A stretch of 51,768 bases of DNA from Syntrophomonadaceae bacterium (GTDB taxonomy: Bacteria; Bacillota; Syntrophomonadia; Syntrophomonadales; Syntrophothermaceae), in contig JAAZLJ010000089.1 in assembly GCA_012799365.1 (NCBI GenBank), forward strand, positions 1-51,768, read 5' to 3'. Position 1 is the first letter of the stretch. Every line of letters begins with the position of its first letter. Made by a program: the position numbers and the translations under genes. The notes beneath the pieces were generated by a model. It had not been told where the DNA came from. It did no database searches and saw only the letters and a list, made by a program, of their open reading frames with translations. Below, one piece after another: positions 1-51,768 of the stretch.

Positions 1-364
1 CCGTAGCGTAGTAATACATGATATTCCCCTGCTTATCACAGACCCGATCCAGCAGTATTTCGACCGGAATCCGGGAACCGTCCTTGTGCAGGCATTCTTG
101 TTCGTACCGCTGGCGCTGGCCGGTACGTGATAGTTCAGTTATTGCCTGCATTACGCGTGATGTTTCTTCCGGTGGGGTCAGGTGTAGAGGTAGAGTTATA
201 TCGCGTAGTTTTGCGTAACTATAACCGGTTAATTGGGCAAAAGCCTGGTTGCAGGTCATTATCTTTCCGTCAGGATAAATGGCGCAAAAAGGCTGTGAAG
301 AATGATAGGCATGGAGCTGCAGCACGTCCAGGCGAAATTGTTTGTGGTTTGAGTTGTTCAACAC
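1..364 (-). CDS. PAS-domain protein, C-terminus beyond the window edge
   Basis: Partial gene, read leftward off the window. The GTG start at 364 follows AAGGAGG at 377-383. About 121 residues are visible and form one PAS fold: an N-terminal stretch, then CNQAFAQLTGYS (typical PAS helix), and near the edge HKDGSRIPVEILLDRVCD, the classic PAS beta-strand pattern. The output domain is not visible; a histidine kinase, diguanylate cyclase or another signalling module are all possible. It lies 46 bases after the second cheX in the same direction, so it is probably the next gene of the chemosensory operon. Confident for PAS, ignorant of overall function. Confidence 0.8.
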   Translation of the reverse strand, partial: MLNNSNHKQFRLDVLQLHAYHSSQPFCAIYPDGKIMTCNQAFAQLTGYSYAKLRDITLPLHLTPPEETSRVMQAITELSRTGQRQRYEQECLHKDGSRIPVEILLDRVCDKQGNIMYYYAT

Positions 365-410
365 GATTTGGCGGTACCTCCTTCATGAAGGTTTTCTAGC
401 AGTTATGTCA

Positions 411-872
411 TTATGACTCCAGGGCGATGTTGATCACTAACTTTCCTTCTTGACCGGTAAATTCAATAACCAGGGTTTCTATCTGGCTGACCAGTGCCAA
501 TAGATTCTTTCCGCTGATTAATGTAGGTGGGGTAATATTGATCTGGGTCCCGTGTTCAGCCAGATTAGTGGCGCTATTGCCAGCTACCATATTGGTTAAC
601 TCGCAGAGGGCACTCCTGGCCATCATATCGAATTGTTCCACTGGCAGGCCTCCCATCATAGTGGAAGCAATAGACCGGGCCGTGAGCTCGGACATGGATA
701 GGACCACATTCCCCCTGGTTTCACCGGTAAGACCAATGATGATATTTACTTCCTGCTCTATGCGCAGAGTATCCTGCCGATCCAAACTGCTTCTTTGCCA
801 GGTTTTCATGCCCAGCAAGCTGCATACGTTTAGAAAACCGCTGATAAAGGGATTGATGTACTTGATATCCAT
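411..872 (-). CDS. cheX: CheX-type CheY-P phosphatase (second copy)
   Basis: 153-residue protein of the CheC/CheX/FliY family, which dephosphorylates CheY-P in the cytoplasm. The start MDIKYINPFISGF is typical of CheX, and the helix ELTNMVAGN carries the ExxN catalytic pair at about E91 and N94. It has only one such helix, as in CheX rather than CheC. The ATG at 872 follows a weak GGGGAAT site and sits 5 bases after the first cheX. The two copies are clearly divergent in sequence, so they may act on different CheY proteins of the cluster. Confidence 0.85.
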   Translation of the reverse strand: MDIKYINPFISGFLNVCSLLGMKTWQRSSLDRQDTLRIEQEVNIIIGLTGETRGNVVLSMSELTARSIASTMMGGLPVEQFDMMARSALCELTNMVAGNSATNLAEHGTQINITPPTLISGKNLLALVSQIETLVIEFTGQEGKLVINIALES

Positions 873-877
873 AATAT

Positions 878-1363
878 CTATTCCCCGCTTTCTTCCACGG
901 CTGCATTAATCTTAACCGGTCCCGCTTCGGTTTGTATAACGATGGAACTGGAATTAAGGTGTATGTTGAACATACTCAATCCTTCTCCAGTGAAAACACT
1001 GGGCGGGGTCAGACGTATGTTCATACCGGGTTGGCTGTTGTTGATATAGGTAATGGCCTGACCGCTGATGATATTAGCCAGTTCGGCTCCACAGAGAAGG
1101 ACTTCTTCTTCCTTTTCTGACTGATATTCTTCGCCGGTAAATCCCCGGGCCAGGGCCACGGCTGTTGTGGGGGACATATCCAGAAGGAATCGTCCTCGCC
1201 AACCGCCGGTAAAACCGACTATGGCCGTGAATCCATAGGATTTAAACAGGTCACCTTCAACTTCGGGTTCACCCCGGGTAACGGTCAGACCCAGCATATC
1301 CGTCAGCACGATTGCGGTTCCCTTGATAAATGGTGCAATATATACGGTGCTCAGAAAAACCAC
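878..1363 (-). CDS. cheX: CheX-type CheY-P phosphatase (first copy)
   Basis: 161-residue CheX family protein. The motif ELANIISGQ supplies the phosphatase ExxN pair at about E94 and N97, and the glycine-rich beta segment IVGFTGGWRGRF matches the family fold. It directly follows the CheY-like gene, whose stop is 1 base away, so co-translation with its likely substrate is expected. Start choice is uncertain: GTG at 1363 has little upstream SD, whereas GAGG upstream of a CTG at 1354 is better spaced. The product differs by only three residues. Confidence 0.85.
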   Translation of the reverse strand: MVFLSTVYIAPFIKGTAIVLTDMLGLTVTRGEPEVEGDLFKSYGFTAIVGFTGGWRGRFLLDMSPTTAVALARGFTGEEYQSEKEEEVLLCGAELANIISGQAITYINNSQPGMNIRLTPPSVFTGEGLSMFNIHLNSSSIVIQTEAGPVKINAAVEESGE

Positions 1364-1364
1364 C

Positions 1365-1754
1365 TCACTTCTCTAATGCTTCCAGAATCTTCTGTACCAT
1401 CTGTTGGGGCTTAAAAGGCTTGCTGCAAAAATGTTTTATACCATAGGTGGCGGCTTCGGCTATGATATCGTTATCACTCATGGCACTTAACATAAGAATT
1501 TTTTGATTGGCGTCGAGTTTTTTAATAACGGAAGCAGCCTGCAGGCCATCCATAATGGGCATGGTAACATCCATGGTGATTATGTCTGGCTTCAGACGGG
1601 GGTATAGTTCTACGGCTTCTTTACCATTTCCTGCTTCGCCTACCACTGTAAATCCTTCCGGCTGTAAAGCTTTTTTGATCAGCTTTCGAGTTACCGGGGA
1701 GTCGTCTACTGCCATCACTCTGATCGGGGTTCCGTTTGATTTTAAGCCTTTCAT
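1365..1754 (-). CDS. cheY: single-domain response regulator (CheY-like)
   Basis: 129-residue stand-alone receiver domain. The acidic pair is in VMAVDDSP (D17, D18), the phosphoacceptor is about D62 in IITMDVTMP, and the conserved Lys is in CSKPFKP. No output domain, so it should act by protein contact as CheY does. GAGGAGG is well placed 8 bases before the ATG at 1754. It is preceded by a repeat that separates it from cheB and followed at once by two CheX phosphatases, which fits a CheY/CheX shut-off pair. Likely phosphodonor: the CheA of this locus (inference). Confidence 0.9.
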   Translation of the reverse strand: MKGLKSNGTPIRVMAVDDSPVTRKLIKKALQPEGFTVVGEAGNGKEAVELYPRLKPDIITMDVTMPIMDGLQAASVIKKLDANQKILMLSAMSDNDIIAEAATYGIKHFCSKPFKPQQMVQKILEALEK

Positions 1755-1789
1755 ATCATTAACCTCCTCGCTTAAAACTGACCATGAAA

Positions 1790-1942
1790 CTAGACGCAGA
1801 TAACGCAGATATTTATGAATACGCTGAAACTGTAAAAAACAACTCTTGCCCGGATACCCGGAGTGTGATAACCTGCTCGCTCCGTAAATATACTATTTTC
1901 ACGCTCGTGGTGGTTGTCGGCCTGAACCGACATGGACGTTTG
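1790..1942. repeat. dispersed intergenic repeat, copy inside the chemosensory operon
   Basis: The gap between cheB and cheY holds a copy of the window-wide repeat: GACGCAGATAACGCAGAT near 1793, then GAGTGTGATAACCTGCTCGCTCCG near 1860-1885, then a GTCGGCC...GGCCGAC-like piece ending against the cheB stop codon. No convincing gene is seen here. The same pieces recur near 12,175, 21,100, 43,060 and 48,000. Confidence 0.65.
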
Positions 1943-3001
1943 CTATCGATTTACGGCGCGTATGATCTCGCGTGGTATGTCCCAGATGGGAGCGATTACA
2001 TCTGCCCCTCCCTGTTTGATGGCTTCTCCCGGCATGCCGAAGACGATAGCACTTTCCTCGGATTCGGCGATGGTGGTGCCTCCGGCCTGGCGGATCTTGA
2101 CCATGGAGTCTGCGCCATCTTTTCCCATCCCGGTCATCAGGACTCCGATGGTATATTTCCCATACGCTTTTAATACCGAGTCCATCATTATGCTCACCGA
2201 GGGGATGAACAGGTGGTCGGGTTGGGAGGGAAGCCTGACCACCACCTCCCCGATTGAATTCTTGAACAGGTTAAGATGGCGTCCTCCGCGCCCCACATAC
2301 ACGGTTCCTGGTTCGACTTTCATTCCTGCTTCTACCTCTACTACCTGCAGGTCGCAGGCCTTCTGCAGGCGTTGAACATAGCTGGAGGTGAAGTTAGGGG
2401 GCATATGCTGCACCAGAAAGAAGGCGGCGTTGATATCCCCGGGAATCCGGGGTAAAACCTCGTAGATGACCTTGGGACCACCGGTAGAGATGCCCATGGC
2501 CACTGCTTTTATTTGTCCTTTATACACTGACCGGGTACTGGTACTGGGAGCTGAAGCCGCGGGGTAGCCCGCCCGGGCCAGTCGTTCAGTTACGTTGCCT
2601 CGTTTTTTTAGCAAAGCGGCGGTTTTAACCTTGTAAACCAGTTCATCGGCTACTTCCATCAGGTTGCTGGAGACGGTTCCACCTGGTTTGGCCACATAAT
2701 CAAAGGCCCCCAGTTCCAGAGCCTCAAAAGTGGTCAGAGCTCCCTCCTGGGTAAGGGAAGAAACCATAACTACCGGGCAGATCTTTTCCATAACTATATA
2801 CTGCAGGGCGGTAATACCGTCCTGTCTGGGCATGTTGACATCCATAGTTACCACGTCAGGCTGGAATTCGCGAGCCTTGATTACCGCGTCTTCGCCATCT
2901 CGGGCGGCACTCACTACTTCGATATCAACATCGGCTTCCAGAATCTGCCTCAGCATTTTCCGCATCAAGGCGGAATCGTCAGCGATCAGCACCCTAATCA
3001 C
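1943..3001 (-). CDS. cheB: chemotaxis protein-glutamate methylesterase CheB
   Basis: 352 residues: N-terminal receiver domain (phosphoacceptor about D54 in VVTMDVNMP), linker, then CheB methylesterase domain. The catalytic triad is visible as S172 in GISTGGP, H199 in VQHMPPNF and D295 in MTGMGKDGA. It removes methyl groups from glutamates of the MCP, opposing CheR, and may also deamidate glutamines. GTG start at 3001 with GGAG 8 bases upstream; it overlaps the triple cheW stop region by spacing of 1 base. Full family length, no oddities. Confidence 0.96.
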   Translation of the reverse strand: MIRVLIADDSALMRKMLRQILEADVDIEVVSAARDGEDAVIKAREFQPDVVTMDVNMPRQDGITALQYIVMEKICPVVMVSSLTQEGALTTFEALELGAFDYVAKPGGTVSSNLMEVADELVYKVKTAALLKKRGNVTERLARAGYPAASAPSTSTRSVYKGQIKAVAMGISTGGPKVIYEVLPRIPGDINAAFFLVQHMPPNFTSSYVQRLQKACDLQVVEVEAGMKVEPGTVYVGRGGRHLNLFKNSIGEVVVRLPSQPDHLFIPSVSIMMDSVLKAYGKYTIGVLMTGMGKDGADSMVKIRQAGGTTIAESEESAIVFGMPGEAIKQGGADVIAPIWDIPREIIRAVNR

Positions 3002-3002
3002 A

Positions 3003-4550
3003 TTACTCGCTCCTACCTTGTTTTTTTAGTTTGGCCGGCTTTTTTTTGCTTTTTTTAGCCGGTTCCGGTTTGTCCATATCTATTAATTTCTTCCACTCTT
3101 TTTCGATGAGGATGTTTTCCAGATTCAGCATCAGGATCATCCGCTCGGGCAGGTTGGCTATGCCTTCCATGAATCGGGCTATCTGGTCATCCTGCAGAAC
3201 CTCTGGTGCTGTCTCCAGCTGGTTCTGGGAAACGCGCAAGACTTCCAGCACTTCATCAACGATAATGCCGATCTTCTTGTTATGGATTTCGCTGACGATG
3301 ATACGCGTAAATTCAGTGTATTCCTGAGCTTCCATTTCGAAGCGTTGGCGCAGGTCTATGACCGGAATCACATCACCGCGCAGGTTGACTACACCTTCGA
3401 CAAATCTGGGGGCCCGGGGCACCCTGGTTATTCGGGACAGGCGGTTGATTTCCTGTACCTGAGTTATACGCACCCCGTACTGTTCATCTGCCAGTTTGAA
3501 GACCACCATCTGTTCTTCGTCAGCGGTATCGACCTGATCTACCTCTTCCTCAACAGCCGCTGATTCGGTAGTTTCCAATTGTTCTATATTTACCATCTCG
3601 TCTCCGGTCATGATGCTGCTGGCTTCCAGCAGCATTATGATGCGTTCTCCCTCATCGAGACGCACGATGCCCTGCAGCTGTTGGCGGGCCTGACCGACGA
3701 TGGTCTGGGGGGGTGGGAATATGGTGTCCCGGGCTACCCTGGTTACTTCATGTACCTTATCTACCACCATGCCCAACTGGATATTACCGATATCGATTAC
3801 GACTACCCGGGTATGGTCATTGACTTCGTCACTGCCCATATCCAGTTTTATGCGCATATCGATAACCGGCAAAAGCCGATCTCGCAGGGAGATAACCCCT
3901 TTGATATAATCCGGGACATTGGGAACCTTGACGATTTCCGGGAAACGAATAATTTCCCGTACACTTTCAATTTCCAGTGCAAATTCTTCGTCCCCCAGCA
4001 AGAAAGAAACCAGCTGTACCTCTTCCAGAATTTTCTCCTCGGTCTGTTCCAGGGTTTTACCGGTGGTGGTTACGGCAGTCTCCACTTCATTGGATTTATC
4101 AATACTGCACAGCTGTGATACGTCCAGAATCATAACTACCTTTGAGCCCTCGTTAACCTTGACCATTCCAGCGATGGTGTTGGTATCCGATTCGGCTACC
4201 ATGGCCGGAGCCGGTTCTATATTTTCGTTTTCCACCCGCAGCACTTCAGAAACGGCATCAACACTGAGGCCTATCGTTTTTCCGTTGATATCTACCACTA
4301 TCACCCGGCTGGCCACATCACGTTCTATGGCCGGCATTCCGAATTTGGTACGGGTGTTGATAACCGGCAGAATAGTACCCCGCAGGTTGGTAACCCCTTC
4401 GACATATGCGGGTGCCTGGGGGATGGTGGTGATGGACGGTATACGAATGATTTCCTGGACATTCATAATATTGATACCGAAGTTTTCCTGATCCAACCGA
4501 AAGGTAACCAACTGCATCTCGTCTGAGGACAGCAAATTCTCGGCGCTCAT
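3003..4550 (-). CDS. cheW: three-domain CheW coupling protein
   Basis: About 515 residues made of three consecutive CheW domains (roughly 10-150, 175-315 and 345-490). Each starts with a QLVTFRL / QLVSFLLGDEEF / QMVVFKLADEQYG strand and contains the repeated RxxIIRxPxIxxxPxAPxxVEGVxNLRG block, seen as VTNLRGTILPV, VISLRDRLLPV and VVNLRGDVIPV. CheW couples MCP receptors to CheA; normal CheW has one domain (about 150-170 residues). The chosen ATG at 4550 has AGGAGGGATACA just upstream; an in-frame codon at 4586 lacks such a site. The Lys-rich tail (KKSKKKPAKLKK) is unusual. No separate single-domain CheW is seen. Confidence 0.93.
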   Translation of the reverse strand: MSAENLLSSDEMQLVTFRLDQENFGINIMNVQEIIRIPSITTIPQAPAYVEGVTNLRGTILPVINTRTKFGMPAIERDVASRVIVVDINGKTIGLSVDAVSEVLRVENENIEPAPAMVAESDTNTIAGMVKVNEGSKVVMILDVSQLCSIDKSNEVETAVTTTGKTLEQTEEKILEEVQLVSFLLGDEEFALEIESVREIIRFPEIVKVPNVPDYIKGVISLRDRLLPVIDMRIKLDMGSDEVNDHTRVVVIDIGNIQLGMVVDKVHEVTRVARDTIFPPPQTIVGQARQQLQGIVRLDEGERIIMLLEASSIMTGDEMVNIEQLETTESAAVEEEVDQVDTADEEQMVVFKLADEQYGVRITQVQEINRLSRITRVPRAPRFVEGVVNLRGDVIPVIDLRQRFEMEAQEYTEFTRIIVSEIHNKKIGIIVDEVLEVLRVSQNQLETAPEVLQDDQIARFMEGIANLPERMILMLNLENILIEKEWKKLIDMDKPEPAKKSKKKPAKLKKQGRSE

Positions 4551-4701
4551 TGTATCCCTCCTAGCATTATTAACAGATATGTCCATCGAGAGACCGAACG
4601 GCTCGATATATTGATAGTTTCTGGCACTGGAAACCGTCGGCCTTCTCCCCGGACTGTCAAACTATTAGTATACATAACGATGGCCAATAATCACTGGTTT
4701 A
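4551..4701. other. intergenic gap, no gene seen
   Basis: Apart from the RBS of the triple cheW, nothing recognisable is seen: no clear hairpin with a T tract, no good promoter pair and no repeat copy. Confidence 0.5.
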
Positions 4702-6658
4702 CTAACCGAGCTGCATCTCGTCAGCTATGGAGGCGATCTCTTCGATGGAGTTGGCCAGTTCGTTAACAGCTTTGGCCTGTTCCTGGCCGATACGGACCGC
4801 TTCCTGCAGGGTGGTAGCGGAACCGAGAAGCTGATTTACTTCTTCACAATCGTTAACCCCTTGTTCAGCGGCAGCTTGAGCTTCCTGGAGCCGTTCCGGC
4901 AGTGCTGCTCTTACTTGCTCCATATCCTGCAGCAGGTCAGTGACTGCCTGGTTTCTCTCGGCGGTTCCGTGCATAATTTCATCGGCCTGGCGTGAGGCGG
5001 CTTCCGACAGGGAGATCTCGGTTACCACCCGGGCCATCTGCAGCTGAATATCGTGTACCAGGTCTTTGATTTTATCTGCATTTTCAGCCGATTCGTTGGC
5101 CAGGTTCCGGATATCGCCGGCCACGACCGAGAATCCCCGCCCGTGTTCGCCTGCGGTGGCCGCCTCCACGAAACCATTTACCGCCAGCATATTGGTCTGC
5201 ACCGAGACGATTTCGATGGTATCCACAATCTTTTCAATGCGACGGATCCTCTCCTGCAGTGATTCCACGGCAGCGTTGGTGGCGTCATATGAAGACATGC
5301 GATCCTGGACGTTTTTCCAGACCTTGGCAGCGATATTGCGGCCTTCATCCAGAATCTGTACCAGTTCATCGTAAATTTCACCAGCCGAACCGGCTGCATC
5401 GGTGATTTGTCCCAGAAGCTCCCCGCCTTCGTTAAATAAACCATAAACGTTTTTCCCATCATCAGTCAGGTTCATCAGACCACCCTGCATCTGAGCCAGA
5501 GCGGAGGCGATTTCCGCGGCCGAGGTGCTGACTTCTTCGATATTGGCTGAGAGCTGTTCAGCGGTAGCGGCTACTTCTTCCGCCGATTTGTTGATATTGG
5601 TGGAGGTTTTGAGTTCCTCGGCCATATCGGTCAGCTCCTGGGTAGCCATATTGACTTCGGCCAGAGCTTTGCCCTGTTCTGCCACTGCCTTGGTGGATTC
5701 CTGGGAACCGCTGGCAATCTGGGCGGTACCAGCCGCCATGGCTTCACTGGCAGAAAGTACTTCCCCAGCTTTACCCTGTAGTGCGGCCCCGTCTTCGACT
5801 TCTCCATGTACCATTACGGCATACTGATTGAACAGTTCACCCATCTTTTCAAAGCCGCGATAGGCTGTTTCAGTTTCTCCTCGCATGTTGACGAATTCTT
5901 CTACCACCACGTTGATATCCTTGACCACCTGTTCCACCCCGGAGCGGATCTCCTCTACTACCCCGCGGATGTCGCGGGCACTGCGCTCCGAGATCTCAGC
6001 CAGGTTTCTCACTTCATCGGCTACCACGGCGAAACCGCGGCCGTGTTCCCCGGCCCGGGCTGCTTCAATGGCCGCGTTGAGAGCCAGCAGATTGGTCTGA
6101 TCGGCGATCATGACTACCGCCTGAACGATCTCTCCGATCTGGCGGGATTGTTCTTCCAGTTCGGCGATACGTTTTACCTGATTCCTGGTTTTTCTCGGCC
6201 GCTTCGCTGAGCTGGTCATACATGGCCTGCATGCCGTTCATGGATTCCCGGACTGCACCTATGCCGTTTTCTGCTCGCTCGTTCAGAGTCTGAAAGGTTT
6301 CCTGTAGCTCCACCGCTGAGCGGTCAACCTGCACCGCTCCAGCCCGCAGCTGGTCGGCGTTATTACCGATGCGGTCGGCATTCTGGGCTATTATTTCCAT
6401 TAAACGGGCAAATTCGGTGCCTGCGGCGGCGGTTTCTTCTACCCCGGCCAGCAGCTGTTCCGAGGCGGAGGCGATGCGCTCGGCCATAGCCTGTTGCTTG
6501 GCCAGGGTGCGGGCCCGGGCCTTTTCCTGGGCCAGCTTGCGGGCCTGTTCCCGTTTGCGGGTGATGTCATCATCGGTGTCTGGTTTGACCGTTATGCCGG
6601 TTTTATCCGCCATCGCCATTTCTCCGAAAGATGTTGGTTTTTCCAGTCTTTTTGCCAT
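4702..6658 (-). CDS. soluble methyl-accepting chemotaxis protein, frameshifted in this sequence
   Basis: Two overlapping reading frames form one receptor: residues coded from 6658 to about 6190, then a +1 shift into the frame that ends at 4702. No transmembrane segment is visible, so it is cytoplasmic. After a charged N-terminus and coiled coil comes an MCP signalling hairpin ([20 protein letters not shown], then [16 protein letters not shown]). A second diverged hairpin follows ([20 protein letters not shown], then [16 protein letters not shown]). ATG at 6658 has GGAGG six bases upstream. The shift point is at or near an A5 run (6189-6193); deleting one A would restore [16 protein letters not shown]. 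Sequencing error and real mutation cannot be told apart here. Confidence 0.85.
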
Positions 6659-6688
6659 TTCCATCCTCCTAATCCGGTTCTTTAATTT

Positions 6689-8176
6689 CTATAAAACATT
6701 TAATGATTTGCTTTTTTGATTTTCTATCTGGTTATCGGTGGTGTAGACCATTTCGGTTATCTCCACCTGATTCTGGGTGCCCGTCTCGATGTCCAATGCC
6801 GTTACATTCAGCACTCCATTGCGGTCGATGGTGAAGGTTACGTCGATGTTGGGTTCCCCGGCTTTGCCTTGTTGTATCCCGGCCAGGTGAAATTTACCCA
6901 GGGAGATGCGAGCGTCTTCTTCACCCATTTCGTCTCTCTGCAGTATGTGAATCATCACCTCCTCCTGATCGTCTCTTACCGTGGTAAAAAGTCGTGATTG
7001 TTCCACCGGGTAAGGGGTATCGGCGGGGATGAGGGGGATGAACTCCCCCTCATCGTCCTCGACTCCCAGGGTGTGAGAAGTTACATCATGCAGTTCTACA
7101 TTATTAATCTTACCAGCGAGGACCCCGGCGGTTATGGCTGCTCCCAGGGCTACTACCTCATCCGGGTTGATGTCATGTCTGACTTCTGCCTCTCCAAACA
7201 TTTCCGCTACCAGCTCACGGAAACCGGGCATGCGGGAGGCACCTCCCGCCAGAACTACTATATTTACCCATTGTTCTTCTACCCCGGCTTTCCCCAGGGT
7301 TTGGCGGATGAGTGACTTGATTTCTTGAAACAAATCATCACACAGGTTGGTAAACTGCTCGCGTTGGATGGTCTGATTCAAATGCACCGGCCCCTGGCTG
7401 TTCATGGTGATATAAGGAATAAGTATGGAACATTCGTTGACGGTGGAGAGGTCTATTTTAGCCTTCTCGGCGTTGATCTGTATTTGCTGCAGGGCCACTC
7501 GGTCTTGAGACAGGTCAATCCCGCTGGTTTCCTCGAAGGTCGATAATACGTGCTGCACCAGACGTTCATCAAAATCAAGTCCACCCAGAGCCGTGGAGCC
7601 ACCGGTACACATGACCCGGTATATACCCTCCTGGTATTCCATCAAGGTGATATCGAAGGTTCCGCCGCCGATGTCGAGTACCAGTACCTTTTCCTGATCC
7701 CCGGATTGCATACCGTAAGCCAGGGCAGCTGCGGTAGGTTCGTTCAACAGTTTGAGTATTCTGATACCGGCCAGTTCTCCGGCCAGCAGGGTACTCTGGC
7801 GCTGGTTATCGTTGAAATAAGCGGGTACAGTTACCACCGCCGCCTCGATCTCCTGGCCCAGATACTCCCGGGCATACTGCAGGAGTTTGCGCAAGATAAG
7901 GGCCGAGATCTCAGCAGGGGTATAGTCGTATTCCGAGATGTGGACGCGGTAATCAGAACCCATGCAGCGTTTAATGGAAGATATGGTACGGTCTGATTTC
8001 AGAATCATCTGGGATCGAGCCAGTTCACCCACCAGAACGTCCTGATCATTTTTAAAGTAGACTACCGAAGGAGTCAGCCGGCTTCCGCGTTCATTAATGA
8101 CTATCTCTGGTTTGTTTTCCCGGTTGACAAAGGCTACCAGAGAGTTAGTGGTGCCCAGGTCAATGCCTACGATCAT
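6689..8176 (-). CDS. DnaK-like Hsp70 with shortened C-terminus
   Basis: 495 residues, versus about 610-640 in housekeeping DnaK. The nucleotide-binding domain is complete: GIDLGTTNS at the N-terminus, VTVPAYFNDNQRQST, LDIGGGTFDIT and LAGGASRMPG. A substrate-binding beta domain follows (SHTLGVEDDEGEF to VTALDIETG), but the protein ends soon after, leaving almost no helical lid. No dnaJ or grpE lies nearby. ATG at 8176 follows GGAGGAGG. Its place between the ParA/TPR pair and the MCP suggests a dedicated role in building or remodelling the chemosensory array (inference); a general chaperone is less likely. Confidence 0.9.
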   Translation of the reverse strand: MIVGIDLGTTNSLVAFVNRENKPEIVINERGSRLTPSVVYFKNDQDVLVGELARSQMILKSDRTISSIKRCMGSDYRVHISEYDYTPAEISALILRKLLQYAREYLGQEIEAAVVTVPAYFNDNQRQSTLLAGELAGIRILKLLNEPTAAALAYGMQSGDQEKVLVLDIGGGTFDITLMEYQEGIYRVMCTGGSTALGGLDFDERLVQHVLSTFEETSGIDLSQDRVALQQIQINAEKAKIDLSTVNECSILIPYITMNSQGPVHLNQTIQREQFTNLCDDLFQEIKSLIRQTLGKAGVEEQWVNIVVLAGGASRMPGFRELVAEMFGEAEVRHDINPDEVVALGAAITAGVLAGKINNVELHDVTSHTLGVEDDEGEFIPLIPADTPYPVEQSRLFTTVRDDQEEVMIHILQRDEMGEEDARISLGKFHLAGIQQGKAGEPNIDVTFTIDRNGVLNVTALDIETGTQNQVEITEMVYTTDNQIENQKSKSLNVL

Positions 8177-8194
8177 AGTGCTTTCCTCCTCCAG

Positions 8195-8563
8195 TTAGAT
8201 TAATTCCAGGTTGTCACGGGCAGTGGTGTTTTCTGGGTTTACTTCCAGAGCCCGTTTTAGAAAGCCGCGGGCGGTTTCTGCCATCTCGTATTCAGCTAAA
8301 ATGACGGCGGCATTGTTCAGAGCCCGGGAGGCCAGGGTACGTAGAGACATATCGGGTTCTCCGCTTGGTTCCAGAGCCTCGATTACCCGACGGTACAGGT
8401 GATAAGCTTCAAAAACATTTCCCCCGTCCTCCTCGCGCAGAGCTTGATCGAACCAGGTACGAGCCTGTTCCACAGTTGAGGTCTGCCGTTTTCGGGTTGA
8501 CCCGCCTTCAACCGAGGTGAGCAGGGCATCAAGTCCCATGCCCAGGTTTTTTCTGGTGGTCAT
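8195..8563 (-). CDS. small TPR-like protein with ParB-like N-terminal peptide (putative ParA partner)
   Basis: 122 residues. The N-terminus has LGMGLDALL (residues 7-15), closely resembling the N-terminal peptide of ParB proteins (GLGRGLDALL) that touches and stimulates ParA. The remainder is helical with TPR-like helix pairs (TWFDQALREEDGGNVFEAY; ALNNAAVILAEYEMAETA; FLKRALEVNPENTTARDNLE). There is no ParB DNA-binding domain. Its ATG overlaps the ParA stop (ATGA, 8560-8563), implying translational coupling. Most likely an adaptor linking ParA to the chemosensory array, analogous in logic to PpfA/ParC/ParP-type proteins; this is inference from peptide and context. Confidence 0.7.
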   Translation of the reverse strand: MTTRKNLGMGLDALLTSVEGGSTRKRQTSTVEQARTWFDQALREEDGGNVFEAYHLYRRVIEALEPSGEPDMSLRTLASRALNNAAVILAEYEMAETARGFLKRALEVNPENTTARDNLELI

Positions 8564-9354
8564 GCTTCTTCACCGCTTTTTAACAAAATGGCCCGGGTTA
8601 CAGCTTTATAGTCTTGAGCCCCACGGCAGGAAGGGGCATATTCGAATATGGTTTTCCCGAAACTGGGGGCTTCGGCCAGTTTGATATCGTTCCTAATCGG
8701 CGGCAGCAGCTGTTCTTCGCCGAAATTATGGGCGATCTCATGTAATACGCTGCGGGCCAAATTGGTACGCAGGTCGCATTTAACCGGCAGGATGCCCAGT
8801 AATCTGAGATCCGGGTTGAGCTCGGCGTTGATACGATAGAGAATACCCATCATCTGGGCCAGTCCATCCATGGAAAGGAAACTGGGTTCAATGGGTATGA
8901 CCAGCCAGTCGGCTGCTACCAGTCCGTTGACGGTGATAAGGCCCAGAGCCGGGGGCAGGTCGATCAAGACATAATCATACGTTCCTTCAATTTCCAGCAG
9001 CAGGTCCTGCAGCAGGCCTTCACGAGCCGGGCTCTCGGCTATTTCTATTTCCAGGGCCGAGAGATCCGGGCTGGATGGTATGAGGTCGAAAGCTTTGTCC
9101 CCCTGGAGAAAGTCCTTCAGGAGTGAGTTGAGGCTGGTGTTGTCCCGGGCAGCCATAAGGTGCATCAGCTGGTAGATGGTCATCGTCAATTGATGGGGAA
9201 GGATGCCGCAGCTGATGGTGGCCTGCGCCTGGGAATCGGCATCAATAACCAGCACCTTTTTCCCCTGGCGGGCCAGTCCGTCGGCGATGTTGATAGTACT
9301 GGTAGTTTTACCACTACCTCCTTTACGGTTAGCAACGACAATGGTTATGGCCAT
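8560..9354 (-). CDS. ParA/Soj-family ATPase
   Basis: 264 residues, typical ParA/MinD-family length. It begins with the deviant Walker A ANRKGGSGKTTSTINIADGLA (Lys at both ends of the loop), followed by VLVIDADSQAQAT and DYVLIDLPPALGLITVNGL (Walker B). Such ATPases form gradients on the nucleoid and position plasmids, chromosomes or protein clusters. Two bases after cheA and overlapping the TPR adaptor, it is almost certainly dedicated to the chemosensory array rather than to chromosome partition, as there is no parB or parS-like site here. GGAGGATAGCC precedes the ATG. Confidence 0.92.
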   Translation of the reverse strand: MAITIVVANRKGGSGKTTSTINIADGLARQGKKVLVIDADSQAQATISCGILPHQLTMTIYQLMHLMAARDNTSLNSLLKDFLQGDKAFDLIPSSPDLSALEIEIAESPAREGLLQDLLLEIEGTYDYVLIDLPPALGLITVNGLVAADWLVIPIEPSFLSMDGLAQMMGILYRINAELNPDLRLLGILPVKCDLRTNLARSVLHEIAHNFGEEQLLPPIRNDIKLAEAPSFGKTIFEYAPSCRGAQDYKAVTRAILLKSGEEA

Positions 9355-9356
9355 GG

Positions 9357-12143
9357 CTATCCTCCTATTTGTTCAGAAAGGTACTGCCGCAGCAGTTGGT
9401 TCAGGTTCAGAATCAGCACCACACTGCCATCTCCCAGGATGGTTGCCCCGGTGTATATCTTTAATGCAGCCAGCTCTTCGGTCAGGGATTTGATGACGAA
9501 TTCCTGCTGGTTTTTGAAGTGGTCAACGATGAGTCCGACCCTCATCCCGTCGATGGGGGCCACTACGATGGAAAGCCGGTCATCCAGCTGTTTCTCGTGG
9601 TTAGAATCAGGTACAGGTTCGATTCTTAGCAGTTCATGCAGAGGCATTAGCGGTAGGATCTGACCCCTGATGTCGGCTACTTGATTATCCTGATAGCGTC
9701 GGATAGCGGTAGGAGGCAGTTTAACCGTTTCTTCAATGGAGTCGAATCCGATTATGTACGGCTGTCCTCCCGCTTCGACCATCAATCCCTGAATTATGGA
9801 CATGGACAGCGGGATCTGCAGGGTGAATGTAGTACCGACATTGACTGCACTTTGCAGGGTTATGGAGCCTCCGACCCGTTCAATGTTGCTTTTTACCACG
9901 TCCATCCCTACTCCACGACCGGACAGCTCGGTTACTTCATCCCGGGTGCTGAACCCGGGGGCAAAAATGAGCTGGCAAGCTTCCTGGTTATTCAGGGACT
10001 CAATCTGATCGGTAGTGATCAGCCCTTTTTTCAAGGCATTCAGTTTAATCTCGTCTGGATTCAGTCCCCGGCCATCATCGCTGATTTCGATTACCACACT
10101 GCTGCCTTGATAATAAGCTCGCAGGTGAATGGTGCCCCGGGGGTCTTTGTCCAGGCTGCCGCGGGCCTCGGGGGTCTCGATACCGTGGTCGACGGCATTA
10201 CGGAGCATATGTACCAGGGGATCGTTAATAGCTTCCACTACGGTTTTGTCCAATTCGGTTTCTTCTCCCTCTACCTTGAGTTCTACCATTTTCCCGGCTT
10301 TGCGGGAGGCATCGCGTATGGTGCGGGGAAAGCGTTGGAACAAGGTGCGCAGCGGCACCATGCGGGCTGACATTATGGCATCCTGAAGCTCATCGGATAT
10401 ACGGGATACTTCGGCTGCCATTTCATTCATCTCCCGGGAAAGAGAGGGTAAATTGTATTCCAGGCTGACATTATTGGCCAGATGAAGGATGCGGTTCTTG
10501 GATACCAGCAGTTCACTGATAGCATTGACCAGCCGATCCAGCTTTTCCTGACTTACCCGAATGGATTGGGAAGTGATGGCTGCCGGTCTCCCGGCTGTAT
10601 CCGGTATCTGCCTGCGCTTTTCTCGAGCCAGGGCTTGTTTGGAAAGAGCTTCTTTAACGTCTTCTGCGCTGGCCATATCGTTATCAACCAGGATTTGGCC
10701 CAGTTTCTTCTGCTGTTTCAGGGCCTGGTCCAGATCCTCCGGCTTCAACTTGTCCTCGGACACCAGAATTTCTCCCAACTTTTTATCGGCGTAATCCCCC
10801 GGGGTAGATTCCACGGTTTGTTGGACAGCTGCTATCCTGGTTTCCAGCATATCTTTCAGGTCGGTAAAAGACTTGTGCAGAAAATCCAGCAGTGGTTGGC
10901 TAACCAGGTTTTCTTCCGGGGAGAATGTCTCCAGACGGTGCAGCTGTTCTGTTACACAGGATACTATATCGTCGTATTCAAGGTAGATGGCGCTGGATTG
11001 AAGATTTTTTAGAGCTCTTATGTACTGCTTGAATCTCTTCTGGTGAACCGGGTGGTTTTCCCGGACACTATTCAGGAGTGATTCCATGGAATCCAGGGCC
11101 TGATTGGTGATGTTGGTGAAGGCGGCCAGTTTACTGGCAGCCTTGTTTTGGTTTGCTGCTGGCTGGTCTTTTTTGGTTTCTGAAGATTCTGCTAATCCAC
11201 TTGATAGCGATTCTATTTGTTCAATCAGCTTGTCGAGGGTAAAATCAGCCTCCCGGTTCTCTTTGACCAGGCCGGTCAGGATAGTCAGCCGATCCACGGC
11301 CTGCAGAATCAGATCCACCATATCAGCTGGCGGTTCCTGAGTACCCTGGCGAAAAGTCTGCAGTAGCGATTCAGCCGAATGGGTCAGGGCTCTGATAAGG
11401 GATATAGGGTCCCGGGGATTATCTTCGTTTTGTATGCTGGCTACTACCCCGGCCCCACCTTTGATACTGTGAAATCCACGCAAAATAGCATTCAGCAGCT
11501 CCGGGTCATGGGGGTGTTTTTCCAGGGCTATGCAGTTTTGCTCAATAATGTACAGGTGTTCGGTGGTTTCTTCGATAAATTCCGCCCGCATCTGCTCGAA
11601 TAGGGCGGAAAGTTCTAACTTTCCAGATTCCAGACCAGATTCCGGTTTGGGTGGGGATTTCTCCTCCACCATTTCAGGGGAGGTTTTCTGGTTTTCAGCT
11701 GCTAACCTGGTTCGCAGCGCAGTTACTTCCTCAATAAACTCGGTATATCCGTAATCCGGAATGGTTATGTCGAATGTTGCTGCCGAGGAATCACTTTCCA
11801 AGTTCTGCACCTCGGTTCCCAGCTGATTGATCAAGAGGTTTAGAATATCTACTCCCTGCAGCAGGATATCGGTGACCTCGATACCAGCTGAATAAAGACC
11901 CTTACGCAGGTCGGTCATCAGGGATTCCAGACAGTGGGCGGTATCGCGTAGAGGAACCAGGTCGACAAAGCTGGCTACTCCCTTGATAGAGTGCAGGGCA
12001 CGAAATACCGAATCGACCAATTCTGGTGCGAAGTCGGCTTCCAGTTTCAGGATGTCTCCTTCGATGCCTTTCAAGTGTTCGGTTGATTCTTCGAAAATTC
12101 CCTGTAGTATTTCCAGATCGTCAGCTTCAAAGGTGAATTTCAC
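9357..12143 (-). CDS. cheA: CheA histidine kinase with two Hpt domains
   Basis: 928 residues, longer than usual CheA. Hpt1 (about 1-110; phosphoacceptor H51 in ALHSIKG) and Hpt2 (about 180-300; H225 in GFHSIKGG) are followed by a helical region and two short GspE/PilB N-terminal-like repeats around 455-505 (KLGEILVSEDKLKPEDLDQA, KLGQILVDNDMASAEDVKEA). Then come the dimerisation helices (about 528-600), the HATPase domain (MLRNAVDHGIE, DDGRGLN, GRGVGMDVV) and a C-terminal CheW-like domain. It reads receptor state and phosphorylates CheY/CheB and perhaps the receiver-HEAT protein. GTG start with a weak AAAGGCGG upstream; preceded by a repeat that separates it from cheY. Confidence 0.95.
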   Translation of the reverse strand: MKFTFEADDLEILQGIFEESTEHLKGIEGDILKLEADFAPELVDSVFRALHSIKGVASFVDLVPLRDTAHCLESLMTDLRKGLYSAGIEVTDILLQGVDILNLLINQLGTEVQNLESDSSAATFDITIPDYGYTEFIEEVTALRTRLAAENQKTSPEMVEEKSPPKPESGLESGKLELSALFEQMRAEFIEETTEHLYIIEQNCIALEKHPHDPELLNAILRGFHSIKGGAGVVASIQNEDNPRDPISLIRALTHSAESLLQTFRQGTQEPPADMVDLILQAVDRLTILTGLVKENREADFTLDKLIEQIESLSSGLAESSETKKDQPAANQNKAASKLAAFTNITNQALDSMESLLNSVRENHPVHQKRFKQYIRALKNLQSSAIYLEYDDIVSCVTEQLHRLETFSPEENLVSQPLLDFLHKSFTDLKDMLETRIAAVQQTVESTPGDYADKKLGEILVSEDKLKPEDLDQALKQQKKLGQILVDNDMASAEDVKEALSKQALAREKRRQIPDTAGRPAAITSQSIRVSQEKLDRLVNAISELLVSKNRILHLANNVSLEYNLPSLSREMNEMAAEVSRISDELQDAIMSARMVPLRTLFQRFPRTIRDASRKAGKMVELKVEGEETELDKTVVEAINDPLVHMLRNAVDHGIETPEARGSLDKDPRGTIHLRAYYQGSSVVIEISDDGRGLNPDEIKLNALKKGLITTDQIESLNNQEACQLIFAPGFSTRDEVTELSGRGVGMDVVKSNIERVGGSITLQSAVNVGTTFTLQIPLSMSIIQGLMVEAGGQPYIIGFDSIEETVKLPPTAIRRYQDNQVADIRGQILPLMPLHELLRIEPVPDSNHEKQLDDRLSIVVAPIDGMRVGLIVDHFKNQQEFVIKSLTEELAALKIYTGATILGDGSVVLILNLNQLLRQYLSEQIGG

Positions 12144-12174
12144 GACATACGGACCGCCTTTCTGCTGTGAAAAT

Positions 12175-12390
12175 AATTCGAAACCGCAGATATACGCTGA
12201 TGAACGCAGATTATACTAAAAATATACATTGAAGATGTGGCAATCTGCCAGGAGAGTATTGACCGAGTCGAGGAGTATCGGAGCGAGCCGGTTAATACTC
12301 TACGAATAATATGCTGTTTTCATTCGTCGGTGGTGTCGGTGCGATCGACATGAATGTCTGCTGTGATGCGTTAATCTGTGTCTAATTTTC
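12175..12390. repeat. dispersed intergenic repeat with near-inverted ends and internal hairpin
   Basis: The gap between cheY and cheA is filled by a repeat copy. The left end has CCGCAGATATACGCTGATG and AACGCAGATTA; the right end has GCGTTAATCTGTGTCTAATTTT, which is a near inverse of the left. An internal hairpin pairs GAGTATTGACCG (12254-12265) with CGGTTAATACTC (12289-12300). No ORF of interest. It looks like a short non-autonomous element or its remnant, sitting inside an operon. Confidence 0.7.
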
Positions 12391-12396
12391 ATTCTA

Positions 12397-12771
12397 CTAG
12401 CTTAACAACATGCGAATGTTCTCCAACAGGATTTCGGGATCGGTGGGCTTGACTATGTAAATATTAGCTCCGGCCTCGAAACCTTTTTCTTTATCCTTTA
12501 ATTCTTCTTCGGTAGAGACAATGATTATCGGCATGTCCTCATATTCGGGAACCTCTCGCAAGCGTTCGATCAAGGTATATCCATCCATGTTGGGCATGTT
12601 GATATCGGTGATAACCATTACCGGCTGTTCAGAACAACCGTATATTTTTTCCAGGGCATCAGCCCCGTCTACTGCGGTCAACACATCATAGCCAGCACTT
12701 TTTAATATGTAGCTGTGAAAGTTCCGAATCATTTCAGAATCGTCAGCTATCAGGACTATGCTCCTCGCCAT
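12397..12771 (-). CDS. cheY: single-domain response regulator (CheY-like)
   Basis: 124-residue receiver domain with the acidic pair in LIADDSEM, the phosphoacceptor about D56 in MVITDINMPNMDG and the conserved Lys in IVKPTDP. No output domain. AAGGAGG lies eight bases before the ATG at 12771, and cheR ends 13 bases upstream. It is well diverged from the other CheY of the locus, so the two probably have different partners. Likely phosphorylated by CheA. Confidence 0.92.
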   Translation of the reverse strand: MARSIVLIADDSEMIRNFHSYILKSAGYDVLTAVDGADALEKIYGCSEQPVMVITDINMPNMDGYTLIERLREVPEYEDMPIIIVSTEEELKDKEKGFEAGANIYIVKPTDPEILLENIRMLLS

Positions 12772-12784
12772 TACTTATGCCTCC

Positions 12785-13615
12785 TTAAGCCTGGTATACG
12801 ATCTGGCCATGCATTTTCCTTATTTTATAGGCCGTGCTCATGCGGCTAAGGGATTCAGCATGTCCCAGAAAGATAAAACCGCCTTGATTCAACATGGTGT
12901 AGAATCGGTCTACCACTTTTTTGCGGGATAAATCGTCGAAATAAATAAGTACATTGCGACAGAAAATAAAATCGTAGTTGTTTTCATAGCGCAGAGCCCG
13001 GTGATCCATAAGGTTCAAATGTTCAAAAACTACCATTTCTCGTACCTCAGGATTGACCATGTACTGGCCCGGGGCTGGAGAAGTAAAATATCTTTCCAGG
13101 TAAAGAGGGGGTACGTCTTTGACTGAACGACGGTCATATATTCCCTGACGGGCGGCAGCCAGGACGTTCTCATCTATGTCTACTGCTTTGATTATTGTTT
13201 GTTTCGGGCTGATGCCTTCCAGCATTTCCAGCAGAATAATGGCCAGGGTGTATGCTTCTTCTCCAGTGGAACAACCGGCACAGAAGATCTTCAACGTGGG
13301 AACTCCCATTTCCAGTTTGCGCCGGGTTACCTGCTGCAAACAGGCTTCCCCAAAAACCTGTAACTGCGAAAATTCCCGAAAAAAATAGGTTTCATTGACC
13401 GTCAGCAAATTTACAAGCTGCTGAAATTCCTGGCTTTCCCGATCAAACCACTTGAGATGTTTCAGGTATGCTTCTACGCTATCAAAACCGCCCATCCCCA
13501 TGCGCTTTTGCAAGCGCTTTTTGACGTAGTAAATCTTATTTTCCCCGAAATGGATACCGGTTCGGTCGTAGATGAGGTCCCTTAGTTGTATAAAATCTTG
13601 AATTGAAAGATCCAT
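12785..13615 (-). CDS. cheR: chemotaxis protein methyltransferase CheR
   Basis: 276 residues, the usual CheR length. An N-terminal helical domain (FIQLRDLIYDRTGIHFGENK) precedes a SAM-binding Rossmann domain with IFCAGCSTGEEAYTLAI (motif I), AVDIDENVLAAARQG and YDFIFCRNVLIYFD. It transfers methyl groups from S-adenosylmethionine to receptor glutamates, opposing CheB, both encoded here around one soluble MCP. ATG at 13615 with AAGGGTG upstream; 17 bases after the receiver-HEAT gene. Confidence 0.96.
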   Translation of the reverse strand: MDLSIQDFIQLRDLIYDRTGIHFGENKIYYVKKRLQKRMGMGGFDSVEAYLKHLKWFDRESQEFQQLVNLLTVNETYFFREFSQLQVFGEACLQQVTRRKLEMGVPTLKIFCAGCSTGEEAYTLAIILLEMLEGISPKQTIIKAVDIDENVLAAARQGIYDRRSVKDVPPLYLERYFTSPAPGQYMVNPEVREMVVFEHLNLMDHRALRYENNYDFIFCRNVLIYFDDLSRKKVVDRFYTMLNQGGFIFLGHAESLSRMSTAYKIRKMHGQIVYQA

Positions 13616-13632
13616 GGTTGTTTCACCCTTTA

Positions 13633-15105
13633 TTAACTGATATTCCTGAGCAGCTCTATGGAACGGTCCAGGGCCTCCAGAATATCAACATTATCGACCT
13701 GGTCGCGAAGTTTTTCCAGATAGCGTAAAGCCGCCGGGTTATTATAAAGTCCCAGGCCTTCAACCGCGCCCAGGCAGACCAGGGCATTGGTCGAAGAGGC
13801 ATAGTTCAAGAGCAAGGGGAAAATAGCCTCATTCGTATACCTGGCTAACAGGACCAGCAGCTCATATTTGTTAATGTCATTGATGTTCGTGGCAATATAG
13901 TTGGCCAGAGCCGATACAAGTTCATCGGGCAGTTCATTCCTACCGCTGCGGCGTAGAATACTGTCTACGGCGTTAATGATCTCTTTGGTCATGGTATCTC
14001 CCTTTTCCACCATCAGGGGTATTATCAAAGGCAGGTGTTCTTCTGAACCCTGGCGGCCGACAAACTTGACCAGGGAATATAGTTCCAGCTCGTTGATGGA
14101 ACCGGGGTCAGGATATAAGCTGGCCACGACCTTTACTGTATCTTGATTACCGATAATCGACATAGCTTCCAGACAGGTGCAGCGCAGCAGCAGGTTGTCG
14201 GCGGTAGTAAAGATGCGGTGAATGCGTTCGATGTAAGCACTGGCTTCCAAACGTCCCAGGTACTCGACTGCGGTGATAACGATGTTTAGTTCCGGGTCTT
14301 CCAGCGCTTCTGCCACCATACCCGGGGTATATCGGTTGTTGATTTGAAAGATAATATCCAGGGCAAACTTTCTCACATCTTTATCGTTGTTGTGCAGTAG
14401 ACGCTGTAGTCCTATGACGGCTTGTTCTCCCTGATAGGTAAGAATATCAATGCCGGCATTGCGGATAAAAGCATCATCACTATACAGAAGGGGGATAACT
14501 TTTTCTGCCAGGTCGGCAGCTTTCATACTCTTGAGTGCGTTAGTGATAACTTCCTGTACAAAGCGCGAGGGTTCTATCTGTAATCGCTTGACCAATGCCT
14601 CAATGGCCGGTGTCAGGTTATCGTAACCGATGTCTTCAGCCGCAAAGGCTCTCTCTTTTTCGTCATCCGAATTAAGACGTTCGATTAATGTTTGTATTTC
14701 CATTTCTTGTTCGCCTCCTACAGGGAATATCGATTCCGTCTTATAGCGGGTGGACAACTGCTCAATAAAACGTGCCAACCACTCCACCGAGACCGGTTTT
14801 AAAAGATAATCATAGGCCCCTGCATCCAGGGCTTCTGCTCGCGTCATGATATCAGCATAGCCGGTAAAAAGCACTACTGGAGTGTTTTCCCGATGAGGAA
14901 GCTGGTGGATATTCTGTAGTAGTTCCAGGCCCGACATACGAGGCATTTTAATGTCAGTGAGCACCAGGTGAAAAGGTTTGGCCATTATGGCTTTCAGGGC
15001 TTCATCACCGTCCCCTTTTTCGGTTACCTGGCACTGCAGTTCACGTAGGAAATCGGCAATGTAACGCCTGCTTTCGGCGTCATCATCAACCAGAAGTATA
15101 TGCAT
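13633..15105 (-). CDS. response regulator with HEAT-repeat output region
   Basis: 490 residues. Residues 1-125 are a receiver domain (acidic DDD at 7-9, phosphoacceptor D51 in LVLTDIKMP, Lys in YLLKPVS). From about 150 onward it is built of HEAT/armadillo-like helical repeats (for example IGYDNLTPAIEALVKRL, AGIDILTYQGEQAVIGLQRL, FALDIIFQINNRYTP), a protein-binding scaffold with no enzyme motif. Its receiver is strikingly like that of the adjacent sigma-54 regulator, so both may share the PAS kinase. It is the first gene after the sigma-54 promoter; GGAGAGGGGGG precedes the ATG. AGGAGG at 14714-14719 before an in-frame ATG at 14703 might also give a free HEAT product. Confidence 0.88.
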   Translation of the reverse strand: MHILLVDDDAESRRYIADFLRELQCQVTEKGDGDEALKAIMAKPFHLVLTDIKMPRMSGLELLQNIHQLPHRENTPVVLFTGYADIMTRAEALDAGAYDYLLKPVSVEWLARFIEQLSTRYKTESIFPVGGEQEMEIQTLIERLNSDDEKERAFAAEDIGYDNLTPAIEALVKRLQIEPSRFVQEVITNALKSMKAADLAEKVIPLLYSDDAFIRNAGIDILTYQGEQAVIGLQRLLHNNDKDVRKFALDIIFQINNRYTPGMVAEALEDPELNIVITAVEYLGRLEASAYIERIHRIFTTADNLLLRCTCLEAMSIIGNQDTVKVVASLYPDPGSINELELYSLVKFVGRQGSEEHLPLIIPLMVEKGDTMTKEIINAVDSILRRSGRNELPDELVSALANYIATNINDINKYELLVLLARYTNEAIFPLLLNYASSTNALVCLGAVEGLGLYNNPAALRYLEKLRDQVDNVDILEALDRSIELLRNIS

Positions 15106-15175
15106 AGAGTATTACCCCCCCTCTCCACTGTTATCGGGCTGTGGACAGCAGCAAAATGCCTTCAACATATAAATA

Positions 15176-15192
15176 TGCAAGAAGCATGCCAG
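15176..15192 (-). promoter_or_regulatory. sigma-54 (-24/-12) promoter of the chemosensory operon
   Basis: On the minus strand the sequence is CTGGCATGCTTCTTGCA, matching the RpoN consensus YTGGCACG-N4-TTGCW at all key bases except one C-to-T; the GG and GC cores are exactly 12 bases apart. The expected start of transcription is near 15165, giving a leader of about 60 bases to the ATG at 15105. A sigma-54 activator is the next gene upstream, so self-contained control is likely. Confidence 0.85.
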
Positions 15193-15219
15193 TGGCCGTA
15201 AGTCGAAAAAAGGCATAAA

Positions 15220-15247
15220 AGAGGGGGTAGATTGCTGCTGCCCCTCT
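15220..15247 (-). terminator. terminator-like hairpin after the sigma-54 regulator
   Basis: On the minus strand AGAGGGG pairs with CCCCTCT around a 14-base loop and is followed by TTTTAT. It lies between the activator sites and the sigma-54 promoter, so it could end the kinase/regulator transcript and insulate the chemosensory operon. Confidence 0.55.
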
Positions 15248-15252
15248 GGTGA

Positions 15253-15270
15253 GTGTGCAAATAGGTACAC
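15253..15270. promoter_or_regulatory. putative activator site (proximal dyad)
   Basis: GTGTGC-AAATAG-GTACAC, an imperfect dyad. It shares the half site GTGTGC and the six-base spacer with a second copy 31 bases away, and is centred about 97 bases before the predicted sigma-54 start. Both distance and helical phasing (about three turns between sites) suit an enhancer-binding protein. Confidence 0.6.
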
Positions 15271-15283
15271 CTATGAACACAAA

Positions 15284-15301
15284 GTGTGCGAATTAGCACG
15301 G
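15284..15301. promoter_or_regulatory. putative activator site (distal dyad)
   Basis: GTGTGC-GAATTA-GCACGG, second copy of the dyad, centred about 128 bases before the predicted sigma-54 start. See the proximal site at 15253-15270. Confidence 0.6.
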
Positions 15302-15337
15302 CCTTGGTCCTATTCGTTCGACTTCCAGGATAGACGT

Positions 15338-16804
15338 TTAGTCCTGGTCTGATATATGCTTTAGTCTGGAATAGAGGGAGCGGCGGGAAATGCCCAGATA
15401 TCTGGCGGTGGCGGTCTTGTTGCCCTGGTGCATTTTGAGTGCCTGACGGATTATATTATCGGTCAGTTCTTTAAGCGGCAGGCTGCCGGGGGGGAGGGTA
15501 AAATTCTGATGATCAAGCCAACTCGGATGGTCGGAGGCGTCCGAAACCCGGATGGGCTTACTCCGTTCCAATAGTTTCAAATGGTGAGGCTGTAATTCCA
15601 GTTCATCGTCCCAGATGAGGGCGGCATATTCCATAACATTACGCAGTTCTCTGACATTACCAGGCCATTCATAGTTCTGCAGGATTTCTCCGGCTTCAGA
15701 GCCGATAACTGGTACCGGTCTGGCTTCTGATTGGAAGAATTCGCCCAGAAACATATGAGCCAGGGGTATAATTTCTTCTCGACGTTCTCGCAGCGGTGGT
15801 AATTGAATGCGGGCTACGTTCAGGCGGTAATATAGATCCTGGCGAAAGGTGCCTTTTTCTACCATGGCGGTGATGTCCTGGTTGGTGGCGCAGATAAAGC
15901 GAACATCCAGAGGCACCTTTTTTAATCCTCCTACCCGATAAAAGGCTTTTTCCTGGATAACCCGGAGCAGTTTGGCCTGCAGGTTGACCGGCATCTCGGA
16001 AATCTCGTCCAGAAAGAGGGTGCCTCCCTGCGCCATATCCAGTTTACCTTTCCTGCCCCGGGGCTGGCTTCCGGTAAAAGCGCCGCCTTCATAACCGAAC
16101 AATTCGCTTTCAAACAGACTGGGAGTCAGGGCAGCACAGTTGAGGGCAATAAACGGCTCTGTACATTCTCCCTGACCGTAATGCAGATAACGAGCTACCA
16201 GGTCTTTACCGGTTCCGGTTTCACCTTCGATAAGCACCGGTATCGAGCGATTGGGGTGGAGTTTTGCGGCCTGGTCAAAAATTTTGCGCAGGGCCGGGGA
16301 AAAGATGCCAATCTGTCCCAGACCCTGATTCGTAAGATAGGCCTGCTGCAGGCGGGAAAGTTCATGTTTGGTTTCCGAGACAGCAGCTTCCACCACGTTA
16401 TCGAATTTATTGGTCAGGAAATGATTTTGCCTCTGCAGGGCCTGGTGTTCGGCGATGCGTTCTGTGAGGTGAACCAGTTCGTCTATATTAATGGGTTTGA
16501 GCAGGTAGTCATAGGCACCGGCCCGCAGAGCCTGCACCGAAGTGTGGAGGTCACCATAGGCGGTAAAAACCACCACGTTGACCTCGGTACCTCCTGGCAG
16601 GTGTCTTATATTATGGAGCAGTTCCAGACCTGACATGCGCGGCATTTTAATATCGGTCAGCACCAGGTGAAAGGAATCGCTGGCAAAAGCGTTCAGTGCC
16701 TCCTGACCATCAGCTTTTTCGGTTACTTCGTGGCCCAGACCTTCCAGGAACTCAGCCATAAAGGTTCTGCTGTCCTGTTCATCATCTACCAGAAGAATGT
16801 TCAT
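15338..16804 (-). CDS. sigma-54-dependent NtrC-family response regulator
   Basis: 488 residues: receiver domain (phosphoacceptor D51 in LVLTDIKMP), AAA+ domain with Walker A GETGTGKD, Walker B GTLFLDEISEMP and arginine-rich sensor regions, and a Fis-type helix-turn-helix (KTATARYLGISRRSLYSRLK) at the C-terminus. The sigma-54 contact loop reads GAFTGS rather than GAFTGA. It should bind upstream dyads and open sigma-54 promoters, most obviously the one 160 bases downstream of its own stop. ATG at 16804 lies eight bases after GGGAGG; ATG at 16807 is also possible. It overlaps the kinase gene, so the two form a pair. Confidence 0.95.
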   Translation of the reverse strand: MNILLVDDEQDSRTFMAEFLEGLGHEVTEKADGQEALNAFASDSFHLVLTDIKMPRMSGLELLHNIRHLPGGTEVNVVVFTAYGDLHTSVQALRAGAYDYLLKPINIDELVHLTERIAEHQALQRQNHFLTNKFDNVVEAAVSETKHELSRLQQAYLTNQGLGQIGIFSPALRKIFDQAAKLHPNRSIPVLIEGETGTGKDLVARYLHYGQGECTEPFIALNCAALTPSLFESELFGYEGGAFTGSQPRGRKGKLDMAQGGTLFLDEISEMPVNLQAKLLRVIQEKAFYRVGGLKKVPLDVRFICATNQDITAMVEKGTFRQDLYYRLNVARIQLPPLRERREEIIPLAHMFLGEFFQSEARPVPVIGSEAGEILQNYEWPGNVRELRNVMEYAALIWDDELELQPHHLKLLERSKPIRVSDASDHPSWLDHQNFTLPPGSLPLKELTDNIIRQALKMHQGNKTATARYLGISRRSLYSRLKHISDQD

Positions 16805-17936
16805 CATGGTCACCTCCCGTGGGTGCTTTTAAGGCGGGTAGCTCTATTCTGAAAGTGGCTCCGCCCTGATCGTTGGTATAGGTGTAGATGTGTCCTTTGA
16901 AGGCAGCCACTATGGACTGCACAATGGACAGTCCCAGTCCCATGCCCTGTTGACCGCTTTTGGTGGTGAAAAAAGGTTCAAAAAGGAGTTTCTTGCGTTC
17001 GGCATCAATTCCATAGGCATTATCGCTGATATCCAGAATGACTTTGGACCTGTTGGTCCTGGTCAGACAGGTTATTATTTTGTCCGGCCTGCTTACTTCA
17101 TCCAGAGCTTGCCTGGCATTGACCAGTAGATTGATTATGGCTTCCTCCAGACGCCGTAGGTCACCCAGGATAGGTGGCAGGTTATCAGCCAGTTCCATTT
17201 TGACCACTATTCCATGGGAGGATAATTGACGGCCCAATAGGTCCAGGGCGTTTTCTACGGCGGTGTTTACGCTGCAGGGACTCAGTTCCAAGGTGTTTCC
17301 TGTACTGGCCAGAGAGCGTATATGTTTAATGATGCTGTTGATACGGTCGGCCTGTTGGGAGATGTTTTCAATTTTATCTATGACCCGTCCCTGGGGAAGA
17401 GAATGCCCCCTTTTGTGCCAGAAAAGCATACCATCTGCCAGTACTTTAATGGCGTTCAAGGGTTGGGCGATCTCGTGAGCTACTCCGGCTGACATGGCGG
17501 TCAGAGAGACCAGTTTTTGATGTGCCAGGACGGCAGACTCTGGTGCACACAGGCTTTCCTCCGTATGATTAGCATTTTTATTCTGTTTACGGCAGGTAAT
17601 TACATAATGAGAAACCGTGCCCTGCTGGTTTATAGCTACGTTGATGGTAAAAAGTAAAGGTTCAGTACGAGGACAGTGAACCTGACCCTGCCAGTACCCG
17701 GTGCTGAGCAGTACAGGCCAGACATCAGCCATAGGTTCACAGCTGGTTTCCTGCCACAGATTCTCCAGGTGGCGGCCGACCAGCTCTGGAGCCTTGAGCC
17801 CCATAAGCCGGCCAAAGGCCGGGCTAACAGACTGCACTACACCCCGAGTGTCGGCTACAGCCACTCCTTCACCACCACAGTTCAAATGATCCAGGTATAG
17901 CTCATCGTCGGGTATTGCATTTTCCTTGTCGTACAT
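16782..17936 (-). CDS. soluble PAS sensor histidine kinase
   Basis: 384 residues with no membrane segment: a PAS domain (about 20-115, VADTRGVVQSVSPAFGRLMG), a HisKA dimerisation domain with phosphoacceptor H154 in GVAHEIAQPLN, and a HATPase domain (INLLVNARQALD, DNAYGIDAE, GMGLGLSIVQ). It probably senses a cytoplasmic signal and phosphorylates the overlapping sigma-54 regulator, and perhaps the receiver-HEAT protein. The ATG at 17936 lies nine bases after CTGGAGGTG; an upstream in-frame start at 17987 lacks an RBS. Confidence 0.93.
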   Translation of the reverse strand: MYDKENAIPDDELYLDHLNCGGEGVAVADTRGVVQSVSPAFGRLMGLKAPELVGRHLENLWQETSCEPMADVWPVLLSTGYWQGQVHCPRTEPLLFTINVAINQQGTVSHYVITCRKQNKNANHTEESLCAPESAVLAHQKLVSLTAMSAGVAHEIAQPLNAIKVLADGMLFWHKRGHSLPQGRVIDKIENISQQADRINSIIKHIRSLASTGNTLELSPCSVNTAVENALDLLGRQLSSHGIVVKMELADNLPPILGDLRRLEEAIINLLVNARQALDEVSRPDKIITCLTRTNRSKVILDISDNAYGIDAERKKLLFEPFFTTKSGQQGMGLGLSIVQSIVAAFKGHIYTYTNDQGGATFRIELPALKAPTGGDHDEHSSGR

Positions 17937-18224
17937 TGAAATGTACACCTCCAGAACCAATATTAACTGGTGAGCACTGCTGCCCACCTATAAATTCAGA
18001 ACGGCAATGAACTACAACATTAAAGTTCTACCAGGATATACAAGGCACTACTAAATCTTTCTATTTATCTATCGAAATTCCTCTAAATTAATTTAAAATA
18101 CAGGTTAAAAGTAGGTATTCGAGTTGTTAAAGCTTGTCAGCTTTGAGACTTATTGTCCGGCAAAAAAGGGAAAAATTTGTCGGGTAGCGAAATCTTTTAT
18201 AATATATCGGCAGGAGGGTTAGTA
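17937..18224. other. divergent intergenic region, kinase operon and zapA
   Basis: About 290 AT-rich bases between the divergent kinase and zapA genes. It must hold promoters for both. A TATAAT for zapA is visible (see 18177-18203); no convincing promoter pair was found on the minus strand and no repeat copy is present. Confidence 0.5.
18177..18203 (+). promoter_or_regulatory. putative sigma-A promoter of zapA
   Basis: TTGTCG (18177-18182), 15-base spacer, perfect TATAAT (18198-18203). The spacer is short, so only the -10 box is convincing. It predicts a leader of about 15 bases that just includes the AGGAGG of zapA. Confidence 0.35.
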
Positions 18225-18503
18225 ATGAGGAGAGATAAACCGGAGCTGGTGAAGGTTACGGTTACAATTTTTGGTGAAGAATATACGATAAAGGGTGATG
18301 AGAAACCTGAATATATGGAAATGATAGCCAGCTACGTGGATCGGAAGATGCACGCTATCAGCCAGAGGAGCCCTAACCTGACCATTAGTAAGGTGGCGGT
18401 ATTAACTGCTTTAAACCTGGCTGATGAGTTAAGTAAACTGCAGGAGGACTACGATGAGCTGGTCAGAACTCTGGAGGAAGCACGGAGCAACAGGACGGGA
18501 TAA
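18225..18503 (+). CDS. zapA: cell division protein ZapA
   Basis: 92 residues from ATG 18225, which follows CAGGAGGG by six bases; an in-frame upstream extension from 18153 has no RBS. The N-terminal domain VKVTVTIFGEEYTIKGDEKP is the ZapA signature, followed by YMEMIASYVDRKM and a C-terminal coiled coil (NLADELSKLQEDYDELVRTL). ZapA promotes FtsZ bundling at the division ring. The polX start lies 3 bases after its stop, an arrangement often seen next to mutS2 in Firmicutes. Confidence 0.92.
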   Translation: MRRDKPELVKVTVTIFGEEYTIKGDEKPEYMEMIASYVDRKMHAISQRSPNLTISKVAVLTALNLADELSKLQEDYDELVRTLEEARSNRTG

Positions 18504-18506
18504 GAT

Positions 18507-20183
18507 ATGGATAATAAGCAGGCAGCTATACTGTTGGATGAAATAGCTGATATGTTGGAGATACTGGGGGAAAACCAGTTCAAAAGTCGGGCTTATCGCA
18601 AGGTGGCCCGGGAGTTGTTCCGGTTGGAAACCGATCTGCGCCAACTTTGGCGAGAGGGGCGGTTGCAGGATATACCAGGGGTGGGAGCTGCCATTCAGGG
18701 CAAGCTGGAGGAAATGCTGCAGACCGGCGACTTGCAGTACTACCAGGAGTTGAGTAAAAAGGTACCATCAGGAGTGGTGGAGATGCTGAGGGTACCGGGC
18801 CTGGGACCTCGAACCATTGGCCATATCTACCGAGAGACCGGCATCGACACCCTGGAAAAACTGTATAAGGCAGCTCAGGCCAGAGAATTGCGCCAACTTC
18901 GGGGCCTGGGAGCCAAAACCGAATACAACATAAAAAAAGGCGTGGAGATGCTTGAGTCTATAGCGGATAAAGTAAGTCTGGGATTGGCTCTACCCCTGGC
19001 TGAGGAACTGAGGGAACATCTTTCCGCCGGTCCGGGGGTGGAGAAAGCAGCGGTCACTGGCAGTGTTAGAAGAGGTAAACCGGTGGTAGGAGATATAGAT
19101 ATTCTGGTGGCTGCCCATGAGGAGCAGCTGGTAAGGCAGAGCGTCAAGAGGTACCGATGGCTGCAGAGGGTGACCGAGGAGAAAGCTGGCTATGTCGCGG
19201 GTCGGCTGCAGCCGGGGATAGATTTTGAAGTAATCATAGTAGAACCGGATGATTTTCATCTGGCTCTCCTGCTTTCTACCGGTTCCGGGGCCCACCGGGA
19301 AAAGCTGTTACCACGGATGGAGGGTGTGGATTTTACCGCTATTGGCTCGGAAGCGGGCATCTATGAACACCTTTCGTTACAGTACATACCTCCGGAGCTG
19401 AGGGAAGATCGGGGAGAATTGGAACTGGCCCGAGAAGGAAAGCTGCCGCAGTTAGTTGAGTTCAAGGATTTGCAGGGTGACCTGCACCTGCACACGGACT
19501 GGAGTGATGGTGCCAATTCTATAGCAGAGATGGCCGATGCGGCTCGCAAGATGGGGTATACATACATGGCTATCACCGAACACTCCAAATCTCTCACCGT
19601 TTCCCGGGGACTGGATGAGGAACGGCTGCTGACCCAGATACAGGAGATCAAAGCCTTGAACGAGACCCTGACGGGGTTCAAGGTGCTGTCAGGCATAGAA
19701 GTGGATATCCTGGCCGATGGCAGCCTGGATCTATCTGATGAGGTTCTGCAGCAGGCGGATGTGGTAATTGCCTCCATCCACAGTTATTTTCGGTTGTCGC
19801 GCTCCGAGCAGACCAGGCGTATTATAAAGGCTATTCGCCATCCGCAGGTGGATATAATCGGGCACCTGACCGGGCGCCTGCTTCTACGCCGGCCCGGTTA
19901 TGAAGTGGATGTGGAAGCGGTTCTGGCAGAGGCGGCCCGTTGCGGGAAAGCACTGGAGATTAATGCCCACCCCGACCGGTTGGACGTTTCGGAAGAGGTA
20001 GCCCGCAGGGCGCGGGAGCTTGGTATCAAAATGGTGATCAACAGTGATGCCCACCACTGCGCGGATCTATCGCTGGTCAAGTATGGAGTTTTGACTGCGC
20101 GCCGCGGCTGGCTGCAGAAAGAAGATGTGCTCAATACCATGGAACTTGATGAGCTGCAAGCCTATCTTAAGAGACGTTCATGA
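18507..20183 (+). CDS. polX: DNA polymerase X family protein with PHP domain
   Basis: 558 residues. N-terminal HhH helices (LQDIPGVGAAIQGKLEEML, RVPGLGPRTIGHIYRETG) are followed by the pol-beta catalytic core with GSVRRGK, the acidic pair in VGDIDILVA and a third Asp in GIDFEVIIV. The C-terminal PHP phosphoesterase domain (from about 330) has DLHLHTDWSDG, EHSKS, GIEVDIL, INAHPDR and INSDAHH metal ligands. It acts in base excision and gap repair with 3'-5' exonuclease/AP activity. Same length as Bacillus PolX (about 570). Nearly overlaps zapA. Confidence 0.95.
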   Translation: MDNKQAAILLDEIADMLEILGENQFKSRAYRKVARELFRLETDLRQLWREGRLQDIPGVGAAIQGKLEEMLQTGDLQYYQELSKKVPSGVVEMLRVPGLGPRTIGHIYRETGIDTLEKLYKAAQARELRQLRGLGAKTEYNIKKGVEMLESIADKVSLGLALPLAEELREHLSAGPGVEKAAVTGSVRRGKPVVGDIDILVAAHEEQLVRQSVKRYRWLQRVTEEKAGYVAGRLQPGIDFEVIIVEPDDFHLALLLSTGSGAHREKLLPRMEGVDFTAIGSEAGIYEHLSLQYIPPELREDRGELELAREGKLPQLVEFKDLQGDLHLHTDWSDGANSIAEMADAARKMGYTYMAITEHSKSLTVSRGLDEERLLTQIQEIKALNETLTGFKVLSGIEVDILADGSLDLSDEVLQQADVVIASIHSYFRLSRSEQTRRIIKAIRHPQVDIIGHLTGRLLLRRPGYEVDVEAVLAEAARCGKALEINAHPDRLDVSEEVARRARELGIKMVINSDAHHCADLSLVKYGVLTARRGWLQKEDVLNTMELDELQAYLKRRS

Positions 20184-20339
20184 TATTGGTAGCATTACCA
20201 CCAGAGGCCTGAAAATGGTACCCTACTCCCTGTTTGGGGTGGGCTGTATAGGGGGAAGGCTCAGGCAGAATACTAAGGTCAGGAATATGGGCCGCGCGGT
20301 ACCGGCAGTGGTCGGTTATAGCGGCGGTCAGGTTGGAGG
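20184..20339. other. intergenic gap without gene
   Basis: 156 bases. GATATTGGTAGCATTACCACC at 20181-20201 resembles one piece of the dispersed repeat (GATATCGGTGGTATTACCA). No ORF with an RBS lies fully inside it; the reading frame crossing it overlaps both neighbours. Confidence 0.4.
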
Positions 20340-21032
20340 ATGGATGCACCGGTGCTTGAATTTGTCCTCAGGGTTGTTGGCATGTATTTCCTGTCCATGC
20401 TGGTGATAAGGCTGATGGGGAAAAGAGCCCTGGGAGAACTGGGGCTCTTTGATTTTGTAATTATGACCGGGGTGGGGCATACTCTGACCTCGGTTGCGTT
20501 GGATCGTAGTCTGCCGTTTTATGAAGGGATTGTGGTACTTTTTACCCTGGCCGCCTTGGAGTACCTGATGGGTTTTGCTGCTTTGAAGAGCCAACGCCTG
20601 TCTCGTTTTATGTCGGGTATTCCCGTGGTGGTAATCGATAATGGATATATACTCAAAGAAAATCTGGCCCGAGAGAAGTTTAATGTGGATGATTTGATGC
20701 AGGAACTGCGTAAACATGGGGTAAGGGATGTAAGTGAAGTGGAAAAAGGAATACTGGAGCCCTGTGGGGGGTTCAGTGTTTTGTTAAAAGAAAGCCACGA
20801 GCCGGTAACCCGGGGTGAATTGGGCATATCCTGGGAGCCGGGTCCCTACAGTATTCCTACTGTGGAGCCGTTGCGCCGGCGCAAGGAGGTCTTCAAGCGG
20901 CTGATGCCAGAAGTCAAAACAGATGAGGAGGAGACTGTGGTGTCTATCCCGCAGCAGCATGAAATACTGGTCGATATTCTCAAAAAATTGAACCATATTT
21001 CGGCCCGTCTGGAACGACTGGAAAAGACCTGA
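20340..21032 (+). CDS. DUF421 (YetF/YcaP-type) membrane protein
   Basis: 230 residues. Two to three hydrophobic helices at the N-terminus (FVLRVVGMYFLSMLVIRLMG; EGIVVLFTLAALEYLMGFAA), then the DUF421 soluble domain with IPVVVIDNGYILKENLAREK and DDLMQELRKHGV. The motif GKRALGELGLFDFVIM at the first membrane exit is diagnostic. Family members in Bacillus are spore or envelope membrane proteins of unknown reaction. The ATG abuts GGAGG with no spacing, so GTG at 20352 may be the real start. A short coiled-coil C-terminus (LVDILKKLNHISARLERLE) is extra. Confidence 0.85.
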   Translation: MDAPVLEFVLRVVGMYFLSMLVIRLMGKRALGELGLFDFVIMTGVGHTLTSVALDRSLPFYEGIVVLFTLAALEYLMGFAALKSQRLSRFMSGIPVVVIDNGYILKENLAREKFNVDDLMQELRKHGVRDVSEVEKGILEPCGGFSVLLKESHEPVTRGELGISWEPGPYSIPTVEPLRRRKEVFKRLMPEVKTDEEETVVSIPQQHEILVDILKKLNHISARLERLEKT

Positions 21033-21099
21033 TATTACCCGGCGGTTATTGACTCAGGGTTAGACTACAGCTGACCTGCTTGTGATAATATGTAAGATA

Positions 21100-21318
21100 G
21101 CATAATATCGGTGGTATAACCACTGAAGAATGAGACAGCCTTCAGCTGCGTGTGTACTGCGACGTCGGCTTCGTATGTCGTTTCGCTGGGTTACCACACT
21201 CCTTTCCAGGATGTTTTTATGTTTTCACAGTATTCATAAGTTTTCTGTGTATTCTGTGTCTACTTTGCGATTCATCTGTAATCCATCAGCGTTCATCTGC
21301 GGTTTCAAATTATTGTCG
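21100..21318. repeat. dispersed intergenic repeat copy
   Basis: Intergenic copy reading opposite to the one at 1790: ATATCGGTGGTATAACCAC, then CGACGTCGGCTTCGTATGTCG and GGTTACCACACTCC, a stretch with TTCTGTGTATTCTGTGTC, and a right end of GCGTTCATCTGCGGTTTC. No gene is visible in the gap between the DUF421 gene and the next enzyme. Confidence 0.65.
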
Positions 21319-21353
21319 TAGCAGAATAACGGCAAGGAAAGGTGTTGGGGTGT

Positions 21354-22310
21354 ATGCGGGTACTGATGATATTTCTGGATGGTTGGGGGATAGGGGAGAA
21401 TAACCCGGCAAAAAACCCTTATTTCCACGCTCATACCCCGGCTCTGGATGGGCTGCTGGGGGGACACATTTTGTTCAGTGGGGTGGGGATGCTTGAGAGG
21501 CCGGATATGGTCCTTATTCCTACTGATACCACCCTGGGAGTTCCGGGTATACCCCAGAGTGCGACCGGCCAGACCACGTTGTGGACCGGTATCAACGCGG
21601 CTCGAGCGGTGGGACGTCACGTACACGCGTTTCCTAACGAAGAATTGCGCGGCATCATAGCCCGACACAGTATAATGAAGGTGCTGTGCCAGCGGGGTAA
21701 AAAGGTGACATTCGCCAATGCTTACCGGCCGGAGTATTTTGATGGCGTCAGACGGGGGAAGTACCGTCATTCCACATCTACTCTTACCGCACTCAGCGGA
21801 GGGGTACGGCTGCGGACTATTGAGGATCTGAAGAAGGGTAAGGCTGTTTACCAGGAGTTTACCAATAAGCTGCTGCAGGAGATGGGGTTCAGCATAGAAG
21901 AGGTATCTCCGCGTACGGCCGGGATGCGGTTGGCCCGTTTATCGGTTGAACACGATTTCACCCTTTACGAGTATTTTATTACCGATAGGGTGGGGCATGC
22001 CCGGGATATGGGGAAAGCAGTGAAGGTTTTGCAAGCCCTGGATGAATTCATAGGTGAGGTATTGCTGACCATTGATCCGGTAAACACTATGGTTATCATA
22101 ACCAGCGACCACGGTAACATAGAGGACGTTTCGGTGAAGACTCATACATCGAACCCGGTCCCTACCATAATCGTAACCCGGGATGTGGCAAGGTTTTATC
22201 CGCTAAATATCAGAAGTTTAGAGGATATAAGCGGGTTGTTGCTAAGAGTATTGGATGCGGAGGGGGAGGCGGTGCCGGAGCTGCTGCCATTGGAACAACA
22301 AAAATTATAA
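21354..22310 (+). CDS. compact alkaline phosphatase superfamily enzyme, phosphoglycerate mutase-like
   Basis: 318 residues. Metal ligands and nucleophile motifs are present: MIFLDGWGIGENN (first Asp), PQSATGQTTLWTGINAA (Ser/Thr nucleophile region), FITDRVGHARDMG (Asp/His) and ITSDHGNIEDVSVKTHTSNP (Asp-His and final His). iPGM has about 510 residues with an inserted phosphotransferase domain; here that insert is missing or very small, as in uncharacterised metalloenzyme-domain proteins. Exact substrate unknown; phosphomutase or phosphatase activity is likely. ATG 21354 is preceded by AAGGAAAGG; the GTG and TTG just upstream are too near that site. Confidence 0.8.
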   Translation: MRVLMIFLDGWGIGENNPAKNPYFHAHTPALDGLLGGHILFSGVGMLERPDMVLIPTDTTLGVPGIPQSATGQTTLWTGINAARAVGRHVHAFPNEELRGIIARHSIMKVLCQRGKKVTFANAYRPEYFDGVRRGKYRHSTSTLTALSGGVRLRTIEDLKKGKAVYQEFTNKLLQEMGFSIEEVSPRTAGMRLARLSVEHDFTLYEYFITDRVGHARDMGKAVKVLQALDEFIGEVLLTIDPVNTMVIITSDHGNIEDVSVKTHTSNPVPTIIVTRDVARFYPLNIRSLEDISGLLLRVLDAEGEAVPELLPLEQQKL

Positions 22311-22326
22311 TAGGGAGAGGTGTTCA

Positions 22327-23277
22327 ATGAAACTGCGTGAAATCTATGAATTGGCAATAAAGATGGGGAAGGAACATGCGGTACGGGGGGCAGATGAAAT
22401 CGAGAGGGTTCTGGCCGCTGCCCGTAAAGAATATGAGAAACTGGAAGAGGGGGAACGGGAGTTTTTCGATACCGAGACTCTGGAAAATCCTTTTCATGAT
22501 ACCCGTATTTTGGTGGGCGAGGGAGAAGAAGAGATCGGGACTGCTCTGGTGGGGATTGACATGGAAACTCCGGAAATACTACTGGCAGACCGACTGCGTG
22601 AAAAGGGGCAGCCCATTGACCTGGTTATCGCTCATCATCCGGAAGGTAAGGCACAGGCGGCGCTTCATCAGGTCATGGATCTGCAGGCGGATCTGCTGCA
22701 CCGGGCGGGCGTACCAATTAATGTAGCAGAAGGTCTGATGGCGACCCGGATTTCCCAGGTACAGCGCCTTATAGCGCCGGCCAATCATCAACGGGCGGTG
22801 GATGCAGCGCGTATGCTGGGGTTTCCTTTTATGTGTATTCACACTGCGGCCGATAACCTGGTCAACGATTTCTTACAGAATTACCTGAAGGAAGAGAATA
22901 TGACGGTGGGCGAGGTAGTGGAAAGGCTGGAGGAACTGCCGGAGTACCGCGAGGCCCGTAAACTCAAAGCCGGGCCGCGCATTGTGGTGGGAGAAAAGAA
23001 AAGACGGGCGGGTCGGATTCTTTTGGATATGACCGGTGGTACGTCTGGTTCAGATAAAGCTTATGAGAAATTGGCGGACGCCGGGGTAGGTACGGTGGTC
23101 TGCATGCATATGCAGGAGAAACACCGGAAAAAGGCCCAGGATAATCATGTCAATGTGGTGGTGGCCGGGCATATGGCCAGCGATTCGCTGGGACTAAATC
23201 TATTCCTGGATGAAATCGAAAAGCGGGGGGTCAACATTATTACCTGTTCCGGTCTTATAAGGGTTAAACGTTATTAG
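22327..23277 (+). CDS. NIF3-family (GTP cyclohydrolase I type 2-like) protein
   Basis: 316 residues from ATG 22327 (GGGAGAGG eight or so bases upstream). NIF3 traits include the metal-binding stretch VIAHHPEGKAQAALHQVMD, the segment FPFMCIHTAADNLVNDFL, and the C-terminal VVVAGHMASDSLGLN with a second metal ligand set. NIF3 proteins form toroidal hexamers with a dinuclear metal site; biochemical role is unsettled. It is likely co-transcribed with the enzyme before it and the U32 protein after it. Confidence 0.85.
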   Translation: MKLREIYELAIKMGKEHAVRGADEIERVLAAARKEYEKLEEGEREFFDTETLENPFHDTRILVGEGEEEIGTALVGIDMETPEILLADRLREKGQPIDLVIAHHPEGKAQAALHQVMDLQADLLHRAGVPINVAEGLMATRISQVQRLIAPANHQRAVDAARMLGFPFMCIHTAADNLVNDFLQNYLKEENMTVGEVVERLEELPEYREARKLKAGPRIVVGEKKRRAGRILLDMTGGTSGSDKAYEKLADAGVGTVVCMHMQEKHRKKAQDNHVNVVVAGHMASDSLGLNLFLDEIEKRGVNIITCSGLIRVKRY

Positions 23278-23289
23278 TAGATAGGAGTG

Positions 23290-25791
23290 ATGGCAAAGGT
23301 GGAGCTTTTAGCTCCGGCTGGCAGCTGGCCATCTTTCATAGCTGCCATCGAGAGCGGGGCTGATGCGGTTTACCTGGGAGGTAAACAGTTCAGTGCCCGC
23401 CAGTATGCAGATAATTTTAGTTTAGAAGAAATAGAGAAAGCGGTGGAGTATGCCCATGTCCGCTCGCGCAAGGTCTATGTTACTGTAAACACCCTGATGG
23501 ATGGGGATGAAATGGGTGTTGCCCTGGACTATATCTTTGACCTGCAGAGGCTCGGTATTGATGCGGTAATTATTCAAGACGCCGGGCTTCTGGCTATTTT
23601 AAGAAGGGTATTTCCCGAATTGAGGGTACATGCCAGTACCCAGATGACGGTTCACAATGCAGCGGGAATGCGGTTAATGCGGGATCATGGGATTAAGCGG
23701 GTAGTGCTGGCCCGTGAACTGGGAGAAAAAGAAATTCGGGCTATCTGTGATCAGGTATCAGGAGTAGAAATAGAGATCTTTATTCACGGGGCCTTGTGTT
23801 ATTGCTACTCCGGACAGTGCCTTTTCAGCAGTGTGGTGGGAGGCCGCAGTGGGAACCGGGGTCGTTGTGCCCAGCCCTGTCGTCTTGCTTACCAGCTGCA
23901 GACTGCCGGGGGTAAGATTCACAGTGCAGCGGGAGAGTACCTGCTGAGTCCGGCTGATCTGTGTTTGATCGACTATTTACCTGCTATCCAGGCGGCCGGG
24001 GTCGATTCTTTGAAGCTGGAGGGAAGAATGAAAAGGCCCGAGTATGTAGCCACGGTTACGCGTATTTACCGGCAGGCACTGCACCGCTTGATGGACGGGG
24101 AATATCAGGTATCAGTAGAAGAAAAGGAAGCACTGGCCGGGATTTTTAATCGTAATTTCACTACCGGGTACTGGACTGGTCGTTCTCCGGACCTGCTCAG
24201 TATTTCTCGCCCCAACAATCGGGGCTTATACATAGGCAGGGTGGAGAGGCAGGGTTCCGGGTATCGGACTACAGTCAGATTAAAAAGAAGATTACAGTTA
24301 GGAGATGGAATTGAGGTATGGGTGGGCCGGGGTAAGAATCCCGCTATGGTGGTTGAGGAGATGGAAGTTGCCGGCCATAAGACGAAACAGGCTGAGCCTG
24401 GTTCGGAAGTAGTGCTGAATTTACCAGGCAAGGCGGCCCCGGGGGATCGGGTTTTCAAGACCCATGATAGCAGGTTAAGCGAAAAAGCGGCTGAGGCCAT
24501 GCAGGAAAACCGTCCGGAGGGGAAGGTGCCGGTCAAGGCTCGGGTGGAGCTGATACAGGGAAAGCCTTTGACGGTAAGATTGGCTGACGAGCAGGGCAAT
24601 TATGCTACAGCTATCACCCCATCGATGGCCGAGAAAGCCATAAACCACCCTCTGACCCGGGAAGATGTATACGATAAGGTAGATCGACTGGGGAACACGC
24701 CTTTTTATCTGCGGGAAATTGATTTTCACCTGGAAGCAGGGTTAATGGTTCCTTTCAGCGAAATAAATCAAGCCAGAAGAGAAGCGGCCGACGCTTTATT
24801 GCTTATGAGGTTGGAGCATAAGCGGCCGCCGGGCATAGATCAAAGAGAGTATCAGAAGCGCCTACAAAGTGAAATAAAGGATGAGCTGCAGCAACCTGAA
24901 CCGACGGTTGATAATCGTCCATTGTTATCGGTATGGGTCAGTCAGGGTGATGATGCGGTGAGGGCATTTCAGGCGGGAGCAGATCGGGTCTATCTGGGTT
25001 TGGAGGGACCGGGCCGGTCGCGGAGACCGGATCAAGATAGTCTGCACCGGGCTGGCGAGGAAGCAGTCCGCTGCGGGGGACAGCTGGTGCTGGCTCTGCC
25101 GCGGATAACCAGGCCCCTGGAACGGATTCCCTGGCCGGAAATCAAAGCAGCTGCACCGTATGGGATATTGGCTGGTAACCCCGGGGCGGTGGTCGAGGCC
25201 CGGGAACAGGGTTTCAGAGTTTTTACTGATTATTCCTTGAACGTATTTAATCCAGAAGCCATGAGGTTCTGGATGGAGGAAGGAGCCAGCGGAGTATGTC
25301 TTTCTCCAGAACTGAACTTCAGTCAATTGAGTGAATGGACGGCATCGGAACTCTCGGCCGCCGAGGTGCTGGTTCATGGGGAACTGGTTTTGATGGTATC
25401 AGAGTACTGTATGCTGCGGGGAGCCCTTGATGGTGGCGAGTCTACCTGCAGCGGATTTTGCCGGCGAGATAAATTCGCTTTACGTGATCGTAAAGGTTTT
25501 GTTTTTCCGGTCCAGACGGATGCTAACTGTCGGGCCTATGTTTTAAATTCTCGCACTTTATGTATGATTGAAGACCTGCCGCGGCTGGTTGATCTGGGGT
25601 TTGGCAGCCTGCGTATCGAGGCTCGGCGGGGCAGCCCGGAGTATATTAATGGAACGGTTCGGCGGTATCGCCAGGCTTTGGATCTCTTGTTCTACGGGGG
25701 TGAGCCTGACCTGGGGGCTATGAAAGAGAAATTGGCGAGTATTGCACCTTCCGAGTTTACCAAAATTCATTATTATCGTGGGGTATTATAA
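23290..25791 (+). CDS. U32 family protein with duplicated U32 domain
   Basis: 833 residues. N-terminal U32 domain: VELLAPAGSWPSFIAAIESG, ADAVYLGGKQFSAR, ASTQMTVHNAAG and the Cys-rich signature around residues 170-205 (GALCYCYSGQCLFSS, GRCAQPCR). A middle DUF3656-like region follows, then a second, weaker U32-like half (VSQGDDAVRAFQAGADRVYL...) with its own Cys pairs near STCSGFCRR and VQTDANCRAY. Relatives (RlhA, TrhP) hydroxylate rRNA or tRNA; others are called peptidases or collagenases. RNA modification is more probable. Start: ATG 23290 is close to AGGAG; GTG 23299 has better spacing. Confidence 0.88.
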   Translation: MAKVELLAPAGSWPSFIAAIESGADAVYLGGKQFSARQYADNFSLEEIEKAVEYAHVRSRKVYVTVNTLMDGDEMGVALDYIFDLQRLGIDAVIIQDAGLLAILRRVFPELRVHASTQMTVHNAAGMRLMRDHGIKRVVLARELGEKEIRAICDQVSGVEIEIFIHGALCYCYSGQCLFSSVVGGRSGNRGRCAQPCRLAYQLQTAGGKIHSAAGEYLLSPADLCLIDYLPAIQAAGVDSLKLEGRMKRPEYVATVTRIYRQALHRLMDGEYQVSVEEKEALAGIFNRNFTTGYWTGRSPDLLSISRPNNRGLYIGRVERQGSGYRTTVRLKRRLQLGDGIEVWVGRGKNPAMVVEEMEVAGHKTKQAEPGSEVVLNLPGKAAPGDRVFKTHDSRLSEKAAEAMQENRPEGKVPVKARVELIQGKPLTVRLADEQGNYATAITPSMAEKAINHPLTREDVYDKVDRLGNTPFYLREIDFHLEAGLMVPFSEINQARREAADALLLMRLEHKRPPGIDQREYQKRLQSEIKDELQQPEPTVDNRPLLSVWVSQGDDAVRAFQAGADRVYLGLEGPGRSRRPDQDSLHRAGEEAVRCGGQLVLALPRITRPLERIPWPEIKAAAPYGILAGNPGAVVEAREQGFRVFTDYSLNVFNPEAMRFWMEEGASGVCLSPELNFSQLSEWTASELSAAEVLVHGELVLMVSEYCMLRGALDGGESTCSGFCRRDKFALRDRKGFVFPVQTDANCRAYVLNSRTLCMIEDLPRLVDLGFGSLRIEARRGSPEYINGTVRRYRQALDLLFYGGEPDLGAMKEKLASIAPSEFTKIHYYRGVL

Positions 25792-25794
25792 TTT

Positions 25795-28134
25795 ATGGAT
25801 CATGATTCATTACGGAGATTGGAATTTGATAAAATACGCAGCCGATTGGCAGCTCTGGCCCAATTTGCCGGGGGAAGAGAAATCGCCCTCAGTCTACAGC
25901 CATGCCAGGATCTGGAGCTTATCGAGCAGCGCCTGGCCCAGACTGACGAAGGGATAATTGTTTTGCGTTTCCACGATACCGGCTTTCTGGCCAGAATGGA
26001 GGACATTGCCCCCCACCTGTACAAGGTCAAGGTGGGAGGGGTTCTGCGTCCGTCAGAACTGGCGGAAGTGCTGCGGATTTTGCAGGCTTCACGCCGGGTA
26101 GGGGAGATTACTGAAGAGGAAGACGAACATTGTCCCCACCTGAGGACGGTGTTCAAGGGAATTATACCCTGCCCGGATCTGGAAGCTCGTCTTCGGTCGG
26201 TAGTTGATAAAGAGGGAGAACTGCGGGATAACGCCTCTTCCGAGTTGAGGAGTATTCGTAATCAGATGGCTACGGCGCGAACCAGGCTCAAAGAGTACCT
26301 GCGCGAATTTGTGCGTTCGACCCAGCATCAGAAATATCTGCAGGATGCTATTGTTACCGAACGGGGAGGGCGGTACGTGGTTCCGGTTAAGATCGAGTAT
26401 CGGAACGAGATCAAAGGAATCGTGCACGATGAGTCGGCCAGTGGAGCCACCGTATTCATCGAGCCGGCAGTGGTGGTGGATGGGAACAACAAGATCCGAC
26501 GCCTGGAACTGGAGGAAGAACGGGAGATTGAACGCATATTGAGCGAGGCGTCGAGACATATTGCTCCTTACGTCGAAGAATTGGTTAATAACCTGGAACT
26601 ATTAAAAAAATTTGATTTTATTCTGGCCCGAGCTCGCCTGGCCCTGGAGATGAACGGGGTACGGCCGATTTTCAATGATCGGGGACTGGTGCGGCTGAGA
26701 ACTGCCCGGCATCCCTTGCTGGGGAGTGAGGCCGTTCCTATTGACCTGGAATTGGGACAGAAGTTTGACATTCTGGTTATTACGGGACCCAATACCGGGG
26801 GCAAGACCGTGGCGCTAAAGACGGTGGGGCTGTTGGTTTTAATGGGAATGGCCGGGCTTTTTGTGCCAGCGGGGGAGGGCAGTGAATTATCTTGCTTTGA
26901 TGCGGTATATGCGGATATCGGGGACGAACAGAGCATCGAACAATCGCTCAGCACCTTTTCTTCCCATATGAGCAATATTATTCGGATTTTAGGGTGTGCC
27001 AGCAGCCAATCATTGGTACTGCTGGATGAGCTGGGTGCCGGTACTGACCCCCTGGAAGGTTCGTCACTGGCCCGGGCCATCCTGGAAGAACTACTGGCCC
27101 GGCAGGCCAAAGCGGTGGTTACCACTCACCAGAGTGAGCTAAAGGCTTTTGCCTACCAGCATGAAAGGGTAGAAAATGCCAGTGTGGAGTTTGACCCCAT
27201 TACTCTGATGCCGACTTACAAGCTGGCCATCGGTATACCGGGTCAGAGCAATGCCTTTGAGATTGCAGAGCGGTTAGGTTTGAAAGGCAGTATTGTTGCC
27301 AGGGCCCGCGAGTTTGTTCCGCAGCAGGAACTGGAACTGGGGCGTATGCTTAGAGATTTGAAAGAGGCCCGTTTTCGGGTGGAGACCGAGAGGCAGCAGA
27401 TGGCGGTTCTGCAGCGTGAACTGAGAGAAGAGCGAGATCAATTACAAGAGGCCGCGGCCAGGTTTGAGGAGGAAAGAAGGGAGGCTTTGCGGCGGATACG
27501 CAGAGAGGGGGAAGCGTATCTGACCCGTACCAGGCGGGAAGCGGATGAGGTGCTGGGAGAAATAAAGGAACTGCTGAAGCAGAAGGAAAGCATCAAGTGG
27601 CATGAACTAGAAAGACCGCGCCGCCGACTGCGCAAGCTGCGGATGACGGTTCCCCGGGAGGAAGAACCGGCGGCTGAACCCGACGATTTGATTCCCGGCA
27701 GTTATGTGGAAATAAGGAATATTGGACAAAAGGGCTATATCCTGGAGGGACCCAATGCATCGGGGGAAGTAATGGTACAGGTAGGGATCATGAAGCTAAC
27801 CGTGGATCAGGACCAGTTAAGACCGATGCAGTCTCCTGAACAGAAAGTCATGAGGTCAAGAACCCGTACCTTTCTGGACAAGGCCCGTCAGATAAATCCG
27901 GAGCGTGACCTGAGGGGAATGACCGTGGCTGATGCCCTGCATGAGGTGGAAAAATATCTGGAGGATGCTCATCTGGCCGGCCTGGAGCAGGTACGTATCA
28001 TCCATGGCAAAGGTACAGGCGCTTTACGTAAAGCCATCCAGGACTGGTTGGGGAGGAATTCCCGTATCAAGAGTTTTCGTGATGGGGAGCGCACCGAGGG
28101 CGGTTTCGGGGTTACGGTGGTGTATCTGAAATAA
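25795..28134 (+). CDS. mutS2: endonuclease MutS2
   Basis: 779 residues, normal length. MutS-type core with a lever/clamp region (about 140-270), ATPase with Walker A TGPNTGGKT, Walker B LVLLDELGAGTDPLEG and the STFSSHMSNI switch, a long charged coiled coil (about 500-620), a KOW-like segment, and a C-terminal Smr nuclease domain starting DLRGMTVADAL with HGKGTGALR. It suppresses homologous recombination and, in Bacillus, splits collided ribosomes. It starts 3 bases after the U32 stop and is closed by a strong terminator. Confidence 0.97.
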   Translation: MDHDSLRRLEFDKIRSRLAALAQFAGGREIALSLQPCQDLELIEQRLAQTDEGIIVLRFHDTGFLARMEDIAPHLYKVKVGGVLRPSELAEVLRILQASRRVGEITEEEDEHCPHLRTVFKGIIPCPDLEARLRSVVDKEGELRDNASSELRSIRNQMATARTRLKEYLREFVRSTQHQKYLQDAIVTERGGRYVVPVKIEYRNEIKGIVHDESASGATVFIEPAVVVDGNNKIRRLELEEEREIERILSEASRHIAPYVEELVNNLELLKKFDFILARARLALEMNGVRPIFNDRGLVRLRTARHPLLGSEAVPIDLELGQKFDILVITGPNTGGKTVALKTVGLLVLMGMAGLFVPAGEGSELSCFDAVYADIGDEQSIEQSLSTFSSHMSNIIRILGCASSQSLVLLDELGAGTDPLEGSSLARAILEELLARQAKAVVTTHQSELKAFAYQHERVENASVEFDPITLMPTYKLAIGIPGQSNAFEIAERLGLKGSIVARAREFVPQQELELGRMLRDLKEARFRVETERQQMAVLQRELREERDQLQEAAARFEEERREALRRIRREGEAYLTRTRREADEVLGEIKELLKQKESIKWHELERPRRRLRKLRMTVPREEEPAAEPDDLIPGSYVEIRNIGQKGYILEGPNASGEVMVQVGIMKLTVDQDQLRPMQSPEQKVMRSRTRTFLDKARQINPERDLRGMTVADALHEVEKYLEDAHLAGLEQVRIIHGKGTGALRKAIQDWLGRNSRIKSFRDGERTEGGFGVTVVYLK

Positions 28135-28155
28135 ACGTAGAATAAACCAAAATAA

Positions 28156-28196
28156 GAAGCCCACCTCCATTGACGGGGTGGGCTTCTGTGTGTTTA
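28156..28196. terminator. bidirectional terminator between mutS2 and the acetate transporter
   Basis: GAAGCCCACC (28156-28165) pairs with GGTGGGCTTC (28177-28186) with an 11-base loop; T-rich tracts follow on both strands (TGTGTGTTTATT to the right, TTATTTTGGTTTATT to the left). It serves two convergent genes. Confidence 0.9.
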
Positions 28197-28203
28197 TTAA
28201 CTC

Positions 28204-28854
28204 TTATTTGGCCCAGGGGCCAAAGGGTTTCCCTACGGGCAGGACTTCCTGGTTGTAGTGTGTGTTCAGTACCGCTGCGGCGGAAGCGTAGAAAGAAGTA
28301 ATGGCAACCATCAGTTCGCTCCATCCGGCCAGTGCGTGCCAGAATTCTCCGCCCCAGCCCAGGGTATACATGAACAAGCCCAGGAAAAGAAAGTCGATAA
28401 AGAAGAACACGATGAACAATGATTTATGAACTCCTGCCGCCCCTATAGTCATATAGACAGTAAAAATAAAATAACCCAGGAATGCTAATCCTAACTGATT
28501 TACATCTATGGCGGCTACCGCTGCCCCACCGAACATGCCCAGTGAGATCATCCAGCTCATGGCTACTCCAAACCAGAAGAAACCATATCCACAAAAAGCG
28601 GTGGCACCGAAGGTATTGTTGTGCTTGAAGTCAAACAGCCCGGCAATAAACTGAGCTGTAGCCCCCAGGAAGATGGCCCAGGGAAGAATATAAGACGTAC
28701 CGGTGGTGAAACCGAGCTTTTGAGATGAGGCTACCAGGGTAACCATTGCCAGACCCAGGAGTCCCAGACCAGATGGATTGGCTACTATTTGCTGGACCTG
28801 GCCAACCACCTTGACTTCCTTTGCCTCATTTGCTCTCGCATTCTGGTTTTTCAT
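28204..28854 (-). CDS. satP: acetate uptake transporter, GPR1/FUN34/SatP family
   Basis: 216 residues with six hydrophobic segments. The signature NPSGLGLLGLAMVT (family NPAPLGL motif) precedes the first helix, and later FKHNNTFGATAFCGYGFFW, AFLGYFIFTVYM and LNTHYNQEVLPVG follow the family pattern. It carries acetate, or succinate, with protons across the membrane as a hexameric channel-like transporter. ATG 28854 has AAGGAGG upstream. For a fatty-acid-oxidising anaerobe, acetate export or uptake is a plausible role (inference). Confidence 0.93.
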   Translation of the reverse strand: MKNQNARANEAKEVKVVGQVQQIVANPSGLGLLGLAMVTLVASSQKLGFTTGTSYILPWAIFLGATAQFIAGLFDFKHNNTFGATAFCGYGFFWFGVAMSWMISLGMFGGAAVAAIDVNQLGLAFLGYFIFTVYMTIGAAGVHKSLFIVFFFIDFLFLGLFMYTLGWGGEFWHALAGWSELMVAITSFYASAAAVLNTHYNQEVLPVGKPFGPWAK

Positions 28855-29034
28855 TTGATGCCTCCTTCATTCTGTTAAAATAATTAATGGGTTGGATAGT
28901 CTGTTATTGGTTGGTTATCTGCCTCCCTTCCATCATCAACGGCTATCCGGTTTTTACTATGATAACCTGATGTAATTGTGATGTTTGACTCTGCTATGAG
29001 ATTCGGCATAAGATGGCCAATTCCCTTTTTTGCG
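28855..29034. other. intergenic gap, promoter side of the acetate transporter
   Basis: 180 bases. No repeat copy and no clear -35/-10 pair could be assigned. An 80-codon minus-strand frame crossing it overlaps the neighbouring gene and has no RBS; it was not called. Confidence 0.4.
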
Positions 29035-29586
29035 TCAATTGTTATGTTTGCCGGGGAGTCGGGTAAAATCATCAATAATTTTCTTAATGAGTTCCAATTC
29101 CTGGCCGATAATACCAATGAATTCACCGGGTTCGCCCTGATTATTTATCAGCATCTGGCACATACCATGGGCGGCCGTTAAAGGGTTTATAATCCTGGTT
29201 ATGGTTCCCACCGCCATCTGGCCCACTACAGATAGGTTCTCCGCTTTCAGCAAAGTTTGCTTCAAACGGGTATTGATGGTTTCATCCCGTAGAGTAACCA
29301 TGACGTACGGGTTGGTTGTATGTAGAATGTTACCTGTAGCCCGGTAAACGGAATAGTGATTGCTATCGTGTAAATGGATGAGTTTATCCATACCACTGTC
29401 GTTGGTAATGTCATTGGTAATGAGAGATTCATGCACCAGGGCTTTTAACTGGTCACTCAGGGAGGAAGCCCTGGAACTACCCAGTTGGGAGAAGAGTGCA
29501 TATCCGGTGCGGTTGCAGTAAGTAAGCTCTGGTTTTTCGTTATAAACCAGTATCCCCAGGGGGACATTATCCAGAATGTCGGCCAT
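29035..29586 (-). CDS. PAS protein with degenerate histidine-kinase phosphoacceptor domain
   Basis: 183 residues. Residues 1-110 look like a PAS domain (MADILDNVPLGILVYNEKPE, CNRTGYALFSQLG). The rest aligns with a HisKA dimerisation domain (SVVGQMAVGTITRIINPLTA), but where kinases have HEIRNPL this has TRIINPL, so the phosphoacceptor His is Thr. The protein ends before any ATPase domain. It may be a signal-binding dimer or regulator rather than a kinase. Starts: ATG 29586 or TTG 29589, nine to twelve bases after AAAGGAGG. It overlaps the winged-helix gene by 20 bases and ends the KaiC-like operon. Confidence 0.75.
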   Translation of the reverse strand: MADILDNVPLGILVYNEKPELTYCNRTGYALFSQLGSSRASSLSDQLKALVHESLITNDITNDSGMDKLIHLHDSNHYSVYRATGNILHTTNPYVMVTLRDETINTRLKQTLLKAENLSVVGQMAVGTITRIINPLTAAHGMCQMLINNQGEPGEFIGIIGQELELIKKIIDDFTRLPGKHNN

Positions 29587-29860
29587 CAAGGGGCAATTCC
29601 TCCTTTGCAGATAACCTGTACTCATCCAGGGTGGCATATGAAACCTTCAGGCGATAGATGGCGGTTTTGCTTAGTTCGATTCGGGCCATTATGCCTACCT
29701 GTTCCAATTCATTCAGGGCTGAAACTACTGATGCAGTATCCAGGAAAAGCCTGCCCGCCAGCCCTTCTGCAGTGTCGCGAGTATGGGGATTGTTTTGATA
29801 AAAAGAGAGTATCTCAATTTTTGCCATAGCTCTGGCCAGTTGGGTTTTATCTGTAGACAC
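29567..29860 (-). CDS. small winged-helix protein
   Basis: 97 residues with a helix-turn-helix/winged-helix pattern: IEILSFYQNNPHTRDTAEGL, AGRLFLDTASVVSALNELEQ, VGIMARIELSKTAIYRL. A GTG start at 29860 follows AGGAGG by eleven bases. It could bind DNA as a small regulator or act as a protein-binding winged helix. It lies between the V4R gene and the PAS gene, overlapping the latter, so it is part of the same operon. No close family recognised. Confidence 0.7.
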   Translation of the reverse strand: MSTDKTQLARAMAKIEILSFYQNNPHTRDTAEGLAGRLFLDTASVVSALNELEQVGIMARIELSKTAIYRLKVSYATLDEYRLSAKEELPLDGRHSG

Positions 29861-29875
29861 GCCGCATAATTCCTC

Positions 29876-30853
29876 CTAAGAACTGGTAGGGAGTACTATG
29901 AATTCGCAGAATTCGCTGCCCATAGATTGACATCGTGTTTCTTCACAGGTCATGTCTTCGCCCCAGGCTCGGGTAAAATAGGCGGCCAATCGTCCCCGGG
30001 CACTATGACAGGAAATTCGGGGGGACAGACACAGCTCATGCTGCTGGTACATGTCCACCAGGTATGAGCTATACCCGTGGATGCAGGCGCGTTTACTCTC
30101 TTCATCAAATTCCACTATTTCATAGCGGATGACTCCTAGTAAGGCAGGATAGCGGAGCAGCCACTCAATCAAGTCCCGCTTATTAGGATAGTGGGGGTCG
30201 ATCCGGTCGTATTCGGCCAGGCTCGAATTATAACTGGATTCATAGAGTACCTGTCTCAAAACATGAGGGGCGTACTCATAAATGGCTTTAAGCAGGTAGC
30301 CGAAGGCATCGGTAGAGATCACGATAGCCCTTTCACCGGCAATAGATATATGGTCACCATCTTTGACCAGTATATTCTTCAACCGTTGGGCCGGGAATAT
30401 AGCACCGGCGCAGGTGCCATTTGGCGGGAAAGCAGTCATATCAAGCTGGTAATCACGATTGGTGACATAGGAGGTTATCCACTTGAAACCGGTCAGAACC
30501 GGGCAGACAAAAGGAAGACCTTCCCCGCGGGCAGTAGTACAATAGTCCTGGTAATTACATTCTTTACTTTCAACGGAGATGTTTACGGTTTCATTTATGG
30601 TTTTAAAACCAAAAGCCTCATTATCTACCGAACCAAACTGGCCCAGCAGGTCGATCCAGGCCAGACAGATATCCTCGGCCTGGCCTGAGGCGGGAGCGAA
30701 ATACTGTTTATACTCATTAAATATGCGCTGAGACATCATGGCGATTGACATTTCCATCCAATATGCTCCGCCCATGGGAACCCTTTCTGCCACCTGGCTC
30801 ATTCCCAGATAAAGATGGTTTAACACCTTGTGCAAAAAATCAATGGTTTGCAT
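29876..30853 (-). CDS. V4R-domain sensor-like protein
   Basis: 325 residues. The C-terminus (about 235-320) is a V4R (4-vinyl reductase-type) domain: IRYEIVEFDEESKRACIHGY, then RGRLAAYFTRAWGEDMTCEE with TRCQSMGSEFCEFIV, the typical ligand-binding Cys/Gly pattern. The N-terminal half is less familiar and has its own Cys set (KECNYQDYC, LPFVCPVL). V4R domains bind small hydrophobic ligands or metals and are found in regulators. ATG 30853 follows GGGGGTAAGAAA and lies 4 bases after the KaiC-like gene, supporting one operon. It is probably the sensor of the module (inference). Confidence 0.8.
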   Translation of the reverse strand: MQTIDFLHKVLNHLYLGMSQVAERVPMGGAYWMEMSIAMMSQRIFNEYKQYFAPASGQAEDICLAWIDLLGQFGSVDNEAFGFKTINETVNISVESKECNYQDYCTTARGEGLPFVCPVLTGFKWITSYVTNRDYQLDMTAFPPNGTCAGAIFPAQRLKNILVKDGDHISIAGERAIVISTDAFGYLLKAIYEYAPHVLRQVLYESSYNSSLAEYDRIDPHYPNKRDLIEWLLRYPALLGVIRYEIVEFDEESKRACIHGYSSYLVDMYQQHELCLSPRISCHSARGRLAAYFTRAWGEDMTCEETRCQSMGSEFCEFIVLPTSS

Positions 30854-30857
30854 TTTC

Positions 30858-31571
30858 TTACCCCCATAGGTTTGGTATAACCACAATGCCGATATTGGAG
30901 TCTATGGTATAAAAGAGCTGTGAGGAATCAAACTTACCGCTGCGTAATTTACCCACATGCAGGGCTCGTACCGGTCGATCAGGTGACCCCGTATAGTACA
31001 GCTTGATGATGACATCATATAAATGGGAAGATACCTGGAAGGTGGTATCCTCGATGACTTCATCGACGATGAGATCCATGGTCAGTATACGGCATTTTTT
31101 ACGTAATTTGAGACGGTAACGGTGAAAATCAAGGATTTCCTGGCTATCGCGGCCGATCAGAAGCGTGGAAAGGCTGTCGGCGATCAGCCGAATATGTTCC
31201 CCATTTACAGTATTTATGACCCTGGATTCCAGGGCTAAAAACTTCTCCAATGGATCATCAGCCGGAAAGTAGTATTTTCCCTCTGGTTCCAGGCTGTAGG
31301 CATCGATAAAGACCAACCGCCCCCTCTCCTCGTAGGGGACGGGGTGTAATCCGTAATGCCTGAGGGTGTCACGGGTGGCCGCTGGCGGTTCGTCACAACA
31401 CACATAAATACACGTGTCCTGACAGTCCAGGCCTTCTTTCACAAACTGAGCGGCGAGCACCGATTTACCGATGCCGCTGTCACCGTTAATCATGATCTGG
31501 GAACCATAGGCCAGGCCTTCGTTCATGGTATTATCAATACCGCTTATTCCCAAAAAACCAACCTTATGCAA
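30858..31571 (-). CDS. single-domain KaiC/RadA-like ATPase
   Basis: 237 residues, RecA-fold. Walker A is MINGDSGIGKSVLAAQF, and RLIADSLSTLLIG supplies Walker B. KaiC's catalytic Glu pair (EE) is replaced by DE in VCCDEPPAATRDTL. There is no lid or DNA-binding domain. Such proteins act as signalling ATPases that couple ATP use to partner binding. A TTG start at 31571 lies nine bases after GGGAGG, and the dual-domain KaiC gene ends 3 bases before it. Confidence 0.85.
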   Translation of the reverse strand: MHKVGFLGISGIDNTMNEGLAYGSQIMINGDSGIGKSVLAAQFVKEGLDCQDTCIYVCCDEPPAATRDTLRHYGLHPVPYEERGRLVFIDAYSLEPEGKYYFPADDPLEKFLALESRVINTVNGEHIRLIADSLSTLLIGRDSQEILDFHRYRLKLRKKCRILTMDLIVDEVIEDTTFQVSSHLYDVIIKLYYTGSPDRPVRALHVGKLRSGKFDSSQLFYTIDSNIGIVVIPNLWG

Positions 31572-31573
31572 GA

Positions 31574-32974
31574 CTATTTCCTCCCTAATCGGCGGAATAC
31601 TTGTAATCCGTGGTTTCCTATTTCCGCCCGGTGAATGCCGGGTGCAAATTCTCCGCCTTTCATCTTGGTGATTTCAACCAACCATTTTCGTTTACCTTTC
31701 TCCAGTGTAGAAGAAAGCTTGATCTGCCCCTGAACCAGGGGTCTGATTATCCCTTGCAGTTGTGATCTGAGGGCTTCGGCATCCTCTCCCAGAATTACCA
31801 GGGTAGTACAACCCATTAAATTCAGTGAACGAAAAAAATTTCTCAGGTGGCCTTTTAAAACCAGGTTGCTTTCGGCCAGTTCGGCAAATGAGTTAACCGA
31901 ATCAATTACCACCCGCTTGATCGAACCAGCTTCAGCTTTTTCCACCAGTTTAACCATGACCTCCTCGACGTTTACATAAGAAAAGAAGTTATCAAAAACT
32001 TCGATATCTTTTCGGAGTAGAGCCTTCGCCAGATCGGGTGAACTGAAAGTACTTATATAACGATGAAGCAAATCTGCATCATATTCGGTAGTGAGTATCA
32101 GACCCTTATCCCCTTCGTAAAAGCCCTGCAATAAATACTGCATTCCCAGTATGCTCTTGCCGGTACCGGAGTCACCCTCAACCAGGACCGTGCTGCCGGG
32201 CAAAAACCCACCAGGTAAAATCTCATCCAGGCCGGGGACTCCGCTGCTCAACTTCTGTTGCCAGTTGAACCGGGAGAAGTAGTGGGGAAGAACCTGCGGA
32301 TGGGCGATGCGCAGCATCCTTATCCCATTTGTATCAAATTTAAAGGCGAATTTGCCTGTATCAAAATCCTGCCCCCGGGACTTGGTTATTTCTATATAGC
32401 GCTTACGGGAGCCTTGAGATTCAATAAAGTGCAGGTGAATGACAGTGTCAACTAAAAACTCAGTAAATGACATCTGCTCAGGGGCTGAATTGGCCTCCTG
32501 CAGCAGCATGGTGGTTAGTCCCATGCGCTTAAATCCACTGCAGATCCCATAGATCAATCGGCGTTGGTCGCCCTGATCCCCGGTTACCATGCCCAGTTGG
32601 GTAAGACTGTCCAGAACCAGTCGCTGTGCTCCAATCTCCCTGACCAGATCGTCCAGCAGATTAGAAGTCCGATCCAGTAGAACTTCAGGAGAGGTACAGA
32701 CGACCCGTAACAGTCCTTGCTTTTCAAGTTCTTGTAGTTCCCACCCATAATTGGCAGCATCCCGGTACAATTGGTGGGGGAATTGCTCGAAGGTTATAAT
32801 GATCCCTGGTTCGTTGTACCGAGTAATACCCTGGTAGACAAATTCTATTCCCAGAGTTGTCTTGCCGGTTCCCGGAAACCCTTTTATCAGGATATTGCTG
32901 TTAGGAAGGAAGCCGCCGTGTAGTAGCTCATCCAGTCCAGCTATACCCGAGTTTAAATACAAATTACTCACCAA
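31574..32974 (-). CDS. two-domain KaiC-like ATPase
   Basis: About 466 residues: two RecA/KaiC domains. Domain 1 has Walker A KGFPGTGKTTLGIEFV (K38) and LVLDSLTQLG; domain 2 (from about 240) has GVPGLDEILPGGFLPGSTVL, Walker A GDSGTGKS and VVIDSVNSFAEL. Catalytic Glu pairs read EQ and EY rather than EE. The cyanobacterial Ser-Thr phosphorylation site is not apparent. kaiA and kaiB are not nearby, so this is a bacterial KaiC homologue for signal integration rather than a clock. First gene of a five-gene operon. Start unclear: TTG 32974 or GTG 32971, both close to GGGAGG. Confidence 0.88.
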   Translation of the reverse strand: MVSNLYLNSGIAGLDELLHGGFLPNSNILIKGFPGTGKTTLGIEFVYQGITRYNEPGIIITFEQFPHQLYRDAANYGWELQELEKQGLLRVVCTSPEVLLDRTSNLLDDLVREIGAQRLVLDSLTQLGMVTGDQGDQRRLIYGICSGFKRMGLTTMLLQEANSAPEQMSFTEFLVDTVIHLHFIESQGSRKRYIEITKSRGQDFDTGKFAFKFDTNGIRMLRIAHPQVLPHYFSRFNWQQKLSSGVPGLDEILPGGFLPGSTVLVEGDSGTGKSILGMQYLLQGFYEGDKGLILTTEYDADLLHRYISTFSSPDLAKALLRKDIEVFDNFFSYVNVEEVMVKLVEKAEAGSIKRVVIDSVNSFAELAESNLVLKGHLRNFFRSLNLMGCTTLVILGEDAEALRSQLQGIIRPLVQGQIKLSSTLEKGKRKWLVEITKMKGGEFAPGIHRAEIGNHGLQVFRRLGRK

Positions 32975-33218
32975 CCTCCCATCGGTATCAAATTATAATC
33001 ACAACATCCATTATTCTACAGGGCTTCCAAAAACCCTTTTTTTAAAACTAAATTATTGGATTAAGCTGTTGGATAAAAAAGGAAAATGACTGGTTAGGGC
33101 CAGTATGGAAGAAGTTTTCACTATAATGGAGGGCTGTAAGCCTGTATACTAGAACATAGACTGTTCTGGCATTTAAGAATAAAGGTGTGGAACATTATAG
33201 TTTGAGGGAGGAGAGTCG
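32975..33218. other. divergent intergenic region, KaiC-like operon and glucan phosphorylase
   Basis: AT-rich. A TATAAT on the minus strand (around 32991-32996) could serve the KaiC-like operon; TATAAT (about 33123) and TATACT (about 33145) could serve the phosphorylase. No matching -35 boxes were found at the right distance. No repeat copy is present. Confidence 0.4.
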
Positions 33219-34862
33219 ATGCCAAAAACACACGACATGCCGCGAGTAGCCTATTTTTGCATGGAATACGGTTTACACGAAGAGTTTGCTATTTACTCGG
33301 GTGGTCTGGGGATACTGGCTGGCGATCATCTCAAAGCGTCCGCCGATCAGAACCTGCCGGTGGTGGGGATCGGGTTGCTCTGGCGGCAGGGATATACCAC
33401 TCAACTAATCAATGCTGAAGGTCGTCCTTATGATGTATTTCCCGTATATGCCTACGATTTTTTGCATGATACCGGAGTAGAGGTAGCGGTAAAAATTCGG
33501 GGGCAGGAAACGTATTGCAAGGTATGGATGGTGGACAAGTACGGTAATGCCCCTCTATATTTGCTTGATACTAACGTTCCCCGCAACGGAGAAAGAGAAA
33601 AATGGATTAATTTCAAACTTTATGGAGGCAATGCAGAAGCCAGGATAGCCCAGGAAATGGTACTGGGTATCGGGGGAGTTCGGGCTCTACGGGAATTGGG
33701 TATTGAGGTGGACGTGTATCATTTTAATGAAGGACACGCTGTTTTTGCCGGGGTGGAACTCATCCGAGAAAAAATGGCCCGGGGTATGAACTTTGCTCGG
33801 GCCTGGGATGAAGCGCGGGAACAGATTGTGTTTACTACTCATACCCCGGTTCCAGCCGGTAACGAGTGTCATCCGCATCGTTTACTGGAGGATATGGGCG
33901 CCTACAACGGGTTAAATCGTAAACAGATGAAGACCCTGGGCGGAGATCCTTTCGGTATGACGGTAGCCGGTTTACGGCTGGCCCGGCGGGCCAATGCGGT
34001 GGCCGAGCTTCACGGCCAGACGGCTCGGAAGATGTGGTCCAATATTCAGGGAACGGCTCCTATTAGTCATATTACTAACGGGGTTCATTGTGGTACCTGG
34101 CAGGATACACGCATAAGATCAGCCTACGAAAACGGAGAGGATCTCTGGGCTGTACATCAGCAGGCCAAGCAGGCACTGATTCGGCAGATAGGCTTGAGAA
34201 CCAGTAATTGGTTAGACCCGGAGGTACTGCTCATCGGGTTTGCGCGCCGGGCTGCCACCTACAAGCGGAGTGACCTTATATTTGGTCAGATGGAGATCCT
34301 CGAGCCGTGGTTGAACCGGGGCCAGCTGCAGCTGGTTTTTTCCGGTAAGGCTCATCCTCAGGATGAAAAGGGTAAAAAAATTATTTCGCGTCTGGTCTCT
34401 CTGGCTCGACAATATCCTCATCGGGTAGTATTTTTAGAAAACTATGATATGAAACTGGGTCGGCTTTTAACCAGGGGGTGTGATGTATGGCTCAACAATC
34501 CTCGCCGGCCGCAGGAAGCCAGTGGGACTTCGGGTATGAAAGCGGCGATGAACGGGGTGTTGAACCTCAGTGTACTGGATGGTTGGTGGCCAGAAGGATG
34601 CCAGCACGGGGTTAACGGATGGCAGATTGGGGATGGATACGAGGGTCCGGGTCAGGATGAACATGATCGGAAATGTTTGTACCGGGTGCTGCAGGAAGAA
34701 GTTATGCTCACCTACTATAATAACCGGGCCCGGTGGGTACAGATGATGAGAGCCAGCATTGATATGGCGCACTGGAATTTTTCCAGTCAGCGCATGGTCC
34801 AGGATTATAATCGCCTGCTTTACTCACGCGGTGAAAGTGAAAGGCTCATAGTCGAAGCTTAA
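33219..34862 (+). CDS. glgP: alpha-glucan phosphorylase (short GT35 type)
   Basis: 547 residues, the short form of glycogen phosphorylase (Bacillus/E. coli forms are about 800). The N-terminus VAYFCMEYGLHEEFAIYSGG and LGILAGDHLKAS are typical of this type. The PLP-binding Lys is in EASGTSGMKAAMNG (about residue 440), with LSVLDGWWPEG after it. It releases glucose-1-phosphate from glycogen or maltodextrins. GGAGGAGAGTCG precedes the ATG; a terminator follows. No other glycogen gene lies beside it. Confidence 0.95.
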   Translation: MPKTHDMPRVAYFCMEYGLHEEFAIYSGGLGILAGDHLKASADQNLPVVGIGLLWRQGYTTQLINAEGRPYDVFPVYAYDFLHDTGVEVAVKIRGQETYCKVWMVDKYGNAPLYLLDTNVPRNGEREKWINFKLYGGNAEARIAQEMVLGIGGVRALRELGIEVDVYHFNEGHAVFAGVELIREKMARGMNFARAWDEAREQIVFTTHTPVPAGNECHPHRLLEDMGAYNGLNRKQMKTLGGDPFGMTVAGLRLARRANAVAELHGQTARKMWSNIQGTAPISHITNGVHCGTWQDTRIRSAYENGEDLWAVHQQAKQALIRQIGLRTSNWLDPEVLLIGFARRAATYKRSDLIFGQMEILEPWLNRGQLQLVFSGKAHPQDEKGKKIISRLVSLARQYPHRVVFLENYDMKLGRLLTRGCDVWLNNPRRPQEASGTSGMKAAMNGVLNLSVLDGWWPEGCQHGVNGWQIGDGYEGPGQDEHDRKCLYRVLQEEVMLTYYNNRARWVQMMRASIDMAHWNFSSQRMVQDYNRLLYSRGESERLIVEA

Positions 34863-34880
34863 GGCGCTATACAGGGAGAA

Positions 34881-34912
34881 GAACCAGCCTGCAAAAGGCT
34901 GGTTCTTTTTTT
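34881..34912 (+). terminator. rho-independent terminator of glgP
   Basis: GAACCAGCCT (34881-34890) pairs with AGGCTGGTTC (34896-34905) around GCAAA, followed by T7. Confidence 0.93.
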
Positions 34913-34984
34913 AAGCATTAAACTTTAGGCCAGTTATCACAATAAAAATAAGAATTATTATATCTTGAGTATCTACTTTAATTA

Positions 34985-35012
34985 ATTTGCGTGTATCTGC
35001 GGTTGCAAAAAT
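34985..35012. repeat. short remnant of the dispersed repeat
   Basis: ATTTGCGTGTATCTGCGGTTGC resembles one end of the GACGCAGAT-type repeat in the opposite direction. Only a fragment remains. Confidence 0.4.
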
Positions 35013-35027
35013 GCTGGTGGTTAGTGG

Positions 35028-35234
35028 TTAATAGAAGCCATACATGCCGCCGAATTGCTCACCATAGGGGCAGACTCCGAAATAACTGTCCCCGAAGGGA
35101 TAGTCTCCATAACCTGCTCCATAGGGGGCATATCCGTAACTAAAGGGGAAACCACAATCATACCAGGGATAGCACCGATGGGGGTACCGGCATCTTCGAT
35201 GGAAAGGCCGGCATCTTCTCCTTCTGTAACCCAC
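35028..35234 (-). CDS. small Tyr/Gly/Cys/Arg-rich protein
   Basis: 68 residues. A basic Cys/His/Arg-rich N-terminus (GYRRRRCRPFHRRCRYPHRC) is followed by a Tyr/Gly/Phe-rich tail (YGYAPYGAGYGDYPFGDSYF, GGMYGFY). GTG 35234 lies eight bases after GGAGG, which is the strongest reason to call it real. Composition resembles small spore coat or surface proteins that become cross-linked, but no family was recognised. The GTG at 35243 falls inside the RBS and was not used. Confidence 0.7.
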   Translation of the reverse strand: MGYRRRRCRPFHRRCRYPHRCYPWYDCGFPFSYGYAPYGAGYGDYPFGDSYFGVCPYGEQFGGMYGFY

Positions 35235-35364
35235 TTTAAGCACCTCCTTCAGGGATTAATTGGGCAATCGTATTGTATTCTATTCTAAATAAGTGACATA
35301 GGTTACACATAATGGGATAAGATGGGATGTTTCTGAGGTGAAACGAGGTGGCGGCCGGTAGATC

Positions 35365-35688
35365 CTAAAAGAACATCCGGGAGACAGTGCTTATTTCGTT
35401 GATGGGAATGTAGCTAACTCCAAAGGGTGCTCCCGCCAGGGTTACAAAATTGCCCTGTACCCTGGTCAGAGTGCCGAAGATAGGGGCTACCCCGCCAGTG
35501 GTGAGAACTGCTACCGGGAAATGCAGCAGACTTCTGAGCTGACCCCTAAAACCGAAATTTTTTGGTGATTTTCGTGGGTAGAATCGCGCAGGTCCGCCAT
35601 AAAAAGGAGCTGACCGACTTCTTAATCGGGGTGCCAGGCAGTCGCGTCCTCCACCGCAGCCCCCGGTACAACAACCGAAAAAATCCAT
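35365..35688 (-). CDS. small coat-like protein with SH3-like C-terminus
   Basis: 107 residues. N-terminus MDFFGCCTGGCGGGRDC is Cys/Gly-rich, the middle is basic, and the end GTLTRVQGNFVTLAGAPFGV-SYIPINEISTV matches the pattern seen in small Firmicutes proteins with a short beta-barrel (coat-associated DUF2642-like, uncertain). ATG 35688 lies eight bases after AAGGAGGGG. Together with the preceding small protein it may be a coat or surface pair. Function unproven. Confidence 0.65.
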   Translation of the reverse strand: MDFFGCCTGGCGGGRDCLAPRLRSRSAPFYGGPARFYPRKSPKNFGFRGQLRSLLHFPVAVLTTGGVAPIFGTLTRVQGNFVTLAGAPFGVSYIPINEISTVSRMFF

Positions 35689-35880
35689 TACCTACCCCTC
35701 CTTTCCTGAAGTTCCAGTTGCCTTATGGTATTCGCAAAACATGGCAGATGTCCATAGAGTCGAAATGTTATTACCAGGGGAGGGATAAATTAGCATATTA
35801 TTCATAGGTTAACAACAACTTGCTCCAAGAGCCGTGGTTTGAAGTAATCCCTTACATTGCACTACTAACTGCGATTTATT

Positions 35881-36801
35881 TTAATCTCGTCGGGGGAGTC
35901 CCAGACGGGACCAGGCGTTTTGCAGTGACTGGGGATTTTCCAACACCGGGGCAAAAAGATCCCCGGTTTGATGCAGGCGGGGAAGCACGGTACGAATGGT
36001 AAAGTCAATGGGGCTGCTTCCCGGTACTTCCTCCCAGTGAAGAGGGGTGGATACCGGAGCGTGGGGGCGAGGACGGACACTGTAGGGGGAACAGACCGTT
36101 TTGCCGCGTACATTCTGCAGGTAGTCCACATAGACCAGGTTGCCGCGTTTCTTCACCTGGCGTATCACCGTCGCTTGATCAGGAATAAGTTCTACCACGA
36201 TTTCAGCGATGCGGCGGGTGAACAGCCGAATTTCTTCATAGGTGTATTCGGGCTTTACCGGCAGGTAAATGTGCAGACCGGTGGCACCAGAAGTTTTGAC
36301 CAGCGAAAAAAGATTGAGTTCATCCAGTACCTGTTTGAGTACCAGGGCCACTGTACAGGCGTCTTGATAGGTGGTTTGCCCGGCCGGATCCAGATCCAGC
36401 ACAGCGAAATCAGGATAATCGAGGTGACTGCCGGGGGACATCCAGGGATGCAGCTCGATGCAGGCCTGGTTGGCCAACCAGCATATGGTAGGAAGGTCAT
36501 CGGCCAGAATATAATTAATAACCCGCTTTGATTCTTCGGAATAAAGGGGACAGGTTCGGATCCAATCCGGAGAATAATCAGGGGCATCCTTTTGATAAAA
36601 ATGTTGACCATGGATGCCGTCCGGGTAGCGGGTTACCACCAGTGGGCGGCCGACCAGGTGTTTAGCTAGAAAAGAATAAACTTCCAGGTAATAGTGTATA
36701 AGTTCGGCCTTGGTGATATGGTCATCCGGCCAGAGGATTTTGTCCAGATTGGTGAGAGTAAGCCGGCGGTCTTCCACCGTTGTTTCCTGCTTTTTGGTCA
36801 T
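35881..36801 (-). CDS. ligD: LigD-type NHEJ polymerase (PolDom)
   Basis: 306 residues, a complete stand-alone LigD polymerase/primase domain. Conserved pieces: LTNLDKILWPDDHITKAELI, RYPDGIHGQHFYQKDAP, the metal pair in FAVLDLDPAG, SGATGLHIYLPV and YVDYLQNVRGKTVCSPYSVR. It fills gaps and adds nucleotides at double-strand breaks held by Ku. ATG 36801 follows AAAAAGGAGAAG; 20 bases separate it from the ligase gene. In most bacteria these domains are fused; here they are two proteins. Confidence 0.95.
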   Translation of the reverse strand: MTKKQETTVEDRRLTLTNLDKILWPDDHITKAELIHYYLEVYSFLAKHLVGRPLVVTRYPDGIHGQHFYQKDAPDYSPDWIRTCPLYSEESKRVINYILADDLPTICWLANQACIELHPWMSPGSHLDYPDFAVLDLDPAGQTTYQDACTVALVLKQVLDELNLFSLVKTSGATGLHIYLPVKPEYTYEEIRLFTRRIAEIVVELIPDQATVIRQVKKRGNLVYVDYLQNVRGKTVCSPYSVRPRPHAPVSTPLHWEEVPGSSPIDFTIRTVLPRLHQTGDLFAPVLENPQSLQNAWSRLGLPRRD

Positions 36802-36821
36802 GTGACTTCTCCTTTTTAATT

Positions 36822-37757
36822 TTAATATAAAACACATTGTTCTGGTGGTACAACGGTGAAACCTTTAACTACCGGGGCTCTCAGGTGCATCTCAGGGGTC
36901 CATTCTGCGAATTCGACCATCAGGGTTAGAACCGGTATGACCCAGTGAAAAGATCCAGTTGGCAGCTGCGGGGGATTAACAAAGGGGGATCTGGTTTGGT
37001 GCAGTTCGGGCAGCGAGCGGCTGAGGGCAATGCTTTGCTGCTGGGACAGGCCAGAGCCCACCCGTCCCAGGTAACGAAGCCCGGTTTCATCAAAGGCTCC
37101 TACCAGCAGGGCATTGGGCAGAGAACCGCGGGTGGTGTATCCACCTACCACGCAGAGCTGCTGCTGGCGTAGTTTGATTTTGAGCCAGTGGTGATGGTTC
37201 TTGCCGGGAAGATAAGGGCTGTTTTTAACCTTGGCCACCATTCCTTCCAATTCCTGAGCTTTGATGGTAGTAAACAGCGCGGTACCGCTGGTGAAATTAT
37301 CGGTGGTTACTATTTGCGGATGGGGGGATAAAATGTCAGCTAAAAGGGAATGACGTTCCAGCAGTGGCTGGCCGGTAAGATCCTTCCCGTCCAGATACAG
37401 CAGGTCGAACAAAATATAGGTTACCGGCATCTGTTCCATCAAAAGTGCTATGTATTCCGGCCGGTTCGCCTGATCCCGTCTGAGAACCGAAGGAAAACTG
37501 ACTCGGCCCTGGTGGAAGGCCACCACCTCGCCGTCCAGGATGGCGGTGGGTCCAGAAATCAAATCGGTCAGAGCCTGCAGTTCCGGGTATTGAGTGGTGC
37601 GGTCTCGCTGCCGGCGGTTTTGCAGACGAACCTGGCCATGATCCACAAAAGCCAGCATCCGTACACCATCCCATTTAACCTGAAAGAGGTGTTCCTCGCT
37701 GTCAAACGGCTCCGGGTGGGGAACCGGCTCCATGGGGATTATTTTCTGATCAAGCAC
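36822..37757 (-). CDS. ligD: ATP-dependent DNA ligase (LigD ligase domain)
   Basis: 311 residues. Motif I is FQVKWDGVRML (lysyl-AMP Lys), motif III is near VTYILFDLLYLDGKDL, motif IV is LEGMVAKVKNSPYL and motif V is HWLKIKLRQ. An OB domain completes the enzyme. No polymerase or nuclease domain is attached. GTG 37757 follows AGGAGGGATAGA. It seals ends in non-homologous end joining with Ku, whose gene lies just upstream in the same direction. Confidence 0.94.
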   Translation of the reverse strand: MLDQKIIPMEPVPHPEPFDSEEHLFQVKWDGVRMLAFVDHGQVRLQNRRQRDRTTQYPELQALTDLISGPTAILDGEVVAFHQGRVSFPSVLRRDQANRPEYIALLMEQMPVTYILFDLLYLDGKDLTGQPLLERHSLLADILSPHPQIVTTDNFTSGTALFTTIKAQELEGMVAKVKNSPYLPGKNHHHWLKIKLRQQQLCVVGGYTTRGSLPNALLVGAFDETGLRYLGRVGSGLSQQQSIALSRSLPELHQTRSPFVNPPQLPTGSFHWVIPVLTLMVEFAEWTPEMHLRAPVVKGFTVVPPEQCVLY

Positions 37758-37771
37758 TCTATCCCTCCTAA

Positions 37772-37860
37772 TAGAAGCCAATATCTGCCATAAAAACCAA
37801 CGCAGAATACAATGAAATTATGAATACGCTGCCAGGAAAATTAGACGCGGTTTCAAATAG
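37772..37860. repeat. degraded dispersed repeat copy between ligase and Ku genes
   Basis: Contains AACGCAGAATACAATGAAATTATGAATACGC and TTAGACGCGGTTTC, weak matches to the ends and middle of the family. No gene fits. Confidence 0.45.
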
Positions 37861-38664
37861 TTAATGAACTCTTTCGGCTTCGGGCTGGCGGGTTTCCTGG
37901 GCAAGTTTGACGCTGGCCTTGAGTGCCTCCATAAGGTCCACTACCGGAACAGCATCAGGAGCGGTCGGTTTTTCAACCACCTGCCTGCCGGCAACCTTAT
38001 TCTGGATGACCTCCCACAACGCCTGACGGTATTCATTGTGATAGCGGTTGGCATCAAAGTTAGTGCCCAGGTTGTCGATCAGGCTCAGGGCCATTTTTAT
38101 TTCGTTTTCGTGGAGATTCACCTGGTCCAGATTAATATCCAAATGGGCTGGATCCCGAATTTCGTCCGGGTAAAACATGGTTTCTAAAATCAGTACGTCC
38201 CGACGTACCCTGATGGCTGCCAGGTTCTGCCGGGTACGGATGACTATTTTGGCGATAGCGGTTTTGGCCGTGGTTTCCATGGCTTTTATCAGGAGGGCAT
38301 ATGCTTTTTCTCCGCCTGCGGCCGGTTCCAGATAATAGCTTTTATCAAAGTAAACCGGGTCCACCTGAGCCAGATCTACGAAGTCGAGGATATCTATGGT
38401 ATGGGTGGTATTCCGGGGCAGCTGGGACAGATCCTCGTCCTCTATGACCACAAAGCGGCCTTTTTGGTACTCGTAACCATGTACTATTTCATCAGGTTCA
38501 ATATTCTGGTTGCAAACCGGACAGAACTTGCGGTACTGAACCGGGCTGGAACATTCCTGGTGTAAGTAACGAAAATGTATATCTTTATTTTGGGTAGCAG
38601 TATACAGCTTGACCGGGATGTTGACCAATCCGAAACTGAGGGCTCCCTTCCAGAGCGAACGCAT
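37861..38664 (-). CDS. ku: non-homologous end joining protein Ku
   Basis: 267 residues, typical bacterial Ku. MRSLWKGALSFGLVNIPVKL at the N-terminus, FRYLHQECSSPVQYRKFCPV with Cys pairs, VVIEDEDL and DFVDLAQVDPVYFDKSYYL mark the family. The homodimer rings broken DNA ends and recruits LigD. ATG 38664 follows AAGGAGTGATTCC. With the ligase and polymerase genes next to it this is a full minimal NHEJ set, in many Firmicutes made in spores. Confidence 0.97.
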   Translation of the reverse strand: MRSLWKGALSFGLVNIPVKLYTATQNKDIHFRYLHQECSSPVQYRKFCPVCNQNIEPDEIVHGYEYQKGRFVVIEDEDLSQLPRNTTHTIDILDFVDLAQVDPVYFDKSYYLEPAAGGEKAYALLIKAMETTAKTAIAKIVIRTRQNLAAIRVRRDVLILETMFYPDEIRDPAHLDINLDQVNLHENEIKMALSLIDNLGTNFDANRYHNEYRQALWEVIQNKVAGRQVVEKPTAPDAVPVVDLMEALKASVKLAQETRQPEAERVH

Positions 38665-38708
38665 GGAATCACTCCTTAATTTTCCGGCCAGGAATAGTAT
38701 TACACTTT

Positions 38709-38736
38709 ACTATAGTGACTTATTTAACTATAGTTA
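38709..38736. promoter_or_regulatory. paired ACTATAGT palindromes between ku and the MBL gene
   Basis: ACTATAGT at 38709-38716 and TAACTATAGTTA (perfect, 12 bases) at 38725-38736, 18 bases centre to centre, in the divergent promoter region. It may be an operator or overlapping -10 boxes (TATAGT on each strand). Confidence 0.4.
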
Positions 38737-38789
38737 GATTGGAACGAATGGGGCGATTTAATACCCTGCAAGCAGGAAGGGGTGAAAAA

Positions 38790-39470
38790 ATGGCCAGGGC
38801 ACAAAAGATCTGGAACGGAGTGTACATTATCGGCGGGTCTGATATAACCCGACCGGAAGACTGCTGCATATACCTGGTAGAGGCCGGGGAAGAGCTGGTG
38901 TTGATCGATGCCGGGGCTGGCCGCAGTGTAAAGAAGATATTGGATAACATTGCGTTAGTTGGGCTGGATCCACAGCAGTTAACCCATGTTATCGCCACTC
39001 ACGGCCATATCGATCATATAGGAGGGCTGCAGGAGATTAAAACCAGACTGGACCTGAAGGTGGTGGCTCATGAATTGGAACTGCCGGCCATAGAAGAGGG
39101 AAAGTCTAACCTTACCGCCGACTATATGTATGGGCTTCACTACCAGCCGGTGCAGGTAGACATTGTGCTGCAGGGGGACAAGACCTGCCTACAGATCGGA
39201 AACCGTGAGTTGGTGTGCCTGCATACACCGGGTCATACTCCTGGCGGCATCTCGGTTTATTTAGATGTAGATGGTAAAAGGGTGCTTTTTGGTCAGGATA
39301 TTCATGGACCATTTGATAGTTCATGGGGTTCTGACCAGCAAAAGTGGCGGCAGTCGATGCAACAGCTTTTAGAACTGAAGGCCGATATATTATGTGAGGG
39401 GCATTTTGGTATCTATACCCAGCACGAAAAAGTAGCTGCTTATATTGAGCATTATCTGGAGATATATTAG
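38790..39470 (+). CDS. metallo-beta-lactamase fold hydrolase
   Basis: 226 residues from ATG 38790 (GGAAGGGG upstream; in-frame upstream starts lack an RBS). Zinc motif HGHIDH is in VIATHGHIDHIGGLQE, with further ligands in LVCLHTPGHTPGGISVYL, VLFGQDIHGPF and CEGHFGIY. Compatible with a glyoxalase II-like or generic thioesterase/lactonase. The substrate cannot be assigned. Divergent from ku. Confidence 0.9.
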   Translation: MARAQKIWNGVYIIGGSDITRPEDCCIYLVEAGEELVLIDAGAGRSVKKILDNIALVGLDPQQLTHVIATHGHIDHIGGLQEIKTRLDLKVVAHELELPAIEEGKSNLTADYMYGLHYQPVQVDIVLQGDKTCLQIGNRELVCLHTPGHTPGGISVYLDVDGKRVLFGQDIHGPFDSSWGSDQQKWRQSMQQLLELKADILCEGHFGIYTQHEKVAAYIEHYLEIY

Positions 39471-39509
39471 CCAGGGCGATACATACAGTCTCCTGCAGTG
39501 AAAATTGAA

Positions 39510-39600
39510 CTCGCAGATATACGCAGATTAATCATAAAACAGACACAGAAAACACTGAAACTTATGAAAATATAAAACAATTCCTATCAAGAATGTGAAT
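39510..39600. repeat. dispersed repeat copy
   Basis: CGCAGATATACGCAGATTAATC is followed by AGACACAGAAAACACTGAAACTTATGAA, the same order as in the copy at 21100 read in reverse. It fills most of the 240-base gap before the CofE-like gene; the rest of the gap shows no gene. Confidence 0.6.
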
Positions 39601-39714
39601 TTTGTATTCAGTATAAATTATCAAGAATTATTGTAAAGTTCTTGGTTTTAGGTTATATTTAGCGATGGTGTTGTTAATTTTGTGAGGTTGTAAATTTACA
39701 CAAAGGGTGTTTAT

Positions 39715-40908
39715 ATGAGTAGGATTCCTGATTATGTCGGGGTGTGTGCTTTTGCCATCAAGATGGGAGTGGTACTTCCCGGCAGCAACATCGTGGATAT
39801 GATCTGTGAAAGCTTGAACAAATGTGTCCACGACGAACTGCTTTCTGATGGTGATACGGTTTGCATAACTGAGTCGGTGGTAGCGCGTGCTCAGAATAAC
39901 TATATCTCCACGGCTGACATTGCCGAAGAAATCAGGGAAAAAATGCAGGTGGGGGAGGACGCCCGACTGGGAGTAGTGTTCCCCATTCTTAGCCGCAACC
40001 GTTTTTCGTTGATTCTCAAAGGTATTGCCATGGCAGTACCGAAAGGTGAGGTTATTGTACAATTAACCTACCCGGTGGACGAGGTGGGGAACCAAATCCT
40101 TTCGGTCGAGGCTGCGGAGTGTCTGGGTGAGGCCAATGGAGGTCTTATTCTTCCCGCTCATCTCGGAGAGCAGCGTTTTCGTCATCCGGTAACCGGAGTG
40201 GACTATATTCAGCTTTATCACGATATTATTGAAGAGTGTGGGGCGAAGCCTACCATATATTTATGCAATGACCCGTTAAGGATAGTGCAGCTGGCCCCTG
40301 ATAGCGTGATTGTGGCCAACGTACATGACCGTCACCGTGTTAGTCGAAAATTGAAGGAACATATAGAGAACTGCTTGACCTTGCAGGATTTTTGCAATCG
40401 CCGTAACGATTCCTGGTCTGAGTGGGGGCTTTTGGGCAGCAACATGTCTTCGCCGGATCGGCTGAAACTGGCGCCGCGGGAGGCCGGGCAGGTGGCGGCT
40501 GTTATTCAGGAGCGGGTTAGAGCTGTCCTGGGTAAATACGTGGAAGTCATTGTCTATGGTGACGGGGCTTATCGGGATCCTTCAACCGGTATCTATGAAC
40601 TGGCTGATCCGCAGCCGGTGTTTGGGATGACATCGGGATTTAAGGGCAAATATCGGGTAGGATTGAAATACAAGTACCTGGTGGATTCATTACATGAGAA
40701 TGGTCATAACCAGGAGGAAATCGAGGCTATTCTGGATGAGAAGATGAAAGAGGAATACGGACGAGATAGTCTCGAGACGGAAGGAACTACCCCCCGTAAA
40801 GTAGAAGATATACTGGCCAGTCTGGCTGACTTGGTGAGCGGTTCGTCCGATGCGGGCACTCCACTTATCATTGTCAAAGGTTTTTTAGACAGTGCCTGTG
40901 ACATATAA
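39715..40908 (+). CDS. coenzyme F420-0:L-glutamate ligase (CofE)-like protein
   Basis: 397 residues. CofE-like segments: DGDTVCITESVVARAQNNY, then a long family-specific insert with VVFPILSRNRFSLILKGIAM, and GDGAYRDPSTGIYELADPQP (metal/GTP region). True CofE has about 250 residues and adds glutamate to F420-0; no F420 gene is nearby, so the reaction here is uncertain. Many Clostridia carry such long homologues. AAGGGTG precedes the ATG at 39715. Convergent with the deacetylase. Confidence 0.75.
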   Translation: MSRIPDYVGVCAFAIKMGVVLPGSNIVDMICESLNKCVHDELLSDGDTVCITESVVARAQNNYISTADIAEEIREKMQVGEDARLGVVFPILSRNRFSLILKGIAMAVPKGEVIVQLTYPVDEVGNQILSVEAAECLGEANGGLILPAHLGEQRFRHPVTGVDYIQLYHDIIEECGAKPTIYLCNDPLRIVQLAPDSVIVANVHDRHRVSRKLKEHIENCLTLQDFCNRRNDSWSEWGLLGSNMSSPDRLKLAPREAGQVAAVIQERVRAVLGKYVEVIVYGDGAYRDPSTGIYELADPQPVFGMTSGFKGKYRVGLKYKYLVDSLHENGHNQEEIEAILDEKMKEEYGRDSLETEGTTPRKVEDILASLADLVSGSSDAGTPLIIVKGFLDSACDI

Positions 40909-40923
40909 TAAAATCAAACGTGG

Positions 40924-40972
40924 GGCGCGGTCACAACACCTATCGGCTTCGAGGCCGGAGATGAGCCGCGCC
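40924..40972. terminator. GC-rich hairpin between convergent genes
   Basis: GGCGCGG (40924-40930) pairs with CCGCGCC (40966-40972), with an inner stem CGGC-TTCGAG-GCCG. It lies between the CofE-like gene and the deacetylase, which converge. No T tract follows, so termination is only a guess; it is too short for a tRNA. Confidence 0.4.
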
Positions 40973-40979
40973 GGTCATA

Positions 40980-42059
40980 CTAGAGTTCAGAGAGCAGGGC
41001 GAATTCATAGCCCTGCCTTTTTAATTCGTAAATGATATCATTGAGAGCTTCGGCATTACTGGAGGATACCGCGTGCAGCAGGATAACTGCTCCCGGGTGG
41101 ATGTTATTAATCACGTTCTCATAGGCCTTGTCAGCCCCTGGCTGCTTCTTTACATCCCAGTCGCGGAAAGCCATGCTCCAGAAGACCGCACGGTAGCCCA
41201 TTTCCTGCAGTGAAGCCAGGGTTTTTTCACTGAAGGCACCTTCCGGGGGGCGTACCATACGTACCATTTCCTTCCCCGTAGCTGCAGTAAAGGCAGCCTC
41301 AGTAGTTTCCAGTTCTTTTTTTATCTGGTCATCAGTTATTTTGGGCAAACTGGGGTGGGTAGCGGTATGATTCCCCACCAGATGACCTTCAGCGGCCATA
41401 CGCTTAACCAGCTCGGGCTGGGTGGTTATATAGGGTTTGGTCACAAAAAAAGCGGCTTTTACCTGGTTGGCGGCCAGTACGTCCAGGATGCGGCCGGTAT
41501 ATCCATTTTCATAACCGGCATCAAAAGTGAGGTATATCTTCTTTTCGCCAGCATTACCCAGGTAAATTCCCTGATATTTGGCCATCATTTCTTTGACCAC
41601 AGCAGGTATGAACGGTTGTTCGTGTTTGTTGTTAGCGACATAGTACCACTGCAGGAGCTTATCTTTCGGCACCTGAGGCTGATTGTCATTATTTGCCGGC
41701 AAGGTCGTTTTATCCGGTGCCGGTGATGAGGGCTCGGGGGTTGATGGCGCCGGGGACGTTGGTGAATTATCCGGGGCCGTTGGTGAGGGCGCTGGTTCCG
41801 GGTTGGGAACAGGCTCGGGAGTTGGTTCAGCAGGAAGGTTGGGGCCAGGCTGAGGCTCTGGCTGTAACGAAGTAACCGCCGGGGGTTCCTTGAATAAGTA
41901 GGCATACCCGCCCAGACCCAGAGCCATTACCATAAAGGTAGCAATGATAATAGTGGAGTAAATGCGTATGCGGGCCTGGTATTTATTTCTCGGGCGGCTG
42001 CCCGGGGCTGAATTTTGTGGTGTTTTTGCCTGATTCTTCTTATTGGCCAATCTCCTCAC
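40980..42059 (-). CDS. membrane-anchored polysaccharide deacetylase, PdaA-like
   Basis: 359 residues. Basic N-terminus, one transmembrane helix (about 31-53, TIIIATFMVMALGLGGYAYL), a long Pro/Ala/Glu-rich linker (about 58-125), then a NodB deacetylase domain: LTFDAGYENGYTGRILDVLA (metal Asp), HLVGNHTATHPSLP (His pair), MVRPPEGAFSEKTL and VILLHAVSSSNAEAL. DAGYENG and HAVSS/NAEAL are close to PdaA, which makes muramic delta-lactam of spore cortex. Start uncertain: GTG 42059 or TTG 42050. Confidence 0.85.
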   Translation of the reverse strand: MRRLANKKNQAKTPQNSAPGSRPRNKYQARIRIYSTIIIATFMVMALGLGGYAYLFKEPPAVTSLQPEPQPGPNLPAEPTPEPVPNPEPAPSPTAPDNSPTSPAPSTPEPSSPAPDKTTLPANNDNQPQVPKDKLLQWYYVANNKHEQPFIPAVVKEMMAKYQGIYLGNAGEKKIYLTFDAGYENGYTGRILDVLAANQVKAAFFVTKPYITTQPELVKRMAAEGHLVGNHTATHPSLPKITDDQIKKELETTEAAFTAATGKEMVRMVRPPEGAFSEKTLASLQEMGYRAVFWSMAFRDWDVKKQPGADKAYENVINNIHPGAVILLHAVSSSNAEALNDIIYELKRQGYEFALLSEL

Positions 42060-42133
42060 CCTTCCATGAATTTAATTAGACATAATTCGACAACGGTGGT
42101 ATTATTCCTGCAGGCAATTAATTCCGTACAAAA

Positions 42134-42163
42134 AAATACCGGTAATGGATATTACCGGTATTT
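42134..42163 (-). terminator. terminator of the 42,289-42,831 gene
   Basis: Perfect 13-base stem (AAATACCGGTAAT / ATTACCGGTATTT) around a four-base loop; on the minus strand a T-rich tract (T7) follows, ending the NTF2-like gene before the deacetylase. Confidence 0.85.
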
Positions 42164-42167
42164 GCCC

Positions 42168-42281
42168 TTAGACGCAGATGGACGCTGATTATTTTCAATA
42201 TTTTGGTGCTGAGAACACAGATGGCTGAAACCGCGGGTGTACGCAGATTAACGCAGATGAATCGTAATCTGCGTTTTATTT
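42168..42281. repeat. dispersed repeat copy
   Basis: TTAGACGCAGATGGACGCTGATT at the left; near the right ACGCAGATTAACGCAGATGA followed by ATCTGCGT. The latter pairs with ACGCAGAT (42251-42258 with 42267-42274) and TTTATTTT follows, which makes a terminator-like hairpin on the plus strand, where no gene needs it. Confidence 0.6.
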
Positions 42282-42288
42282 TGGTGAC

Positions 42289-42831
42289 TTATGAAACGTT
42301 AAGAAGTTGTTCCACCTGTTCGTCCATTTTTTTCATATCAAAGGATTTTAAAGCGGACAGGTCACTACCGGTGGCATCGGAGATTTCCAGTAAACGCCAC
42401 TTACCAGTTTCCTTTATTAGGATAGCTACTTCATTACCTTTCAGGTCCTGCTCAGGAACCTTATAATCATATACGACGATAGCGGATTTTTCTCCGGTTT
42501 TGGTATAGTCGGAGCGGATGGATACCTTGATTTCACCAGGGTTTTCAGGTATGGCCTCGCTAAATGCCTGGGCCATTTCATTTCTAATCTGATCCTCGCG
42601 TTGTAAAAGCTCGGCGGGAGGAGTCTGCATATAGCGAGGAAAGAGAAGGGGATAAGCCATGTTCACGCTCAAATAATCTACTGCTTGCTCAAAATCACCG
42701 CTATAAAAGGATGTATAAAATTTCTCCACGGTTCTTTCGGGGGTGGGTGTGTCGAAGTAAGCCGAATAGCCAAACATGGTGAAGAGAGCAAGAACAATGA
42801 TGGCTATATTCCACCGGGGTATTCCAAACAT
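42289..42831 (-). CDS. membrane-anchored NTF2-like protein of unknown function
   Basis: 180 residues. N-terminal anchor IAIIVLALFTMFGYSAYF, then TPERTVEKFYTSFYSGDFEQAVDYLSVNM, a pattern seen in NTF2-like/DUF4878 extracytoplasmic domains, with beta strands EIKVSIRSDYTKTGEKSAIVVYDY and KETGKWRLLEISDATG. Outside-facing. No enzyme motif. ATG 42831 lies after GAAGGAGG. Role unknown. Confidence 0.75.
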   Translation of the reverse strand: MFGIPRWNIAIIVLALFTMFGYSAYFDTPTPERTVEKFYTSFYSGDFEQAVDYLSVNMAYPLLFPRYMQTPPAELLQREDQIRNEMAQAFSEAIPENPGEIKVSIRSDYTKTGEKSAIVVYDYKVPEQDLKGNEVAILIKETGKWRLLEISDATGSDLSALKSFDMKKMDEQVEQLLNVS

Positions 42832-43055
42832 TAAAAGAAACCTCCTTCAGATAACAGAAAATATGATGTCTTCAGTACTCATTCTACCTGTCTGGTTAGG
42901 TCAAAGCAATACTCAGTTTTAAATCCAGGATAAGCTCGGTGAGAAACAGGTGAGATGTGCGTGCAGCAGGGGAATCAGGGAATAAGGGATATAATTGACT
43001 GAGATCCCGCTTTTTGTTACTATTCTTAGCAGAACGTCATGTTCGGTAATGGTCA
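42832..43055. other. intergenic region without gene
   Basis: Between two divergent genes. No ORF with a ribosome binding site and no recognisable promoter pair; a repeat copy begins to its right. Confidence 0.4.
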
Positions 43056-43232
43056 GTGTCCATCTGCGATCTTACTGCATGTCGACGTCCGCGATACGCG
43101 ATATCGGTAGTATTACAAATTTATGGAGTGTGTTAATCCGGCGAAGCGACCTACGAAGTCGACGAGTCGGGGAGCGAGCGGGTTACACACTCTAAGGGTA
43201 GTATCTTCGGCATTCATTTCCGGTTGCAAAGC
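43056..43232. repeat. dispersed repeat copy with long hairpin
   Basis: Best-preserved hairpin of the family: GAGTGTGTTAATCCG (43126-43140) pairs with CGGGTTACACACTC (43179-43192), with GCGAAGCGAC and GGGAGCGAGCG inside. GTCCATCTGCGAT and CATTTCCGGTTGC flank it. No gene. Confidence 0.7.
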
Positions 43233-43294
43233 CTTTTTCATAGTAGGTACACAGTCAGAAACCCAATACCAATAGAGAAAAGGGAAGTGTGAAT

Positions 43295-44152
43295 ATGAAA
43301 AAAAGTTTTAATCAATTCACCGGTTCAGCCAAATACATCGCCAGTGAAGAACTGCGCAATGCAGTTAATGTAGCTATAGCGCTGGGCAAGCCATTGCTCA
43401 TAAAAGGTGAACCCGGTACAGGTAAGACTATGCTGGCTGAGAGTATAGCGGAATCCTTAAACAAGGAACTAATTGTATGGAATATAAAATCTACCACCAA
43501 GGCTCAGGATGGTCTTTACGTTTATGACACCGTACAGCGTCTGTATGACAGCCAGTTCCAGGATCATGATGTCAGTGATATCAAGCAGTACATCAAACTG
43601 GGCAAATTAGGTGAGGCTTTTGTCAGTCAGGAACAGGTGGTTTTACTGATCGACGAGATTGACAAGGCGGACCTGGAGTTTCCTAATGACCTGCTGTGGG
43701 AATTGGATCAGATGAGTTTTTATATACCGGAAACCAAAGAAACCATCACGGCTGTACATCGGCCCATCGTTATCATCACCAGCAATGCGGAAAAAGAGCT
43801 GCCTGATGCCTTCCTGCGCCGCTGTATATTTCATTATATAGAGTTTCCGGATGTGAAGCGAATGAAGGAGATAATCAAGGTTCATTTTGATAACCTGGAT
43901 CGCAAACTGTTAGAACAGTGTTTGGAGACTTTCTACTGGATACGTAATTTTGATAACCTGCAGAAAAAACCCAGTACCAGTGAACTGCTGGATTGGTTGC
44001 AGGCTCTGGTTCTGGGTGGCATACATCCCCGTAAAATCGGGGAGGAAATTCCTTTCCTGGGGGTTCTGTTAAAAAAGAATCAGGATCTGGACGCCCTGCT
44101 TTGGAACGTTAAGAATCCTCGTGCTGCCAAACGCTCTTCGTTTTACCGTTAA
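43295..44152 (+). CDS. MoxR-family AAA+ ATPase
   Basis: 285 residues. Walker A IKGEPGTGKTMLAE, Walker B VVLLIDEIDKADLEFPNDLL and sensor 1 IVIITSNAEKELPDAF (Arg finger region FLRRCIF) are clear. Single AAA+ module, as in MoxR proteins that pair with VWA proteins to insert metals or remodel enzymes. ATG 43295 with AGGGAAG upstream. The VWA gene starts 21 bases after its stop, a classic MoxR-VWA pair. Target not visible here. Confidence 0.9.
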   Translation: MKKSFNQFTGSAKYIASEELRNAVNVAIALGKPLLIKGEPGTGKTMLAESIAESLNKELIVWNIKSTTKAQDGLYVYDTVQRLYDSQFQDHDVSDIKQYIKLGKLGEAFVSQEQVVLLIDEIDKADLEFPNDLLWELDQMSFYIPETKETITAVHRPIVIITSNAEKELPDAFLRRCIFHYIEFPDVKRMKEIIKVHFDNLDRKLLEQCLETFYWIRNFDNLQKKPSTSELLDWLQALVLGGIHPRKIGEEIPFLGVLLKKNQDLDALLWNVKNPRAAKRSSFYR

Positions 44153-44173
44153 GCAGAACGGAGGTTCAAGACA

Positions 44174-45370
44174 TTGTTTACCGAATTTTTCTTCGAGCTT
44201 CGCGCTCAGGGGGTTCCCGTGTCTATGAACGAGTGGTACACCTTGCTGGAAGCCCTGGAGCGGGGTATGGCTTACTCAAGCCTTATCGGGTTTTATTATC
44301 TGTGTCGGGCGGTACTGATAAAATCAGAAGCCTATTATGATAAGTTTGACCTGGCCTTTGCCCGGTTTTTTGAAGGGGTGGAAACCCCGGAGGATCTGCC
44401 GGAACAGATCTGGGAATGGTTGGAACGGGAACTGCCGAACGACCATACCGTAAGGATGCTGGGAGATCTGAAACAGTATGATCTGGATACCTTGAAGCAA
44501 ATGCTGGCAGAACGTCTGGCCGAGCAGACAGAGGAACATCATGGGGGAAATTATTGGGTAGGAACCGGCGGTACTTCACCTTTTGGTCATTCCGGTTATC
44601 ACCCGGGGGGCATTCGCCTGGGTGGGGAATCACAAAATCGTTCCGCAGTTAAAGTAGCCGCCGAGCGTCGTTTTTATGAGTTTCGGGACGATGAAACCCT
44701 GGATACCCGCCAGTTCCAGATGGCCCTGCGCAAGCTGCGTCAGTTTACCACCCGTTTGGAAGGGGCCAAAACCGAACTGGATCTGGATGAGACCATTGAG
44801 GCCACCGGCAAGAACGCCGGGCGTTTGGAGTTGGTATGGACCCGTCCCCGTCAAAACGCTATAAAGGTGCTGCTGCTAATGGACTCGGGTGGTTCTATGC
44901 TGTCTTACAGTCAGCTCTGTAATCAGCTATTCATGGCGGTAAACCGTTCTACTCATTTTAAGGATCTACAGATATTTTATTTTCATAACTGTATATACGA
45001 CTGGCTGTATTTAGACCCGAGCTGTCGCCAGAGTGAAAGCATCAAAACCACTTATGTTTTGAACAGCCTGGACTCTGATTACCGGGTTATCCTGGTGGGT
45101 GATGCCAGTATGGCTCCCAGTGAGCTGGTGCGGGTTGGGGGTATTATTGACTGGGGCCTGTATAACGAAGAACCCGGTCTGACCTGGTTGCAGCGCCTGC
45201 GCCGCCACTTTGAATATGCGGTCTGGCTGAACCCGATTCCGGCCAGGTACTGGAAGTGGGCCGAGGGAGCCTATACCATAAAGCAAATCCGCGAGGTCTT
45301 TCCTATGCATGAACTCACCGTACAGGGACTGGATCAGGCGGTTAAGGCCCTGATGGCCAGAAAACAGTAG
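44174..45370 (+). CDS. VWA (CoxE-like) protein, partner of MoxR
   Basis: 398 residues. The N-terminal helical half (FFFELRAQGVPVSMNEWYTL, YLCRAVLIKSEAYYDKFD) is followed by a VWA domain from about residue 215 (KVLLLMDSGGSMLSYSQLC). The MIDAS is DSGGS rather than DxSxS, a form known in this subfamily. A His/Gly-rich linker (HHGGNYWVGTGGTSPFGHSG) sits between. TTG start nine bases after GGAGG. Works with the MoxR ATPase just upstream on an unidentified substrate. Confidence 0.88.
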   Translation: MFTEFFFELRAQGVPVSMNEWYTLLEALERGMAYSSLIGFYYLCRAVLIKSEAYYDKFDLAFARFFEGVETPEDLPEQIWEWLERELPNDHTVRMLGDLKQYDLDTLKQMLAERLAEQTEEHHGGNYWVGTGGTSPFGHSGYHPGGIRLGGESQNRSAVKVAAERRFYEFRDDETLDTRQFQMALRKLRQFTTRLEGAKTELDLDETIEATGKNAGRLELVWTRPRQNAIKVLLLMDSGGSMLSYSQLCNQLFMAVNRSTHFKDLQIFYFHNCIYDWLYLDPSCRQSESIKTTYVLNSLDSDYRVILVGDASMAPSELVRVGGIIDWGLYNEEPGLTWLQRLRRHFEYAVWLNPIPARYWKWAEGAYTIKQIREVFPMHELTVQGLDQAVKALMARKQ

Positions 45371-45391
45371 ACCATTTGATAAGGAGTAAAC

Positions 45392-46039
45392 ATGGGGTTA
45401 TTGGGGATAGCTGTAACTGCATTTTTGGTGGGCTTATCTGGAGCTGTGGCCCCGGGGCCGTTAATGATAGTAACTCTGGAGAGAGCAGCCAGGTTCGGTT
45501 CGGGAGCCGGTATGAGGGTATGCCTGGGTCATGGTCTGGTGGAAGCGGTGTTGGTGATATTTCTCAGCCTCGGGTTAGGTACAATTCTTGCGCAGCCACG
45601 GCTGGTGGGGATGGTATCGGCCGCCGGAGCCATCGTTTTATTGTGGATGGGAGGTTCTTTAGTACGCGATGCCTACCGGACAGATTTAGTTTTGAATACC
45701 ACTGTTAAGTCGGGTGGTTCTAATTTATCGCTGGGTATGGTCGGAGCCGGAATGGCCGCCACCCTGGGCAATCCTTACTGGTTGGTATGGTGGGCTACGG
45801 TGGGAGCCAGCTATGTGGTTATGGCCAGCCAGTTTCAGGCCCCCGGCCTGGCTGTATTTTTTGGCGGCCATTTCAGTGCAGATGTATTGGTTTTGGGGCT
45901 GGTATCTCTGCTGGCTGCGCGGGGGAGCAGGCTGATAGCGACCGGATGGTACCGGGCACTGTTAACGGTGCTGGGTCTTTTTTTATTGGGAATGGCTGTA
46001 TATTTTGGTTATTCGGCCTGGCAGTTCTGGTATGGGTAA
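45392..46039 (+). CDS. LysE/RhtB-family exporter
   Basis: 215 residues with six hydrophobic helices. SGAVAPGPLMIVTLERAARF matches the LysE signature near the N-terminus; TLGNPYWLVWWATVGASYV is the second conserved helix. Exports amino acids or similar small compounds, substrate unknown. ATG 45392 follows AAGGAG. It is in the same direction as the VWA gene 21 bases upstream, but may be a separate unit. Confidence 0.88.
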   Translation: MGLLGIAVTAFLVGLSGAVAPGPLMIVTLERAARFGSGAGMRVCLGHGLVEAVLVIFLSLGLGTILAQPRLVGMVSAAGAIVLLWMGGSLVRDAYRTDLVLNTTVKSGGSNLSLGMVGAGMAATLGNPYWLVWWATVGASYVVMASQFQAPGLAVFFGGHFSADVLVLGLVSLLAARGSRLIATGWYRALLTVLGLFLLGMAVYFGYSAWQFWYG

Positions 46040-46064
46040 ATTACTGTTTTCATATCTCTGATGG

Positions 46065-46081
46065 TGATACCATTGGTATCA
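46065..46081. promoter_or_regulatory. 17-base palindrome before purC
   Basis: TGATACCA-T-TGGTATCA, a perfect palindrome with one central base, 46 bases before the purC start. It does not resemble a PurBox. Operator or remnant of the GATACC(G/A)-type repeat piece. Confidence 0.35.
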
Positions 46082-46126
46082 TGAGTATGTAGTGGGTAAG
46101 ATAAACATTAAAGGGGGTATTCTCAG

Positions 46127-46807
46127 GTGAAAAAGGTATATGAGGGGAAAACCAAAGCCGTGTATGAACTGGAAAGCGGGAAATATTTGTTACACTTCAA
46201 AGATGACGTGACCGGAGAGGACGGAAACATGGATCCAGGTGGTAATTTTGTCGTGGGCAAGCTGGAAGGTAAAGGCCAGGCGTCTTTAAGAATGTCTTGC
46301 CATTTTTTCGAGCTGCTCAAACAGCACGATATACCCACCCACTACATTGAAGCGGATTTGGACAAGAATATGATGGCGGTCAGGAAGGCAGAAATGTTCG
46401 GACAGGGGCTGGAGGTTATCTGCCGCTATCGAGCGTACGGTAGTTTTATGCGGCGTTATGGGAAGTATGCTCAGGAGTCTCAACCTCTCGATGCTCTGGT
46501 TGAGATAACCTTGAAAGACGATGAACGGGGAGATCCCCTTATCAATGATGAAGCTTTAGTACAGTTGGGACTGATGAATCCCGACGAATTAGAATATATT
46601 AAAAATCTGACCCGCAGAATAGCCGGTATCATACGAGATGATCTAATGCGGCATGGGCTGGAACTGGTGGATATCAAGTTTGAGTTCGGGCGTATCGAGG
46701 GAGAGATCGTTCTCATTGACGATATTTCCGGCGATAATATGCGGGTATTCAAGGACGGGGTGCAGATTGAACCGCGGGAACTGGCGAAAATGGTGGGTAA
46801 CGAGTAG
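46127..46807 (+). CDS. purC: phosphoribosylaminoimidazole-succinocarboxamide synthase
   Basis: 226 residues, close to the short bacterial form. [27 protein letters not shown] starts as the family does; [27 protein letters not shown] and [25 protein letters not shown] are conserved. Makes SAICAR from CAIR and aspartate in purine synthesis. GTG start with GGGGG upstream. No other pur genes in view, so it is separated from the usual pur operon. Confidence 0.97.
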
Positions 46808-46842
46808 ACGACTTGAGCAGGGGACGAAAGGGGGAATGCGTA

Positions 46843-47424
46843 ATGTCGAAACGGAGGAAGCGGTCCCAGAGCAAAACTCCTTCGCCGGAGGAGCAAAAGA
46901 AGAAATACATAGTAACTGGTATCGCGATTCTGGTGGCTGTTCTGCTGGCAGTGGTGATTGGAGTGGCTGCTAATAAATCGGAGGTGGGAACTATGCGTGA
47001 GGTAACTATTGAAACCGAGCAGGGCCAGATAGGGATCGAAGTTTACCCGGACCTGATGCCCGTAACCGTGGGTAATTTTGAAAAGCTGGTACAGTCGAAG
47101 TTCTACGACGGACTGGCTTTCCATCGGGTGGAGGATTGGGTTATTCAGGGTGGAGACCCTAAAGGGGATGGTACCGGCGGTCCGGGTTGGACCATTCCGT
47201 TAGAGACCAATCCCCAGCTCAAGAACGTTAAGGGTGCGGTAGCTATGGCTCGTGCCCAGGACCCTGATTCTGCTGGCTCGCAGTTCTATATTTTAAAACA
47301 AGATGCTTCCTGGTTGGATGGGGAATATGCCGTCTTTGGTCAGGTAACCAGGGGTATGGAAGTGGTCGAAAAGATAAAAGCCGGTGACAAAATGACTTCG
47401 GTTAAATTTGACCAGAAGAAGTAA
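46843..47424 (+). CDS. membrane-anchored cyclophilin (peptidyl-prolyl isomerase)
   Basis: 193 residues from ATG 46843 (GGGGG eight bases upstream). A basic N-terminus is followed by one hydrophobic helix ([20 protein letters not shown]), then a cyclophilin domain: [40 protein letters not shown] and [24 protein letters not shown]. Acts on folding of exported proteins outside the membrane. A strong terminator follows. Confidence 0.94.
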
Positions 47425-47426
47425 AA

Positions 47427-47464
47427 ACAAGTCCGGGACAGTTCCCGGACTTGTTTTATTTTTC
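47427..47464. terminator. terminator between cyclophilin and trmO
   Basis: ACAAGTCCGGGA (47427-47438) pairs with TCCCGGACTTGT (47443-47454), loop of four, then TTTATTTTT. Ends the cyclophilin transcript; the convergent trmO gene stops within it. Confidence 0.93.
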
Positions 47465-47875
47465 CTGCCAATTAGTTTGGTAATGTCTGATGGCTTCATC
47501 ATCCAACCATTTAATGTCCACTACCGGGGTACCATCGATGGCATCAAGGCCGATTACCTTCAATATACGTTCCTGCCTTTCTACCAATCTTACCACAGAG
47601 AGTCCAATGGGGTTGGGGCGATCGGGGGAGCGGGTGGCAAAAACTCCGGTCAATTCGCCCTGTCCGCGCGGATGAACCTGCAGGGTTTCGCGAACTCCCA
47701 AATGGATCCAGTAGAGAACAATCAGGTGTTTATGTTTCTCGATGCGGTACAGACCCGGGGTGAACTCCGGGTAGATCTCAATAGTACAAATGGCATCTGA
47801 CAGGTGCCACTGACGGGGAGTCTCCTTGCGGTTTTGATAAGGGGAGCGGATCACTCCTATTTCTCTAAGTAACAA
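47456..47875 (-). CDS. trmO: tRNA (t6A37) N6-methyltransferase TrmO (TsaA/YaeB family)
   Basis: 139 residues. IGVIRSPYQNRKETPRQ, HLIVLYWIHLG and GVFATRSPDRPNPIGLSVVR are diagnostic of the VirR/TsaA family; TrmO methylates N6-threonylcarbamoyladenosine in some tRNAs, using SAM. It lacks the extra C-terminal domain of the E. coli enzyme. TTG start with GGAGGAGG upstream. Convergent to the cyclophilin. Confidence 0.9.
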   Translation of the reverse strand: MLLREIGVIRSPYQNRKETPRQWHLSDAICTIEIYPEFTPGLYRIEKHKHLIVLYWIHLGVRETLQVHPRGQGELTGVFATRSPDRPNPIGLSVVRLVERQERILKVIGLDAIDGTPVVDIKWLDDEAIRHYQTNWQEK

Positions 47876-47996
47876 ACTACCTCCTCCTCTCTGGTTTGGC
47901 CTTAAGGTGGGGTCTCGTCTAATTGTTTGTTCGTAAAATAGTCCGATAATTTGTTAAATATATGGTGCCAACCTTCAATATATCACCAGAAATTCA

Positions 47997-48110
47997 TGAT
48001 ACCGATGGTGTTATGGAGTTGTGATAACCCGCTGGCTCCGGATTTGTAGACCGCGTTCATCGGCATTTAGCTGCGGTTTTAAATCTATTTTTATTTCAGC
48101 AAAGGGTTTT
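47997..48110. repeat. dispersed repeat copy
   Basis: GATACCGATGGTGTTATGG, then GAGTTGTGATAACCCGCTGG-CTCCGG, then GCGTTCATCGGCATTTAGCTG and GCGGTTTTAAATC. Parts of the same family as the copies at 1790 and 43060. Together with the direct repeat after it, this fills much of the 540-base gap before the CapA gene; no gene is seen there. Confidence 0.6.
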
Positions 48111-48263
48111 ACGGTCTGGCTTATCCTTCTCTGCCGGTCCTGGTATTTCCTGCACGTGGATATACCCTTCTTAACTTTGCGAGCACAGATTAGGAAACAA
48201 TGGCAATAAACCGGAAAAAAGGAAGGTAGGCAGGCATTTTATAAGAGGGATATCCAACCGCGG

Positions 48264-48351
48264 TGGCGAACTTCCAAATAGATAAAGAGAACGCAGGGTA
48301 TTGCATCGCGATAGTGATGTCGAGGATATGGCGAACTTCCGAGTAGATAAA
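48264..48351 (+). repeat. 23-base direct repeat pair
   Basis: TGGCGAACTTCC[A]A[A]TAGATAAA at 48264-48286 and the same with two A-to-G changes at 48329-48351, 65 bases apart. Both lie upstream of the CapA start. Function unknown. Confidence 0.6.
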
Positions 48352-48417
48352 AAAGCTGTACAGTACATGACAGGATTGTTGGTTTTCGTTAACCAGTGGT
48401 TGCTGATAAGGGAGGTA

Positions 48418-49530
48418 ATGGCACTGAAACGCCTGGCTATTTTGTTATTATTCCTGATGATTATATTGGGAGTAGCTGCCTGTGAACCAGAGCAGCATCA
48501 GCAGTCGGAACCGGTGGCGGTGGTAGAGCCTGAGCCGGAAGTAGAATCGGTGAAACTGGCAGCAGTGGGAGATGTGATGCTGGCCCGCAAGGTTGATCGC
48601 TTGATGAGAAGCGGTGGCGACGATTATCCATTTGCAAAACTGGGCCAGGAGCTGCAAGAGGCTGACCTGGCTTTTGCCAATCTGGAATCGCCTCTATCGG
48701 CTCGGGGAGAACCCATGCCCGGGAAAGGTATTTGTTTCCGGGGTCGGCCGGAAATGGTGGCCCGACTTGCCCAGGCTGGTTTTGACGTGGTCAGTATTGC
48801 CAATAACCATGCCCTGGATTATGATGAGCCGGCTTTTCTGGATACGCTTGATTTGTTAACTGCGGCGGGCATAAAAGCTGTAGGAGGAGGCAAAAACATC
48901 ACTGAGGCCCGCCAGCCCGTTATAATCGAGCGTAAGGGGTTGAAGATTGGTTTCTTGGCCTACACCGACTATGCCGACATATATTTCCATAATCGTTATC
49001 CCCGCAGGTTTCAGGCCACCGACGAGATTTCAGGGGTGGCTCCCCTGGTGGAAGCCGAGATCAGAGAGGATATTGCTGCTCTGCGGGAGCAGGTGGATAT
49101 ACTGGTGGTCTCCTTACATTGGGGGCTCGAGTATGTACATGAGACTGATGCTGCACGGCGTCAGCTGGCCCATACGCTGATTGATGATGGAGCTGACATT
49201 ATACTGGGGCACCATCCTCATGTCTTACAGGGTATCGAGAGCTATAATGATGGGCTTATCGCTTATAGCCTGGGGAATTTCATTTTTGACCAGAACCAAA
49301 AGCTATCCACTCGTCAGGGTCTTATGCTGGAGGTGGAATTAACTCCCCAGGGGGTAGGGAAAGCGACGATTTATCCGGTATTTATCGATGAAAGTCAGCC
49401 CCGGATAGTCTCGGGTGAAGAGGCTCAGGACATCCTGGACCTGGTACAAAAACTATCAGAGGATCTGGATACTATATTAGAGGTAAATCAGGAAGGGAAC
49501 TTGAGCGTGACGACAGATCCTTCATTTTAG
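48418..49530 (+). CDS. CapA-family lipoprotein
   Basis: 370 residues from ATG 48418. Lipoprotein signal ALKRLAILLLFLMIILGVAAC with the lipobox Cys, a Gln/Glu/Pro-rich linker, then a CapA (PgsA-type) metallophosphatase-like domain: KLAAVGDVMLARKVDRLM, LAFANLESPLSARGEP, FDVVSIANNHALDYDEPAF, VSLHWGLEYVHETDA and ADIILGHHPHVLQG. Family members help build or export polyglutamate or act as phosphoesterases. The RBS GGGAGG is only two bases from the ATG, which is unusual; an upstream extension into the repeat is unlikely. Confidence 0.9.
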   Translation: MALKRLAILLLFLMIILGVAACEPEQHQQSEPVAVVEPEPEVESVKLAAVGDVMLARKVDRLMRSGGDDYPFAKLGQELQEADLAFANLESPLSARGEPMPGKGICFRGRPEMVARLAQAGFDVVSIANNHALDYDEPAFLDTLDLLTAAGIKAVGGGKNITEARQPVIIERKGLKIGFLAYTDYADIYFHNRYPRRFQATDEISGVAPLVEAEIREDIAALREQVDILVVSLHWGLEYVHETDAARRQLAHTLIDDGADIILGHHPHVLQGIESYNDGLIAYSLGNFIFDQNQKLSTRQGLMLEVELTPQGVGKATIYPVFIDESQPRIVSGEEAQDILDLVQKLSEDLDTILEVNQEGNLSVTTDPSF

Positions 49531-49562
49531 TAAAAACCCCCGCTTTGTTTAACGGATTTTTA

Positions 49563-49590
49563 ACCCACTATATATAGTGGGTCTTTTTAT
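49563..49590 (+). terminator. terminator after CapA
   Basis: ACCCACTA (49563-49570) pairs with TAGTGGGT (49575-49582) and CTTTTTATTT follows. Confidence 0.88.
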
Positions 49591-49699
49591 TTCATACACT
49601 ACAGGTTCTTTACCCCATGGTATAATATAATCAGCAAGGATAATATTGTAATTTGTTTGAGGACGGTTGGTAAACAACCAAAATGAAAGGATGGTGCTG

Positions 49700-50683
49700 T
49701 TGTTGAAGAAAAAGATATTGATTTCCACTTTAGTATTATTGATGGCTGTTTTTGTGTTTACTCCTGTAGGACTGCATGATCCAATATTGGCTGAAAACAC
49801 TCAAGTAGACGTATATGAAGACAAGGAACTGGTCAAAAGTGTAGTTTTTAAAATCGGAGCACCTGAATATTTTGTTAATGGCGAAACTCCGGGGGTAAAA
49901 ATGGATGCAAAGCCCTTTATTAAAAGCAGCAGAACCTTTGTTCCGGTACGATACTTGGGTTACGCCCTGGGCCTGAATGAACAGGATATTTCCTGGGACG
50001 ACCCGACCAAAACCGTAGGTCTGGAAGGCAAATCTTATTTACAATTAGTCATTGGCAGCAAGGTTATGAAGTCTGATGGTGTTTCTCAGAAAATGGACGT
50101 AGCTCCATTGATTAAGAAAGATCCGGCAGAAAGAACCTATCTTCCGGCCCGGTATGTAGCAGAAGGACTGGGCTATGAAGTTGACTGGGACGATGCTAAT
50201 AAGATAGTAGTCTGCTGGCCTAAAGGAGAAACAAAACCAGATATTAGTTCGGTGGTAGAGTATATAGACCAGAAGGCAGAGAAGCCTCCGGTGGAAAAGC
50301 CGATAACAGAAAGACCCGAACCGATACTCAATAACCAGGGTAGATTGGTAATAGAACAGAGAAAACAGTTTAGAAAAGAACTAGAAAAAACCATAGTAAT
50401 GGATAAAGAGAACAATACGATTAGTTTTTACCTGCCAGTGTTACCCGAAGGATTTGAATGGGATATAGGGTTAAATCAACACTTTGGGCCTAGTCCGGAT
50501 GACAGTGTATATATAGTAGGTAGAGAAAGACTGGCTGACGGTAAAACCTATGTCTTTGACGATATCAGATACAATGAAATGGATAGAGGTTACTTTACTT
50601 TCGGGGTTTGCAAAAAAGGATTTGTTAGAAGTGATTCTACGGCTTTGTTTTTAAAGACTGGCGAAATTCAGTACCGGGATTAG
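49700..50683 (+). CDS. secreted protein with copper amine oxidase-like stalk domain
   Basis: About 328 residues. Signal peptide (KKKILISTLVLLMAVFVFTP), then a stalk/copper amine oxidase N-terminal-like domain with two repeats: MDAKPFIKSSRTFVPVRYLG, YALGLNEQDISWDDPTKTV and YLPARYVAEGLGYEVDWDDA. A Pro/Glu linker and a C-terminal region (FYLPVLPEGFEWDIGLNQHF) follow, not recognised. Probably a surface protein. Start is TTG 49700 by spacing from AAAGG; ATG 49691 is too close. Base use looks more AT-rich than the genes to the left. Confidence 0.8.
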   Translation: MLKKKILISTLVLLMAVFVFTPVGLHDPILAENTQVDVYEDKELVKSVVFKIGAPEYFVNGETPGVKMDAKPFIKSSRTFVPVRYLGYALGLNEQDISWDDPTKTVGLEGKSYLQLVIGSKVMKSDGVSQKMDVAPLIKKDPAERTYLPARYVAEGLGYEVDWDDANKIVVCWPKGETKPDISSVVEYIDQKAEKPPVEKPITERPEPILNNQGRLVIEQRKQFRKELEKTIVMDKENNTISFYLPVLPEGFEWDIGLNQHFGPSPDDSVYIVGRERLADGKTYVFDDIRYNEMDRGYFTFGVCKKGFVRSDSTALFLKTGEIQYRD

Positions 50684-50704
50684 GCATGAAGGGAACTTGA
50701 TAAT

Positions 50705-51100
50705 ATGAAAAAAATAGCCTCAATTATATTTATATGCATGTTTATGGTGGCATCGGTTGTAACAGCCGATGCCTATGCTTTGGAGAAAGAAAAGATCGAG
50801 TTTGGAGAAATAAACATTCCGAGTGGGTATTCGGAGGTAGCTTCCCACGATGTCTTATCAGGTTTTCAATTGTGGCATTACAGTGGGGGCTATTGGGGGA
50901 ACGAAACCTATGGCATCAAACTGATGGACAAAGACGTAGCGAAGAAAATAAAATATGACGGCATAATCGACTATACGCATCCAATAACCGTCAAAAAAGA
51001 CCTGCCCAATAAAGTAAAGGAATATGTAAATAATGATGGCAATATAAGCGAAAAGTCAGGCACTCTTCATTTTAAACAAGGATTTATCGGTGTTGCATAG
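50705..51100 (+). CDS. small secreted protein, function unknown
   Basis: 131 residues. Signal peptide KKIASIIFICMFMVASVVTA ending near ADAYA, mature part beginning LEKEKIEFGEINIPSGYSE. No family recognised. Contains aromatic-rich LWHYSGGYWGNETYG and a Lys-rich tail. A weak AAGGGAAC lies upstream. It is 21 bases after the stalk protein and 23 before the next secreted ORF, so a small operon of exported proteins is likely. Confidence 0.65.
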   Translation: MKKIASIIFICMFMVASVVTADAYALEKEKIEFGEINIPSGYSEVASHDVLSGFQLWHYSGGYWGNETYGIKLMDKDVAKKIKYDGIIDYTHPITVKKDLPNKVKEYVNNDGNISEKSGTLHFKQGFIGVA

Positions 51101-51123
51101 AATATCCAAAGGAGGGAAAGTTA

Positions 51124-51417
51124 TTGAGAAAAATTGTTGTTTGGTGTCTAGTAATGTTATTGGTTTTAGGAACAACAGGAACGGCTTTAAGTGCGGAGCC
51201 TAAAATACTGGCAAATGGGCAGAAAGCATTTTGTAGTGTGTCGCCCGGGCTGGTAAACAACCAAGTCGTAGTGCCTATTAGTGACATGGCTCCGAATCTA
51301 AAATGCTCCGTGGGGTGGGACAGAACAGGGGCCTTTTATAACACAAAGAAGGTTGTTGCACAAAAATATGCAGTGGTATTGGATAGGCAAGAAATACTCG
51401 CCCTATGGATTGCATGA
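51124..51417 (+). CDS. short secreted stalk-domain protein, probably truncated
   Basis: 97 residues. Signal peptide KIVVWCLVMLLVLGTTGTALS, then a single stalk-like repeat (LVNNQVVVPISDMAPNLKC, VGWDRTGAFYNTKKVV) that stops before the usual second repeat. TTG start ten bases after GGAGGG. Family members are normally much longer, so this may be a broken gene, though RBS and signal peptide are intact. Confidence 0.6.
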   Translation: MRKIVVWCLVMLLVLGTTGTALSAEPKILANGQKAFCSVSPGLVNNQVVVPISDMAPNLKCSVGWDRTGAFYNTKKVVAQKYAVVLDRQEILALWIA

Positions 51418-51623
51418 CCTGTTAGTAATTGCTAATATAGTGATAATATGCAGCAACATGTTTTTTGTTTTGTCCTCTTAGCCAGTCGTTCACCAAGCAA
51501 AAAATTTTAGTTTGTTGAAACTGCAGCAACAACGTTTCCCCGGTTTACCTGATGGGCCGCTCAGACGTTCCAACCAGGCAGTTGTTGCTTCCTAGAGCAT
51601 TGAGACGGGACGGAGGCATTATA
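51418..51623. other. intergenic region with possible structured leader
   Basis: No gene is visible. AGCAACAAC (51525-51533) is complementary to GTTGTTGCT (51581-51589) with 47 bases between, just before the next start; a leader fold is possible but fits no riboswitch class that I recognise. Confidence 0.35.
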
Positions 51624-51768
51624 ATGAAAAATGATGAGAATATCCTTAAACAGATTCTTGCTAAACTGGATTCCTTAGAAAAAGGTCAGGCTAGTCTGGA
51701 AAAGGGTCAGGCTAATCTGGAAAAGGGTCAGGCTAATCTGGAAAAAGGTCAGGCTAGTCTGGAAAAGG
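51624..51768 (+). CDS. tandem heptad-repeat coiled-coil protein, start only
   Basis: Partial gene. ATG 51624 lies seven bases after GGAGG. The N-terminus MKNDENILKQILAKLDS leads into LEKGQAS, LEKGQAN, LEKGQAN, LEKGQAS and on past the window edge. Such heptads form long coiled coils and occur in small Firmicutes proteins of unclear role. Length and C-terminal domain are unknown. Confidence 0.75.
   Translation, partial: MKNDENILKQILAKLDSLEKGQASLEKGQANLEKGQANLEKGQASLEK
51678..51768 (+). repeat. 21-base tandem repeats coding LEKGQA(S/N)
   Basis: Units start at 51678, 51699, 51720, 51741 and 51762 (cut by the edge). They differ at only two positions (A/G in GAAAA[A/G]GG and AGT/AAT), so they look freshly duplicated. 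The 21-base unit keeps the frame whatever the copy number. Confidence 0.9.

Follow-up and report, generated by a model that had tools for sequence, protein, structure and literature searches.

A ParA–TPR–Hsp70 Cassette as a Candidate Positioning Device in the Class F9 Chemosensory Operon of Syntrophomonadales

INTRODUCTION

What are a ParA ATPase, a small TPR-like protein, and an Hsp70 doing between cheA and the receptor gene of a chemosensory operon? The question is raised by a locus near one end of the window, i.e., the whole 51,768-nucleotide stretch analyzed here, from a Syntrophomonadaceae bacterium. The initial annotation saw in these genes a dedicated system that positions and assembles a cytosolic array, and the gene set on which it relied is confirmed: cheA, parA, a 122-residue TPR adaptor carrying LGMGLDALL, hsp70, and a soluble receptor gene follow one another in that order, with all genes of the chemosensory locus on the minus strand. 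The array itself is of a known kind; the new element is the ParA–TPR–Hsp70 cassette, and the open-access literature yielded no report of such a cassette in chemosensing. Nucleoid-based positioning of the array via the TPR adaptor is the best explanation of the cassette and one that we consider reasonably probable.

THE OPERON IS A CLASS F9 SYSTEM

The class F9 system of Vibrio cholerae forms a two-layer cytoplasmic array. To our knowledge, the structure of such sandwich arrays is known, but their function and inheritance are not. In the window, a DosM-type soluble receptor (4702–6664) has two MCPsignal stretches, as it does in relatives, with two tip motifs ~300 residues apart. The reading frame is interrupted at four consecutive A's (6172–6175); in relatives the receptor is one ORF of ~650 aa, and an AlphaFold model of an intact relative's receptor consists of two long helices (residues 29–349 and 355–651). 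DosM has no transmembrane stretch, the highest 19-residue hydropathy being 1.1–1.35 in the proteins of the order versus 2.96 in E. coli Tar. The partner CheW3 (3003–4586) concatenates three CheW domains (three CheW stretches, 372 bits). A double signaling-domain receptor (DosM) and a triple CheW are F9-specific parts (PMC9321776, PMC7534058). Judged by these sequences, the operon is a class F9 chemosensory system; with the array thereby assigned to a familiar class through its receptor and triple CheW, novelty is confined to the cassette. The earlier claim of a dedicated cytosolic array is backed by the same two genes; the two-layer cytoplasmic (sandwich) structure, for an array known here through its genes, is suggested by the F9 signature parts. 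The class F9 identity was absent from the initial annotation, and the receptor gene falls outside the interval that it covered (6689–12143).

The remaining genes extend to both sides. The CheA kinase (9357–12143) has two Hpt domains and an MshEN-like motif. CheB (1943–3001) combines a receiver with methylesterase-like sequence and is kept in the operon of relatives, and beyond it lie a second CheY-like receiver (1365–1754) and two CheX-like phosphatases (878–1363 and 411–872; PF13690, 2e-18 and 4e-21). On the other side of cheA come a CheY-like receiver (12397–12771), a CheR methyltransferase (12785–13615), and a receiver plus HEAT-repeat protein that is the first gene of the conserved block (13633–15105; Response_reg 1e-27, HEAT_2 6e-23). 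These are followed by an NtrC-type sigma-54 response regulator (15338–16813) and an AtoS/FixL-like sensor histidine kinase (16782–17987). A candidate sigma-54-like promoter, TGGCATGCTTCTTGCA (15176–15191, minus strand), sits 70 nt upstream of the HEAT gene and agrees with 10 of 11 consensus positions, a score equaled by 3 of 200 shuffles. Sites with 9–10 of 11 positions occur in five other loci, and a scan of the whole window allowing up to two mismatches gave a number of matches at chance level.

With V. cholerae cluster I, the locus shares the double signaling-domain soluble receptor, triple CheW, CheA, CheB, CheR, and CheY. The HEAT protein is also found in many other F9 loci, and coexistence with another che set and, mostly, with flagella is likewise common to both. 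Unlike in known F9 systems, the cassette is inserted here between cheA and dosM, two CheX genes and a second CheY are appended, and the HEAT protein carries a fused receiver, as seen in the window and one further locus (L025).

CONSERVATION AND LOSS OF THE CASSETTE

A lack of joint conservation of ParA, adaptor, and Hsp70, which the initial annotation had said would refute its own reading, was not what was found. In each of the 13 adaptor-bearing Syntrophomonadales genomes in which both flanks are visible, the cassette is located between cheA and dosM; the gene order of the window recurs in 12 other genomes, and that of the cassette is kept across eight genera. It was not found elsewhere among 399 sampled Bacillota, in which 29 other F9 loci were checked. 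The fetched stretch of 28 of these 29 loci outside the order contains no ParA, which argues against a general requirement for ParA in F9 arrays. The cassette carriers are a group of methane-community bacteria.

The cassette has also been lost. In genome G041 it is deleted, leaving a 55-codon hsp70 remnant beside intact array genes, and G002 has a complete F9 operon without it. These two cases rule out that the array depends on the cassette, and the proposal that the cassette assembles the array is not supported as it stood. Its deletion in G041 and absence from G002 would fit decaying or neutral baggage, yet the ParA and Hsp70 of the window are 64–71% and 66–72% identical, respectively, to their cassette counterparts across genera, and active-site and motif residues are invariant in a gene order that so many genera have kept, which leaves baggage a very unlikely reading. 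Within the Syntrophomonadales, an F9 system and its dedicated candidate for array positioning can be compared between relatives that have or lack the cassette, and cultured members include Syntrophomonas wolfei.

A ParA SUBFAMILY OF CHEMOSENSORY OPERONS

The parA gene (8560–9354) encodes a 264-aa ATPase (Pfam ParA/AAA_31, 4e-50) of what is here called the Che-ParA subfamily, with a Walker motif KGGSGKTT that includes the signature Lys11. In the family alignment, R196 and R221 are invariant and position 225 is K in 12 members and R in 1; the DNA-binding R238 corresponds to K225 of Che-ParA. By this alignment, a ParA encoded within a che operon appears to retain the basic residues for nonspecific DNA binding (R196, K225). 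The peptide-binding side is conserved as well. For the ParA of Myxococcus xanthus, mutation and NMR support L150, G151, L152, and L192 as contacts of the ParB peptide (PMC12462528). In an alignment with 8RAY, these correspond to L137, G138, L139, and L179 of Che-ParA, the first two invariant and the last two present in 12 of 13 members. Conservation at both surfaces is in keeping with the part assigned to ParA in the proposed array system.

Membership in the ParA/Soj superfamily and 34–40% identity to Soj proteins could instead mean that this is a ParA for plasmid or chromosome partition whose place among the che genes is accidental. Against this, Che-ParA members score 480–486 bits on their own profile and other ParA/Soj proteins of the 399 genomes at most 233, separate Soj–ParB pairs exist in relatives, parA invariably lies between cheA and the adaptor, and the adaptor has no ParB domain. 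The score gap and the missing ParB domain led us to reject partition, which is extremely unlikely.

A TPR ADAPTOR WITH A ParB-LIKE PEPTIDE

The adaptor gene (8195–8563) shares four bases with parA (ATGA, 8560–8563), an overlap that suggests translational coupling of the two proteins. The 122-aa product joins a disordered N-terminal ParB-like peptide to a helical TPR domain. Its only Pfam match is a single weak TPR hit (22.1 bits, under the cut-off), with no ParB domain or helix-turn-helix. The aligned family (n = 13; 39–47% identity to the window member) and the AlphaFold model are helical and TPR-like (pLDDT 83; below 50 at residues 1–12 and 17–21). As 122 residues leave no space for the DNA-binding domains of ParB, the cargo of the adaptor should not be parS DNA.

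The predicted ParA-binding motif LGMGLDALL (8519–8545, minus strand) spans adaptor residues 7–15, of which L7, G8, G10, L11, L14, and L15 are invariant in the 13 aligned adaptors. The pattern LG.GL..L[LIF] occurs within the first 60 residues of 50 of 5,057 distinct ORFs from the fetched loci, and each of them is either a ParB protein or a member of this adaptor family, which rules out a chance motif. None of the other F9 loci checked for a ParB-like adaptor had one with the motif; the DosM N terminus (MAKKLEKP...) lacks LGxGL, and the motif sits on the adaptor. In the M. xanthus ParB peptide, the critical hydrophobic residues are L11, L15, L18, and I19 (PMC12462528). They match adaptor L7, L11, L14, and L15, all invariant.

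The central Arg/Lys of the ParB peptide is required for ATPase stimulation in Myxococcus. In 12 of 13 adaptors this position is occupied by M, I, L, or T, and in the remaining one by K, whereas the ParB proteins among the matches listed have K or R there. The initial reading of the adaptor N terminus as a copy of the ParA-stimulating peptide of ParB therefore survives for the four shared ParA-binding leucines and fails for the central basic residue, and stimulation of the ATPase by the peptide is not supported as proposed. As a natural ParB peptide set on a TPR scaffold without that residue, the adaptor offers a means of telling which part of the ParB motif binds and which activates the ATPase. 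A docking site for the adaptor on the array was not found: CheA, DosM, and CheW3 of genomes without the cassette showed no excess change relative to leave-one-out controls.

In the ParC/ParP system of Vibrio, a ParA-like protein and an adaptor are also encoded in the che operon, and by analogy the ParA described here might hold the array at a pole or other fixed site rather than carry it over the nucleoid. ParP, however, is CheW-like and serves polar membrane arrays. No such protein, with its N-terminal ParC-binding part, was found in the genome (a draft, 91.6% complete), in which all detected CheW domains belong to CheA, CheW3, and a separate cheA/cheW region on contig C96. Since the adaptor is a TPR protein and the DNA-contact residues of ParA are conserved, site anchoring is decidedly unlikely.

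A LIDLESS Hsp70

The third cassette gene, hsp70 (6689–8176; 495 aa; Pfam Hsp70, 5e-156), encodes a protein that stops after the beta substrate-binding domain and lacks the alpha-helical lid. Alignment with the genome's own DnaK and a solved DnaK shows the nucleotide-binding domain with its catalytic motifs and the beta substrate-binding domain to be present. All 12 aligned cassette Hsp70s terminate ~100 or more residues before their own DnaK. The linker is VELHD in the window, versus VVLLD in the genome's own DnaK, and cassette linkers (VELHD, IETHD, IEFYD, VKLFD) are not of the hydrophobic VLLL type. A probable role is the remodeling of either the adaptor or the array.

ParA and the adaptor might act on array turnover rather than place, recruiting the Hsp70 to disassemble or prune arrays upon a change in ATP or redox state. 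Hsp70 accompanies the adaptor in every case with both flanks seen, PDB fold neighbors of the adaptor, all TPR proteins, include Hsp70/Hsp90-binding ones (Sec72–Ssa1, STI-1, and SGT), and assembly of F9 arrays in V. cholerae is conditional (PMC9321776). However, these neighbors are generic and have weak E-values (0.004 at best), the Hsp70 does not end in EEVD (most members end in RRGxxLxV, that of the window in KSLNVL), and turnover would not need a ParA with nucleoid-binding residues. Turnover is accordingly unlikely, and positioning remains the preferred reading.

A MODEL FOR ARRAY POSITIONING

In the proposed mechanism, CheA, CheW3, and DosM would form the class F9 cytoplasmic sandwich array, with the cassette as its accessory positioning device. 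ParA–ATP dimers would attach nonspecifically to the nucleoid, and the adaptor would dock on the array, displaying disordered N-terminal LGxGLDxLL peptides that enter the ParB pocket at the edge of the ParA dimer. By analogy with PpfA/TlpT of Rhodobacter, insertion of the peptides would tether the array to the nucleoid, move it over the nucleoid, and let it be shared between daughter cells. Loss of the central basic residue in 12 of 13 adaptors, the failure to find an array-docking site, and the lack of ParA in the fetched stretch of 28 of 29 other Bacillota F9 loci weigh against this mechanism. Without the central Arg/Lys, the adaptor on its own is expected to bind ParA well and stimulate hydrolysis weakly. 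The stimulus may stem from basic residues that precede the motif, from many peptides crowding on a single array, or from Hsp70 action.

The last option can be taken further. A peptide free of the trigger residue could be a long-lived ParA tether, with release supplied by the lidless Hsp70, which would sense the TPR domain or the array itself; positioning and remodeling of the array would thereby be coupled. We regard this elaboration as doubtful. We know of no Hsp70-dependent ParA system, and a dedicated lidless Hsp70 would be a novel component of a ParA cargo system.

COMPARISON WITH RELATED SYSTEMS

A close analogy is PpfA/TlpT of Rhodobacter sphaeroides CheOp3, where the ParA is likewise encoded in the operon for a cytoplasmic chemosensory cluster, its DNA-binding residues are conserved, and its partner carries a ParB-like N-terminal peptide. 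Here, in contrast, the peptide belongs to a separate TPR protein instead of the receptor, the array is of class F9, and an Hsp70 is added. ParABS (Soj–ParB) shares the ParA fold, the deviant Walker A, the LGxGLxxLL peptide, and the pocket residues; the present system differs in having no ParB/helix-turn-helix domain or parS cargo and in lacking the motif Arg/Lys in nearly all members.

Outside the Bacillota, where F9 loci were sampled from plasmid records only, Methylosinus and Methylobacterium plasmids (L147, L148) have an F9 operon with parA near cheA, and their ParA groups with Che-ParA (98/100, on long branches). They have neither TPR adaptor nor Hsp70, and between CheA and ParA they encode a small STAS-like protein. 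Neither of these two loci has an LGxGL motif, and the alphaproteobacterial STAS-like protein was rejected as a ParB mimic. For the chaperone, the nearest comparison is StkA, an Hsp70 homolog upstream of the Dif system of Myxococcus xanthus (PMC4319316). It likewise works with a chemosensory pathway but belongs to the stk locus rather than to a che operon that includes ParA and a TPR protein.

The operon and its array

The genes described here are read, with moderate confidence, as encoding a class F9 cytoplasmic chemosensory array with an accessory ParA–TPR–Hsp70 cassette for positioning this array on the nucleoid, although the steps beyond the sequence are ones we infer. The initial annotation had proposed a dedicated system that positions and assembles a cytosolic array; its observation was confirmed, and its interpretation was borne out in part only.

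In a 2.24-Mb draft genome, the window corresponds to contig C6. An operon-like run on its minus strand begins with a histidine kinase, an NtrC-type regulator, a receiver–HEAT protein, CheR, CheY, and CheA (9357-12143) and continues with ParA (8560-9354), a 122-residue TPR adaptor (8195-8563), Hsp70 (6689-8176), a receptor (4702-6664), a triple CheW, CheB, a second CheY, and two CheX proteins. An ATGA overlap joins parA and the adaptor gene, whose end is separated from the Hsp70 start by 18 nt. CheA residues 455-503 form an MshEN-like c-di-GMP-binding motif (NF053729, 44 bits, cut-off 38), much of which is deleted in one relative's locus, L026.

The receptor lacks a transmembrane stretch and carries a pair of MCP signalling domains. 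The predicted structure of an intact relative's receptor consists of two helices of about 300 residues each, and Foldseek with this model returned chemoreceptors. In the CheW protein, the CheW domain occurs three times. Class F9 systems are marked by two signature components, a double signalling-domain receptor (DosM) and a triple CheW (CheW3); the one in V. cholerae forms a two-layer cytoplasmic array with both baseplates spanned by DosM (PMC7534058, PMC9321776). Because the receptor and CheW match these signatures, the array is of a known kind. The source genome has a second cheA/cheW set on contig C96 beside flhA, flhF, and flhG; an additional che set is usual in F9 bearers.

Gene calls agree with the original description of cheA, ParA, the 122-residue protein, Hsp70, and the receptor. 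The receptor is indeed in the operon, but it lies outside the stretch first assigned to the system, and its frame is disrupted by one base at an A run (6172-6175). In relatives it is a single ORF of about 650 residues. A second DosM frame break occurs at another place in genome G009 (locus L030, 11752-13603), and both are probably draft sequence errors.

Distribution of the cassette

The adaptor is present in 15 of 63 Syntrophomonadales genomes, with matching loci in Syntrophomonas and Syntrophomonadaceae. In each of the 13 genomes where the contig shows both flanks, the order is CheA, ParA, adaptor, Hsp70, DosM, preceded by HEAT, CheR, and CheY and followed, where the contig extends, by CheW3, CheB, CheY, CheX, and CheX. 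Among 399 sampled Bacillota, the adaptor profile exceeds 150 bits in only five genomes, all Syntrophomonadales, the remaining matches being generic TPR proteins below 28 bits; the profile of the cassette's ParA subfamily (Che-ParA) scores 480-486 bits in these five and no more than 233 in the rest. Genome G027 has an estimated completeness of 99% and no FlhA match, yet its F9 operon (L032) is complete including the cassette, and the F9 output there may not be flagellar.

Outside the order, 29 Bacillota F9 loci and a second CheW3 contig of G018, some of these contigs being incomplete, gave no Hsp70 or adaptor match and a ParA in just one case, genome G247. Here, a CheW3 with a lysine-rich N-terminal extension is immediately preceded by a different ParA (L184, 6246-8718), possibly another ParA-to-array link. 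In G018, two DosM genes flank CheW3 (L210). In the alphaproteobacterial Methylosinus and Methylobacterium plasmid F9 loci, parA is close to cheA; it was not seen in the annotated stretch of the Sphaerotilus, Eleftheria, Novosphingobium, Rhizobium, and Azospirillum F9 loci. The alphaproteobacterial F9 ParAs cluster with Che-ParAs in a tree (support 98/100; long branches), and che operons commonly hold ParA homologues (37% of 206 species; PMC2829493). Given that ParA occurs near che elsewhere and that the adaptor and Hsp70 are unmatched outside the order, these two are, as far as sampled, the Syntrophomonadales' own addition.

Two relatives, G041 (L217; 87% complete) and G002 (L216; 93% complete), lack the cassette but have the F9 operon, and Che-ParA was not found elsewhere in either genome. 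G041 falls inside a cassette-bearing clade (100/99 with L027), and 55 hsp70 codons remain directly after its cheA (56% identity, E 1e-17), the trace of a deletion running from parA into hsp70. This deletion shows that the reading frames of cheA, cheW3, and dosM persist after loss of the cassette; as one event, it is no proof that the three cassette genes work together. No clear remnant was found in G002, which the tree did not place firmly; its lack of the cassette may reflect loss or primary absence. CheA, DosM, and CheW3 show no excess divergence in G041 and G002.

Adaptor, ParA, and Hsp70

The adaptor's N terminus, LGMGLDALL, had been taken as a copy of the ParA-stimulating peptide of ParB. 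Myxococcus ParB docks into a pocket at the edge of the ParA dimer through L11, L15, L18, and I19, while R13 is needed for ATPase stimulation and dispensable for binding (PMC12462528). The four hydrophobic residues correspond to adaptor L7, L11, L14, and L15 and are invariant in 13 adaptors, but the R13-equivalent position is M, I, L, or T in 12 of them (K in the other), so calling the peptide ParA-stimulating is not supported. Basic residues immediately precede the motif. With 8RAY and Thermus Soj as references, Che-ParA keeps pocket residues L137, G138, L139, and L179 and DNA-binding positions R196 and K225. The adaptor is predicted to bind ParA and to stimulate its ATPase weakly.

The Hsp70 has intact catalytic motifs and stops after the beta substrate-binding domain, beyond which the source genome's own DnaK continues; its hydrophobic linker is altered. 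This early end and the altered linker make it a lidless Hsp70 whose interdomain coupling is doubtful. Most members carry a C-terminal RRGxxLxV tail. Structure comparison places Hsp70-binding TPR proteins among the adaptor's neighbours, at weak scores, making a connection between adaptor and Hsp70 a lead only.

Regulation and upstream genes

A sigma-54-like site 70 nt upstream of the HEAT gene (13633-15105) matches 10 of 11 positions, with 3 of 200 shuffles as good, and upstream sites of 9-10/11 occur in L025, L026, L027, L028, and L219. Since a whole-window scan allowing two mismatches found the pattern at chance level, the site rests on its position and recurrence. The adjoining histidine kinase and NtrC protein (15338-16813) are natural candidates for control. 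The N-terminal receiver of the HEAT protein closely resembles that of the NtrC protein, and the two genes cross-match at 55-58% in L025, suggesting a duplicated receiver; one kinase may serve both. In other F9 loci, the HEAT protein usually lacks a receiver and measures about 190-200 aa. A palindrome, ATAGGTGTACCTAT, lies in the interval from the NtrC gene to the sigma-54-like site (15191-15341) and is a possible enhancer site.
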